A DNA stretch of 50,406 nucleotides from the NCBI GenBank assembly GCA_020444175.1, contig JAHLLM010000040.1:1-50406 (forward strand). The letters run 5' to 3'. The DNA is from Desulfobulbaceae bacterium. Its GTDB lineage: Bacteria; Desulfobacterota; Desulfobulbia; Desulfobulbales; SURF-16. The notes under the pieces are model-generated. The model did no database searches. It was not told the origin of the DNA and saw only the letters and a list, made by a program, of their open reading frames with translations. Made by a program: the position numbers and the translations under genes. Positions within the stretch are counted from its first letter, which is position 1. Each line of letters opens with the position of its first letter. Shown in pieces: positions 1 through 50,406 of this stretch.

Positions 1-72
1 AATCATTTACTTTTTCCTTTTGGAACAACTATAAGTTACGACCTGGAGTTGAGGCCCATTTCGAGCCCTCGC

Positions 73-84
73 TGAATAGATACA
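73..84. repeat. Right end of a short inverted-repeat element (TGTAACTATTCA family)
   Basis: TGAATAGATACA is identical to the right end of the element at 38976-39160. Just upstream (about 45-65) is AGTTGAGGCCCATTTCGAGCC, which matches 39106-39126 in 19 of 21 bases. The left end is not visible here and may lie before the window. Confidence 0.5.
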
Positions 85-108
85 AAAAATGAAACTAAGT
101 GGTGCACT

Positions 109-3021
109 ATGCCAAAGCACATCATAAGCCTTTTCGTCATTTCTGTTTTCGGCTGCCTCTGGGCGTCATCTGTTTTTGCCTGGGAAGAAGCCTCTTCAGC
201 CAATTTATTGGTTTTTGACAGCCAAGGCGAGATACAGGCCACCTTTCATCTTGATGATTGGACAACAGAGGTGCGTGAAGGAGAAAATATTGTAGTGCGT
301 GAGGAATGGCTTGCCGGTTCACCTCCGGTTCTTGATCCGAGCAGTCCGATTACAACACCCTTTACTGTCACTAACGGCGAGGTGGCAGTCCCTAATATGA
401 TTAATGGCACCAGTGATAGCCCTCTTGCCGGAACGCCTGCCGTGTCAATGTACACTTTCAGTGAGGCTTTTTTTGCCGGCATATCACCGCAATCACCAGG
501 ATTAAGCGTCAGCCAGCCACCCGGTACCTATGAAACCACCCTGGCCCTTGATTTCACCTGTCATCCATGGCCAGGGGCCCCTGATGGAGATTGTTTTATC
601 AATGTCTACGAAGGGGGAGCATGGGTTCCTTATGAGGAAAAGACGCACACGATCTTTCTGGCAGCCTCTGCAAATGTCCAGGTCCAGGCCGTTTTTATTC
701 CCGATTCCGGTGACGACAAGGTGTTTACCACAAAAACATACTCCTATATTATCAATCATCCAGTCAGCTGGAATCGGGACAGTGATAATGACGGCTTTCC
801 CGACGAGTGGGAAGCGGGCAATAATTTGAACCCTCTGTCAGCAGCCAACCCGGACAGTGACGGGGATGGCGTCAGTGACCGTGACGAGGTGCTGCGTGGT
901 TCTGATCCCAACGATTCTCTCAGTCTGCCTGTTGATACAGATGGAGATAGTTGGAGTGACTGGGATGAACTGCGCCGGGGCACTGCTTTCGATAATCCGG
1001 ACAGTTTTCCGACTGCCACCAGATTGTATGAGGTAGAAGTCCTTGTTTCCGGCATGTTTTCAGGTAGCCCTGGTTCATGGGCCAATGCGCCCTTTACCAT
1101 TGAAACCCTTGGTGGAAAGAAACTTTTTTCCCATATTGCCAAGCTCAGCGGTGCGTATGGAGTGGTACGCATCCCCATGGGCAGAGAGGCTTTTGTGCGC
1201 GGTGTGCAGCCCCATGATACCGATGGTGATGGGGATACGGATAGTGAGGATGAATACCTGGTGGCGGTGAGCCGTTACCTGCCCATGATCCCTGACCCAA
1301 GTCCTGCTGATGTGCCCGGTGAATGGACTACGCCAGCAGAATGGCAGAACCTTTTTGAATCTTTGTTAGAGAGCGCTTTGGTTGTTTCAGTGACTGGGTA
1401 TGATATTACTCCGGGTCATCGAGCTGAACTTGCTTTGCTGGCTCGAGCCATGGAACTTGAGGCGGCTCTTGAGCCTGAAACATGGTTTGGTTTCGGTTCC
1501 TTTGGTCATTATCCTTCCCAGTTCACAATGGATGAATTTAGGGATCGCCTGAAAGAAGAAGGACGTAATATCAATGAGATGGTTGCTGATATCAGCGCTG
1601 TTCTTGATAGCGGTTGTACCACTTTACGCATTGATATTGCCGGTTTTGCCGATACGGTAGCTCTGGAAGGCGTGGAAGGCCAGGCCGCTCTTTATCTGCA
1701 TAATCAGGAGGGAAGTTATCTGGCAGCACTGCTTGGCCACTATTCCTTCTTCCAGTTAAATAGTCTGGGCTGGAGTCTCTGCGATTTATTGAATCCAAAC
1801 AACGATTTTGATAATGACTCATTGTCGGCCTCTGTTGAAATTTCTCTGAGCTTGAATGATTCGAATCCGTTCAGTGCAGATTCCGACAGTGACGGTGTAA
1901 ATGATGCTCTGGATAACTGCCCCTCGATCAGCAATTTTAAACAGGCTGACCGTGACGGGGATGGAATTGGCGATGTGTGTGATGACGATGATGATAACGA
2001 TGGACTTGCCGATGGCACGGAAATGGCCTTTGGATCCAGTCCTCACAATGCGGACACCGATAATGACGGAATTCCTGATGCTGAAGAATGGGCCAATGGA
2101 ACCCATCCCGGCATTTCAGTCTATATTACCCAAATACAGAGTCCGACCAACCAGCCGAGCCAGACCGTTGGCGGCTATCGCTATCCCGGATCAGTTGTTT
2201 TTATCAATACGATCGGTGCTGTTAAGGGTCCTGTAAGCTATCCCAGTGAAACAACCTGGAAATGTGAAATGAGCAATTTTGTAGTTGACGGGGCCACATA
2301 CCCGGTGGGTGTGCAGGCCACACTTGACGCGAAATGGGGCTATGATTTTGCCACGATCACCGTGGATCTCACAGCACCATCCGTGTTCATTTCTTCACCA
2401 GTGAACGGTTCAACGCTGACCGTTGATAACCCGCTTCTCTTATTTACCGCAGATCAAGGATATATTGATGTTCTGCTTAATGGCAGTCCGGTGATTATCT
2501 CTTCGGGCCAAAACTTTTTGCCCCTCTCTGAAGGTGCGCATACCGTGCGGGTTGAAGTCACTGATGAGGCGGGAAACATCGGTTTTGACGAGACAAGCTT
2601 TACTGTGGAAGTGGATGAGGCCCCGCTTGCCGATGCCGGACCGGATCAGCTTGTCGAACCTTATGCGCTGGTCATTCTTAATGGCAATGGTTCGCAGGAT
2701 CTTGACGGTGAGATTACCGCCTATGACTGGCAGCAGATTGGAGGCAATGATGTGACACTCCTTTATGCAGATACGGCCGATCCTGAATTTACAGCTCCAC
2801 CTGTGGCTGTCGACAAGGAGGCAGCCCTGACCTTCCGGCTCACTGTAACAGATAATGCCGATCAAACGTCCATGGCGGACGTTATCATCACGGTTGTGAT
2901 GACCGATATGGATGAGGATGCCGATGTGGATGGTGCTGATTTGGCAGAGATTATCGCCCAACCCATTACGCCGCATCGTGTGGAGGCTTTAGCTGGTCGT
3001 TTTGGCTTTTGGGGGGAGTAA
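109..3021 (+). CDS. Secreted protein with calcium-binding (thrombospondin type 3-like) repeats, Ig-like and PKD domains
   Basis: A large exported protein of 970 residues with no enzymatic domain that I recognise. The N-terminus is a classical signal peptide (hydrophobic core, cleavage after SSVFA near residue 24). Asp-rich calcium loops of the DxDxDGxxD type occur in two clusters, residues about 224-300 (DSDNDGFPDEWE, DSDGDGVSDRDE, DTDGDSWSDWDE) and about 589-660 (DSDSDGVNDALDNCPS, DRDGDGIGDVCDDDDDNDG, DTDNDGIPDAEEW), as in thrombospondin type 3 repeats. An Ig/cadherin-like stretch follows (about 757-837), then a PKD domain (about 837-933, GPDQ...LNGNGSQDLDGEITAYDWQQ). The C-terminus carries DMDEDADVDGADLAEI, an EF-hand or dockerin-like loop. 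Such proteins are usually surface or extracellular. There is no strong Shine-Dalgarno, and a repeat-element end lies directly upstream. Function unknown. Confidence 0.8.
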   Translation: MPKHIISLFVISVFGCLWASSVFAWEEASSANLLVFDSQGEIQATFHLDDWTTEVREGENIVVREEWLAGSPPVLDPSSPITTPFTVTNGEVAVPNMINGTSDSPLAGTPAVSMYTFSEAFFAGISPQSPGLSVSQPPGTYETTLALDFTCHPWPGAPDGDCFINVYEGGAWVPYEEKTHTIFLAASANVQVQAVFIPDSGDDKVFTTKTYSYIINHPVSWNRDSDNDGFPDEWEAGNNLNPLSAANPDSDGDGVSDRDEVLRGSDPNDSLSLPVDTDGDSWSDWDELRRGTAFDNPDSFPTATRLYEVEVLVSGMFSGSPGSWANAPFTIETLGGKKLFSHIAKLSGAYGVVRIPMGREAFVRGVQPHDTDGDGDTDSEDEYLVAVSRYLPMIPDPSPADVPGEWTTPAEWQNLFESLLESALVVSVTGYDITPGHRAELALLARAMELEAALEPETWFGFGSFGHYPSQFTMDEFRDRLKEEGRNINEMVADISAVLDSGCTTLRIDIAGFADTVALEGVEGQAALYLHNQEGSYLAALLGHYSFFQLNSLGWSLCDLLNPNNDFDNDSLSASVEISLSLNDSNPFSADSDSDGVNDALDNCPSISNFKQADRDGDGIGDVCDDDDDNDGLADGTEMAFGSSPHNADTDNDGIPDAEEWANGTHPGISVYITQIQSPTNQPSQTVGGYRYPGSVVFINTIGAVKGPVSYPSETTWKCEMSNFVVDGATYPVGVQATLDAKWGYDFATITVDLTAPSVFISSPVNGSTLTVDNPLLLFTADQGYIDVLLNGSPVIISSGQNFLPLSEGAHTVRVEVTDEAGNIGFDETSFTVEVDEAPLADAGPDQLVEPYALVILNGNGSQDLDGEITAYDWQQIGGNDVTLLYADTADPEFTAPPVAVDKEAALTFRLTVTDNADQTSMADVIITVVMTDMDEDADVDGADLAEIIAQPITPHRVEALAGRFGFWGE

Positions 3022-3191
3022 GTATCGTGCCTTAAAAAATTGTTTTGAAGTCTTCGTCCCAGTTTGTCTGGGTTGGAAAATTGACGAATTTCTTGTCAAA
3101 AAGCGAAAAGAGGAGCACATTCAGGCTGGCGGCATATCTGTAAACTATTGTTCATATGGTTAATGAGTAACACCTAAAAAGGTATTTTCTT

Positions 3192-3602
3192 TTGTCTGGA
3201 AAAATAAACTGGTTAAAGCAGAATTGGAAATGGCTTTTGCCGATGACTGTGATCTCTGCATTTTTCCCAATTACTCTCTGCGTTCTGGCAACTGTGCTGT
3301 TTGTATGCTTTTTAGTCATCAGGTCTTCGACTATTTACAAAATGAGCGTGGCTGCAGTTCACGAAAACGATAAAGTTACTGCACAGCTTGGCTCACCCGT
3401 GCAACCGGGTTTGCTTGTTATGGGCAATATCTGCAGCCGTTCCACCGGAAAAATGGTCAATCTTTCCATCCCTCTTTCCGGTCCTCTTGGTCATGCCACT
3501 GCCTTTGTCGTTGCCAGAAGGCAGGACAAAAAATGGAAGTTTACGACCCTGCAGGTGCAGTGCCGGGAGGCAGGGGCTCACATTGATCTCCTTGAAACTT
3601 GA
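3192..3602 (+). CDS. Small membrane-anchored protein, Coa1-like
   Basis: A 136-residue protein with one strong transmembrane segment (about residues 14-44), followed by an outer domain. The C-terminal half reads GSPVQPG...G..VNLSIPLSGPLGHATAFVVARRQDKKWKFTTLQV. This matches the pattern of the cytochrome oxidase assembly factor Coa1 family, which is small, membrane-anchored and found in many bacteria without a proven role. The start is TTG, with AAAAAGG about nine bases upstream; no ATG offers a better start. It stands alone between the secreted calcium-repeat protein and an opposite-strand gene. No oxidase genes are nearby, so a role in oxidase assembly is not supported by context. Confidence 0.65.
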   Translation: MSGKINWLKQNWKWLLPMTVISAFFPITLCVLATVLFVCFLVIRSSTIYKMSVAAVHENDKVTAQLGSPVQPGLLVMGNICSRSTGKMVNLSIPLSGPLGHATAFVVARRQDKKWKFTTLQVQCREAGAHIDLLET

Positions 3603-3773
3603 GACGGCAAGTGCGGTTGTTTTCCTGGCAGTTTTTGCACGGCTCGGATGAAAAAAATACTTTGTCTGTGAAACTGGAATATTCCAATGGAAACTCAGAT
3701 GTTATATGAGGCCGGGAGCTTTTTTCCTGCAAGGAGTGGGGAGAGCTGAAAAATTGTTTTCAGAGGAAACGAG

Positions 3774-4076
3774 TTAATCCTCATCCTCCTGGGATTCGGA
3801 AGGTCTGTATATGACCTCATTGGTCAAAACATCCACAATGTTGTCTTCATAGAGTGAAACATATTTTTGGCCGTTATCCTTTTTCTCAATATCCACAGGC
3901 TGCTCAGCCTGTGTTTCTCCCTGCAGAGCAAGGGTGAGTGATTCAATGGCATCTAAGATATCAGCCGCAAGATGAGGGTCATTTTCCACGGCATTAGCAC
4001 TGGCTCGGCATAAGACATCAAGACAACCTACGAGCACTTCCTGTTTTAATTTTTTCTTTACAACTTTCATTTTCAC
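3774..4076 (-). CDS. Hypothetical protein, 100 residues
   Basis: Not recognised. The protein starts with a Lys-rich segment (MKMKVVKKKLKQE), continues as an apparently helical stretch (LVGCLDVLCRASANAVENDPHLAADILDAIESLTLALQG), and ends in an acidic, probably disordered tail (SESQEDED). There is no signal peptide or membrane segment, so it is probably cytoplasmic. It is monocistronic, with a long non-coding stretch upstream. Codon use and composition look like real coding sequence, but no family can be named. Confidence 0.55.
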   Translation of the reverse strand: MKMKVVKKKLKQEVLVGCLDVLCRASANAVENDPHLAADILDAIESLTLALQGETQAEQPVDIEKKDNGQKYVSLYEDNIVDVLTNEVIYRPSESQEDED

Positions 4077-4933
4077 TCTGTTTCGAAACGGTTAGAAAGT
4101 AAGTTGCCTCAACATGTATTGCCAAAATTGCAAATTCCAAGCCATTACCATAAATTACCATGCATTACTCCACTTGATAAAAAAGTATCATTGTTACAAC
4201 TTGCTGTTATGACAAGGTGTTTGATTAGCTCGGAAAAACAATATGTTAGGCCGATGGGGCTTTTCGTAAAGGAAAATGTGAAGAAAAAATTAAAAAATTT
4301 AGAAATAAATAAGAATTTTCTATGCCTGGCAGCTAGAGTTTTTTGTTGAGAGAAATAAAAAAAATTTGATTACCACTCATTTTCAGCCAAGGTTATAGTT
4401 GTATGTTAATTTTTCTTGTCATCTCGGTGTGTCACAAGCTCGTTTACCGGAACGGATGTGAGAAATTTTTATTGCGGTGGAGTCAGATTTCTCACATCCG
4501 TTCGAAATGACGACATTGGTCGTATTGTAGACAAGTCATTAGGTTACATGCAACTTGGCAACTATGGCTGAAAATGAGTGGTAATCACAAAATAAATGAA
4601 TCAATTTTTTCGAAAGAGGCAATTACAAAGCAAAAAAAGGGCACACCACGGGCGGGAAAAAAGCCAGGTGGGATGTGAAGCGCAAGTTGATTACGCTCAT
4701 CTTTGATGAGAAAACATAATAATAGAGACAGGGAATTTGTGCGGCAGTGACTTTTCCGGCAAAGAATTCAATGTTCAGGGACTGGAAAAAAAGAAAGACA
4801 GTCTGCAAACATATCCATGGAGCATTACTTCACAAACAAGTTTAAAAGAGCGGTAAACAGCACGGGGGGATCCTCACGAAGTAACCCACCCACACTTTTT
4901 TTATTATTTGTAATGCGTACTGCCAGGCAGTTT
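4077..4933. other. 857-bp non-coding stretch
   Basis: AT-rich with no convincing gene on either strand. Its only clear structure is the 223-bp inverted-repeat element at 4366-4588. Small open frames here have no ribosome-binding site and no plausible protein composition. Confidence 0.6.
4366..4588. repeat. MITE-like element A, copy 1
   Basis: A 223-bp non-coding element. Its ends are inverted repeats: GATTACCACTCATTTTCAGC at 4368-4387 is answered by its exact complement in GGCTGAAAATGAGTGGTAATC up to 4586. Inside is a nested palindrome (4417-4511) with TGTCATCTCGGTG, GGATGTGAGAAAT and the complementary ATTTCTCACATCC. A second copy with the same layout and almost the same length is at 22607-22830. 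No transposase is encoded, so it would be a non-autonomous element. Confidence 0.75.
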
Positions 4934-6136
4934 TTATATTTCTTCAGACAAAGCCATGACCATTGCACCCTTAGCCGTTGTGTTCAAAGGATCTTCGGCA
5001 AGACGTATATCGGAAATTTCAAGGGGCAGGTCTACTTTTTTCAGTGTTTTTTCGAATAACTCTTTGAATCCGGTGGGCAGCACGGTTCCACCGCTCAATA
5101 CAATGGGAATCGGTTTGGCGATCTTTGGAATTTTATCACTGGTTTTCATGATTTTTTCCAAGGTGTTGAGCAGATTGGAGACAAGGTCAACATAGTAAAT
5201 ATCAAGGGCTGTTTCCACACGGTCCTTGGGTGGCCTGGTCAGGTTCAGCGAGCCTTCCTTGATCGTCTTAATCTTGGTGGCCGGTTCCCCGACGGATGCC
5301 CCGACCATGGAGTCAATATAATCGCCACCTTTCTGCAGACTGAAGGAAACAACGGGGACAGAGAGATAGGAGAGGCAGATGTTGCACATGCCGCCGCCCA
5401 TGCTGATGCCGATGCCTGTAAAATTGTCATTGGACAGTTCGGCCATAATAGTGGCCAGGCCTTCGTTGATGGAAATAGCCCGGTATCCCAGACTGTTTAA
5501 GTACATTTTCAATATTGATTCGTGGTAAATTACTGAGTTCAATCCATCAATCGGTTCGCCGGGAAGACTGAAACAGAGGACTTCATTTGTTTTGTCCGGA
5601 CGGGTGATTAGGGTATCAATAATGGCCTGCAGGACGTTGATGCCTTCATCCTCTTTGGAGCTGAGCAGACCTTTCTCCATGGTGCGCCTGGTGTTGGTGT
5701 TAAACATGTTGGCAAAATTTTCAGCAGAATAGCCAAGGATGTAAAATTGGTTATGTTTTTCAAGAAAGGTAATGTCGTTTTCAATGAGGATTTTCTTGGT
5801 GAATTTGGAGTAGGGGACAGTGAAGAAGGCATTGAGCTGTTTAACCGTATGTATCGTTTTCCCTTTATTTTGAGACATTACGATATGGCTTGTGCCAATA
5901 TCAAGTCCCACGGGACCGGTTGGTTTTTCCGCTTCTTCGCCTATCTCTTTTTCCCTGGAAACAACAACTTTTTGTGACGCTTCAATGGCCGTTTCAATAT
6001 TTTCCATTTCCTGAGTCATACTCTGTCCCCCTTCGTTATCCTCTTTTTCTGGGCTCGCCTGTGTTGCACTTTGAGTGGCTGGAGTCGAAAAGCGGTTCAT
6101 GGCGTTGTTTTTTTTCTTTTTTTTCAGCTGGGCCAT
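4934..6136 (-). CDS. Actin-like ATPase (MreB/MamK/ParM superfamily)
   Basis: A 400-residue member of the actin/Hsp70 ATPase fold. Residues 1-70 are a basic then acidic, probably disordered extension. The ATPase core starts with the phosphate-1 loop GLDIGTSHIVM (77-87). INEGLATIMAEL (223-234) fits the connect-1 segment, GIGISMGGGMCNI (241-253) the phosphate-2 loop, and VLSGGTVLPTGF (346-357) the adenosine loop. The phosphate-2 loop has SMGGGM where bacterial actins usually have D-x-GGGT, so its catalytic behaviour may differ. The best guess is a filament-forming cytoskeletal protein. It lacks partner genes typical of mre, par or magnetosome operons, so its cargo or role cannot be told. The start is supported by AGGTGA nine bases upstream. 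Confidence 0.75.
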   Translation of the reverse strand: MAQLKKKKKNNAMNRFSTPATQSATQASPEKEDNEGGQSMTQEMENIETAIEASQKVVVSREKEIGEEAEKPTGPVGLDIGTSHIVMSQNKGKTIHTVKQLNAFFTVPYSKFTKKILIENDITFLEKHNQFYILGYSAENFANMFNTNTRRTMEKGLLSSKEDEGINVLQAIIDTLITRPDKTNEVLCFSLPGEPIDGLNSVIYHESILKMYLNSLGYRAISINEGLATIMAELSNDNFTGIGISMGGGMCNICLSYLSVPVVSFSLQKGGDYIDSMVGASVGEPATKIKTIKEGSLNLTRPPKDRVETALDIYYVDLVSNLLNTLEKIMKTSDKIPKIAKPIPIVLSGGTVLPTGFKELFEKTLKKVDLPLEISDIRLAEDPLNTTAKGAMVMALSEEI

Positions 6137-6191
6137 TGACAGTCACCTATTTACAGTTTTCCTTATGTAGTCCAGAATATTTCAAATAATT

Positions 6192-6298
6192 GTAACTATC
6201 CAGCAGCACTGCATCTGCTTTGTCATCGGCCTGCCCGCATACCTCTTGTATAGCGTCCAGGCCTCTTTCGCGCATGTGCAGCACTGCTGAATAGTTAC
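6192..6298. repeat. Short inverted-repeat element B (GTAACTATYCAGC family)
   Basis: GTAACTATCCAGCAGCACTGC at 6192-6212 pairs with the complement of 6278-6298 (18 of 21 positions), enclosing about 65 bp. The same end motif GTAACTATTCA recurs at 38977 and as TGAATAGATAC at 39149 and 73. It lies in the divergent intergenic space between the actin-like gene and hrpA. Confidence 0.6.
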
Positions 6299-6312
6299 GG
6301 CACCGGGGCGAA

Positions 6313-6439
6313 TCAAATATTTATCGTCCCAAGCTGGATAGTTAAATAATTTTGTATTTTGAATAATAGATTACAATATATATAGTATCAACTTTCGATT
6401 ATAAACAACTTTTTCACTTTGTTTCAAATATTTATCGTC
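6313..6439. repeat. Pair of 16-bp direct repeats upstream of hrpA
   Basis: TCAAATATTTATCGTC occurs at 6313-6328 and identically at 6424-6439. The second copy ends six bases before the hrpA ATG. The 95 bp between them are very AT-rich. Confidence 0.6.
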
Positions 6440-6445
6440 ATTTTC

Positions 6446-9400
6446 ATGAGAAATATCATTTCATATCCCGAAAATTTACCCATTTCTGCTGAAAAAGAGC
6501 AGATTATTGGTGCCATAAAAGAGCATCCGGTCCTGATTATTGCCGGTGATACAGGTTCGGGTAAAAGCACCCAGCTTCCCAAAATGTGTCTTGACGCCGG
6601 ACGCGGCAAAAAAAAGCTCATAGGCTGCACCCAGCCGCGCAGGCTTGCAGCGACTTCTGTAGCCGCAAGGGTCGGAGATGAGCTTGGCGACTTGAGCCAC
6701 CTGGTGGGCTATAAGATTCGTTTTAAAGATGAAACAGGCAGAGGCACCCGCATCAAGTTCATGACGGATGGCATCCTGCTGGCCGAAACCCAGCGTGACA
6801 GATCTCTGAATGCCTATGACACGATTATTATCGATGAGGCCCATGAACGCAGCTTAAATATCGATTTTTTACTCGGTATCCTGAAAAAACTGATAAAAAA
6901 ACGTCCTGACCTGAAAATTATAATTACTTCGGCAACAATTGACACGGAAAAATTCTCCGAGGCCTTTGACAAGGCGCCTGTGATAATGGTCAGCGGCCGG
7001 ACCTATCCCGTTGAAATCCGCTACACAGAGGACGATAGGGAGAGGCAGGAGGAAGGCGACCAGGAAAGCACCTATGTGGAACAGGCCGTGCAAGCCGTGT
7101 TTGAGCTCTGTCAAAGGGAGCGAGGCGGCGATATGCTTGTTTTCATGCCGACCGAGCGGGATATCAGGGAAACCGTCGAACTTCTCGGGAAACGTTGGCA
7201 AAGCAGGAGTGAGCGGTTGTCAATCAAGGAGAGAGAGCCTCTTATCTTGCCTCTTTTCGGACGACTTTCCGGAGTTGACCAGAATAAGATTTTCAGAAAA
7301 TCATCCACCAGAAAGATAGTCATCTGCACCAATGTCGCCGAAACCTCGGTAACGGTTCCGGGTATCCGTTATGTTGTTGATACCGGACTTGCCCGTATTT
7401 CATCCTATAATGTCCGGGCCAGGACCACCAAGCTGCCGGTTTCTGCCATTTCCAGGGCAAGCTGCGATCAAAGGGCCGGCCGCTGCGGTAGGGTGGGACC
7501 TGGCGTCTGCGTTCGCCTTTTTTCGGAAGAAAATTATCTGGCAAGATCGGAATTTACTCCTCCGGAGATCGTTCGATCAAATCTGGCCGAGGTCATACTG
7601 CGCATGGTTTCGCTGAAACTCGGCAGCCCCAAGCAGTTCCCGTTTATTGATCCGCCCAGTCCCAGAGCAATTAATGACGGCTATAATCTCCTTGTGGAGC
7701 TTGAAGCGATCAGCAAAAAAAGGAGGCTTACGCCGACGGGAAAGATTATGGCTCATCTTCCCCTTGATCCCTGTATCAGCCGGATGATTATCGCGGCACG
7801 GGATAATAGCTGCCTGCGTGAGGTGGTCATTGTCGCGGCTGCCCTTAGTATCCAGGAGCCCAGAATTCGACCGGCTGAAAAAGCTCAGCAGGCCGATGAG
7901 GCTCATCGGCAATTTAAAGCTGCCCGTTCTGATTTTCTTTCCTACCTGCACTTGTGGGACAGCTATGAACATGTGATTAAGACAAAAAAAAGCAAGTCCG
8001 CCCTGCGTAAATTCTGTAAAAAAAACTTTCTCTCCTTTCAACGTATGCGGGAGTGGCGTGATATTCATGAGCAGATATGGTCACAGCTGGCCAGCGCGGG
8101 CAGCAGCAAAACTCATCACCACTTTTTAAAATCCTCCTGCCTGTCCCAACCTGATCTTGAACAGGATAAACGTTACGCCCAGGGGTATGCCGCCATCCAT
8201 CAGGCCATTTTGAGCGGCAGTCTGCGAAATATTGCCTTGAAAAAAGAAAAAAATATCTATCAGGGCGGTCAGGGAAAAGAGCTGATGATTTTTCCCGGTT
8301 CCGGGCAGTTCAATAAAGGTGGCCAATGGATAATGGCCGCCGAGCTTGTCGAAACCTCCCGTCTTTATGCCCGCACAGTGGCCGCCATACAGCCGGAATG
8401 GATTGAACCTCTGGCCAAGGGGCTCTGCCGTTCCAGTTATTCATCTCCTCATTGGGAAAAAAAACAGGGTCAGGTTGTGGCTCTTGAAAAGGTCAGTCTC
8501 TTTGGCCTTGTTATCGAGGCTGGACGATCTATTAATTTCGGCCTGGTTAAAGCGGATGAGGCACGCCGGATTTTTATTCAGCAGGCCCTGGTTGAAGGGG
8601 AGCTGGGAGGACGTTTTGCCTTTCTTGCCCGGAACCAGAAGCTCATTGCCGGGCTTGCAGACCTGGAAGACAGAATGCGGCGGCGGGATATCCTGGTTGA
8701 TGATTTTTTGTTGTATGAATTTTATGATAAGCGCTTGCCTGATGATGTCTTTGACCGAGCCGGACTTATCCGGTTTTTAAAAAAGCTGCCGGATGACGCG
8801 CTTGTCATGGAAAAGGCAGACATCCTTCGCACGCTTCCAGAATCCGATGAGCTGGCTGATTATCCGCAGAATGTGCACTGCGGAGAACTTAGTTTCCCGC
8901 TCAGTTATGCATTTCTTCCCGGAAGCGACGAGGATGGGGTAACGGTAAAAATTCCATCAAATCTTGTTGAGCATGTTCAGCAGGAAAAATTTGAGTGGCT
9001 CGTGCCGGGGCTTTTACTGGAAAAGATCATTTTTCTCCTCAAAGGGCTGCCAAAGTCTGTGCGTAGAAATCTTATTCCTATTCCCAAAACCGCCGAAGAT
9101 TTATTGGCACAGATGGAGCTTTTTCAGGGCTCTTTGTATGAGCAGCTTGAAAATCTCATTTACCGGCGGTTTCATCTGCGCATTGACAGGAGTGCCTGGC
9201 AGCGTGACGCATTACCGGCTCATCTTCAGATGCGCTATCAACTGGTGAATGGCGATGGCAAGACGGTGGGGATGAGCCGGGACCTTTCAGGTTTTGCCAG
9301 CTCACCGGCTGCCTCAGGAGGAACTTCTCAGCTCTCTTCTCTATGCAAGAAGTGGGAAAAGGGTTCTCTGACAGATTGGGATTTTGACGGCGTGCCGGAG

Positions 9401-10279
9401 CGCATTCCGATAAAGGATAAAAAGGGGAAACTAACCGGTTTTGCCTATCCCGGGCTTGTCCTGGAAAAAGACGGCAACGTGGCTTTACGGCTATTTCACT
9501 CACAGGACGAGCAGAGAGAAAAAACAACAGAGGGATTAAGGGCACTCTACTCCATGCAGTTCGTCAAGCAGTGTAAAGCCCTGAAAAAAGACATTGCTCT
9601 ACCCAGATCGTACTGGGCGCTTTACGAGGGAATTGCCAGCCATGAAGAATTTAATGAGGATCTTCTCTCCTTCGTGCTTACCGAAATTTTTTCCTGCCGA
9701 AGCGGGACAATCCCCAGTCGGCAGGAATTTGACAAAAAAATTACTGAAGTGAAACAAAATGGCCTATACGCTCCAGCTAAAGAAATGATGCAGCAGGTTG
9801 TCGAGCTGTTGCGTGACAGACGCGAAGTGCTTGACGATATTGCCGCTATTGAGGAGAAATGCCGAACGCAGAACAAACTTGGAGTGAGCCTGGAAGACTG
9901 CCGGAACCTGCGGGCTGAAGTGGCGTCACTTCTGCCTCCGCGATTTTTATTGAAACTGGATAATGCCGAATTACAGCGCATCCCACGCTACCTGAAAGCT
10001 ATGCGGATACGATTGGAAAGAAAAATGCATAATCCGGCTAAAGATGAACAAAAAGCAAAGCAACTCCATGTCCACGAGGAACGCCTGGCTCTTTTTCAGA
10101 GCATGGAAAATCTTACTCGCAAACAGAAAGAAAGCGTTACTGGATACAGGTATATGATCGAGGAATTTAAGGTGTCGCTTTTTGCCCAGGAGCTCAAAAC
10201 TTCCATTCCCATATCAGCTAAACGTCTTGACAAATGGTGGCAGGAAATGAGAAAAGAAATTGATGCGAAGGGTTTGTAA
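6446..10279 (+). CDS. hrpA: ATP-dependent RNA helicase HrpA (DEAH-box)
   Basis: A full-length DEAH-box RNA helicase of about 1,277 residues. The order of motifs is canonical: Walker A GDTGSGKST near residue 35, the DEAH box in IIIDEAHERSLNID near 130, SAT in IITSATID, and motif VI QRAGRCGRVG near 350. The helicase-associated and OB-like regions follow, and the long C-terminal extension (after about residue 600) is typical of bacterial HrpA rather than of short DEAH proteins. HrpA acts in the cytoplasm on RNA and ribosomes. I chose the ATG at 6446 because MRNIISYPENLPIS aligns with the usual N-terminal YPxxLPxS motif; a TTG nine codons upstream is possible but less likely. No good Shine-Dalgarno is visible. 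It is followed 38 bp later by an AsmA-like gene. Confidence 0.95.
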   Translation: MRNIISYPENLPISAEKEQIIGAIKEHPVLIIAGDTGSGKSTQLPKMCLDAGRGKKKLIGCTQPRRLAATSVAARVGDELGDLSHLVGYKIRFKDETGRGTRIKFMTDGILLAETQRDRSLNAYDTIIIDEAHERSLNIDFLLGILKKLIKKRPDLKIIITSATIDTEKFSEAFDKAPVIMVSGRTYPVEIRYTEDDRERQEEGDQESTYVEQAVQAVFELCQRERGGDMLVFMPTERDIRETVELLGKRWQSRSERLSIKEREPLILPLFGRLSGVDQNKIFRKSSTRKIVICTNVAETSVTVPGIRYVVDTGLARISSYNVRARTTKLPVSAISRASCDQRAGRCGRVGPGVCVRLFSEENYLARSEFTPPEIVRSNLAEVILRMVSLKLGSPKQFPFIDPPSPRAINDGYNLLVELEAISKKRRLTPTGKIMAHLPLDPCISRMIIAARDNSCLREVVIVAAALSIQEPRIRPAEKAQQADEAHRQFKAARSDFLSYLHLWDSYEHVIKTKKSKSALRKFCKKNFLSFQRMREWRDIHEQIWSQLASAGSSKTHHHFLKSSCLSQPDLEQDKRYAQGYAAIHQAILSGSLRNIALKKEKNIYQGGQGKELMIFPGSGQFNKGGQWIMAAELVETSRLYARTVAAIQPEWIEPLAKGLCRSSYSSPHWEKKQGQVVALEKVSLFGLVIEAGRSINFGLVKADEARRIFIQQALVEGELGGRFAFLARNQKLIAGLADLEDRMRRRDILVDDFLLYEFYDKRLPDDVFDRAGLIRFLKKLPDDALVMEKADILRTLPESDELADYPQNVHCGELSFPLSYAFLPGSDEDGVTVKIPSNLVEHVQQEKFEWLVPGLLLEKIIFLLKGLPKSVRRNLIPIPKTAEDLLAQMELFQGSLYEQLENLIYRRFHLRIDRSAWQRDALPAHLQMRYQLVNGDGKTVGMSRDLSGFASSPAASGGTSQLSSLCKKWEKGSLTDWDFDGVPERIPIKDKKGKLTGFAYPGLVLEKDGNVALRLFHSQDEQREKTTEGLRALYSMQFVKQCKALKKDIALPRSYWALYEGIASHEEFNEDLLSFVLTEIFSCRSGTIPSRQEFDKKITEVKQNGLYAPAKEMMQQVVELLRDRREVLDDIAAIEEKCRTQNKLGVSLEDCRNLRAEVASLLPPRFLLKLDNAELQRIPRYLKAMRIRLERKMHNPAKDEQKAKQLHVHEERLALFQSMENLTRKQKESVTGYRYMIEEFKVSLFAQELKTSIPISAKRLDKWWQEMRKEIDAKGL

Positions 10280-10317
10280 GGTGTCTCAGTGACCAAGTTC
10301 ATGAAGAGAGGGATTCT

Positions 10318-12120
10318 ATGAAAAATATACGTGGATATGTAACTGCCATACTTATTCTCATTGTTATTACGATCATCGGCCTTTCCGTTCTGGTTAAATT
10401 TGTGCTGACCGGAGATCGCCTGCAGGCCATGCTCGTTCCTCCGGCGGAAAAGGCTTTGGGACGGAATGTATCCATCGGCAAAATTGATGTCAGTCTTTTT
10501 AAGGGGATCACCATTGATGGGTTTTCCATTAAAGAGGCTGACGGCAAAGCGGATTTTGTCAGTGCCGGCAGTTTTGTCCTTAAATATGATCTCATGCCTT
10601 TGTTGCAGAAAAAAATCGTGGTGAGCGAGGTCGTTCTGAAAAATCCAGCAATCACTCTGAAAAGGGATGCCAAAGGAAATTTTAATTATTCCACTCTCGC
10701 CCTGCTTGCTCAGGATAAAAAGGAAGGCAAGCAGGAACCTGCCGCCTCTTCCTCTGCTGCTGCCCTGCCTCTTGCTCTTACCGTACAGAAAATTTCCATC
10801 GCTGATGCTGCATTTAAGGTTGAAGATGCTCAAGGGGAACTCCCCACTGTAAACGGCAGGGCGGACCTGGAAATCGGACTTGATCTGGGACAGGATATCT
10901 CGTCCCTGCGTTTTCAAGGAAACACACAATTTGACGTTGATGCTGATTACCAGGGGGTAAAACCCAACATCTCCGGCGCGCTGAAATTTTCCGAGCAGGA
11001 GTTGTCCGGCAACATTGCTGTTCTTGTCCAGGGCGAAGAGATAAATCTGGACACTGTTGTCAAGAATTATATGCTGACGGCTGCCGTTGAAATGAATGTC
11101 AGGAGTAAGGAATTGAACATTGATAAGCTTATAGGGCTTGCTTCATCTCTTCCGTCGGCTGGCAAAGATGGCGGCAAGGCATCTGCTCCTAAAATGAAGG
11201 GCAAAAAAGAATCTATTGCTTCCAAGCTGCCTCCGGGACTGACGGCACATGGGGTTGTGCAGATTGATAAGGCTCTTCATAACAAGCTTGTTGTCAATAA
11301 TTTTCATGTCGCCTACCGGCTTGACAAGAATATTTTTTTTGTGGAGGAATTTTCCGCCGAAACAGCCGGGGGAGTTGTAACCAGCAATATGAAGCTTGAT
11401 TTGAATGATCCTGATCTTGCCTATGACGGAGCGCTCGACATCAAGGCCATACAGTTCGGTCAGGTGATGACAGCACTTTTCCCGAAAATTTCCGAAAATA
11501 TATCCGGCAGCCTGGCCACCGACATCGCTTATTCCGGAAGGGGAACATCATGGGATGTTATCAAAGACCAACTCAGCGGTAAAGGTGATTTCAATTTGAG
11601 CGACGGGCAGATACGAAACTCAAAGGTTACAGCCTCCATTGCAAATCTCCTTGGTATCGAGGAGCTGAAAAACTATGTCTTTAAAAATTTCAGCGGCAAT
11701 TTCCGATTAAGCGAGGGAGACGTCTTGCTGAAAAGCTCTATTGATGGCAGAGATCTTGACATGGTGACTGACGGGAAGATCGGCCTTGATTCGGCACTTG
11801 CTTTGCCGCTTACTTTGAAATTGTCCCCTGAAATGAGTAAGAGGATGCAGGAAAAATCATCCATTGCCAAGTATCTCTCCGACGATCAGGGCCAGACAAC
11901 ACTGCAGCTCAGTATCGGTGGCACGCTCAAGTCTCCCAAGCCTGTGCTTGATAGCCGCAGTGTACAGAAAAAGGTTGGAGAAACCGTGAAGCAGAAAATC
12001 CTCAGTGAGATTGGCGACCGGGTCGATAAGAAAAAGACCGATGGATCTCAGCAAGAAGAGGGCAAACCTGACATTGAAGAGGTTGGCAAAGGTCTGCTCA
12101 AAGGGCTCTTGGGCAAGTAG
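10318..12120 (+). CDS. AsmA-family inner-membrane-anchored periplasmic protein
   Basis: A 600-residue protein with one N-terminal membrane anchor (about residues 7-28) and a long periplasmic part of repeated beta structure. The opening block (VKFVLTGDRLQAMLVPPAEKALGRNVSIGKIDVSLFKGITIDGFSI) is the conserved start of AsmA-type proteins. The later segment (GSLATDIAYSGRGTSWDVIKDQLSGKGDFNLSDGQI) is the typical C-terminal AsmA block. This superfamily, which includes TamB and YhdP, is linked to lipid transport and outer-membrane biogenesis. A role in envelope maintenance is inferred from that. The start has GAGAGGG at a good distance. Lys-rich low-complexity patches (about 135-145 and 285-300) separate the domains. 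Probably cotranscribed with hrpA. Confidence 0.85.
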   Translation: MKNIRGYVTAILILIVITIIGLSVLVKFVLTGDRLQAMLVPPAEKALGRNVSIGKIDVSLFKGITIDGFSIKEADGKADFVSAGSFVLKYDLMPLLQKKIVVSEVVLKNPAITLKRDAKGNFNYSTLALLAQDKKEGKQEPAASSSAAALPLALTVQKISIADAAFKVEDAQGELPTVNGRADLEIGLDLGQDISSLRFQGNTQFDVDADYQGVKPNISGALKFSEQELSGNIAVLVQGEEINLDTVVKNYMLTAAVEMNVRSKELNIDKLIGLASSLPSAGKDGGKASAPKMKGKKESIASKLPPGLTAHGVVQIDKALHNKLVVNNFHVAYRLDKNIFFVEEFSAETAGGVVTSNMKLDLNDPDLAYDGALDIKAIQFGQVMTALFPKISENISGSLATDIAYSGRGTSWDVIKDQLSGKGDFNLSDGQIRNSKVTASIANLLGIEELKNYVFKNFSGNFRLSEGDVLLKSSIDGRDLDMVTDGKIGLDSALALPLTLKLSPEMSKRMQEKSSIAKYLSDDQGQTTLQLSIGGTLKSPKPVLDSRSVQKKVGETVKQKILSEIGDRVDKKKTDGSQQEEGKPDIEEVGKGLLKGLLGK

Positions 12121-12144
12121 CGGTTATCTGCAGACTGCATTTTT

Positions 12145-13464
12145 TCAGCCCTCGGTCTCATTTTTTTCTTCCTCAGCACCGTACTTCTGTTTGAGTGTAA
12201 GTCGGTAAAACGCTTTTTTGTATGAAGCTGAATCAGGTTTCAGGTGAACGGCCTTTTCCATTTCTTGCAGGGCGCTGGTCATGTCGCCTGCGGCAAGATG
12301 GGATCTCGCCAGCCAGTATGCGGCACTGGCGCTGTAAGGCTCAAGCTGTGTTTTTCTTTTGGCGGCCTGCAGCGCTTTCTGCAGATGAAATTCCGCCTTT
12401 TCAGGGTAGCCTGCCTGCAGTAAGGTTTTGTACAGGGAAAGATTAACCGACACTCTTCCCGGATTGCGACCGTATCTGGTCATGTCAAGATGAATTGCCT
12501 TGCTTATTAATTCCTTTGATTTTTGTTCCTTATTTATCTTCTGATAACAGACGGCCAGAGACCTTAATGCGGCCGTGTTTTTCTGATTTTTTTCATGCAG
12601 CATCAGATAGAGCTTCGTGGCATTATGCCAATCCCCGTAACGGCCGTATCTTTCGGCGAATTTTTTGAGGCCTCCTTCAATTTTATTGTCCATGTCAGCT
12701 CGCAGATGCGGCACCTGATAACTGATGACGGTGGTTGCTGTGGCGAGTCCCATTCCGACGCAAAAAAGCAGCAGTATGGCAATTGATTGTCTCCATGGTG
12801 AGATAGACTGATCTTTGTTTTTCTGTTTGTGACATTGCCAGTGATACAGACCCATGAGAGCCAGGGCCAGGGAGAGAAGGATTTCGGCAATCTCGGCTTC
12901 ATTAAAGGTAAACAGCCTCAGCTCAAGCAAGCTTGCGACCAGAAAGAATGGCCACAGATAAAGAGGCGGGGCAGCCAGACCCTTGTTGTTCAACAGGATT
13001 GCCCACCTGGAAGCGGTCCGTAGTTCCAGGGGATAAAGAATTCCGTACAGAATGAAGCCACAGGCGAGAACAACCTCAATAACACGTTTCAACTTTGTGC
13101 TGTATGGGCCGGTAACAAAGTTGTGCAGATTTATTTCCTGCTGCAGGTTGTGTCGGCTGAAAAAATCAGGGGTACCAATGTTGAACAACCGCTGCCCCCA
13201 GGAAATTTCTTCGCCGCAAACATAGAGGCAGGCCACTGCCAGGGCGGCAAAAAAGAAACAGTGTCGTGACTTGCTCAGGACAAGGCGGGCCGAGAAGAAG
13301 AGCGTAATGGCAAAGAAATAAAACTGGGCCCATTCTCCGACCAGATCTTCATAGGTGGCCCAGATGTATGCCACTGGAAACCAACGGATAATCGCGGCCA
13401 TAAAACCGATAATGATAACAAAAAGAAAAAGTGCGGTATGGCTTTCAGCTTTCCTGTTCATCAT
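12145..13464 (-). CDS. Polytopic membrane protein with C-terminal TPR domain
   Basis: 439 residues. The first about 265 form seven or eight hydrophobic segments. Between them is a conserved loop, CGEEISWGQRLFN...NLQQEINLHNFV, seen in uncharacterised bacterial membrane proteins. The rest is a soluble TPR solenoid (about 270-430: NATKLYLMLHEKNQKNTAALRSLAVCYQ, AAYWLARSHLAAGDMTSALQEMEKAV). It converges with the AsmA-like gene (24 bp apart), so the two are not one operon. The start has GGAG seven bases upstream. TPRs suggest protein binding. Function not known. Confidence 0.7.
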   Translation of the reverse strand: MMNRKAESHTALFLFVIIIGFMAAIIRWFPVAYIWATYEDLVGEWAQFYFFAITLFFSARLVLSKSRHCFFFAALAVACLYVCGEEISWGQRLFNIGTPDFFSRHNLQQEINLHNFVTGPYSTKLKRVIEVVLACGFILYGILYPLELRTASRWAILLNNKGLAAPPLYLWPFFLVASLLELRLFTFNEAEIAEILLSLALALMGLYHWQCHKQKNKDQSISPWRQSIAILLLFCVGMGLATATTVISYQVPHLRADMDNKIEGGLKKFAERYGRYGDWHNATKLYLMLHEKNQKNTAALRSLAVCYQKINKEQKSKELISKAIHLDMTRYGRNPGRVSVNLSLYKTLLQAGYPEKAEFHLQKALQAAKRKTQLEPYSASAAYWLARSHLAAGDMTSALQEMEKAVHLKPDSASYKKAFYRLTLKQKYGAEEEKNETEG

Positions 13465-13495
13465 TTTCTACTCCATGAGCACGGTAAATGGGGAT

Positions 13496-13530
13496 GCCCC
13501 CCACCGGAGAGTTGATGGCCGGTGAGGGGC
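13496..13530. other. GC-rich stem-loop
   Basis: GCCCCCCACCGG (13496-13507) pairs with CCGGTGAGGGGC (13519-13530) at 11 of 12 positions. It lies between two minus-strand genes. The U-tract is on the wrong side for a terminator of the upstream gene, so it may instead be a processing or stability element. Confidence 0.4.
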
Positions 13531-13564
13531 AAGAAAAAATTAACCTTTGGACATGAGAAGATTA

Positions 13565-13960
13565 TCAGTGGCTGTCACTGTCAAAGTGAAGTGAATCGCC
13601 ATCACTGTCACTGTCACTATCGTGGTCATTGTCATCATGGGTGCCGCAGTTGGCATCACGGTCAACTTTGGCTGTCCAGTAAAGGCCGGTCTCGTAGTTC
13701 GGGGCCTGAAAGGTAAAGCTGACATTAGTTGTGTCGTTATGGTGCAGGTAAACTTCTCTGCACAGGTGGGCGACAGCGGTACCTACCTTGTCATAGCCCA
13801 TCATCTTGACTGCGGCGTATACGCTGCGGTCCGTGTTGTTTTTTACAGCCGCTGAAACGGTTGTAGCCTGGTTCATTTTAACGGAGCCTGCAGCCAGTGC
13901 CATTCCTGTGGTGGTGAAAGCGAGAAGAATCGCCAGGGTAATAATTTTTGCCAATTTCAT
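13565..13960 (-). CDS. Small secreted protein with Asp/Ser/His-rich tail
   Basis: A 131-residue exported protein. It has a clear signal peptide (MKLAKIITLAILLAFTTTGM..ALA) and a beta-rich middle (NNTDRSVYAAVKMMGYDKVGTAVAHLCREVYLHHNDTTNVSFTFQAP). The tail of about 25 residues is made almost only of Asp, Ser and His (HDDNDHDSDSDSDGDS). Such a tail could bind divalent metals; that is inference from composition. The two Cys residues may form a disulfide. It is preceded by a perfect GGAGG site and lies 75 bp downstream of another secreted protein on the same strand, so the two may share the RegA-box promoter at 15585. No family recognised. Confidence 0.65.
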   Translation of the reverse strand: MKLAKIITLAILLAFTTTGMALAAGSVKMNQATTVSAAVKNNTDRSVYAAVKMMGYDKVGTAVAHLCREVYLHHNDTTNVSFTFQAPNYETGLYWTAKVDRDANCGTHDDNDHDSDSDSDGDSLHFDSDSH

Positions 13961-14035
13961 TTTATATCCTCCGATATATCGATATAATTTTTTTTAGTAA
14001 TTGTCATTTTTCGTGTCAGTTAAATCTTTCCGAAC

Positions 14036-15514
14036 TTAAGGAATGACGGTGTTCGGAGCGTCGATGGTGATCTCGAAGTCAGCAGGGCCAGCGGTGCCGG
14101 GCTCAGTTGTAGCTGTGGACTCGTCAAATGTCGGAGTAACACGCAGGGTAAAGCTATCCTGGTTCAGGTCACTTACGTTTACAAAAGCATTGATGTTGAC
14201 GTTGGCAAGATCATCGATAGCGCCGGTGCTCCAGGCAGGATTGGCTTTGATGGCATCAAGTTCAGCGGTGGTCAGTTCAATCGGCTGACGGATATCGGTA
14301 CCCACTACAGCGGGAATGATCCAGTCGCCGGTGACAGGGTCTGTGGTGATGTTGACAGACTCACGGTAGGTTACCCATGGGGCGTCACAGCCGAGGTTGT
14401 CGGCACAGGCCTGATCGCAGTCGGCGGTGGCAACACCGGTTGTACCGGCTTCTTCGTCATAGTTGCCCGGGCAGCTCGCCATGAGGATGTTGTCGGTGTA
14501 GATGATACTGTCAGCGTCAAAGTAGAGGCCGCCTTTGAGGTTGCTTGAGGGCAGCCATTCGCCGAACAGGTCGGTGTGAACCGCAGCCATGTCGGAGGCA
14601 ACGATATGGGTCTGGTTGGCGGTCATCAGGAATGTGGCCCGCACATAGGGGTTGAAGTAACCATAGGAATCATGGTGTTTGTCCGGCGCACCGAAAAGAC
14701 CATGGGCCTGCAGGGCATCAAGCTCACCCTGTTTCATGATGTCACTTGTGGTGGGAACGGTATAGTCATAATTGTTGCCGTTGCGTGAACAGAAGGAAAG
14801 ACCGTCAGAGGGTCCTGCCTCGGTGAAGTTGCCGCTGGCATCCACGAAGCCGAGCTGCATGGTGAAGCCGGTAACCCGGGAACCGGTCTGGTTGCCGTAT
14901 TTCATGAGCAGTCTGTACTCTTCGGTCTGGCCGTTGTTTGTGGTGTTGAAAGTCAGGTCGAGGGGAGTATCAATCATGTAGCTGACTGATTTGAAACGCT
15001 TGCTTGACTGGAAGGGATCGGAGCATTGTTTTATGTCAACGCCCCAATAGTCAGACATCTCTGTGATGTCGTTACCGTCGCCGTCCAGTACAACAGTTGA
15101 ATCAGGATTCCAGCCGGCTGACATGATGCAGTTGTCACCAGTAACGTCATCGCCGTTAACGATGCTCAGCCCTGGACCCTGGGTGTCTCGCTCTTTCCAG
15201 GTCATGGCGCCGACAACAGTCCCGGCTGCATTCGAGATGGCCCCTGAGCCAACACTGTATTTGGCCCAGCCGCTTGGCATGAAACCATCTGCGGAAACAG
15301 CGCCTGTGTTGGGGTCGGTCAGATAACCAGGCTCAATGTAGTTCCAGGCGTCCCAAGCATAGCCAACGCCACCGGGATAGAGTTCGTCTGTGGAGGGGCG
15401 TGGAGTGACGTTGGTCTGGTCCCATTCGGTGATCATGGCGGCATTGGCGACACTGAATGTTGCCAGGGCACCCAGGGCTGCTGCTGTTGCAAAGAGTTTT
15501 TTTGTCTTCTTCAT
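14036..15514 (-). CDS. Secreted protein, choice-of-anchor F-like
   Basis: A 492-residue exported protein with a standard signal peptide (MKKTKKLFATAAALGALATFSVANA). The core block (TEEYRLLMKYGNQTGSRVTGF, MQLGFVDASGNF, DGLSFCSRNG, HGLFGAPDKHHDSYGYF) resembles the choice-of-anchor F family of extracellular proteins. Unlike many of those it has no PEP-CTERM or other sorting tail; it ends EITIDAPNTVIP. Several Cys residues lie in the second half. AAGGAG sits seven bases before the ATG. A RegA-type palindrome lies 71 bp upstream of the start, the nearest regulatory signal, so expression under reducing or anoxic conditions is inferred. The family name is a moderate call. Confidence 0.6.
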   Translation of the reverse strand: MKKTKKLFATAAALGALATFSVANAAMITEWDQTNVTPRPSTDELYPGGVGYAWDAWNYIEPGYLTDPNTGAVSADGFMPSGWAKYSVGSGAISNAAGTVVGAMTWKERDTQGPGLSIVNGDDVTGDNCIMSAGWNPDSTVVLDGDGNDITEMSDYWGVDIKQCSDPFQSSKRFKSVSYMIDTPLDLTFNTTNNGQTEEYRLLMKYGNQTGSRVTGFTMQLGFVDASGNFTEAGPSDGLSFCSRNGNNYDYTVPTTSDIMKQGELDALQAHGLFGAPDKHHDSYGYFNPYVRATFLMTANQTHIVASDMAAVHTDLFGEWLPSSNLKGGLYFDADSIIYTDNILMASCPGNYDEEAGTTGVATADCDQACADNLGCDAPWVTYRESVNITTDPVTGDWIIPAVVGTDIRQPIELTTAELDAIKANPAWSTGAIDDLANVNINAFVNVSDLNQDSFTLRVTPTFDESTATTEPGTAGPADFEITIDAPNTVIP

Positions 15515-15837
15515 TTAGCTTCTCCTTTTTCAGTTAATTGGTTTGCGAATGTGTTTTTTTGGGGAAACACTTTATGACGCGGTGTGCGACATTTTGCCAC
15601 ACCTGCATGCGGCTTGAGCATGATCAATGCCAATACCTTTGAAAGAATGGAGAAAAAATTTATAAATATCTTAACTATCTTAAATGATTATATTTTTTTA
15701 TTGTGTTATTTGTGGCCGTAACCAATGGGACAGGGGAAGAGAGGAACAATGTGGTCATCAGTTTCTGAGCAGTACTTGGTCAGTTCCTGATGAGCAGGAG
15801 GAGTTTTTTTTAGGGGAGAGAGTTTGTTCGGTTGAAA
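15515..15837. other. 323-bp intergenic region carrying a RegA-type box
   Basis: The upstream region of the secreted-protein gene at 14036-15514. It holds the 17-bp palindrome at 15585-15601. The remainder is AT-rich, with no gene supported and no clear terminator for the GGDEF gene that ends at 15838. Confidence 0.55.
15585..15601. promoter_or_regulatory. RegA-type palindromic box 1
   Basis: TGCGACATTTTGCCACA, 71 bp upstream of the secreted-protein start at 15514. It shares GCGACA and TGCC with six other intergenic sites in this window. Confidence 0.65.
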
Positions 15838-17526
15838 TCAGTTCAGAACCGGCTGTATTTCCTCATTGTAGAAAAGATATCGATTGCCGCCCTGTGATTT
15901 TGCCTCATACATGGCACAATCGGCATTCTTTAACAGGGTATTCCCGTCCACTCCATCCTTTGGAAAGAGTGAGATTCCAATACTCACGGCGATTATTTCG
16001 GTTCCAAAAAAGGGGAATGGCTGGGAAATATTTTCAATTATTTTCCTGGCAACAATGTCAGCATCATCCGGTCCGTTAATTCGATTGAGCAGTACGGCAA
16101 ATTCATCGCCCTTCATGCGAGCTACCGTATCGGTCTCCCTGACCGATTTTTTCAGACGCTCAGCTGCTTCTTGCAGAATCTGGTTTCCCGTCTCATGGCC
16201 AAGGGTTTCGTTAATCGATGAAAAAAGGTCAATGTCTATGATAAAAAAAGCGATCTTCTGCTGATAGCGTTTTGCTTCACCCACACTCTGGTGTAGACGA
16301 TCAAGGAAAAGATTGCGGTTGGGGAGATTGGTCAGAGGGTCATAATTGATACGGATTTCTCTTTTTTTGATTTCCTTTTTAAATTGGCTTATGTCTCGGA
16401 TCAGGCAGACAATTCCCTGAATGGATGATCCGTCTGGATCGTAAAGGGGGGTGCCTGAAAAAAGCACGGGCAGATGATTGCCAGTGTTTGTTTTGAAGGT
16501 CATTTCCAGGCTGGAGATGGATTTTCCCATGCACAGTTCGTTAAAAAGTGTCTGGGGAGTGGACGATTCTTCATCTCGGCTGAGAATCTGCTGAATCGGT
16601 TGATCAAGCAACTCATTTTCTTCATAGTCAAGAAGGATCTTGGTTGACTGGTTAATTCTCTGAATAGTCAGAGACGGTGAAAGAACGATAAGGCTGTCGG
16701 ACATGTTGTTAATAATGTTATCAACGTAATCTTTGGATACGGAAATTTTTTTGAGTTTTTCCGTCATGTCCCAGAAAGAGCGGGCAAGTGTACAGATTTC
16801 ATCATTTTCATCACAGATTTCAGGTCGCTCGATTGATTTCCCTCTGGCAAAATTTTCAATCATTTGCCTGAGTTTTTTGAGGGGGAGAATAAGTTGTCTG
16901 TTGGCAATCAGGTTGATGACAATGGTTATAATGACAAGTACGGCAACAAAAAGGGCCTGGAGCAGCCTTGAGTTGTTTGTGGCACTTTGTTTGGAGTTGC
17001 CGATTTCCTGCACCACTGTTTCTGTGAGCATTAATGATTTGCGCTGAAAATCAGCCCGTAACTGGTCCCGCACCTTACCGATTCTCCTCATTTCTTTTGT
17101 GATTGAGAAAGGATCTGGACTTCGCAGTGCCGCCAGATACTGCTCGGAGGCTATGAGAAAATAATCTTCATAGCTGTCACGCAGGGAGAGAAGAAGAGGA
17201 TAAAAATTTTTATGAGAACGGGATGTTGTCTGGATAAGTTCGTTGAGTAGCGAGGCGATTTCGTCATTGAGCTGATTTGCTTTGACAAGTTCATCCTCGT
17301 CCCCGGTCAGAAGCGCACTTTCATAATGTTTTGTCTGTTCTTTAAAGAGAGTAAAGGCCCTTTCTCCTTTCAGTGACAGGGGAAAATGCACTTCCTCAAT
17401 ATGGGTGAGAACAGTGTTTATTCTGGAGTTGGAAATTGAAGTGGCAATTGTGGCAAAGAGATATGCTAAAAGGGCAATCCAGACACAGCTCCATACTTTT
17501 GTTTTGATATTTGATAAAATTTTCAT
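15838..17526 (-). CDS. Membrane sensor with HAMP, PAS and GGDEF domains (probable diguanylate cyclase)
   Basis: 562 residues: a transmembrane segment (about 10-32), a helical periplasmic sensor of about 150 residues, a second membrane segment (about 190-210), HAMP, a PAS domain (about 270-385), then GGDEF. The family makes cyclic di-GMP at the inner membrane. The signature reads RMKGDEF (near residue 470) rather than RxGGDEF, so the first Gly is Lys. The inhibitory-site motif RETD lies five residues before it, and the surrounding NLPNR..F, DIDLFSSINETLGH and SIGISLFP blocks are intact. There is no EAL domain. The gene lies 9 bp after the periplasmic binding-like gene. The cell-surface trio of porin, binding protein and GGDEF sensor is probably one operon that links a ligand to c-di-GMP. 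Confidence 0.85.
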   Translation of the reverse strand: MKILSNIKTKVWSCVWIALLAYLFATIATSISNSRINTVLTHIEEVHFPLSLKGERAFTLFKEQTKHYESALLTGDEDELVKANQLNDEIASLLNELIQTTSRSHKNFYPLLLSLRDSYEDYFLIASEQYLAALRSPDPFSITKEMRRIGKVRDQLRADFQRKSLMLTETVVQEIGNSKQSATNNSRLLQALFVAVLVIITIVINLIANRQLILPLKKLRQMIENFARGKSIERPEICDENDEICTLARSFWDMTEKLKKISVSKDYVDNIINNMSDSLIVLSPSLTIQRINQSTKILLDYEENELLDQPIQQILSRDEESSTPQTLFNELCMGKSISSLEMTFKTNTGNHLPVLFSGTPLYDPDGSSIQGIVCLIRDISQFKKEIKKREIRINYDPLTNLPNRNLFLDRLHQSVGEAKRYQQKIAFFIIDIDLFSSINETLGHETGNQILQEAAERLKKSVRETDTVARMKGDEFAVLLNRINGPDDADIVARKIIENISQPFPFFGTEIIAVSIGISLFPKDGVDGNTLLKNADCAMYEAKSQGGNRYLFYNEEIQPVLN

Positions 17527-17535
17527 TTAAGGGAT

Positions 17536-17979
17536 TTAGTGAATTTTTAACTCCTTAACCCTGCTGTCCAGTGACTTTTTGTCTATAAATCCTATTGCGT
17601 TCCGGGTCTTGGCAATAAAAGCTATGACTGCCTCATCATCTTTTTTTACCATGGGAGGAATTCCCATCCCTGTGAAGAGTATTTTTTTTCTATAAAGTAA
17701 ATATTGTCTTGGATTCTTTTTCAAGACCTTTTGGCAAAAAACAGAGTAGACCTCCTGACTATTGTTAACCAAAACGCTGATATATTCTCCATTAATCCAT
17801 TTCGTTTTCTTTCCGTGGAAAATAAGGTCTGCAGTTCGTCTGCTGATTGAGGAAAGGGGGTTGTTATTGTTAATGACCAGGGCAACATCATCTGCAAAAC
17901 AGCAGGTACCTGTGAGCCACAGGGCCCACAAGGTAAGCAGTGATATTTTGAAGAGGTTGCGCATGATTAAGGTGCTCAA
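17536..17979 (-). CDS. Small periplasmic phosphate-binding-protein-like (PstS-like) protein
   Basis: 147 residues with a signal peptide (MRNLFKISLLTLWALWLTGTCCFA). The mature part resembles short PstS-like periplasmic domains: VALVINNNNPLSSISRRTADLIFHGKKTKWINGEYISVLVNN...YLLYRKKILFTGMGIPPMVKKDDEAVIAFIAKTRNAIGFID. The reading frame can begin at a TTG that overlaps the porin stop (TTGA). The ATG at 17964, five codons later, gives a cleaner signal peptide and may be the real start. No ABC permease is nearby. In this setting the protein is more likely a ligand receptor for the downstream membrane GGDEF sensor than part of a transporter. Confidence 0.7.
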   Translation of the reverse strand: MSTLIMRNLFKISLLTLWALWLTGTCCFADDVALVINNNNPLSSISRRTADLIFHGKKTKWINGEYISVLVNNSQEVYSVFCQKVLKKNPRQYLLYRKKILFTGMGIPPMVKKDDEAVIAFIAKTRNAIGFIDKKSLDSRVKELKIH

Positions 17980-19193
17980 AAAGTAAAGGATATCTTGACA
18001 GCTCCATATTGCCAGTGGGTTTTCAGGCTATCAGGATTGAAGTAACTCATAAGTAGAGCTCCTCCTTCAACCAGGTGATATTCCGCCTTTATTGTCCAGT
18101 TGTCGGTTAAATCGTAACGAAGGCCAAGGCCCCAGTCTTTTCGCCAGGGTTGAGAATCAATGGGATTTTTGGTCGACTCTTCTCCGTATTTATCATGCTT
18201 TAAACGGTAATATTCATCGTAAAGCAGAGAGACGGACAGCGGGTCAGTGGGAGAATAGGAAAGCATGACATACCAGGCCTGGGAAGGACCATCAAGGGCG
18301 GTTGATCCGTAAAGGGATTGCGTGCGGTCATTTTCCGAGTATTCAGAGCGCAGAGTCAGATTCTGCCAGGTATACTCCAGAGAATAAACCATTTTGCTTC
18401 TGATTTTCAGTTCTCCTATTTTTGTTCCATTGCTCTCCATTTCATCTTTACCACTGGCAAAAGAGAGGCCCAGTTTCAGGTTGAGAGTAGGATGACTGTA
18501 GACCAGGGCTCCTCCATACAGATATTTGTTGTCGCGTTCAAAGTCAGAGATGTAGTCCGGCAGGAGATTGTTCGGATCCGAGACTGTTCGGAGGCGGTTT
18601 TGTATATTCTGCAGGGAGGAGTCGTAGTAGACCGTATCTTTTTCATAATCAATGCGGCCATAAAATATCTGATAGTCAAGATCTCCCAAATTTTCACTGC
18701 TCAGGTTGCCGTATGCTTCACCCCCGGTGTGTGATAACCAGAGGTCTCTCCTTGTCTCGTCATAAATGGATTGTGGGAGAAATATCATGGGACGCAGGAA
18801 ATCAGAGTCTCTCTCAGTGTTATAAAAACCCATGGGTATTTTAATTTTTCCAAGTCTCGTGCCGATTGCGTCGTGGGCATGGTAGTCAATAAGTGCCCAG
18901 TCAAGTCGTGGCTTATTGTCCCCATAATCACCCAGGTCTCTGGAAATTATCTGGGCGCCGATTCTGAAAGAGTGTGACAACTGGGAGTTAACATTAATGC
19001 CGATTTCGTTGAAATCAAAGGTGCCACCCTTGCTGTCGGCCAGAAAATCATTGCCGGAACTTGAAAGGTAGCCCAGGGAGAGAAAACCGTGGATTTGCAC
19101 CTTTTGATGAAGATCAAAGGCGTAAATGGATGCCGGAAAGACAATGGCAAGAACGAGCGGCAAGAAAGAAATATGAATAATTCGTCTTATCAT
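17976..19193 (-). CDS. Outer-membrane porin-like beta-barrel
   Basis: A 405-residue exported protein with a signal peptide (MIRRIIHISFLPLVLAIVFPASIYA) and alternating amphipathic beta strands throughout, ending in Phe (VKISFTF), the usual C-terminal signal for outer-membrane insertion. Recognisable stretches are VQIHGFLSLGY, RLGKIKIPMGFYN and LRYDLTDNWTIKAEYHLVEG, as in porins of the OprP/phosphoporin-like or DcaP-like type. Its stop overlaps the start of the periplasmic binding-like gene, and the GGDEF sensor gene follows. AGGA lies about ten bases before the ATG. The substrate is not known. Confidence 0.75.
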   Translation of the reverse strand: MIRRIIHISFLPLVLAIVFPASIYAFDLHQKVQIHGFLSLGYLSSSGNDFLADSKGGTFDFNEIGINVNSQLSHSFRIGAQIISRDLGDYGDNKPRLDWALIDYHAHDAIGTRLGKIKIPMGFYNTERDSDFLRPMIFLPQSIYDETRRDLWLSHTGGEAYGNLSSENLGDLDYQIFYGRIDYEKDTVYYDSSLQNIQNRLRTVSDPNNLLPDYISDFERDNKYLYGGALVYSHPTLNLKLGLSFASGKDEMESNGTKIGELKIRSKMVYSLEYTWQNLTLRSEYSENDRTQSLYGSTALDGPSQAWYVMLSYSPTDPLSVSLLYDEYYRLKHDKYGEESTKNPIDSQPWRKDWGLGLRYDLTDNWTIKAEYHLVEGGALLMSYFNPDSLKTHWQYGAVKISFTF

Positions 19194-19280
19194 AGCAGAG
19201 CTATCCTAGCTTTTCAGGTAAAACCAGTCAACAACGAAATTATTCAGGATACGGACAATAAAATGAATATATTGTTTTAT

Positions 19281-20621
19281 TTAAACTTTTTTTATTTGGT
19301 AGGTGTTGATTTTTTTTCGAAGAGTGGTGGGAGAGATAGCAAGTTTTTGGGCTGTATGGGTAATATTCCAGTTGTTCTGGGCAAGGGTTTTGGCAATGTG
19401 TTCTTTCTCTGCATCGGCAAGGGTTGTGGCCTGTTCCTGTTTGGAGGAGGAGTGGTTGGGGGACGGACTCTTATGCAATTGGATGTCTTCGGCAAGAATG
19501 TGGGAGTCTCTGGAGAGAGCCACTGCCCGGGTCAGGACATTTTCAAGTTCACGGACATTTCCCGGCCAATCGTAGCTATGCATTTTGGCCATGGCTTCTT
19601 GAGTGATGACGGCCTCTTCCGTACCCAGTTTCCTGCAGATTTTTCTCAAAAGATTTTCTGCCAGCAGGCTGATATCCTGCCGACGTTTTCTTAAAGGAGG
19701 AATTTGCAGTCTGGAAACATTGAGTCTGTAAAAAAGATCCTGCCTGAATTTTTTTTCCTCAACCATTTCTTCAAGATCACAATGGGTAGCCGCTACAACC
19801 CTTGCCTTGAGAGGAAGGGAGTCAAGTCCGCCAACGCGGACAAATTCCTCCTCCTGGAGAACCCTTAAAAGCTTGCTTTGCAGATCAAGGGGCATGTCTC
19901 CGATCTCGTCGAGGAAAAGAGTGCCTTCACCAGCATATTCCATTTTGCCTATCTTGGTTTTTTCCGCTCCCGTGAAAGCACCTTTTTCATATCCGAAAAG
20001 TTCGCTTTCAAGAAGAGTCGGCACAACCGCTGAGCAGTTGATTGCCACAAAAGGCATATCCGGAGAAGAGGCTTCATGAAGAATCCGAGCGGTTAATTCT
20101 TTGCCCGTTCCGCTTTCGCCTCGGATGAGAACTGTCACCCTGCTCCGGGACAAGAGACCAATATTTTTCAGCAGGTCGATAATTTGGGGGTCCGAACCAA
20201 TCATGTCATCAAATGATGGACCGGAATCATCATTTTTCTGGGGATTTTTTTCTTTTTTTCTGCGGTCAGTAACTTTATGAACCATATCAAAAAGGTCGTC
20301 CAGATCAAGTGGTTTGCGCAGATAATCAAAGGCGCCATTCCGCATGGCGTCAATAACCGCTTTATTGTCGGAATCCCCTGTCATAATGACAATACAGAGG
20401 TTCGGATTTTCCTTCAAAAGGTCCGGCAGTCGCTGCAAGCCACTGCCGTCGGGAAGGTTGACGTCAAGGAGAATGAGGTCCGGCGCGTTGGACCTTGCAA
20501 TAAATTGGATAGCGTCACCGATGGAGTGGACCAGGTGGACATTATGTGCTTCGGCTTGCAGTTGAATCTGCAGGCTGCGACAGAGTGCTTTGTCGTCATC
20601 GATAATGAGAATGTCGCTCAT
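19281..20621 (-). CDS. NtrC-family sigma-54-dependent response regulator
   Basis: 446 residues in three parts. The receiver domain (1-120) has phosphoacceptor Asp53 in LLDVNLPDGS. The AAA+ sigma-54 activation domain has Walker A GESGTGKE, the sigma-54 contact loop GAFTGA, Walker B TLFLDEIGDM and the arginine-rich FRQDLFYRLNV region. The C-terminal Fis-type helix-turn-helix is NNWNITHTAQKLAISPTTLRKKINTYQI. It should activate sigma-54 promoters when phosphorylated by the kinase encoded directly upstream; the kinase stop TAA is followed immediately by this ATG. The target genes cannot be told from the window. Confidence 0.93.
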   Translation of the reverse strand: MSDILIIDDDKALCRSLQIQLQAEAHNVHLVHSIGDAIQFIARSNAPDLILLDVNLPDGSGLQRLPDLLKENPNLCIVIMTGDSDNKAVIDAMRNGAFDYLRKPLDLDDLFDMVHKVTDRRKKEKNPQKNDDSGPSFDDMIGSDPQIIDLLKNIGLLSRSRVTVLIRGESGTGKELTARILHEASSPDMPFVAINCSAVVPTLLESELFGYEKGAFTGAEKTKIGKMEYAGEGTLFLDEIGDMPLDLQSKLLRVLQEEEFVRVGGLDSLPLKARVVAATHCDLEEMVEEKKFRQDLFYRLNVSRLQIPPLRKRRQDISLLAENLLRKICRKLGTEEAVITQEAMAKMHSYDWPGNVRELENVLTRAVALSRDSHILAEDIQLHKSPSPNHSSSKQEQATTLADAEKEHIAKTLAQNNWNITHTAQKLAISPTTLRKKINTYQIKKV

Positions 20622-22379
20622 TTAAGTTAACCTTCCTTTGAAAATCATTGAAAACTGCGCTCCACCCAAGGGGCTATTGCTTGCTGATACGGTGCCTCCG
20701 TGGAACTCGACTATTTTTTTGACGTTGGCCAGACCAAGACCGGTTCCTTTTTCCCGTGTTGTATAAAACGGTTGGAAAAGTTTAGCCATCTGGTCTTCCC
20801 GCAATCCCTTGCCTGAATCTCTGACAGTGATAATAAATCCTTCGTTATCCGGCAATTTATCCGCTGTAAGGTGAATGATGCTTTCAGAGGGAGACCATTG
20901 TATAGCGTTATCGACAAGGTTAAGCAAGGCGAGAAGCATATGCTGCTTGTCAACTTTTATCAACGAGCTATCAAGGTTATCGCTAATCTCAATGGAGATT
21001 ATCTTGTCGGCTGCCTTCTGGGTAAGAATTTCCAACACCTCATTGGCCAGCAGCTCGAATGATACGTTTTCCGGGGTCAGGTCAATGGGTTTACTGAAAT
21101 TGAGCAGCTCTGTAAACATCGACTCAAGCCGCTTTACCTGGGTAAGAGCAATGGCAGCCATTTCTGAATAGGCAGGATCGTTCTTGACCTTGCGGGCCAG
21201 AGCCTGCAAGTTTATTTTGACGGAAGAAAGAGGGTTGCGCATTTCATGGACAATGCTGGAACTCAATTTGCCGACAGCACTGAGTGAAGTGGCCTGAATT
21301 ATGTTCTTTTTAGCATCTTCGATAGTGTCCAGCATGTTGTTTAATGATGTGACAGCTTCATTAAGGGAACGATCCTGAAATTCAGGGAGGCGTTCCTGGT
21401 AATTTCCCGCAGCAATATGGCGGGTGAGGGTTGCGAATTCATCAATTGGTGTGGAAAGGCTGTTTGCCTTTTTATGGGCGAAAAGGAGAATCAGGAGTAG
21501 AATAAAAAGAGCTGTTATGCCTCCGTACAGGATATATCTTTGGAATTCTTTCAGCACCTGTATCTTTTCTATTTCCACGATGAGTATCCAGTTCATCTCA
21601 GGAATGTCTGCAGCAATAAAAAAAACCGAAATTCCCTGGCTGTTATAGTGTTTCTTTAATTTCCAGTATGGTGTTTTTAATATATCCGGTGAAATCAGCG
21701 ACTGCTCCGGAGGACTGTCCTCCTGGGATGGAGACGAGCTGAAAAGGATATTCCCGTCAGCGGTAACGAGGTACAATTTCCCGCTTTCATCAAGATCTGA
21801 AGTGTCGGCAAGAATTCTATTAAGAGACCTGCTGACATTCAATTCTGCAACGATAAAACCACTCAGTAGGCCGCGTCTGTCAATGAGCGTCTGTCCTAAA
21901 GGAAGAATCGTGGATTTGTCATTCAAAGAAATATAAGGATTTGAAGTTACGAGGAGTGTGTCCTGTCTGAATTTTTTTTTGAATGCCTCAGAAAGTGGGG
22001 GAATATAGTTGTCATCAGGAAATTGACTGATAGGATTCCAGTTGTGGTCGAATATAGTAAGTGACTTATAAGAGGCGTGTCCCTTAAAAAGGGTATCAGC
22101 TGCAAATTTTATAATGGTTTTATTGTTCGCTGAAAGAGTTCCATCCTGAATATTTACCTTTCCTGCAATGCGATTAAATTCCTTCTTTGAATGTCTGAGC
22201 CATTCCCGAAGCCAGAGCATTCGTGATTTTAATGAGTAATTAAGGTGGTCTTTTTCCAGTTTTTCAATGGCTTTTTTGGCAAAATAGTGATTTTGGAAAG
22301 AAAAAATCAATATCGGAACCAGACCCGTGATTGCCATGCCGATAAAAATCTTTTTTTTCAGACTGGAATATGAAAGCAT
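20622..22379 (-). CDS. Membrane sensor histidine kinase (Cache-like sensor, HAMP, HisKA, HATPase)
   Basis: 585 residues. A membrane segment at about 11-30 and another at about 280-300 bracket a periplasmic sensor of about 250 residues with a Cache-like look (TLFKGHASYKSLTIFDHNW, YISLNDKSTILPLGQTLIDRRG). A HAMP domain follows, then a short coiled coil, the phosphoacceptor helix (SIVHEMRNPLSSVKINLQAL) and the ATPase domain (LVDNAIQWSP, DSGKGLREDQMAKLFQPFYTTREKGTGLGLANVKKI). It is the obvious partner of the NtrC-type regulator, to which it is translationally coupled. The start lacks a good ribosome site. The ligand is not known. Confidence 0.92.
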   Translation of the reverse strand: MLSYSSLKKKIFIGMAITGLVPILIFSFQNHYFAKKAIEKLEKDHLNYSLKSRMLWLREWLRHSKKEFNRIAGKVNIQDGTLSANNKTIIKFAADTLFKGHASYKSLTIFDHNWNPISQFPDDNYIPPLSEAFKKKFRQDTLLVTSNPYISLNDKSTILPLGQTLIDRRGLLSGFIVAELNVSRSLNRILADTSDLDESGKLYLVTADGNILFSSSPSQEDSPPEQSLISPDILKTPYWKLKKHYNSQGISVFFIAADIPEMNWILIVEIEKIQVLKEFQRYILYGGITALFILLLILLFAHKKANSLSTPIDEFATLTRHIAAGNYQERLPEFQDRSLNEAVTSLNNMLDTIEDAKKNIIQATSLSAVGKLSSSIVHEMRNPLSSVKINLQALARKVKNDPAYSEMAAIALTQVKRLESMFTELLNFSKPIDLTPENVSFELLANEVLEILTQKAADKIISIEISDNLDSSLIKVDKQHMLLALLNLVDNAIQWSPSESIIHLTADKLPDNEGFIITVRDSGKGLREDQMAKLFQPFYTTREKGTGLGLANVKKIVEFHGGTVSASNSPLGGAQFSMIFKGRLT

Positions 22380-22606
22380 TTTTTTACTCAGTGTGAATTC
22401 TCTTATACATTTTTGTCATTTTGTAGGTATGTAGCAAAAATTTAATCATGAAGCTCTTAAAAAATAGTGCCCCAGTTTTGTATGGTAGTTTAATTAACTC
22501 CAAATATGAATTTATTTTATGGGGAGCATCCGAACTTTCCGGGGACTCAATCAGGATTTGTCTGCATAAGGAGAACAGGGGGGAGAGCAAGCGTAAATAC
22601 GAAATA

Positions 22607-22830
22607 GTGATTACCAACGTATTTCAGCCAGCACAAAGAGAGTTTTTAGTTTTTTCTGTCATCTCGGTGTCTCACAAGCTCGCTTACCGGAACGGATGTG
22701 AGAAATCTTAATATCTGTGGTGACAGATTTCTCCCGTTGGTCGAAATGACACCATTTGCATTTTATGTCTACAAATCAACCTGTTAATGAGCCAATAATA
22801 TATCATTGGTTGAAATTCGTTGGTAATCAC
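22607..22830. repeat. MITE-like element A, copy 2
   Basis: A 224-bp element bounded by inverted repeats: GTGATTACCAACGTATTTCA at 22607-22626, whose complement with two mismatches ends at 22830. The internal block TGTCATCTCGGTG, then GTTTACCGG or GCTTACCGG, then AACGGATGTGAGAAAT is shared with copy 1 at 4366-4588. Confidence 0.75.
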
Positions 22831-22860
22831 ATACGAAATTAACAATGTGGTAAGTGCAAA

Positions 22861-22890
22861 AAAAAAGCCCCGGAAAACCGGGGCTTTTTT
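22861..22890. terminator. Rho-independent terminator (bidirectional)
   Basis: AAAAAAGCCCCGG, loop AAAA, CCGGGGCTTTTTT: a perfect 13-bp stem with A and T tracts on both sides, 18 bp past the stop of the 12-heme cytochrome gene. Confidence 0.92.
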
Positions 22891-22908
22891 ATACCTTTAG
22901 AGAGATGC

Positions 22909-23916
22909 TTACTTGTTGACCGGTGGATTATGCGGGTCAATATGGCAGTCCAGACAACGCGGGAATTTTGCCAGCATCTTCGGATCATGGGGTTGAGTAT
23001 GGCACATGGAACATTGAGGTATCTGGCCATGGACCGGATGACAGTCAACGCAGGATACGCCGGAGTGTTTACTCGGAGAAGCGGTCCAAGTCTCGTAAAC
23101 ACCATCGTGACAGGCACTACAGGTTGTTTCTTGTCCAGCCTCATAGGTGATCTCCAGTGGTTTGTGCACCGGATGACAGGATTTACACGCCTCAAGGGTC
23201 TGGTTCGGAATATGGGTGTCATGGCATTCCATACATGATGGAATATTGCCGTGTTTTGTGTGATGGCAGGTAGCGCAGCCCTGTTCGGTATGTTTGCTCG
23301 GATATTTGGTCAATTCACCTGATGGCCCGGTATGACAGTTGCCGCATTGGCCTTCCAGGAGGTCATTTAAAGGTACGTTCAGCGGTGTATGGGGAATAAT
23401 GTGACATGTCATACAATCAGTGAATTGAGGCCCGTGGGGCTCAACGTGGCACTGGGTACATTTGGGCATAATTTCCTGGAAATTATTTTTTGTGGGGTTG
23501 TATGCATGAAATAACTGATGGCAATCCTGGCAATGAATCTGATGACGTCCACCATTGTTTTTTATTTTCATAAAAACGCTTGTGTGACATTGAGCGCATT
23601 GCGTAACCGTCAAAGGTTCAGGAGCTTTTTCATAGAGGGCAGATCCTCCCGGGGTGATTTTTCGGGCAGGATTGATTGTTTTCGGGTCTACCGGTTTGGC
23701 ATCCTGCATGTCGAGCTGGGCCATGAGCATGGGGGCTGGAGCTTTTTCAGCTTCCATTGCTGCAGGCTCAGGAGCCGGTTCCGTCATGGCGGCGGAAGCA
23801 ACGGTTTCCTTGGGTTCTGCTCCTCGCTCGGTGGCGTTAATCGGCATACATGATATGGCCGATGAAATAAAAAAAACTGCAACGACATTATAGAGAACTT
23901 TTCGTTTCATTTTCAT
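22909..23916 (-). CDS. Dodecaheme c-type cytochrome, probable lipoprotein
   Basis: 335 residues from the ATG at 23916, which has GGAGAGGGG upstream and begins a typical export signal; a frame extension to 23952 is less likely. A lipobox-like SAISC ends the signal at Cys23. A Pro/Glu/Ala-rich linker of about 70 residues follows, then 12 CXXCH motifs in about 230 residues (CAQCH, CQDCH, CTQCH, CMTCH, CGNCH, CATCH, CMECH, CKSCH, CSACH, CVDCH, CSMCH, CLDCH), with many extra His as sixth ligands. The tight packing fits an electron-carrying periplasmic or outer-membrane-facing cytochrome. It is a clear paralogue of the neighbour at 24041-24859: both run in the same motif order and end FPxCxDCHxxxHxx. 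It is followed by a strong terminator. The partner is unknown. Confidence 0.9.
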   Translation of the reverse strand: MKMKRKVLYNVVAVFFISSAISCMPINATERGAEPKETVASAAMTEPAPEPAAMEAEKAPAPMLMAQLDMQDAKPVDPKTINPARKITPGGSALYEKAPEPLTVTQCAQCHTSVFMKIKNNGGRHQIHCQDCHQLFHAYNPTKNNFQEIMPKCTQCHVEPHGPQFTDCMTCHIIPHTPLNVPLNDLLEGQCGNCHTGPSGELTKYPSKHTEQGCATCHHTKHGNIPSCMECHDTHIPNQTLEACKSCHPVHKPLEITYEAGQETTCSACHDGVYETWTASPSKHSGVSCVDCHPVHGQIPQCSMCHTQPHDPKMLAKFPRCLDCHIDPHNPPVNK

Positions 23917-23998
23917 AGGAAGTATCCCCTCTCCAATATATTTTGCAAGCACAGAACAATTCTGTATCGTTTGTTATCAACCAACTTTGACCCAAAAA

Positions 23999-24031
23999 AC
24001 CGAGTGAGCTCATTTCCTGTGCTCACTCGGT
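23999..24031 (-). terminator. Rho-independent terminator
   Basis: ACCGAGTGAGC pairs with GCTCACTCGGT around an 11-base loop. Read on the minus strand it is followed by TTTTTT, just past the stop of the second 12-heme cytochrome gene. Confidence 0.9.
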
Positions 24032-24040
24032 TTGCCGGAT

Positions 24041-24859
24041 CTATTTTCTTAAATCATGGGCGATGCCATGGCAATCGCCACAAGTGGGGAATTTATTCAT
24101 GATAGCGTCTGGGTGCGGGATACCATGACAATCCTGACATTTTGGAATCATCTTATGCTCTGCTTTATGGCAATCGGCACAGGCCACATCTCTATGTTTA
24201 GCGCTGCTTGCCATAAGGAGGCTGTAAGCAGTGTCATGACAGGATGCGCAGTGTTTTGAAGAAATATCATCAGGGTATCTCACAGGCAGAGGCATATGGG
24301 CTTTATGACAGGTGAGGCAGTCGGTTTGAACCATGTCTGAAGAGTGTGGATCGTGACAGCGCGTACAATTCGGAATTTCACCATGGACTGTGTGGCATGT
24401 GGTACAGGCCTGTTCAGTATGCATGGTGGGTACTTTTTTCAACTGGGCTATCTGTTCGGTATGGCAGGTAAGGCATGGCTCGGTCATCTCGTCGGAAAGA
24501 GTGATTTCCAAGGGAGTATGCGGGTTGGTATGGCAGCCCAGACAATTCTGGAGTTCGAAATGGGATTCCCCCGAGTGGCACATACTGCACTGAGGGATAA
24601 TATCCGCGTCCTTAGGGGGATGTCCCTGGTGGCAATCAACACATGTAACGCTTGTTTTGTGGGCCATGCCCAGAGATTCAATTGCTTTAGGGGCCGCATC
24701 ATGGCATTTGGAGCAATCATCAGGCGATAAGACTGGCCGTGCACCGTCCATGGCAGAGGCGGCTAGCGGAACTGAAATTCCTGCCGTCAGGAAGATTACA
24801 AAAGTTGCCAGGACATGTTTCATCAATTGAATATTCTTACCTCTCATGCGTTGTTTCAC
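24041..24859 (-). CDS. Dodecaheme c-type cytochrome (periplasmic)
   Basis: 272 residues starting at a GTG with an excellent AGGAGGAG site seven bases upstream. The signal peptide is MKHVLATFVIFLTAGISVPLAASA. Twelve CXXCH motifs fill the mature part (CSKCH, CVDCH, CSMCH, CLGCH, CLTCH, CTTCH, CTRCH, CLTCH, CASCH, CADCH, CQDCH, CGDCH), about one haem per 20 residues. The role is inferred as a periplasmic electron shuttle. It is a paralogue of the next gene downstream, from which it is separated by its own terminator. A RegA-type box lies 155 bp before its start (25014-25030), so redox control is likely. Unlike the downstream copy it has no long linker or lipobox. Confidence 0.9.
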   Translation of the reverse strand: MKQRMRGKNIQLMKHVLATFVIFLTAGISVPLAASAMDGARPVLSPDDCSKCHDAAPKAIESLGMAHKTSVTCVDCHQGHPPKDADIIPQCSMCHSGESHFELQNCLGCHTNPHTPLEITLSDEMTEPCLTCHTEQIAQLKKVPTMHTEQACTTCHTVHGEIPNCTRCHDPHSSDMVQTDCLTCHKAHMPLPVRYPDDISSKHCASCHDTAYSLLMASSAKHRDVACADCHKAEHKMIPKCQDCHGIPHPDAIMNKFPTCGDCHGIAHDLRK

Positions 24860-25169
24860 TTATACTCCTCCTGAATTTTGAATTAAGCGTGGAAAATATA
24901 GTAAACAAATAAATTGTTTTGTTCGCTAAAAACAGCTTAATTTGTCGTAATTGCTCATTAAATCAATAAATGTAAAATTTATTGACAATAACAGTAATAA
25001 ATGGACCTGCAAATGCGGCAAATTGTCGCATAGTATTGAAAGAAATGCAATAATTTAAAAAGGCTTGCCTAAAAAAATCCCCTGGTTCCAAGATGAGTAA
25101 AATTAAAGTGTGCTTTAAAACTGTTACTCAAATTTTCACTTTTTTCGCTCTTTCATCCAGTTACGTATA
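24860..25169. other. 310-bp intergenic region carrying a RegA-type box
   Basis: AT-rich promoter region of the 12-heme cytochrome gene, with the palindrome at 25014-25030. No gene is supported. Confidence 0.55.
25014..25030. promoter_or_regulatory. RegA-type palindromic box 2
   Basis: TGCGGCAAATTGTCGCA; its complement is TGCGACAATTTGCCGCA. It is the most symmetric of the seven boxes, 155 bp upstream of the 12-heme cytochrome start. Confidence 0.7.
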
Positions 25170-25745
25170 TCATAATTCTTTGTTGCATTTTCCCCTGCAT
25201 CGAAATTTGACTTCCGAATCCTCAATTTTTTTGGAAGGATGACAGCCAACACAAAATCCATGATCACGGGGCTTGATAAGTCTATACTCATGATTTGATG
25301 CATGAGGTTTGTGGCATGTGATACAGGTAATACGACCATCAGGCAGGGTCGGATATTCGCCTGGGATCGATGTTTTTTTTGCCGGGATAAAGTTAACAGG
25401 GTGGGATGCTGTTCCAACGCTCTCAGGATGGCAGGTTGAGCATATGGTTAAGCTGGTAAATTCTTTTCCCTCTAAGTTTGTATGGCTTCTCGTTCGTTCA
25501 TCTTTTGAATTTTTGATTTCCTGGATTGTAAACAGGAATTTATTCGACTCTCCATTCAAGTGGCACTTATAACAAAGATCTTTCACAAATGGTACATGTC
25601 TAAACGTTTTGGAAAGATCTTCGACAATAGTTTCCATATGGCATTCCCTGCATCTGATTGAGGGACTGACTTCTCCGGATTGAGCATGGACCGGTAAAAC
25701 TAAAATTGTCAATACAAGGGTAACTTGTGACAATCTGTTTAGCAT
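25170..25745 (-). CDS. Pentaheme c-type cytochrome
   Basis: 191 residues with a signal peptide (MLNRLSQVTLVLTILVLPVHAQS) and five CXXCH motifs (CRECH, CYKCH, CSTCH, CITCH, CVGCH). The last pair, ITCITCHKPHASNHEYRLIKPRDHGFCVGCH, has the doubled-CXXCH layout common in periplasmic multiheme proteins. The end (KFRCRGKCNKEL) has two further Cys but no haem motif. It is probably a soluble periplasmic carrier in the same electron chain as the neighbouring 12-heme cytochromes. The ribosome site is weak (AGAGG about 11 bases upstream). Confidence 0.85.
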   Translation of the reverse strand: MLNRLSQVTLVLTILVLPVHAQSGEVSPSIRCRECHMETIVEDLSKTFRHVPFVKDLCYKCHLNGESNKFLFTIQEIKNSKDERTRSHTNLEGKEFTSLTICSTCHPESVGTASHPVNFIPAKKTSIPGEYPTLPDGRITCITCHKPHASNHEYRLIKPRDHGFCVGCHPSKKIEDSEVKFRCRGKCNKEL

Positions 25746-26169
25746 TGAATGCTTTTGCCTCTAACAAGTTTTTACGGGGCTTGTCTTTATCTGTAAATGT
25801 AGTGTGCCCAATCCCTCTATTGTTGCTGAAATCCAATGAAAAGGGTTTTTACAGCATCGCTCCTGCCTTGCAGGGGTTTGTTTTCATCTGCATATTGCCG
25901 GAACATGAATTTGGGCGGTTTCGCTCTTAGATCTTCAGGGCAAGGATATGAGTTTTTTTATTCCTGAAGATCCATTCATTTTAATTTATCAGGATGAAGT
26001 TTTTTTTTCAAATAGAGAATGTAAATCAGATAGAGGGATGAAAAAAATCTCCCATATGCCTTGGTGTTGGAGAAGCAAAAAAAGAGCACGAAATGTCGTA
26101 CTCTTTTTTTAAGAGGGTAATTTCTGCAATAAGCAAGAATTATGGTGTGGCTGTCTCAGAAAGGCCAGC
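25746..26169. other. 424-bp intergenic region
   Basis: Upstream of the pentaheme gene and downstream of the PilZ-like gene. It holds the terminator at 26077-26110. No gene or RegA-type box was seen. Confidence 0.55.
26077..26110. terminator. Rho-independent terminator (bidirectional)
   Basis: A 15-bp stem (AAAAAAAGAGCACGA against TCGTACTCTTTTTTT, one mismatch) with a 4-base loop and A/T tracts. It lies 60 bp past the PilZ-like stop on the minus strand. Confidence 0.85.
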
Positions 26170-26592
26170 TTAGATGGCTGTGAGGTAATCCTGTCCCAGG
26201 TTCAGGTCATTTCCCGTGTCATACGTCAGTTGAGGGATGCGGGCATTTGCAATTATAAATTGTTCAAGCATTCGTATCTGACTGTCTGTCAGGTCGCCGA
26301 AAAGAATGCGCCGCTGCTTGATGACCGGCTTACTGGATGCTGATTTTGAGATGATTGAGTCTGAAATTGTTTCAAAAGGTATTTCATCCATGTAGTCTTC
26401 ATTGAGACCGAAAAGTATACCTCTTTCCGGAGGCTTTTCGTTGAGGTAATCTTTGTCTACATAATTAAAGAGTATTCCACCCATCCCGATATCAATCACT
26501 TTTCCGAAATTATAATGGAGGACGTACATTTCTTTTTTGGGCGAAAAACGGGGAAATCTCCTGCGGTTGCTTAAAGTGAAGTTGGTTTTCAT
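26170..26592 (-). CDS. PilZ-like domain protein (putative c-di-GMP receptor)
   Basis: 140 residues, cytoplasmic. The N-terminus has RRRFPRFSPKKE, which contains an RxxxR motif as in PilZ domains. It is followed by VIDIGMGGILFNYV, matching the second PilZ motif (D/N)xSxxG except that Gly replaces Ser. The rest (LTDSQIRMLEQFIIANARIP) is helical. Binding of c-di-GMP is therefore possible but not certain. GAGGG lies seven bases before the ATG. Two RegA-type boxes lie 95 and 167 bp upstream, in the region shared with the divergent decaheme cytochrome gene, so both genes may be co-regulated. Confidence 0.65.
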   Translation of the reverse strand: MKTNFTLSNRRRFPRFSPKKEMYVLHYNFGKVIDIGMGGILFNYVDKDYLNEKPPERGILFGLNEDYMDEIPFETISDSIISKSASSKPVIKQRRILFGDLTDSQIRMLEQFIIANARIPQLTYDTGNDLNLGQDYLTAI

Positions 26593-26686
26593 TCTGTGTC
26601 CCTCTTTGTTTTGATATTCTGGTATATCCTGAGAGCCATCTTTTCTTCTTGTTTCTTCTCATATCAAAAAAAAGAGGGACTGTGAA

Positions 26687-26703
26687 TAGGGCAAATTGTC
26701 GCA
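26687..26703. promoter_or_regulatory. RegA-type box 3
   Basis: TAGGGCAAATTGTCGCA; its complement TGCGACAATTTGCCCTA matches the shared GCGACAATTTGCC core. Confidence 0.6.
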
Positions 26704-26758
26704 TAAAAGTAAATGGTTACAGCGTGGTAGTGGTTTTCTTTGATTAACAGGGGCAAGG

Positions 26759-26775
26759 TAGGGCATATTGTCGCA
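26759..26775. promoter_or_regulatory. RegA-type box 4
   Basis: TAGGGCATATTGTCGCA; its complement is TGCGACAATATGCCCTA. It is nearly identical to box 3 and 72 bp from it. Confidence 0.6.
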
Positions 26776-27035
26776 TTTGTGACAGTTTATATACAGGAAG
26801 CGTCAGGAGTATTTTGGGTTAATGAATTTTTTTTCGTTTTTAACCATGTAAAATCAAATAGTTGTCTTGTTTTGTCTTTGTGATGTTGAGAAAAAATGAT
26901 TTTATGCGGGTTTTTTCGCCTTTTTTGGAGTTTTATAAATTATCTGGTTTCGTTGACAATAGAAAGTGAAAATGGTAGGTCGTCATAGTCGATGAAGAAG
27001 GTTGCAAGAAGTACCCTGGAAAGTAGTATGAGCAA

Positions 27036-27053
27036 CTCCGTATACAAACGGAG
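27036..27053 (+). promoter_or_regulatory. Hairpin covering the ribosome-binding site of the decaheme cytochrome gene
   Basis: CTCCGT (27036-27041) pairs with ACGGAG (27048-27053). The GGAG inside the right arm is the only good Shine-Dalgarno for the ATG at 27062. Pairing could restrain translation. Confidence 0.4.
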
Positions 27054-27061
27054 CAAGGGTG

Positions 27062-28279
27062 ATGAATCAATTATCAAATGATGAAAGTGAGATAATGGGC
27101 ATGGGGCTTTGTGCGAAGCTGTGGCAGCGTTTTTTTTGTGTGCGGGTATGTGTATTCTTTTGCTTGTCTCTTATCGTTAGTTCAGCCGGCAGTTCTGCGA
27201 ATGCTGGAGAAATAACCCTTTTAACTCCTAAAATAAAGAGTGTTGTGTATGCTCGCGCCCCTTCGACGCATTTTGTTCTGAAAGTTTCTGAGAAGAAAGA
27301 CGTAGACAGGCTAGAGCTTGTTTCCAAGTCCGGTAAAGTTTCACCTCTTGCTATCATTAAGAAAAATAAAAATTTCTTTGTCCATTTCAGTGTCCCTCTT
27401 ACTCCCGGAATGAACCACTTTACAGTTTCTCCTCCCGGACAGAAAGTAACTATCGAATATAAGCCGCTTCGGACCTTGCTCAACGTAAATTTTGATGCTT
27501 CCAGCGTTTATCTGTACCATCGTCGCGATCTAATGCAACCCGAATGCCGGCAATGTCATGATGTCAATTCCGTACCCGATGATTATATTGTACACAGCTT
27601 GCCCTACGGAGACAATTCCCCGGCATGCTATAGTTGCCACAAGGCAATTCTGGCTGGAACGAACTGGCAGCATAGCCCCGTCGCTAACCTGCTCTGCGAA
27701 GCATGCCACCATCAGGATGAAAAGATTGGGTTGATTTCAGTGGCAAAAGGGAAGGATTCAAGCCTTTGTTATCGTTGTCATCTTGTCAAGGGAAAGGCAT
27801 GGGATAGACTCCCTTATGTTCATCAACCAGTTGGATTTGGTGTCTGCGCGATCTGTCATAATCCCCACGGTGATACGTATCGATACCAGCTTTGGGCGGA
27901 TGGAAAGGCTGATCTGTGTGTCAGTTGTCATGTAGATAAAGAAATTTTGCTGGCAAAAGATACAAAAGGTCTGATTGTTCATGGTATAATAAAAGGCAGT
28001 GGTTGTGTCGCCTGCCACGACCCCCATGCCAGTGAAAACCCTTTTATGCTTTATAAACCGATTAATGAACTCTGCACTGGCTGTCATACCGAGCTTGCCG
28101 GTGTGACAAAAGGGCATCCTGTAGGCGGCCATCCCGTCAGTGGGCCCCATAATCCGCTACGACCGGAAAGAGGGGAGTTTAATTGCGCAAGTTGTCATAA
28201 TCCCCATGGATCCAGATATGCATATATGCTTGTCGGTGATATTTTGGGCGGTCATGTGTGCGCCCAGTGTCATAATTAG
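27062..28279 (+). CDS. Decaheme c-type cytochrome with N-terminal non-haem domain
   Basis: About 405 residues. After a signal peptide (FFCVRVCVFFCLSLIVSSAGSSANA) comes a domain of about 110 residues without Cys (EITLLTPKIKSVVYARAPSTHFVLKV...), beta-rich and probably Ig-like. Ten CXXCH motifs follow: CRQCH, CYSCH, CEACH, CYRCH, CAICH, CVSCH, CVACH, CTGCH, CASCH, CAQCH. The repeated CHNPHG and CHDPHAS context is that of doubled-CXXCH proteins. It is exported and probably periplasmic. The ATG at 27062 follows a GTG in the same frame; GGAG lies nine bases before it. Two RegA-type boxes lie about 290 and 360 bp upstream. Confidence 0.88.
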   Translation: MNQLSNDESEIMGMGLCAKLWQRFFCVRVCVFFCLSLIVSSAGSSANAGEITLLTPKIKSVVYARAPSTHFVLKVSEKKDVDRLELVSKSGKVSPLAIIKKNKNFFVHFSVPLTPGMNHFTVSPPGQKVTIEYKPLRTLLNVNFDASSVYLYHRRDLMQPECRQCHDVNSVPDDYIVHSLPYGDNSPACYSCHKAILAGTNWQHSPVANLLCEACHHQDEKIGLISVAKGKDSSLCYRCHLVKGKAWDRLPYVHQPVGFGVCAICHNPHGDTYRYQLWADGKADLCVSCHVDKEILLAKDTKGLIVHGIIKGSGCVACHDPHASENPFMLYKPINELCTGCHTELAGVTKGHPVGGHPVSGPHNPLRPERGEFNCASCHNPHGSRYAYMLVGDILGGHVCAQCHN

Positions 28280-28583
28280 TGTCGGTTTCAATTGGATTTA
28301 TTTCTCAGACCCCAAAATGATGGCTTCGTCTAACAGGCTGTTGAAAAATGTAGCGAGCGAAGCGGAGACATGGAAAAATGAGGCGAAAAAGCGCAGTTTA
28401 CATGGAGTAAATGAGCATTTTGAGCCAAATTTTGACGCAGTATCAGCAAGCGCAGTAGTTTTCAACAACCTGCTAAAAAACATTCAACCGTTGCCGACAT
28501 TTGCGGAGCTTGTTGAGATTTCATGGGTTGATGGTCAGTTTCTTGGCTTTTCTTTTAGCGACTGCACTCAGGATTAAGTATTC
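28280..28583. other. 304-bp intergenic region with a palindromic mobile repeat
   Basis: It lies between the decaheme cytochrome and NHL genes. Nearly half of it is the inverted-repeat element at 28334-28472. No RegA-type box or gene is supported. Confidence 0.55.
28334..28472. repeat. MITE-like element C (CAGGCTGTTGAAAA ends)
   Basis: A 139-bp element whose ends CAGGCTGTTGAAAA (28334-28347) and the complement of TTTTCAACAACCTG (28459-28472) differ at one base. Inside are GCGAGCGAAGCGGAG and the stretch GAGCCAAATTTTGACGCAGT. Short elements with these ends are, from general knowledge, scattered through many desulfobacterial genomes. No coding capacity. Confidence 0.7.
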
Positions 28584-29807
28584 ATGATGGTTTTTTTTTC
28601 TATACATTTCAGAAAACAGGCCTTGCTGGCACTTTTTTCTTTTTTCCTTGCCGGGCTGCTTGTCGTTCCACAGGCAGCTTATCCCAAACAAGACGATGAT
28701 GATGAAATATCTCCATGGTATGTTCCTGTTAAAACCGTTTCGATTATTACCGAAGATGATCAGGGCTTGCCGTTAAAATTCCCTTCCTATGTTTATTTTG
28801 ATAAGACGATGGACGAAATCTACGTTGTCGGCGGAGGGCGGATTACTGTTTACGGGTCTGATTATTTCCCGAGGATTTCTCTAGGGGCTGGTCGTGGTGT
28901 TGGCGGGGCCGCCGGCGTTTATGTTGCCGGTGATGGTCGACTTTTTGTCTGCCAGGGAAAATCTGAAGGCAAGCCCCCGCGATTAACTATTCTCAATGCC
29001 GCCTTTTTTCCGCAAAATGAAATATATGTACATGATATTCCGGGGGCGGAAAATTTTACTCCCAATCGAGTGACTGTGGGGAAAAATGGGCAAATTTATC
29101 TCTTGGGTACCAATTTCAGGGGCGCATTGGTTCTTGATGAAAAAGGGGCCTTTTTGCGTTGGTTGAAGCCTGTTGATAAGCTTTGGTCTCCAGAGGCCGA
29201 AGGGCAGGAAAACGTTCTTCCCGGAGAAGAGAGCAAGGCAGATGTAAAAGAGGAAGAGAAGCAACCTGAAAAGACAGAGATTGTTGAGGAGACACTTCGT
29301 GAGGCGGAGATGAGAAATCTTCCTGATATGTTGCGGCCCAAAAGGACTTTTATGACCGAAGGGGTTGCAGAGTCAGATGGCCGCGGACCAGTGCAGTTGA
29401 CGGATGTTGTCTGTGATTCAAAAGGTAATATTTTCATGTTGAGTGAAGAAACCAGCAAGGTTTATGTCTACTCAGCCTCTGAAGAATTTCTTTTTTCTTT
29501 TGGAACCAAAGGAGGGTCAACCGGGAAACTGAGTCGGCCCAGAGGTATTGCTGTTGATGAAGACAGGCAAAGTATTTACGTTGTGGATTATATGCGCCAC
29601 ACTATTCTTGTTTATAACTTTTCCGGACGATTCTTGTTCGAAATCGGCGGGTTCGGACGTTCTCCCCGCTGGTTTAATTTTCCTTCCTCTTTGGCGCTGA
29701 ATCGTCAGGGAAACGTTATTGTGGCGGATCTTTTTAATAAAAGAGTACAGGTGCTTGATGTGGAGTATGAAGCAGGTGTAACACTGTTTGGGTCTGGTTC
29801 TGAATAG
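28584..29807 (+). CDS. Exported NHL-repeat beta-propeller protein
   Basis: 407 residues with a signal peptide (ALLALFSFFLAGLLVVPQAAYP), then NHL/6-bladed propeller repeats (FPSYVYFDKTMDEIYVVGGGRITVY; PRGIAVDEDRQSIYVVDYMRHTILVYNFSGRFLFEIGG; NFPSSLALNRQGNVIVADLFNKRVQVLD). A charged, probably disordered insert of about 45 residues (about 212-256, EESKADVKEEEKQPEKTEI) interrupts the propeller. NHL proteins occur in many gene clusters for extracellular electron transfer. Here the gene lies between a decaheme cytochrome and RegA and has a second NHL homologue at 46071. A role as a scaffold is inferred. Confidence 0.85.
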   Translation: MMVFFSIHFRKQALLALFSFFLAGLLVVPQAAYPKQDDDDEISPWYVPVKTVSIITEDDQGLPLKFPSYVYFDKTMDEIYVVGGGRITVYGSDYFPRISLGAGRGVGGAAGVYVAGDGRLFVCQGKSEGKPPRLTILNAAFFPQNEIYVHDIPGAENFTPNRVTVGKNGQIYLLGTNFRGALVLDEKGAFLRWLKPVDKLWSPEAEGQENVLPGEESKADVKEEEKQPEKTEIVEETLREAEMRNLPDMLRPKRTFMTEGVAESDGRGPVQLTDVVCDSKGNIFMLSEETSKVYVYSASEEFLFSFGTKGGSTGKLSRPRGIAVDEDRQSIYVVDYMRHTILVYNFSGRFLFEIGGFGRSPRWFNFPSSLALNRQGNVIVADLFNKRVQVLDVEYEAGVTLFGSGSE

Positions 29808-29837
29808 TGAACAGAATGAACAATAAAAAATAGAACG

Positions 29838-30374
29838 CTATTTATCCGGGGGATATTTATACAGTTTTCTCTGCAGCGTTCTTCTGTGGATACCCAGTCT
29901 TTTTGCTGTCTCTGAAATGTTCCCTCCGCAATCAGCGAGCACACGATTAATATGTTCCCACTCCGTCCTGGCAAGTGAAGGGGCGGTGAAGTCATCCGGG
30001 TCGCTGCTGATGTCAAGGTCCTCTTCGCCCCGGTTAAAGGCATTCAGGATGTCGCCTACATCTGCCGGTTTAGGGAGATAGTAAAGTGCTCCAAGTTTGA
30101 CGGCGTCAGTTGCCGTGGCAATGCTGCCATATCCTGTCAGTACGACAATTTTTAACTCCGGTGTAATTTTGAGCCCATCTCTGATAAGCTCCAGTCCAGA
30201 TTTGCCCGGCATTTTCAGATCAACGACGGCCAGGTTAGGTTGGTCATTTTTGATAATTTCAATTGCTTCATCGTAATTGGCAGCTGAGAAAACAACATAA
30301 CCACGATTTTCAAAAGCCCGTTTCATCCGGCTTCTGAACATATCTTCATCGTCTACTATAAGAATTGTTTCCAT
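29838..30374 (-). CDS. regA: Redox response regulator, RegA/PrrA/ActR family
   Basis: 178 residues: a receiver domain with acidic pocket DDED, phosphoacceptor Asp52 in VVDLKMPGKSG and signature Lys in YYLPKPAD, then a short linker and a Fis-type helix-turn-helix. The C-terminus EWEHINRVLADCGGNISETAKRLGIHRRTLQRKLYKYPPDK has the form that marks RegA-family regulators (ISETAxRLGxHRRTLQRxL). It lacks an AAA+ domain, as expected. It should be phosphorylated by RegB, encoded 296 bp upstream on the same strand. GAGGA lies six bases before the ATG. RegA proteins bind paired GCGNC half-sites. Seven intergenic palindromes with a GCGAC half-site lie within this window. Confidence 0.93.
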   Translation of the reverse strand: METILIVDDEDMFRSRMKRAFENRGYVVFSAANYDEAIEIIKNDQPNLAVVDLKMPGKSGLELIRDGLKITPELKIVVLTGYGSIATATDAVKLGALYYLPKPADVGDILNAFNRGEEDLDISSDPDDFTAPSLARTEWEHINRVLADCGGNISETAKRLGIHRRTLQRKLYKYPPDK

Positions 30375-30670
30375 GGTTGGTCCTCTAGCGGGTTATAAGA
30401 TCGTCCAGGGTTTTCTCGTTTTTGAGAGTGCTGCCCACCTTTGTCGAAGTCTGGAAGTCTGCGTTTATTTCTCTATTTTTTTAAATAAAGCTTATATATA
30501 TACTATATGAATGCGCGCATTTTTTCAAAATTGATATTTTTGAAAAAATGTTTTTATCAGATTTAAGCTTCTCTCGGTATTGATTGACAGTGTTGTTTCG
30601 GCTCGTTTTGAGGATTTTCACCCTCAAGGCGTATAATGCGAGATCTTTAAGATTCAAGCGTTTGATTTTT
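30375..30670. other. 296-bp gap between regB and regA
   Basis: AT-rich and non-coding. It contains the hairpin at 30518-30550 and no RegA-type box. It may hold a separate regA promoter. Confidence 0.5.
30518..30550. terminator. AT-rich hairpin between regB and regA
   Basis: CATTTTTTCAAAA pairs perfectly with TTTTGAAAAAATG around a 7-base loop. A terminator or attenuator role is possible but the stem is weak. Confidence 0.35.
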
Positions 30671-32053
30671 TTAAGCCTCTATCCTTTCTAAAGAAAAGCT
30701 CAAGGTGGCTGTCGTACCAAGTCCGGGAGTGGATTCCAGTTTCAGGTCACCATCAAACCTGTCCACTAATATGTTTGCCAAATAAAGCCCGAGTCCCATT
30801 CCCTTGCCTGGTTCTTTACTCGTAAAAAAAGGCTCTGTTGCTCTTTTTAAAAAATCTCCATTCATCCCTTTACCTCGGTCTTGTACTTCAAAATAAAGAA
30901 ATTTTTTGTCCTTTCTGCAGGTGAGCTGGATGGGGGAGCCTGGTTCCGAGGCATCCAGGGCATTTTTCAACAATCCCCGGATTGTCCTTGTCAGTGTTCG
31001 AACAGGCATGACAATCTGCAGGCTGTCTACCTGATTGACGAAGTTTATCTGCTGAATATTTTCAAAGTTAAAAAGAGCCATGGCTTCATTGACAAGGTCT
31101 TTAATGCTGAATTTTTCACTTTCCTCTCCTAAATGCTTTCCTCCTTTTGCAGACATCTGGAAAAGGACTTCCTTGCATCTGCTCACCTGTTCCCTGATAA
31201 GGCGGGTATCATCGATGAGCTCCTGGGCTCCCCCGTGCTTTTTGAAATAGTACATCATTTCCCCGGATGCCATGGCAATGGTTGAAAGGGGTGTGGAAAA
31301 CTCATGAGCGGCCCCGGCCGCAAATGTTGCAAGGGCAGCAAGTTTGTCATTTCTTGTTCTTGTTTCCTCCAGCTCCTTCATTGCCCCCTGTTGCGCCTGC
31401 ATCTCTTCTTTCATTTTTGCAACAGGATAGACGATAAGTACTGAAATGAGAAAAAAAACGAGGAGCATGAAGTAATTGGATGAGCGGGAATGTTCTTCCA
31501 GGTGCCCTTTCAAGAGAGGGAGGATGTCGGCTGAGTTGTTAATGGTGGTCAAGTTGTTGTATTGATTAAGTATTTGCTCATTGATCAGCATGGGGTCTCC
31601 AAAATAGAAAAAAATTCCGTAGCAGACAATTGTAAATGCTGTCAAACCATAGGAATATTTTTTTTCCAGAAGGAGTGCTCCAAGAACAATATAAATCATA
31701 AAAAGAATGCTGGCTGGATTGAGGGTGGAAATTATCTGGAAATAGAGAATCGTCATAAGGGCAACATCAAGGAACATGACTGATGGAGGAACCCAGTTCG
31801 GAAGATTTTTACGAGGGGAGAGCAGCCCATAAAGAAGGATGTTGCTGATAAGTCCGATTGAGATTAAAAGCGAAATGACCCACGTTGATGTGCCCTCTTG
31901 TAAGTCTGAAGCGCTGGTCAATACCAAAAAAGCCTGGCTTGCAATAATTGCCCACCTGAGTCGTAAAAGCCATATGAAATTATTAATGCTGGCTCCCTGG
32001 GTCGGAGAGAGCGATATGACCTTTTGATCAGACAGACTCAATTGTTGCTCCAT
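30671..32053 (-). CDS. regB: Redox sensor histidine kinase, RegB/PrrB family
   Basis: 460 residues with six membrane segments in the first about 215, then a RegB-type kinase. The phosphoacceptor box is LAALATFAAGAAHEFSTPLS (His250), close to the LGALAAAAAHELGTPL of the family. Cys293 in RLIREQVSRCKEVLFQM matches the position of the redox-active Cys of RegB. ISTLNPAS near residue 110 corresponds to the quinone-linked GGxxNPF loop, though only Asn-Pro is kept. The ATPase domain (FEVQDRGKGMNGDFLKRATEPFFTSKEPGKGMGLGLYLA) is complete. RegB reads quinone and oxygen status and phosphorylates RegA. A RegA-type box lies 51 bp before the start, which suggests autoregulation. No Shine-Dalgarno is visible. 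Confidence 0.92.
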   Translation of the reverse strand: MEQQLSLSDQKVISLSPTQGASINNFIWLLRLRWAIIASQAFLVLTSASDLQEGTSTWVISLLISIGLISNILLYGLLSPRKNLPNWVPPSVMFLDVALMTILYFQIISTLNPASILFMIYIVLGALLLEKKYSYGLTAFTIVCYGIFFYFGDPMLINEQILNQYNNLTTINNSADILPLLKGHLEEHSRSSNYFMLLVFFLISVLIVYPVAKMKEEMQAQQGAMKELEETRTRNDKLAALATFAAGAAHEFSTPLSTIAMASGEMMYYFKKHGGAQELIDDTRLIREQVSRCKEVLFQMSAKGGKHLGEESEKFSIKDLVNEAMALFNFENIQQINFVNQVDSLQIVMPVRTLTRTIRGLLKNALDASEPGSPIQLTCRKDKKFLYFEVQDRGKGMNGDFLKRATEPFFTSKEPGKGMGLGLYLANILVDRFDGDLKLESTPGLGTTATLSFSLERIEA

Positions 32054-32103
32054 TTATATTGAGGGCAAAGTACATTGAAAAGGCGGATTCCTGCTTACCT
32101 TGG

Positions 32104-32120
32104 CGCGACATTTTGCCTCA
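32104..32120. promoter_or_regulatory. RegA-type box 5
   Basis: CGCGACATTTTGCCTCA lies in the divergent space between regB (51 bp away) and the next sensor kinase (214 bp away). TGTGGCAAGTTGTACAG follows directly and may be a degenerate second site. Confidence 0.6.
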
Positions 32121-32333
32121 TGTGGCAAGTTGTACAGTATGCTATTAAGTACTCACTTATAAAAACTTGTCAAGTGATTCGTGGCAAAACAATTCACGGT
32201 TTCGCATTTATGCACCTTGAAGGTGAAAAGTCCCGAATCGTCATCACATCTTCTAGATCTCGTTGATAATTTGTGACGGACGCTCAGCTTCTTTATGTAT
32301 TGCGAGTTCGTCAATAAATTAAGGATGTTAAAT

Positions 32334-33947
32334 ATGCAAGAAGCGCCTGGAGGCATTGGTAAAGAGAATGACCCGGAAATTCAAGGGTCGGGTTCTGCTT
32401 TCACGTACAAAGCTGAGTCACCTGGATGGCTGAAAAAGAAGTGGCACGAGATTTTTTTTCTTGCAACCGAAGTTGATCTGACCTTCCTTGTCCTCCGCCT
32501 GGTAAGTCTGGTAGGGGGAGTTGTCTGGCTTTACGTTGCTCCTCTTGCTCCCGCGGAAAGGGAGAATCTCATGGAGGCTTTGAGCCTTTTTGGGGTTTAT
32601 AGTTTTGTCTGTTATATTGTTATTTTTGCGAAGCCTGTTTTGCTGAGGAAGGTCTATCTTGTCTCTCTCTTGCTGGATTTGTTTTTTCTTGCCAATCTTG
32701 TTGCTTATGGTATCGAGCTTGAAGACAGTTTTTTTCTTGGGTTTTATCTCCTTGTCTGCCTTCATACCGTATATTTCGGCTTAAATTTTGGTCTTGCCGT
32801 TGCCACTCTGGCATCAGTATTCTATATGGGCAGCATCATGCACTATTTGGTTCATATCCACTGGACCGACCTTGCCCTCAGACTCATCTTCCTTTATCTC
32901 ATTGCCATTCCTGTTGGTTTGCTCTCTGAAAAAGTAAAGCGCGACAAAAAGATGGTAGAAAAGTTGAACGAAAGACTTGCCCAATCTCTGGAAAATTTGC
33001 ATTTGATGCAGGGGAAGCTGATTGAGGCTGAAAAGTTTTCAGCACTGGGAAGATTGACTGCTGATATTGCCCATGAAATAAGGAATCCTTTGACTGCTGT
33101 GGGGGGATTTGCCAGGAGGCTGGATAGGCATTTGCCTGATGAGGCTAAAGGTAAAGAGTATGCTTCAATCATCATAAGAGAAGTTGACAGGTTGGAAAAG
33201 ATACTCGTTGATACCCTTATATATGGGAAAGTCACGGATTTTGAGTTGAAACGCGAAAATTTAACCAAGCCGGTTTCGGCAGCCATTTCATTATACAGGG
33301 AGCTTTGCATGGAGCAGGGGATCACTGTGGAGGATAATTGTGCTCCTGGATTGCCTAAAGCAAAAATTAACGCGGCTCAGGTGCAACAGGCCTTGGACAG
33401 TCTTATTTCCAATGCCATTGACGCAATGCCTTCAGGTGGAACATTGACTGTTTCGCTTGGTATGGAAAAACAAAATGACACAAATTACTTGACCATAAGT
33501 GTATGCGATAATGGGACAGGTATTGGCAAGGGGATCTATCAATATATTTTTGAACCATTTTTCTCCACAAAGAAAATTGGGAAGGGAACCGGGCTTGGTT
33601 TGTCAATCGTACAAAAAATTATGGAGGAACACCGGGGCTTTGTTCGGGTAGAGAGTTGTCCGGGGCAGGGGGCTGACTTTGTGCTTTATTTTCCAAGTCA
33701 AGACGAGGAGGAAGATGTCAAGCTCCCATGCTGGGAATATCTCTCATGTGGCATTGAGACGGATTCAACCCGTCACTGTCCAGCCTACCCACATTTTGGG
33801 AGAATTTGCTGGTCAACAGCTGGTACTTATAGTGAAGGACGAATTAAAGGGATTTGTGCCACAAAATTAGAAAACTGCCAACAATGCTCGTTTTACCAGA
33901 TGGTTAACAAGTGTCTTCCTCTATATACCGGGCATGTCAAACGATAA
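32334..33947 (+). CDS. Membrane sensor histidine kinase with C-terminal two-CW Cys-rich domain
   Basis: About 537 residues. About six membrane segments (residues 35-185) are followed by a coiled coil, the phosphoacceptor helix (LGRLTADIAHEIRNPLTAVGGF, His near 247) and a complete ATPase domain (FEPFFSTKKIGKGTGLGLSIVQKI). The last about 70 residues form a module with eight Cys: CWEYLSCG, HCPAYPHFGRICW, GICATK and CQQCSFYQ. This matches the so-called two-CW domain, whose ligand is not established; the Cys pattern could hold a metal or a disulfide. AAGGA lies eight bases before the ATG at 32334. It diverges from regB across a RegA-type box, so RegA control is plausible. No dedicated response regulator lies next to it. 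Confidence 0.88.
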   Translation: MQEAPGGIGKENDPEIQGSGSAFTYKAESPGWLKKKWHEIFFLATEVDLTFLVLRLVSLVGGVVWLYVAPLAPAERENLMEALSLFGVYSFVCYIVIFAKPVLLRKVYLVSLLLDLFFLANLVAYGIELEDSFFLGFYLLVCLHTVYFGLNFGLAVATLASVFYMGSIMHYLVHIHWTDLALRLIFLYLIAIPVGLLSEKVKRDKKMVEKLNERLAQSLENLHLMQGKLIEAEKFSALGRLTADIAHEIRNPLTAVGGFARRLDRHLPDEAKGKEYASIIIREVDRLEKILVDTLIYGKVTDFELKRENLTKPVSAAISLYRELCMEQGITVEDNCAPGLPKAKINAAQVQQALDSLISNAIDAMPSGGTLTVSLGMEKQNDTNYLTISVCDNGTGIGKGIYQYIFEPFFSTKKIGKGTGLGLSIVQKIMEEHRGFVRVESCPGQGADFVLYFPSQDEEEDVKLPCWEYLSCGIETDSTRHCPAYPHFGRICWSTAGTYSEGRIKGICATKLENCQQCSFYQMVNKCLPLYTGHVKR

Positions 33948-33987
33948 GCTAATGTTGTTACAGTGGGTGTTACAAAAAAATTGCAGG

Positions 33988-34004
33988 TGCGACAATTCAC
34001 CACA
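33988..34004. promoter_or_regulatory. RegA-type box 6
   Basis: TGCGACAATTCACCACA, 98 bp before the PilZ gene. The left half-site is perfect and the right one is weaker. Confidence 0.55.
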
Positions 34005-34101
34005 TGTGCAACTGATGCATTCTGTGTTACATTATTTTTCAAAGTCTAAATAATAATTTTTTTGAGGGCGTATGCCGTTTTGGAAAGCTTAGCGAGGTTC
34101 T

Positions 34102-34425
34102 TTGGGATTGGTGCTAAAAATGGGTGAAGCTGCTGTTCTTGCCGATGGGAGGCTTGCTGAACGCATTTCTGCTGTTAGCTTTGACGGTGCCACATCCCTT
34201 GTCCTTGAAGTGAGAGATTTGGTCTTTAATGTTATGGCGGCGCAATTGCTTAATATTAGTCAGACAGGGATGGGGGTAGTAACTGAACATGAACTCTCTC
34301 TCGGCCAAATGGTCAGTGTTACCAACGGACTTAACAGTGAAATGCCTAAAAAAGCAGTAGTCATGTGGTCGACTAGCTTCGATGGCGGCTTTCGTTCCGG
34401 ATTAAAATTTGTTCGTGCCAGTTAA
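34102..34425 (+). CDS. PilZ domain protein
   Basis: About 107 residues, cytoplasmic, mostly a PilZ-type beta barrel. NISQTGMGVVTEHELSLGQMVSV carries the (D/N)xSxxG motif intact. The end (KKAVVMWSTSFDGGFRSGLKFV) is the usual last strand pair. An upstream Arg pair is not obvious, so c-di-GMP affinity is uncertain. The start is unclear: TTG at 34102 follows GAGG by four bases, while ATG at 34120 would trim six residues. It is monocistronic: a RegA-type box lies upstream and a strong terminator downstream. It directly precedes the OmcS-like gene. Confidence 0.75.
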   Translation: MGLVLKMGEAAVLADGRLAERISAVSFDGATSLVLEVRDLVFNVMAAQLLNISQTGMGVVTEHELSLGQMVSVTNGLNSEMPKKAVVMWSTSFDGGFRSGLKFVRAS

Positions 34426-34511
34426 TGTGATTATTTCATTTTTATAGCTGTTTGATTGGGACTCCCTCTGGTGAGGTAGATAAGCTAAAGAGGGAAAAAA
34501 ATTTTGCTGAC

Positions 34512-34550
34512 ATAACGTGTAACATGTAGAGGTTACACGTTATGTTTTGT
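34512..34550 (+). terminator. Rho-independent terminator
   Basis: ATAACGTGTAAC (34512-34523) pairs perfectly with GTTACACGTTAT (34532-34543), followed by a T-rich stretch. It ends the PilZ gene transcript. Confidence 0.8.
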
Positions 34551-34670
34551 TTCTGATTTTATTAAGAAAAATGGAAAGAATTTTCTCATTTGTGTTCATG
34601 CAGTAAGTCGAAGTTTGCTTGGTGGTAATTTGTTGATAGGTGCTGTCTGTTGGTTGGAAGTGCGAGTTGG

Positions 34671-34687
34671 TGCGACAATTTGCCACA
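34671..34687. promoter_or_regulatory. RegA-type box 7
   Basis: TGCGACAATTTGCCACA, 88 bp before the GTG of the OmcS-like gene. It is the closest match to the consensus of all seven. Confidence 0.7.
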
Positions 34688-34774
34688 TTTTCTTTTTGGG
34701 AGAAAAAGTATAAATCGTCAGTGATAGTGATCAACTATGAATCCTCCTCAGAGATTGAGGAAAAGGAGGGACAG

Positions 34775-35905
34775 GTGAAAAAAATGATGAAGAAAACACA
34801 CACTGTAAAAGCTCTTGTGTTAGGTATAGGTGCGGCAGGGATGTTTCTTATTCCCACAATTGCCATGGGGGCAGCACAAGGTCCTTGTGTCAACTGTCAT
34901 ACAATGCATAACAGCCAGGATGGCGGTAATGTAATTGGGACAGACACTCCAAACGGGGCTTTGATTGCCAAAGTAGGTGGCTGCGTCGGTTGTCATACCA
35001 GTAGTAATAATACTGAAAATATTCAGAATAATATACCGATGGTCATGCACACGGGTGCGCCTGCTGCCACAGCTAACGGTGGAACACTGGCTGGCGGTTC
35101 CTTTTACTGGGTAAATGACAGTGGCGAAAATGTTGATTCTAAAGGTCATAATGTTGTTGGTATAGCAACAACCGATGGCGACATAGGTCAGGAGCCTCCG
35201 GGCTGGAATGCTGATTTTAATGCGAACAGTCAGGTGGGAAGCACTTGGGGCAGTAACCAGCTGACTTGTGCCGGTACATACGGTTGCCATGGCGATCATA
35301 CAAAAGATAGTGATTTTTCCGCTGTTTCAGGTGCCCATCATGCTGACGACAGCACAATTGACGGTACTACCGTTCCGAAAAGTTATCGTTTCCTCCTTGG
35401 TATCAAAGGCATAGAAGACTCTGACTGGGAAGATACCGTGGCTGCCAATGACCATAATCAGTATTATGCTGCCCACAGGACAGCAGATACTGAAGCTTCT
35501 GCTGACTCTGCGTCCATTAACTATCTTTGTGCAGAGTGTCACGGTGATTTTCATTCCGGAACCGGTGATCTCGGTATTGACGCAGATGGATCCTTCGGAG
35601 CAGCCTGGCTTCGTCATCCAACTGATATTGACATGAGCGATGATACCACTTTTGTGACCGGAACTGAATATGCCAGCTATGTCACTTATAATCCCCTTGC
35701 CCCTGTGGGCAGTTCAAATGGCGCTTTGGTGAATACCAATGTTAACTCTCAGGACAATGGTATTGTAATGTGTCTTTCCTGTCATCGTGCTCATGGTTCT
35801 GAGTATGCCGATCTGCTTCGCTGGGATTATGCCCAATGTGATGCAGGTTCCGGAAATACTGCAGCAGATTGTGGTTGCTTTGCCTGTCACACCACAAAGA
35901 ATTAA
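34775..35905 (+). CDS. OmcS-like hexaheme extracellular cytochrome (putative nanowire subunit), copy 1
   Basis: 376 residues with a signal peptide ending TIAMGA. The site order matches Geobacter OmcS: CVNCHTMHNS, CVGCH, a third site, CAECHGDFHS, CLSCHRAHGS and the C-terminal CFACHTTKN. GHNVV, YRFLLGIKG and WLRHPT also have OmcS counterparts. OmcS polymerises into extracellular haem filaments. The third site here is CAGTYGCH (CX5CH) instead of CXXCH. The GTG at 34775 is chosen because AAGGAGGG lies five bases upstream and a RegA-type box lies further up, inside what would be a longer frame. Terminators on both sides make it monocistronic, as expected for an abundant structural protein under its own redox control. 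Filament formation is inferred. Confidence 0.85.
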   Translation: MKKMMKKTHTVKALVLGIGAAGMFLIPTIAMGAAQGPCVNCHTMHNSQDGGNVIGTDTPNGALIAKVGGCVGCHTSSNNTENIQNNIPMVMHTGAPAATANGGTLAGGSFYWVNDSGENVDSKGHNVVGIATTDGDIGQEPPGWNADFNANSQVGSTWGSNQLTCAGTYGCHGDHTKDSDFSAVSGAHHADDSTIDGTTVPKSYRFLLGIKGIEDSDWEDTVAANDHNQYYAAHRTADTEASADSASINYLCAECHGDFHSGTGDLGIDADGSFGAAWLRHPTDIDMSDDTTFVTGTEYASYVTYNPLAPVGSSNGALVNTNVNSQDNGIVMCLSCHRAHGSEYADLLRWDYAQCDAGSGNTAADCGCFACHTTKN

Positions 35906-35996
35906 TCTGGCTAGGCAGGTTAACGGGAAATAGAAAATAGAGGTCAATTTGTCTTAGACACATGTAATAAGATCTCAAGATGATAACGGAGTTAAA

Positions 35997-36055
35997 TTCC
36001 GGACCCGAAACGATATCCCTTCCCTCCTAATCGTTTCGGGTCCGGAATTTTTTTT
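35997..36055 (+). terminator. Strong Rho-independent terminator
   Basis: A perfect 18-bp stem (TTCCGGACCCGAAACGAT with its complement, 35997-36014 and 36030-36047), a 15-base loop and eight T. It ends the OmcS-like transcript. Confidence 0.95.
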
Positions 36056-36215
36056 GCCCTGAATCCCATTTTTTTTCTTTTTTACACTTGTGTGGTTTGA
36101 AATACTTATGATAAGAAGTTTCAGGATGCAAAATTAAATGATGAAATATAACGATGTTACTCAATTTTTTTAATTGATGTTCTTTTGTGGTTACATCTGC
36201 CAAAATGGTAAGTTA

Positions 36216-38243
36216 ATGAGCGGAGGGATTGTTAATAATACGTTTCAGTTTTTGCTTTTCGTACTCTTTTTTTTTATGAGTACAGTATTGGCATTTGCAT
36301 CACCCCTTTCTTTTACCGGTACAGTCTCATATAACGATTCTTCGAATGATGACAGTACCACTCAGGTCAGCCAGAATACAACGGCTACCTTTGACCAGGA
36401 GTTGACGCCTGTAATGAAACTTGAAGAAAGTGTCCGTTATCGTACTTCCTGGCAAGGTGGCAAAAATGCCGAGTCTCTCGCTCCTATCCTTGATTTTTCT
36501 GTAGATAATCATCTTTTTTTGTTCGAATTTTCCGGTGCAGCAACGAAGCAGAGGAGTTCAGAACAGTCAAACCGTTTGAATCGTTCTTGGTTGACCCGAT
36601 TAAACAGTAACTGGGAAAAACCTCTCTGGCCAGTCATCCAGCTCAATTTCGGGCAGGATTTTTCTGAGGATGATCAGGATCCCAAGGTTACAGATTCCGT
36701 CTCTACTCTTAGTGGTTTTGACATTGACTGGGATTTGTTGCTGGCAAATGTTTATTACAGTGTTGACCGAAATGAGAACGAGGATGAAACCGATAAAAGT
36801 TCTGACACGAATACAAGACAGCTTGCCCGTTTCTCAACAGATAAATATTTCTGGGAAGATCGAATACGTTTTTCCTTTCTTGAGCAGTATACTCAGAATG
36901 ACCAAACCCATTCCTCAATAGTCAGCGAAGATGGTTTTACTCTTGTGCCGGTTACGGTAATACTCTCGAAGGGGGGATGGGATCCGGATGATGAAGATGC
37001 GCAGCCTGAGTGGGATGATCTGGTCACTCCTTTACCCACTGTACTTCAAGACGAGAGGTACAATATTGCAATCAGGGTGGACTCGCAGCAGGTCGATACT
37101 ATTTACTTGGAAACGGATGTTGATTTAACTTCTGAAGCAAATCTTTTTCGATGGGAGCTTTACTACAGCTCAAACGGTACAGATTGGACGATAAGCATTC
37201 CGACACCGACAGCCAGCTACAACATGGATCTGCAACGTTTTGAAATTGAAATCCCTGGTATAACTGCAAGATATATTATGTTGGTTGAAACCGATGTTCC
37301 TTCTACTGAAGACTTCAACATTACCCAAATCAGAACCTTCAAGAAAGTAACCGGAGCCATCGGAACCGAAGTCAATGAAAGACAGGAAAGTTATGATTAT
37401 ATAACTGAAGCGGGTCTGAGTTGGCGTATCGCATCTGATCTTAATATTACCTATAATTTTGGGATGAAGACCGGAAAAACAGTTGCTGACGAAGACACTG
37501 ACAGTAGGAACCAGTCTCTGGGACTCCGATGGACGCCCAGTCTTCTTTTTACTTCGACTTTTACCGCCAACGAGACCCAGGAGCAGCAGGGCGATGAAGA
37601 AGAATCCCTGAGCCGAGCTTATGCAGCCAGTTTTTTCTGGGAGGCATTCCCGACCCTTGATTTTAATCTTGCCGTGACCAGATCGGAAAAATATGAAGAC
37701 AACAGCCATATTTCCACCAACTATGACTACACCCTCCTGACCAATGCAACTTTGTTCCCGGATTTGACAACAACTCTTGATCTGGCCTACGGGACAGATA
37801 GTGATAAAGAGAAAAATGAGTATAGTCAGGATTTTAATGTAAACTGGAAAGTGACCGCCCGATTGATACCCGGCCTGACACTTGATTTTACAGAGCGTTA
37901 TTCTACTTCCCGCGCAGAAGAGACAGACAGCTGGACCTTTTCCAGTGGTCTGGATCTGAGCTGGCGTTTTTCAGATATCCTGTCGATGAGCGCTGCAGGC
38001 TCACAGTTGTGGGATGATGTGGAAACAGGACCATTTCTTTATAACTTAAATTTTTCTCTGTCTCCTGCAAATAATACTCAGGTGAGTCTCAACTATAACC
38101 ACGATGACGAGAGTGATATGTACAGTGCGAACTGGAGCTGGACAATAAATAAATATTACTCAACGAGAATAAATTGTAGTTATTCCGATAAAGTAGATGA
38201 TGATGAGCTTCAATATGGCGCTCAGATGTCAGTGAGATATTAG
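36216..38243 (+). CDS. Large outer-membrane beta-barrel with inserted discoidin-like domain
   Basis: About 675 residues with a signal peptide (TFQFLLFVLFFFMSTVLAFA). Two blocks of alternating amphipathic strands (about 30-250 and 395-675) end in Tyr (GAQMSVRY), as outer-membrane barrels do. Between them, about residues 265-390, is a soluble domain (NIAIRVDSQQVDTIYLETDVDL..WELYYSSNGTDWT..ARYIMLVETDVP) that looks like an F5/8 type C (discoidin) fold. Large barrels next to multiheme cytochromes form electron conduits in Shewanella and Geobacter. No direct MtrB homology can be claimed. Start: ATG 36216 gives the best signal peptide, and a start 42 bp upstream is possible. No good Shine-Dalgarno is seen. 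Confidence 0.8.
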   Translation: MSGGIVNNTFQFLLFVLFFFMSTVLAFASPLSFTGTVSYNDSSNDDSTTQVSQNTTATFDQELTPVMKLEESVRYRTSWQGGKNAESLAPILDFSVDNHLFLFEFSGAATKQRSSEQSNRLNRSWLTRLNSNWEKPLWPVIQLNFGQDFSEDDQDPKVTDSVSTLSGFDIDWDLLLANVYYSVDRNENEDETDKSSDTNTRQLARFSTDKYFWEDRIRFSFLEQYTQNDQTHSSIVSEDGFTLVPVTVILSKGGWDPDDEDAQPEWDDLVTPLPTVLQDERYNIAIRVDSQQVDTIYLETDVDLTSEANLFRWELYYSSNGTDWTISIPTPTASYNMDLQRFEIEIPGITARYIMLVETDVPSTEDFNITQIRTFKKVTGAIGTEVNERQESYDYITEAGLSWRIASDLNITYNFGMKTGKTVADEDTDSRNQSLGLRWTPSLLFTSTFTANETQEQQGDEEESLSRAYAASFFWEAFPTLDFNLAVTRSEKYEDNSHISTNYDYTLLTNATLFPDLTTTLDLAYGTDSDKEKNEYSQDFNVNWKVTARLIPGLTLDFTERYSTSRAEETDSWTFSSGLDLSWRFSDILSMSAAGSQLWDDVETGPFLYNLNFSLSPANNTQVSLNYNHDDESDMYSANWSWTINKYYSTRINCSYSDKVDDDELQYGAQMSVRY

Positions 38244-38273
38244 CCACGGTTTGCTGCAGGGATCACGAAGCTC

Positions 38274-38291
38274 GGGGGAATACGTTCCCCC
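38274..38291 (+). other. Short hairpin after the barrel gene
   Basis: GGGGGAA and TTCCCCC pair around TACG, 31 bp after the barrel stop. There is no T-tract, so termination would be partial at best. Confidence 0.4.
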
Positions 38292-38365
38292 TAAAATGAA
38301 GATGAAGGAAAGGATGAGAGAACATGTTAAAAAATTTTTAACATCAACTTGAATAGGTTCAGACA

Positions 38366-38974
38366 ATGAAAAAAATAAAATATTTCTTACTTGTACTGGT
38401 GATAGTTTGCCTTGCCGGCTGCAGTACAAAGTCTCCTGTGTCTTTTACCCGAGAAGATGTAACCCTTGATTTTGTCAAAAAAGTGTGTGTCATGCCCCTT
38501 GAGAATCACTCGGAGGAAAAGTTTGCGGCTGAACTTGCAAGGAATGTCATCAATACTCAGATTCTTGAGATGGGTCTTTTTGATATTGTCGACAAAGGTA
38601 TTGTTGATTCTGTCCGGTATGAGGAAGCTGTTGAACCGGGTACGCCTCTGAGCGCGCATGCCTTGCAGCGCCTGGGCCAGCGTCTCAATGTAAATGCAAT
38701 TATTGTTGGATCTGTCGATCTGGCAGGGGAAAAAAGAGTTGGTTCCGTAATTGTTCCGGAGATCAGTCTGACTTTACGACTTATTGAGATTAAATCTGGA
38801 TTGATCTTGTGGCAGGCGAGTGGATATAATGATGGTGACTCCATGTTGGGGCGTCTTTTTGGTTTGACTCCGGGAGATACCTATCAAGTTGCCCTTGAAC
38901 TGGTAAGAAATATTTTGCATACCATCCCGCAAAGTTTTGACGATAGTATTGTGGAAGTTGAGCCGAAAAAATAA
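38366..38974 (+). CDS. Lipoprotein, CsgG/GNA1162-like, copy 1
   Basis: 202 residues with a lipoprotein signal (LAGC, Cys19). The mature part follows the CsgG-N/GNA1162 pattern: VKKVCVMPLENHSEEKFAAELARNVINTQILEMGLFDIVDKG..., then QRLGQRLNVNAIIVGSVDL and TLRLIEIKSGLILWQASG. Proteins of this group sit in the periplasm or outer membrane. CsgG itself forms the outer-membrane export pore for curli. Two more proteins with this fold follow, at 39173 and 40657. A role in export or anchoring of surface cytochromes is only inferred. AGG lies about nine bases before the ATG. Confidence 0.75.
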   Translation: MKKIKYFLLVLVIVCLAGCSTKSPVSFTREDVTLDFVKKVCVMPLENHSEEKFAAELARNVINTQILEMGLFDIVDKGIVDSVRYEEAVEPGTPLSAHALQRLGQRLNVNAIIVGSVDLAGEKRVGSVIVPEISLTLRLIEIKSGLILWQASGYNDGDSMLGRLFGLTPGDTYQVALELVRNILHTIPQSFDDSIVEVEPKK

Positions 38975-38975
38975 T

Positions 38976-39160
38976 TGTAACTATTCATTTGCACCCCACG
39001 AAGTCTGTGCCAGCGCTTTTAGCGCGTCAGGCTTGTTTTCATATGTTTATTAAAGACTCGTAGGCCCACATACATGTGAAGCTGGGGCACATCTGATACT
39101 TACAGTCTAAAGTTGAGGCTCATTTCGTGCCTTGGCCTGAGCCTGAATTGAATAGATACA
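38976..39160. repeat. Short inverted-repeat element B, full copy in a promoter region
   Basis: A 185-bp element with ends TGTAACTATTCA (38976-38987) and TGAATAGATACA (39149-39160), complementary at 11 of 12 positions. The right part, including AGTTGAGGCTCATTTCGTGCC, is shared with the leader at 45-84. It fills nearly the whole gap between two envelope genes. Confidence 0.65.
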
Positions 39161-39172
39161 AACATAATAAAT

Positions 39173-40660
39173 ATGCTTAAAAAGTTTTTTGTCATTTCCG
39201 GACTCCTGCTGGTTCTGCTTATTCCGATGACGGCATATGGGGTAACTGTTGCCGTTTTCCCCGTGGAGGATCTGAGCCGGGGAAGGAACGGGTATAACGC
39301 TCCATTGACAGAATTTTTACGGCAAAATCTTGCCGACAGGGGGCTGGAAGTCATCTCCTCGGAAGATCTTATGGCTTTCATGGTTCGCCGTCGAATAAGG
39401 TGGCTTGGGTTTCTGGATAGCAGCAATATTTATGAGGCTTATGAAGATTTAGGTGTTGATGTTGTTATGTTGGGGACAGTGAGTCAGCTTCAGGAAAAAC
39501 CCATTCCCTCCCTTGGTATGATTCTTACCGCTGTTGAGGTTAAAAATGCCACAACGTTATGGTCTGAGTCCGGTGGAATGAGCTGTGCTGATATATGTAA
39601 TCTGTTAGGGCTTTCGGAACCGGAAAAAATCGATGATCTGCTCCCTGTTCTGGCAAATGAACTGTTAAACAGTCTCCCCCTCGATAGACTGGCCAGCATA
39701 GATAAAGGCACTCCTCCGGTTGAAGTAGAATACACGAGTCTTTTTCCGAAACATGCCCGCCCGGGAGAAGAAATTCGTTGTTCTGTCCGTCTTCGGCCTG
39801 CGGCCGGGCAGAGAGATGAAACTCAGGTACAGCTCATGGTTGGTGATAATGATTACGTCACAATGAATGAGAATGCTCCCTCTCTTTATGAAGCGACATG
39901 GGTGGCCCCGAACAGAAACGAATCTATTCCGGTAAGCCTTGTGCTGCAAAGCTCTGCCGGAGAAAAACAGGTTTATTATGTGGGCCATTATCAGGTCGAT
40001 GACAGTGCCCCGAAACTCACTATTGAGGCCAGAGGAAAGAAGGTCAACGATTCGGTGGCCTTTAGTCAAAAAATTTATGTTTATCCACAGTGGCAGACAC
40101 CTGAGCCTGTTTCGCGCTGGTCATTCTCTATTAAGAACGCTGATGGAGAAATCATTGCAAACCTGACTGAAAAGAATGCCCTGCCAAAGCACTTTGTCTG
40201 GAAGGGACAGAAGGCAGACGGCAAGAAAGTTGATGAGGGGGTGTACGAGTTTATTCTGAAAGTCTGGGACCGTGCGGGTAATGAAACCCAGGCTGCTACA
40301 AAAATAAATTTCTATAAAAATCCTCCTGTTCCGCTTTTAACAGCGGATATTACGGAACAAGAGCTTGTTGTTACCCTTGATCGTGGTGAGGGAGTGGTGC
40401 CGACAGCGTTTTGGTCTGCGAAAATTTTGTTTTCCGATGGGGAGACCTTGGTAGACCAGCAGGGCAGCGAATTGCCTGTGGAGTTTCATCTTCCCCTGCC
40501 TGCGGACGATGAGACCAGAGATCTTGAAGGTTTGATCGAGATCCAGGATATTCTTGGCAACAAAATACTACGGAGGTTCAGCAGTATCATGCAACTTGTA
40601 ACCACGGTGGAGGAAATTGAGGATGATGCCGAGCAGGATGAGTGGGTGATTGAGTTTTGA
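39173..40660 (+). CDS. Exported CsgG/GNA1162-like protein with FlgD-type Ig domain
   Basis: 495 residues with a signal peptide (KKFFVISGLLLVLLIPMTAYG). Residues about 24-170 form a CsgG-N/GNA1162-like domain (VAVFPVEDLSRGRNGYNAPLTEFLRQNLADRGLEVISSEDL, YEDLGVDVVMLGTVSQL). A beta-rich middle follows. Then comes a FlgD-type Ig-like domain near residues 310-385 (HFVWKGQKADGKKVDEGVYEFILKVWDRAGNETQA). The end is acidic. It lies between two CsgG-like lipoproteins and overlaps the next gene by four bases (TTGA). The start lacks a Shine-Dalgarno, and an inverted-repeat element lies just before it, so expression may depend on that element or on read-through. Confidence 0.75.
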   Translation: MLKKFFVISGLLLVLLIPMTAYGVTVAVFPVEDLSRGRNGYNAPLTEFLRQNLADRGLEVISSEDLMAFMVRRRIRWLGFLDSSNIYEAYEDLGVDVVMLGTVSQLQEKPIPSLGMILTAVEVKNATTLWSESGGMSCADICNLLGLSEPEKIDDLLPVLANELLNSLPLDRLASIDKGTPPVEVEYTSLFPKHARPGEEIRCSVRLRPAAGQRDETQVQLMVGDNDYVTMNENAPSLYEATWVAPNRNESIPVSLVLQSSAGEKQVYYVGHYQVDDSAPKLTIEARGKKVNDSVAFSQKIYVYPQWQTPEPVSRWSFSIKNADGEIIANLTEKNALPKHFVWKGQKADGKKVDEGVYEFILKVWDRAGNETQAATKINFYKNPPVPLLTADITEQELVVTLDRGEGVVPTAFWSAKILFSDGETLVDQQGSELPVEFHLPLPADDETRDLEGLIEIQDILGNKILRRFSSIMQLVTTVEEIEDDAEQDEWVIEF

Positions 40661-41256
40661 GAAATGCTTTTTTGTTTTTAATGAGTCTTCTTTTCTGCTT
40701 AGGCTGTATGTCCTGTAGTGGCCCTTCCGGGCCAATTGTACAGCGTTATGCCCCCCTTGAGCAGGAACGGTTATGTAAGGTGGCTCTTTTACCTTTTGTC
40801 AACAACACTCGCTTCAACCAGGGTAATACGATAGTACAGAGAATTTTTGGGTCGGAGCTTGCTCGCATTGCCGGTGTGGAAGTTGTTCGAGAAGGGGATG
40901 TCCGGAAGGTATATCCTCAATTAAGGATTTATCCCAATCAGGTGCCTGATGTTGACCAGATCAGGATACTGGGTAGTCGACTGGGAGTCGATTATCTCAT
41001 TTTAGGAACAGTTTCAGCAATGGAGGAAAATTTCAGCGAACAGCATGTTAATCCTCTGCTGGCACTTAATCTGGAAGTTCATGAGGCCCAGAGCGGTAGA
41101 GTAATGTGGACTACTTACCATAAGAAAGAGGGAAGGGACTATCGAACCATTATGCATTTTGGTCTGGTTAATACGGTAACCGAGCTGTGTCGGGTTATGT
41201 CCCAGGAAATTTTAGACATGTGGTTTTCTGAAGGTTTAAAAAAATGCGGAGAATAA
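40657..41256 (+). CDS. Lipoprotein, CsgG/GNA1162-like, copy 2
   Basis: 199 residues starting at a TTG that overlaps the previous stop (TTGA), so translational coupling is likely. The signal ends at CLGC or CMSC (Cys17 or Cys20). The mature part (LCKVALLPFVNNTRFNQGNTIVQRIFGSELARIAGVEVVREGDV...RILGSRLGVDYLILGTVSAM...LNLEVHEAQSGRVMWTTYHKKEG) is a good CsgG-N/GNA1162-like sequence. The third protein of this type in 3 kb. It overlaps the prolyl isomerase gene by 13 bp, so the set is one operon. Confidence 0.75.
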   Translation: MRNAFLFLMSLLFCLGCMSCSGPSGPIVQRYAPLEQERLCKVALLPFVNNTRFNQGNTIVQRIFGSELARIAGVEVVREGDVRKVYPQLRIYPNQVPDVDQIRILGSRLGVDYLILGTVSAMEENFSEQHVNPLLALNLEVHEAQSGRVMWTTYHKKEGRDYRTIMHFGLVNTVTELCRVMSQEILDMWFSEGLKKCGE

Positions 41257-42881
41257 TATTTTTGCTTGCAGGGTTTCTTGCACTGTTTATGGTTGGCGGG
41301 GCTCCCCTGCAGGCTGCCTGGTTCTGGGGAAACTCATCATTGGTAACTATCAATGATAAAGAGTTCAGCCAGGAAGACTTCAAAAACTGGTGGCAGCAGT
41401 GGCGCGAAGAGGATAGTTCCTTTCCGGAATCTCTTGATCCCTTTATTGACTGGCACTTGCTGGCTCATGAAGCTGAACAGATGGAGCTCTATAATGAGCC
41501 GACCTATCGGCAGAAAATTTCGATCTTTCTCAAGGCTCGTACTCTGTTGATGTATAAAAGTGACAAGATCAGTTCACGAATTAAGATCACTGATGAGATG
41601 CTGAAAAAAAGGTATGAGGAAAAATATCTACCCCGATTGAATCTCCATGTGCTTTATTTTAATGATAAAGATAAGGCTGATGCCGCGTTCTCCAGTCTGA
41701 AAACCGAGAAGATAAGTTTCAAGGATTTTTTTGAAGAAGCCCAGTCTGAAGAGGACCATTCCGTTTTTTTTGAAGAAAAAATTGTGCGGATGACGCGTCT
41801 TGACAAGGAATGGAGGCAAGGTATTGCATCACTTGCAATAGGCGAAATCTCCGAACCATTTGCTTGGCGGCATGGGTTTGTCATTGTCTATCATGCCGGG
41901 GAAAAAGGTGGGGATGAGGAGGATTTTCAAAAGTTTAAAAAGATTCTTCCTAATGAAATACGCGACGAGATGGAGAATGATTTAACACGGCAGCTGGTGG
42001 AGGAGTTGAAGGAAAAATATGAAGTAACTGTGGACTGGGATGTTTTTAATGCCGTTGAGCCGGAAGGTGAAAATGAAAAATTGCTTGATAAGACCCTCAT
42101 TACCATTGATAATAAAGAATATTCTACAAGCATCTTTCTGGAATTTTTGAAGAAGGAGCGTTCATTTCGTACCGAATACGGCTACCATCTTGAAGAGGCA
42201 GAAAAATTCAAAAAAAGAATTCTTAACGGCATGCTCGCGCAAACCCTCACAACCCTTGCCGCCTTAGACGAACATTACGAAGAAAAAGAGCCTCTCAAGC
42301 CAATTTATGAATTCTATTGTCAGCACCGGCTTATCAAGGAACTTGAAAATCGCCTTTTTCGGCCCCAGGTTTCTGTGACCGACGAAGAAATTGAAAAGTA
42401 TTATAATGACAACCTGGAGCGTTTTTCGCAGCCGGAAATGGTTTCAATAGCTGTACTTGAAGATGAAGAGAATCTGATAAATAAGATGTATGAAGAAATG
42501 AAAAGGGGCGAGGATTTCTTTGATGTGGGGAGGCGTTATTATTCCAAAGAAAGTCCTGTAAAGCGGATGCCTTTAAAGAACTTGGCTGCCGTTGTTCAGG
42601 ATAAACTTTCTAAAATGGTAGACGGTGAAGTGAGTTCGCCAATTACTGTTCAGGGACATCACGCTATCATAAAACTTGTGAGTCGAGTTCCCTCCACAGC
42701 AATGCCTTTTGATCACGTCAGAGACAAGATTGCCACTCTGCTTGATAAGGAAAAATTCTCCAAGGCACGTGACTCGTATCTTGCCCAGCTCAGAAATAGA
42801 TCAGTTATTTCTGTAAATGATCGCAGCTGGGAGAAATTAAAAAAGGAAATCGGAGATCTTCATGTCGGGAAAGAAAATTAA
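41244..42881 (+). CDS. Periplasmic SurA/parvulin-type peptidyl-prolyl isomerase
   Basis: 545 residues with a signal peptide (MRRIIFLLAGFLALFMVGGAPLQA). A SurA-like helical chaperone region is followed by a first parvulin-like domain (about 131-220, LNLHVLYF...IGEISEPFAWRHGFVIVYHAGE). A second chaperone region and a second parvulin-like domain come next (about 395-480, EMVSIAVL...GEVSSPITVQGHHAIIKLVSRV). The first copy looks degenerate at catalytic positions, so isomerase activity is more likely in the second. Prolyl isomerases occur beside extracellular cytochrome genes in Geobacter and relatives. A folding role for the adjacent 26-heme and OmcS-like proteins is inferred. It overlaps the genes on both sides (13 and 20 bp). 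Confidence 0.85.
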   Translation: MRRIIFLLAGFLALFMVGGAPLQAAWFWGNSSLVTINDKEFSQEDFKNWWQQWREEDSSFPESLDPFIDWHLLAHEAEQMELYNEPTYRQKISIFLKARTLLMYKSDKISSRIKITDEMLKKRYEEKYLPRLNLHVLYFNDKDKADAAFSSLKTEKISFKDFFEEAQSEEDHSVFFEEKIVRMTRLDKEWRQGIASLAIGEISEPFAWRHGFVIVYHAGEKGGDEEDFQKFKKILPNEIRDEMENDLTRQLVEELKEKYEVTVDWDVFNAVEPEGENEKLLDKTLITIDNKEYSTSIFLEFLKKERSFRTEYGYHLEEAEKFKKRILNGMLAQTLTTLAALDEHYEEKEPLKPIYEFYCQHRLIKELENRLFRPQVSVTDEEIEKYYNDNLERFSQPEMVSIAVLEDEENLINKMYEEMKRGEDFFDVGRRYYSKESPVKRMPLKNLAAVVQDKLSKMVDGEVSSPITVQGHHAIIKLVSRVPSTAMPFDHVRDKIATLLDKEKFSKARDSYLAQLRNRSVISVNDRSWEKLKKEIGDLHVGKEN

Positions 42882-44802
42882 ATTTTTTACCGGGTTAGCC
42901 CTTATTTCCTGTTTTTTGGTGTCCTGCGTAGCCAGTCAACCTACCAGAAAAACACGAAAGTCCTGTGTAGAATGCCATGCCGATATGGCAGCTGCCTTGA
43001 AGCAGGAGGGTGTGGTCCATAAACCGGTACAGGAGGACAACTGTGAGGCCTGTCACCTGCACCATGGCATGGTTGGGGGAGTTTATCTGCGTCAGAACCA
43101 ACCGGCGCAATGCTTTGTCTGTCATCGTGAAAAAATGGATGAGGCGAAAAAAAAGTCTGTTCATCTGCCTGTTGCCAAGGGGCGTTGTGATTCTTGCCAT
43201 GAGGTGCATCAGAGCCAGTTCGCCGGTCTTTTAAAATCAGAAAACAGCCAGTTTTGTTTTAAATGTCATGACAAAAAGGAGTTCAGCAGGAAAAATATCC
43301 ATCCACCGTTAGAGGACGGATGTGGAAGCTGTCATGTCAACCATGGATCTGACAACAAGCCTCTACTGAAGCAGAGTCAGGAGTCACTGTGTATTTCCTG
43401 CCACGAAATTAACGAATCTTTTAAGCAGAGTCATTTCGGCTATGCTGTTGAGAGCCGGTGCGTGCTCTGCCATACCCCGCACAGTTCTGATGGTGATCAT
43501 CTCCTTAAAAATGTTGTCCACCAACCTGTACAAAAAGGAGAGTGTGAAAGTTGCCACCCCGGGCAAAAAGGGGATCCGTTACAGGTCCCGCAAGATGCGG
43601 ATGCAACTTGTTTAAGCTGTCATGAAAAAAATGTGAAAAAAACCGCAAGTCTTCATGAGCCTTTTGCCAAGGGGCAGTGCACCACTTGTCATGCCGTGCA
43701 TGCCGGGCAATACACCGCGATGCTTTCCCCTTCGCCTGAAAAGGTGTGCTTGAGTTGTCATATCCAGGAAAGTGATGTTGAGATAAAAAGCAGTCATGTT
43801 CCTTACACGGACGGGCAATGTCTTTCCTGCCATTATGGGCATAGTTCCGACCGAAAAAATTTGCTCACAGACAGATCTGATAAGCTCTGTTATCAATGTC
43901 ATGAATCAAAAAGCTATGGCAAAGGACGTCGTGCTCATGATCCGGCAGCTAAGGGAGATTGCCTTACCTGTCATAATCCCCATGAGGCGAAATATGGAAC
44001 TCTGTTAAATAATCAGGAAAAAGATCTTTGCCTGTCCTGTCATGAGACAAGTGCAAGAGAGATGGGGAATTTCTCGCTGCACACTCCTTTTGCAGCCGGT
44101 AACTGCAGTCGTTGCCACGAACCGCATCAGGGAGAACGGAAGAAATTCCTGAAAGAAAGTGAAAGCAAGGGTGCACTTTGTCTAAGTTGTCATAAGGATC
44201 AGCAGAAACAACAGGAGACATCTTCCCATGATCCTTTTGTAAAGGGGCAATGTCAGACATGCCATTCTGCCCATGCCGGAGACTACGCTTTTAATTTAAA
44301 AGACAAAGCCGGGGTTCAATGTCTTTCATGTCATGATGTTATACAGAAGAAGCTGAACAGTTCAAAGCAAATACACGAACCTGCTGAAAAGCTCAATTGC
44401 GGTGCTTGTCATGTGGCCCACGGTTCGGTTCATGAAAATAATCTTAAAAAACAGCAACCGGCACTCTGTCTGAATTGTCATCGCGAAGTTGCTGTCTATT
44501 GGTCCAAAGGTGTTGCCCATGAACCAGCTACCAAGGACTGTACGCTTTGCCATGATCCCCATGCCTCTCAGTATAAAGGCATAGTCAAGCAAGTGGGTGG
44601 TGATCTTTGCGCCAGCTGCCATAATCTTGTCGAACCGAGGTTTGCTGCCGTGCATCAGGGAATAAAACCAGGTAAAGATTCTTGTCTTAGCTGTCATGAT
44701 CCCCATGGGGGGGCAGAAAAGGGGCTGCTCTTTCCTGTTGTTCATAGTCCGTTTGCCCAGGGGAACTGCAGTCCGTGTCATCCAGGGGAGGGCAATAAGT
44801 AA
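42862..44802 (+). CDS. 26-heme c-type cytochrome lipoprotein
   Basis: 646 residues with a lipoprotein signal (FLVSC, Cys22). I count 26 CXXCH motifs from CVECH (near residue 35) to CSPCH at the C-terminus. Pairs repeat with spacing of about 50 residues in the form VHxPVxxGxCxxCHxxHxSxxxxLLK, then LCxxCH: a chain of doubled-CXXCH modules. There is no other domain, so it is essentially a long haem wire tied to a membrane by lipid. It is inferred to be the main electron carrier of the conduit formed with the barrel at 36216. GGAG lies seven bases before the ATG. It overlaps the isomerase gene by 20 bp and the next cytochrome by one base (TAATG). Confidence 0.93.
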   Translation: MSGKKIKFFTGLALISCFLVSCVASQPTRKTRKSCVECHADMAAALKQEGVVHKPVQEDNCEACHLHHGMVGGVYLRQNQPAQCFVCHREKMDEAKKKSVHLPVAKGRCDSCHEVHQSQFAGLLKSENSQFCFKCHDKKEFSRKNIHPPLEDGCGSCHVNHGSDNKPLLKQSQESLCISCHEINESFKQSHFGYAVESRCVLCHTPHSSDGDHLLKNVVHQPVQKGECESCHPGQKGDPLQVPQDADATCLSCHEKNVKKTASLHEPFAKGQCTTCHAVHAGQYTAMLSPSPEKVCLSCHIQESDVEIKSSHVPYTDGQCLSCHYGHSSDRKNLLTDRSDKLCYQCHESKSYGKGRRAHDPAAKGDCLTCHNPHEAKYGTLLNNQEKDLCLSCHETSAREMGNFSLHTPFAAGNCSRCHEPHQGERKKFLKESESKGALCLSCHKDQQKQQETSSHDPFVKGQCQTCHSAHAGDYAFNLKDKAGVQCLSCHDVIQKKLNSSKQIHEPAEKLNCGACHVAHGSVHENNLKKQQPALCLNCHREVAVYWSKGVAHEPATKDCTLCHDPHASQYKGIVKQVGGDLCASCHNLVEPRFAAVHQGIKPGKDSCLSCHDPHGGAEKGLLFPVVHSPFAQGNCSPCHPGEGNK

Positions 44803-45977
44803 TGTTGAAATATAAAAATCTGAACTTGATTATTCTTCAGTTTCTGATTGTTGCATTACCTGCAACGGTCATGGCAGATAATGTTTGTTTTACCTGCCAT
44901 GATAAAAATCTATTCAAAAATAAGGTGGTGCATCAGCCTCTTGCCAAAGGGAAGTGTAATGATTGCCATAATCCCCATGTGGCTCATTATAAAGGCTTGC
45001 TTGACCAGCAGGGTGCTGATCTCTGTTATGATTGTCATAAGCAGGAAGAAGAGTCTTTCGGCCAGGGAATGGTTCATTCTCCGGTCCGTCAAGGAAAATG
45101 CTTGAGCTGTCATGAAGCCCATGCCAGTAGTAGAAAGGGACTGCTTAAAGACAAGTTGAGTACGACCTGTTTTGAGTGTCATAAAGAACTTCAAGTAAAA
45201 TATAAGCAAACCCATGCTCCTTATGCCAAAGGGCAATGTTTTTCCTGTCACCTGCCTCATTCTTCTCAGTATGGGCAGCTGTTGAAGAATACGGAAGACA
45301 AGCTCTGCTCGTCATGTCATATGGACCAGGATCTTCGCAAGGCCCATCCTAAGTATCCCGGCCACCTGCAAAATTGCCTTACCTGTCATAATCCCCACGG
45401 AAGTGAGCGCAAGGGGTTGATACGCAATTTCCTGCATGCCCCATATGAAGAAGGCTGCGGTGACTGCCATGGAAAAGGAGATGAGAGGGTGGGCACGCAG
45501 ACATGCCTGCAATGTCATGAAGAGGTTGGGGACAAGATGTTTATGACTCATACTCATCTCAGCGGAAAGTCAGTTAATAAATGCGTAGTCTGTCATTCGC
45601 CTCATGCCTCGGATGAGAAGAGTTTATTGCGCAAAAAACAGGAAAAGGTTTGTCGAACCTGTCATGAAAATACACGCAAGCGTTATGAAGATACTCTTTA
45701 TAAGCATGAGAACGCTGATAAGTGCACGGAATGCCATGATGTTCATGGTTCAAATCAGCTGGTGATGATGAAAGGGGATGGGAACACTATCTGTACCAGA
45801 TGTCACGAAACCCAGGGACAATTCACTCATCCCATTGGTGACAAAGTAAAAGATCCGAGAACCGGTCAGAGTGTCACTTGTATAAGCTGTCATACCCCCA
45901 TGGGGTCAGACTATAAGTATGAGTTGAAAATGAGTGGGTCAAAAGATTTATGCGTACAGTGTCATAAGAGGTATTGA
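44802..45977 (+). CDS. 16-heme c-type cytochrome
   Basis: 391 residues with a signal peptide (LNLIILQFLIVALPATVMA). Sixteen CXXCH motifs are present (CFTCH, CNDCH, CYDCH, CLSCH, CFECH, CFSCH, CSSCH, CLTCH, CGDCH, CLQCH, CVVCH, CRTCH, CTECH, CTRCH, CISCH, CVQCH). They lie in the same doubled-CXXCH modules as the 26-heme protein, from which it may derive by duplication. There is no lipobox, so it is probably soluble in the periplasm or secreted. Its ATG shares a base with the previous stop, and GGAGGG precedes it, so the two are cotranscribed and probably interact. Confidence 0.93.
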   Translation: MLKYKNLNLIILQFLIVALPATVMADNVCFTCHDKNLFKNKVVHQPLAKGKCNDCHNPHVAHYKGLLDQQGADLCYDCHKQEEESFGQGMVHSPVRQGKCLSCHEAHASSRKGLLKDKLSTTCFECHKELQVKYKQTHAPYAKGQCFSCHLPHSSQYGQLLKNTEDKLCSSCHMDQDLRKAHPKYPGHLQNCLTCHNPHGSERKGLIRNFLHAPYEEGCGDCHGKGDERVGTQTCLQCHEEVGDKMFMTHTHLSGKSVNKCVVCHSPHASDEKSLLRKKQEKVCRTCHENTRKRYEDTLYKHENADKCTECHDVHGSNQLVMMKGDGNTICTRCHETQGQFTHPIGDKVKDPRTGQSVTCISCHTPMGSDYKYELKMSGSKDLCVQCHKRY

Positions 45978-46070
45978 TTCAGCCGTCACTGATTAGTATC
46001 ACATAATACTGACTGTGCAAAACTGAGTATGCTCATAAGAGTTGAAAGTGAATTTCTGCAAGGGGAAAAT

Positions 46071-46961
46071 ATGAAGCGACTAAGCTTAATCGGGGGCTAT
46101 TTATTTATCGTGGCTGCCATTTCTCTGTCCATGGTGGCGTCAGCTCTGGCGACTGAACCCTGGATCTGGAAAATGACTCTGGAGACAGGGACTGCTTCCC
46201 AAACCATGGACCGGCCCACTGCTCTGTATATAGACGCGGAGAAGAAACGTTACTATGTCGTGGACAGTGGCAGGAGTCGTCTGCTTTCTTTTGACGAGAG
46301 TGGGACTTTCCTCCACGCATTTAATGCTGACGGCAATCTGCAAACTCCCTATGATATGGTCCGTGATGCAAAGGAGGTAATATGGATTGTTGAGAAGGGA
46401 CGTAATACTTTGACAAGCATTGATGTTGCCAACCAGAGCATTACCCGACATGTTTTAAAGGCAGGTGAAAGGACCCTTGTGCCTAGCCGCATTGCCATTT
46501 TGAAAGATAAATTCTATGTACTCGACCAGGCACAGGGAGAGGTCGCGGTTGTCAATGCTGCCCTGGAAGTAGAGAAATGGTTCACCTGCCAGGATTGTCG
46601 TGGCGGCGTGGTTGACTTCCAAGTTGCAAAAAATGGGTCTCTCCTGGCACTTGATCAACTCGGAGAAGATGTTGTTTTTTTTGATTCTGATGGCACGCTT
46701 CTGAGACGAATTCACGTTGGGCAGTATGTGAAGTTTCCTTCATCACTCGCTGTCGGCCCATCTGGTCTCGTCTATGTGCTTGACAGGCATGAGGGGAGTA
46801 TTTCTGTTTTTGATACAAAGGGTAGCTTTAAATATAGTTTCCTTTCTTTCGGTGAGTTACGCGGGCAGCTCTATTTTCCCATAGAGATCCTTTTTGACCC
46901 ATGGGGCAATCTTTGTGTTGTCGAGGAAGGAAATGGCCGGGTAGAGATATTCAGCCGTTAA
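46071..46961 (+). CDS. Exported NHL-repeat beta-propeller protein, copy 2
   Basis: 296 residues from the ATG at 46071, which has AAGGGG six bases upstream and opens a signal peptide (GGYLFIVAAISLSMVASALA); the frame extends 14 codons further but without support. Repeats of about 45 residues (RPTALYIDAEKKRYYVVDSGRSRLLSFDESGTFLHAF; PSSLAVGPSGLVYVLDRHEGSISVFDTKG; PIEILFDPWGNLCVVEEGNGRVEIFS) form an NHL propeller. A CQDC pair lies near residue 182 but has no following His, so it is not a haem site. It precedes the second OmcS-like gene by 14 bp and is probably cotranscribed with it. Confidence 0.85.
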   Translation: MKRLSLIGGYLFIVAAISLSMVASALATEPWIWKMTLETGTASQTMDRPTALYIDAEKKRYYVVDSGRSRLLSFDESGTFLHAFNADGNLQTPYDMVRDAKEVIWIVEKGRNTLTSIDVANQSITRHVLKAGERTLVPSRIAILKDKFYVLDQAQGEVAVVNAALEVEKWFTCQDCRGGVVDFQVAKNGSLLALDQLGEDVVFFDSDGTLLRRIHVGQYVKFPSSLAVGPSGLVYVLDRHEGSISVFDTKGSFKYSFLSFGELRGQLYFPIEILFDPWGNLCVVEEGNGRVEIFSR

Positions 46962-46975
46962 ACAAAGGGGGGAGC

Positions 46976-48109
46976 ATGCGATCAACTCAAGTTACTTGGA
47001 TATTGGCACTGGTATCACTGATTGGATCCCCTGTTGTATCCAGTGCGCGAGTGAGTGGCCAGCAGTGTGGGCATTGTCATACCATGCATAACAGTCAGGG
47101 CGGTGAAGGCGTCGTCAAAAAGATGATCGATGGCGTTATGGAGACCGAAGGAAATGAAACGCCGAATCAGTCCCTGCTGGTCAGTAATTGTGTCGGCTGC
47201 CATGCCGGAACAAATGATGGGACTGGAGATACACCTTATGTCCTTGATACATCGGCCGAACCGCAATACGGCGCTGGCGGCAATACCCTGGCCGGAGGGA
47301 ATTTCTACTGGGTAATGTCGGATGATGATACAGGACATAACGTCCTTGACATTGCCGCTGAGGATGTCCGTCACGGCAGCATTCCTCCTGGATTCAACCA
47401 GTCTTTTAACCCGGGAGGGAATTATGACACAGACAGTCGACTCACCTGTTCCGGGACAAACGGCTGTCACGGTAAGCTGACTTCTGCGGATCAATATGCC
47501 GACCTCTCTCGAGCCCACCATGGCAATGATGATGTCATTGATGGACAGAGCATTGCCGGTAGTTTTCGATTTTTGATGGGGGTCCAAGGGCTGGAGGATT
47601 CCGACTGGGAGTATCAACCGACTTCGACAGAGCATAACCAGTATAAGGGTGAAGATCGTTCCGATGACGGGTCTCGTTCCACGGTTGTCGTGGACTCGAA
47701 ATCCTACCCTGTTACCATCAGCGGACTCTGTGGCAACTGTCATGCCAATTTTCATTCCAATGCCAGTGGTATTGATGAAGACGGCAATATGTCTTCACCC
47801 TGGCTGCGCCACCCGACAGATTTTGATCTGGGTTCTACAGCCGGTGGTTCGGAGTACAGGTCTTATAACGGAGCAGGGGACAGCTCGTCTGCCCCGTACA
47901 GCCTCCAGTCTCCTGTGGCCAGTTCCAATGTTTCCGTTGTGTTGTCAACCGTTGATGTTTCTTCAGCTACTGGTGAAGCCCTTGTAAACTGCCTGTCCTG
48001 TCACCGGGCCCATGGTTCACCCTATGACGCCATTTTACGCTGGGATTTCAAGTCCTGGCCTGGGGGGGGATACAACGGCTGTGCTGTCTGTCACACCTCA
48101 AAGGATTGA
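46976..48109 (+). CDS. OmcS-like hexaheme extracellular cytochrome, copy 2
   Basis: 377 residues from the ATG at 46976 (GGGGGGAG upstream), with signal peptide WILALVSLIGSPVVSSA. Haem sites: CGHCHTMHNS, CVGCH, CSGTNGCH (CX5CH), CGNCHANFHS, CLSCHRAHGS, CAVCHTSKD. It is a clear paralogue of the protein at 34775: both share GxTLAGGxFYWV, FRFLMGVQGLEDSDWE (YRFLLGIKGIEDSDWE in copy 1), WLRHPTD and LSCHRAHGSxYxxxLRWD. Both keep the odd CX5CH site. The OmcS family polymerises into filaments; whether this copy does is inferred. It has no RegA-type box of its own and probably follows the NHL gene. Confidence 0.85.
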   Translation: MRSTQVTWILALVSLIGSPVVSSARVSGQQCGHCHTMHNSQGGEGVVKKMIDGVMETEGNETPNQSLLVSNCVGCHAGTNDGTGDTPYVLDTSAEPQYGAGGNTLAGGNFYWVMSDDDTGHNVLDIAAEDVRHGSIPPGFNQSFNPGGNYDTDSRLTCSGTNGCHGKLTSADQYADLSRAHHGNDDVIDGQSIAGSFRFLMGVQGLEDSDWEYQPTSTEHNQYKGEDRSDDGSRSTVVVDSKSYPVTISGLCGNCHANFHSNASGIDEDGNMSSPWLRHPTDFDLGSTAGGSEYRSYNGAGDSSSAPYSLQSPVASSNVSVVLSTVDVSSATGEALVNCLSCHRAHGSPYDAILRWDFKSWPGGGYNGCAVCHTSKD

Positions 48110-48439
48110 CGGCCTCGCAAGGTTACGTTTGACGCCGCTGGAACACGTGTAGCTTGCTGATATTGGGTATGAGGGGGCAGCTTTATGACTTTTGGCATCT
48201 TCATCACACGTGGGCGGTTTAGCATTCTGCCCTTGATGGTGAAAGAATGATCAGCCACTCCCGACTCGTGAGCAACTTGAGTATATTCCGTTAGTCGATG
48301 ATTGCCTTTTCTCTTTTTGGGAGAGGCATCAATGATTAGGGCTGCAATCATCCGTTTATTTTCAACAAAATATTTCTTCTCAGATCAGGTTGCGTCGATG
48401 AATAGCTTGTCCCATGTTCGTAATTGCAGATTATTTTCT
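48110..48439. other. 330-bp region without a supported gene
   Basis: A reverse-strand frame of 86 codons exists but matches no family I can name and has poor composition. A shrunken mobile-element remnant is possible. It may hold the promoter of the lipoprotein that follows. Confidence 0.45.
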
Positions 48440-49882
48440 ATGAAAGAATCTTGCCTTTTATATAATGTTGTGCCTCTTCTTCTTTTCCTGTTGGCAATTG
48501 GTGGGCTGTCAGGCTGTGCGCAGCAGGGCCCTGCAGTAAAAAGAGACCAATCTTCTCTCTCTCTTCAGGATTCGCCGGGTGATGTAAAAATCTCCGTATT
48601 CATGAGCCTGAAAGACCAGCTTGGTCCATCGCTGATGATGCAGGTTGATGGGCTGGAACTTTTTGCTGGAGAGGCATGGGTCCCTCTTTCTCTATCCCGA
48701 CGGGAAATAACAAGTAGGGAAATCGTTACAACCGGACAGATTATTGTTGGAAGAGGAGGCGTGCCGGCCGGCAGATATAGAAAATTAAGACTTCGGATTA
48801 AAAAGGCTGCCCTTGAAAGATTAGGAGAAAATATATTCCTGGCCACGGATGAACCTTTCTTTGATTTTATTTTGCCTGCTGATCTCGCCCTCAGGAAAGG
48901 AGACAGCTCATCTCTTTTTCTCACATGGGATACTGCTTCCTCTGTGCAGAATAAAGCCATGTTTATGCCGAAAATGAATGTGGCCACCCAGTCCATTCCA
49001 CTCACCACGGACCTCGCCTACGTGGCATGTCCTGAAATAAATACCCTGTATATTATCAGGACGGACAAAAATAGGGTTTGCGGTTCTATTGGCATAAGCG
49101 GAGGACCTGTCTGTCTGGCAGCCAATGTGAAGAGAAATCGTCTCTATGTCTTGTCTCCCGGTGATTCGTCCATTAAAATTATAGAACTTACATCAAACAG
49201 GCAGCTTGATCAGATGCGGATTCCTCACATTCAGCAAGCTACCTATATGGCCGTCAGTCCGGATGGTGACTGGGCTTATATTCTCGATGAGAAAGGGGAC
49301 CAGCTTCTTCGACTGGATTTAAATTCCGGTGGCCTGGCAGGAAGCATACGCCTCGGTTCACGACCTCGATTTGTTACTTATCTTGAAAACGAAAATTTTC
49401 TGGCTGTTTCCACGGCTTATTCCCAGGAGGTTTTGTTCCTCGATCCTGATACTCTGTCTATTTTAAAAACTTTTTCCACGGGGGGCAGTCCTGATGGTGT
49501 CATTGTCCAGGATGGCGTCCTCTATATTGCCGAGGATTCCACAAGCACTGTAACTGCTTATGATTTGAACCGAGGAGGAAGCCAGTATAGAGTGAATGTC
49601 GGAAGACGACCGCGCAGATTTGTTTTTGCCAATAACAGGCTCTACTTGTCAAATTATGGATCTGGTTCCGTTTCAATATTAAGGGCCGGACAGCTTAATG
49701 TTTTACGTGAGCTCAAGGTTGGCGACAGACCCTATGAAATGGTTGTGTATCCTGCCAGACAATGGCTTTACGTGGGCGAGCAGGCAGGGAGAGGCATTTC
49801 TGTCATAGATCTTTCTTCAAGTAAAGTAGTTCAGACCATTGAACTTGGCACATCTGTGAGCGACTTGGTGTTGGTTAACTAG
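48440..49882 (+). CDS. Beta-propeller lipoprotein (YVTN/cytochrome d1-like propeller)
   Basis: 480 residues from the ATG at 48440, with a lipoprotein signal ending LSGC (Cys26). Residues about 40-180 form a beta domain (DVKISVFMSLKDQLGPSLMMQVDGLELFAGEAWVPLSL...AGRYRKLRLRIKKAAL). The rest is a propeller of YVTN type (LAYVACPEINTLYIIRTDKNRVCGSI; NRLYVLSPGDSSIKIIELTSNRQ; WAYILDEKGDQLLRLDL; NRLYLSNYGSGSVSILR; QWLYVGEQAGRGISVIDL). No haem motif is present. A longer frame begins at 48302 but gives no signal peptide. It closes the electron-transfer locus and is the third propeller protein in it. A scaffold or binding role at the outer membrane is inferred. Confidence 0.78.
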   Translation: MKESCLLYNVVPLLLFLLAIGGLSGCAQQGPAVKRDQSSLSLQDSPGDVKISVFMSLKDQLGPSLMMQVDGLELFAGEAWVPLSLSRREITSREIVTTGQIIVGRGGVPAGRYRKLRLRIKKAALERLGENIFLATDEPFFDFILPADLALRKGDSSSLFLTWDTASSVQNKAMFMPKMNVATQSIPLTTDLAYVACPEINTLYIIRTDKNRVCGSIGISGGPVCLAANVKRNRLYVLSPGDSSIKIIELTSNRQLDQMRIPHIQQATYMAVSPDGDWAYILDEKGDQLLRLDLNSGGLAGSIRLGSRPRFVTYLENENFLAVSTAYSQEVLFLDPDTLSILKTFSTGGSPDGVIVQDGVLYIAEDSTSTVTAYDLNRGGSQYRVNVGRRPRRFVFANNRLYLSNYGSGSVSILRAGQLNVLRELKVGDRPYEMVVYPARQWLYVGEQAGRGISVIDLSSSKVVQTIELGTSVSDLVLVN

Positions 49883-50406
49883 GTCCGTCCATAAATGGCC
49901 CTTTCGGAGTCTCGCGGGCTCGCTTACCTGCCCGATATCTGCTGAAATTGTGTCAAAATTCAGCATCAAGATGTTCATTTCCGCCATGTAAACTGCACTT
50001 TTGACTCGTAGCAACCGACTCGCTCTTTCGGGCCGGGGGCTTGGTCAGCTGTTCTCTTCACTATACTTCGAGTCGCCCATTTTCACTCTGGAATGCATAA
50101 ATCCTTGTCCCGGTAAAGCTCGCTCAATTTCTCAAACTGCCTGCCGGTGTCTGTTAATAAATGGTCTTTTGGGCCGATTTCTTTCAGATTTGCATCAAGC
50201 TAGAGTTACTCGCAAGAGACTTTCCTTAGCTGACTTCACCCTAAAGGACGGATTCTGTCTTTTACCTTTTTTTTAGTCACTTTTTATTTTTTCTTTTTTT
50301 GCAGAGTTCCCCTCTTGTCATATTTTGTTCTGTAATTTCATATAAATATATAACTTCAGAACACCTGACCTCGACAGATTTTGTCATGACACCAATTCGT
50401 AAATCA
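49883..50406. other. 524-bp terminal region without a supported gene
   Basis: No open frame with a plausible start and composition. No terminator hairpin is clear after the propeller lipoprotein. The last about 130 bp are very T-rich. Fragments may belong to an unidentified repeat. Confidence 0.45.

Follow-up and report, generated by a model that had tools for sequence, protein, structure and literature searches.

Does a cytochrome haem site whose two cysteines stand five residues apart still hold a haem, or has it decayed or been converted to something else? The question is raised by a 50,406-nucleotide stretch of Desulfobulbaceae DNA (contig JAHLLM010000040.1; henceforth termed the window), which encodes two OmcS-like cytochromes that both carry such a site. 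In our view the stretched third site is no error; most likely it is functional and holds its haem by a different build. The relevant features are:

34775..35905, + strand: OmcS-like cytochrome 1 (P0001), 376 aa, GTG start at 34775; five CXXCH and one CX5CH
35267..35290, + strand: third haem site of P0001, CAGTYGCH (CX5CH)
35336..35341, + strand: HH pair of P0001, candidate axial ligands
46976..48109, + strand: OmcS-like cytochrome 2 (P0002), 377 aa, ATG start at 46976; five CXXCH and one CX5CH
47447..47470, + strand: third haem site of P0002, CSGTNGCH (CX5CH)
47516..47521, + strand: HH pair of P0002, counterpart of the P0001 HH

The first-pass annotation had read CX5CH at 35267-35290 and 47447-47470, where OmcS has CXXCH, within a layout of CHTMHNS, GHN, WLRHP, LSCHRAHGS and a terminal CHxxKD/N. 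Both motifs were found at these bases, and the layout is present in both proteins, with CHTTKN or CHTSKD at the end. P0001 and P0002 are 39% identical, and the P0001 N terminus is signal-peptide-like. Both score above the curated cut-off of the Pfam doubled-CXXCH domain PF09699 (Paired_CXXCH_1), while NCBIfam TIGR01905 gave 30.3 for P0002 and 24.2 for P0001 against a cut-off of 25.2.

The proposed kinship to OmcS, which an alignment could have contradicted, was borne out: the proteins do align with OmcS of Geobacter sulfurreducens (PDB 6EF8, 6NEF), with homology along most of the chain and the same site order. In a search of PDB sequences with the family profile, OmcS was the sole match at E<=0.01 (E 2.2e-24). 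P0002 as a single query matched OmcS at 1.4e-11; P0001 as a single query gave no match at E<=1 and is linked to OmcS through P0002 and the family profile. Placement at the third site likewise held, since the profile alignment pairs the CX5CH site with CSSCHDPHG of OmcS. Both HMMER and MAFFT align CAGxxGCHG to CxSCHDPHG of OmcS without a gap, so that the CX5CH histidine falls on the DPH histidine. Both proteins thus belong to the OmcS family in the broad sense by similarity, but depart from its six CXXCH motifs in having five CXXCH and one CX5CH each; a CAGxxGCHG-type third site together with HH places both in a CX5CH family. Searching the PDB with a consensus of the site and its flanks gave no hit at E<=10, and the profile search had returned OmcS only; no structure or mass of any CX5CH member was found.

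Taken by itself, the odd spacing could point to decay of the site or to a mistake in sequencing or assembly. We searched the 5.42 Mb genome with a 27-base degenerate pattern coding C-[A/S]-G-x-x-G-C-H-G (Ser as TCN only) and obtained four matches, including those at 35267 and 47447, each in a different gene of the CX5CH type; the reversed control pattern gave none. Across the family, we started from 191 candidates with a core of at least 290 aa; thinning at 72% identity, with 12 rows retained deliberately, left 133. X5 spacing occurs in 92/92 CX5CH-type rows of this set, in which both Cys, the Gly that precedes the second one and the His are each invariant (92/92) and the five canonical sites are likewise at 100%; CXXCH stands at site 3 in 17/17 rows of the OmcS type. 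The sampling patterns, CHTMHNSQ and C[LIV]SCHx[AV]H[GA][ST], fall outside site 3; the confirming query itself carries CX5CH. A phylum sample of 297 genomes yielded 102 matches from 28 positive genomes, in which all 59 readable rows of the CX5CH type have CX5CH. The loci of 96/102 matches comprise 95 distinct ORFs (59 X5, 33 sister type and 3 truncated), and the remaining six matches, read separately, add three X5 and three of the sister type. The motif also occurs in a named isolate, Thermodesulfobacterium hydrogeniphilum DSM 14290 (L123, L127). Four intact genes in one genome, the 92/92 rows and the isolate leave error or decay with virtually no probability, in agreement with the first-pass annotation, whose guess that a search across homologues would reveal a subfamily was also confirmed by the thinned set and phylum sample.

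The CX5CH family spans Desulfobacterota and Nitrospirota. In a tree built without the site columns, its rows form no clean clade; the label costs two changes on the best tree, and the well-supported branches demand only one. An extra site in 13 rows has loops of 2-7 residues and is accompanied by an extra His in 13/13; site and His share one origin, so their co-occurrence counts as one event. CX5CH reaches beyond the two window paralogues, and one member, DA_402 of Desulfurivibrio alkaliphilus, is already published.

If the site is real, it could still have lost its haem. The two cysteines would then pair as a CX5C disulfide within a hairpin, and the His would be the old DPH His serving as distal ligand of a neighbouring haem, leaving a five-haem chain or one with haem 3 substituted from elsewhere. 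The gapless alignment fits this alternative. So do the AlphaFold2 models of both proteins, in which the site forms part of a hairpin (E130-133/E137-140; E131-134/E138-141), unlike several canonical sites, which are helical turns. The strand ranges suggest that the two cysteines face each other, and the predicted hairpin would be compatible with haem attachment or a disulfide alike. Foldseek searches of the PDB returned nothing for one model and, for the other, only an unrelated complex at E 5.6; because OmcS is in the PDB and yet went unmatched, such an empty result carries little weight where cytochromes are rich in coil.

We inventoried the histidines over four groups of 78, 12, 24 and 17 rows. 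In the six-site type, eight His outside the motifs are conserved at 95-100%, which would suffice for six bis-His haems. The His of CHxMH, GHN, RHP and RAH are common to OmcS and the CX5CH family, in which the DPH His of OmcS has no separate counterpart. The HH pair is present in 100% of CX5CH-type and sister-type rows and in 0% of OmcS-type rows, and the His of HN.Y is nearly invariant in the CX5CH family. With haem 3 lost, the remaining five haems would have nine non-motif His to share, all of them invariant or nearly so. In OmcS the axial His number 12 and the haem stack runs in motif order (PMC6584659), so that the loss would also interrupt the chain, at position 3 of 6. Moreover, both Cys, the Gly ahead of the second one and the His persist in all 92 rows. 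The sister type retains C...CH in all rows, with first-site loops of 2 (8 rows), 3 (9), 4 (2), 5 (1), 6 (3) and 9 (1) residues; together with the varied loops of the extra site, this speaks for tolerance of loop length close by. Its C...CH in the site-3 stretch is canonical in 8/24, the matching of its two sites being uncertain. Loss of haem 3 thus appears quite improbable, and conservation together with the ligand-His count favours a retained haem over a converted site, as far as sequence can indicate.

We therefore consider it probable that these proteins constitute a sister family of OmcS, with haem 3 seated on a fixed CX5CH hairpin and the ligands re-dealt, the DPH His having been lost and HH gained, in what is probably an electron-transfer chain. 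The sequence, its conservation, the synteny with D. alkaliphilus, the His inventory and the predicted hairpin are direct results; haem occupancy, register shift, ligand roles and polymerisation are what we infer from them. Both proteins would be secreted cytochromes with six haem sites, whose stacked haems most likely form a chain for extracellular electron transfer. The fixed C-A-G-x-x-G-C-H-G probably folds as a short beta-hairpin, on which the haem vinyls would meet both cysteines and the His after the second Cys would act as proximal ligand of haem 3. As the nine-residue module has the same length as C-x-S-C-H-D-P-H-G of OmcS, the difference resembles a shift of register, in which the second Cys and the proximal His would be displaced three residues onward, consuming the spare DPH His. 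The new His, in the invariant HH and the nearly invariant HN.Y, could serve as distal ligands. Tentatively, and with our judgement close to balanced, the hairpin might represent a class of c-haem attachment of its own, fixed genetically, with a ligand swap that would alter haem-3 geometry and potential relative to OmcS across this widespread putative nanowire family; the chain would then be rewired, beyond simple tolerance of a longer loop. A dedicated lyase may exist for CX5CH by analogy with CX15CH, which has one (PMC6976685). A single ResB gene, in two pieces of one frame, and four Cytochrom_C_asm matches occur in the genome, all outside the window's contig.

Whether such chains polymerise is a separate matter, on which the genes between and beside the two cytochromes bear:

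36174..38243, + strand: outer-membrane barrel candidate, first gene of an eight-gene block; sub-threshold Pfam BBP2 (E 0.031) only
38366..38974, + strand: LpoB-family lipoprotein (PF13036, E 1.4e-8)
39173..40660, + strand: block protein, FlgD_ig match just below cut-off
40657..41256, + strand: small lipoprotein-like block protein, no Pfam match at E<=0.01
41244..42881, + strand: PPIC-type peptidyl-prolyl isomerase
42862..44802, + strand: 26-CXXCH cytochrome, lipoprotein-like N terminus
44802..45977, + strand: 16-CXXCH cytochrome
46029..46961, + strand: NHL-repeat protein, last gene of the block
48302..49882, + strand: beta-propeller-like protein downstream of P0002, propeller-family matches below cut-off

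The eight block genes sit between those of P0001 and P0002 and are fully syntenic with two loci of D. alkaliphilus. Relatives' loci have the NHL or barrel gene at >=100 bits in 60/80 cases, 45 of them directly after NHL, and a tblastn match to the downstream beta-propeller-like protein in 40/80. In gene count and described content, the block resembles GSU2500-2493 of Geobacter, which passages of PMC12977616 link to OmcS maturation and secretion; the Geobacter side was compared through text only. In Geobacter, the OmcS-like gene GSU2501 lies next to eight genes, including that of the 26-haem GSU2495, a likeness by description to the window's eight. The Oet cassette (OetABI and OmcX, OmcS-like) of syntrophic sulphate reducers is similar by description only, with a porin, periplasmic and surface cytochromes and OmcS/OmcX-like genes, as portrayed in parts of PMC10553843.

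A haem-bearing CX5CH site would also be compatible with monomeric surface or periplasmic carriers, an alternative to filament subunits that is unlikely but carries appreciable weight. No published filament was found for any CX5CH member, and according to PMC12977616 (section 6) only OmcS is known as a wire among the G. sulfurreducens OmcS homologues. The second His of CHxMH, the inter-subunit ligand in OmcS, is present in P0001 and P0002 and in 100% of rows in all four inventory groups, a set that did not include L252-L257; in the latter, 5/6 rows keep CX5CH (CAGKYGCH) without the second His of CHxxH. CX5CH need not accompany filaments, then, and its candidacy as a filament-interface marker is weakened. 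Standing against monomers, besides the retained CHxMH His, are the flanking of a block similar to the nanowire maturation/secretion block and, in the parts of PMC12545173 concerned, a DA_402 oligomer predicted to be filamentous.

DA_402 belongs to the same family as the window proteins, its gene lies beside a copy of the same block and its third site is CAGAKGCH; unlike them, it has seven sites, with an extra CNRCH. The 2025 Nature paper that reports it (PMC12545173) describes, in the sections consulted, CX2-5CH motifs counted and aligned to OmcS, and a more than 100-fold rise of the most prominent D. alkaliphilus cytochrome, an OmcS homologue, during iron-oxide growth. A literature search with a few motif spellings in a limited paper collection left CX5CH unmatched and found CX2-5CH in that paper only. 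OmcZ, as excerpted from PMC9473688, binds a haem over a 14-residue loop; this is further precedent for a long loop at a haem site. It resembles the window family in having a stretched motif at a nanowire haem and differs in the loop of 14 and its location at the subunit interface. Relative to OmcS, the putative filament of the window family stands apart by CX5CH in place of CXXCH at site 3 and by the added HH and HN.Y. If haem is bound at CX5CH, haem counts by CXXCH only would miss one haem per subunit across a putative nanowire family that includes the D. alkaliphilus cytochrome most induced in iron-oxide respiration, and the site would provide a compact natural test of how far cytochrome maturation tolerates non-standard spacing, as well as of internal ligand exchange in a nanowire whose chain survives. 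If it is not bound, the picture of an unbroken six-haem OmcS stack would fail for the CX5CH family.

The window encodes two OmcS-like cytochromes, 39% identical to each other, each with five CXXCH motifs and a CX5CH as its third motif:

34775-35905, cytochrome P0001, 376 aa, signal-peptide-like N terminus
46976-48109, cytochrome P0002, 377 aa, signal-peptide-like N terminus

Read directly, the sequence places both third motifs (site 3), CAGTYGCH in P0001 and CSGTNGCH in P0002, at the bases reported by the first-pass annotation. Against PDB sequences, a profile of the family matched OmcS alone (E 2.2e-24); searched singly, P0002 matched OmcS (E 1.4e-11) and P0001 matched nothing at E≤1. In the profile alignment, OmcS CSSCHDPHG lies without gaps opposite C-AGxxG-CHG of the CX5CH type, which bears out the annotation's claim that CX5CH replaces the third-site CXXCH of OmcS.

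The annotation had also proposed a search to show whether CX5CH at this alignment column marks a subfamily, and it does. Among the 133 rows kept after thinning, 92 of 92 of that type have CX5CH; the first C, the G at the fifth X, the second C and the H are each found in 92/92, A at the first X in 85/92 and G at the second X in 90/92. OmcS-type rows keep CXXCH (17/17). The family profile recovered 174 distinct ORFs from 173 loci. The GHN-to-YRFL stretch could be bounded in 158, comprising 123 with a single site, CX5CH, 34 with two sites and 1 canonical; the remaining 16 were ten CX5CH, three sister-like and three truncated at or before the site. The phylum sample gave 95 distinct ORFs, drawn from loci that account for 96 of its 102 matches: 59 CX5CH, 33 sister type and 3 truncated; the six matches left out were both window genes and L030 (CX5CH) and L005, L006 and L055 (sister type). 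Six short relatives in this sample (L252-L257) all keep CAGKYGCH, and in five the first CHxxH is missing its second His.

Eight matches occur in the organism's own genome at E≤0.001 (four CX5CH, two sister type, two canonical OmcS-like), with one further canonical OmcS-like gene beyond them; on its contig C22, the canonical OmcS-type genes L007 and L188 lie next to each other. Matches were found in 15 of 22 genomes of the same family (E≤1e-20) and in 28 of 297 of the phylum sample (E≤1e-25). Taxa among the relatives listed in the database search include Desulfobulbaceae, Desulfurivibrio, Thermodesulfobacteria, Desulfuromonas, Desulfofervidaceae and Nitrospirota; this set is the best 80 of 465 and under-samples distant forms. 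CX5CH at site 3 is genuine, fixed and widespread, a variant on the OmcS kind.

A tree built with the site-3 columns removed sets the OmcS-type rows apart by one branch (SH-aLRT 100) and the sister-type rows by another (SH-aLRT 89). The CX5CH rows fall between them, and the label therefore needs two changes; well-supported branches force just one. The sister type may derive from a CX5CH ancestor. Its 24 thinned rows carry a first site with a loop of 2-9 and a second, directly before HH, that is CXXCH in 24/24; sister-type cytochromes include L005, L006 and several of L046-L063. Two of the 33 sister-type ORFs of the phylum sample hold three motifs in the stretch, and L241 parses as one motif because of an inner Cys. 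Among CX5CH rows, 13 of 90 have an extra site (loop 2-7) before site 4, of single origin on the tree; this seven-site type includes L174:12614-14020 (-), L004, L021 and L036. An extra His (PQVxH) accompanies the extra site in 13/13 rows and occurs without it in 5/77, P0001 included. The lineage thus retains C...CH at the sister and extra sites even as their loop lengths drift; site 3 of the CX5CH type shows no such drift.

We inventoried non-motif His conserved at at least 90%. In OmcS-type rows the CHxMH, GHN, DPH, RHP and RAH His are each at 100%, with the His two before GHN at 88% and the FH column at 47%. In six-site CX5CH rows, CHxMH, GHN, both HH His, FH, RHP and RAH reach 100% and HN.Y 95%; there is no separate DPH His, since CX5CH places its own His in that column. 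OmcS uses 12 axial His, of which one comes from the neighbour, and its haem stack runs in motif order (PMC6584659, accessible text). By this count there are therefore enough His for six haems. AlphaFold2 models from 72 and 74 rows (mean pLDDT 75.8 and 81.4, respectively; 92 in each for the block holding site 3) both predict a hairpin around site 3, and the predicted strand ranges suggest that the two Cys face each other, which would suit a disulfide as well as a haem clamp. Foldseek searches with both models returned nothing usable. A disulfide in place of haem is improbable: the hairpin would accommodate one, but a five-haem reading leaves a larger His surplus and a gap in the stack. The CX5CH site likely carries haem.

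Eight genes separate the two cytochrome genes, encoding a barrel candidate, an LpoB-family lipoprotein, a FlgD_ig-like protein, a small lipoprotein-like protein, a PPIase, 26-CXXCH and 16-CXXCH cytochromes and an NHL protein. By published description only, this block resembles Geobacter GSU2500-2493 in content and gene count: PMC12977616 (mBio 2026) places those eight genes beside OmcS-like GSU2501, gives GSU2495 as 26-haem and credits Shen et al. 2025 with tying the block to OmcS maturation and secretion. Block genes were sought by tblastn (E≤1e-6) in the fetched flanks of 80 loci, those of the best named relatives: 69 contain some match and 11 none. In 45 of the 69 NHL immediately precedes, another 16 carry the barrel, and 8 have a different match, weak multihaem cross-matches included. 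Requiring NHL or barrel at ≥100 bits leaves 60/80. Other features of the window are:

4934-6136 (-), Volactin (actin-like family) match, PF25216, E 2.5e-82
27059-29807, another multihaem ORF and an NHL-repeat ORF, upstream of the regulators that follow
29838-34425, response regulator, two histidine kinases and PilZ protein, immediately upstream of the cluster
48302-49882, propeller-like ORF, tblastn match in 40/80 relatives' loci

Both RT-qPCR primers for the Desulfurivibrio alkaliphilus cytochrome DA_402 match L174 exactly, identifying that relative's genome (G215) as D. alkaliphilus. Its two loci (L174 and L175) hold counterparts of 8/8 block genes in conserved order; one block copy is flanked by six-site cytochromes, the other by seven-site and sister-type ones. 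DA_402, whose motif is CAGAKGCH, is already published with this motif counted: the available text of PMC12545173 counts CX2-5CH motifs, aligns six of seven with OmcS haem sites, gives the seventh no paired His, and reports DA_756 and DA_765 as likewise induced. Judged by position only, DA_756 and DA_765 probably correspond to the two CX5CH genes of L175. The extra His of DA_402 (PQVYH) could be the partner of the motif that this paper sets aside. Literature searches by motif name found no publication on CX5CH family-wide. PMC12545173 gives a TM-score of 0.56 between its DA_402 model and OmcS, and a predicted oligomer resembling the OmcS filament. Filament formation by the CX5CH family is plausible, and we hold with fair confidence that these proteins are a sister family of OmcS in which haem 3 is held by CX5CH.
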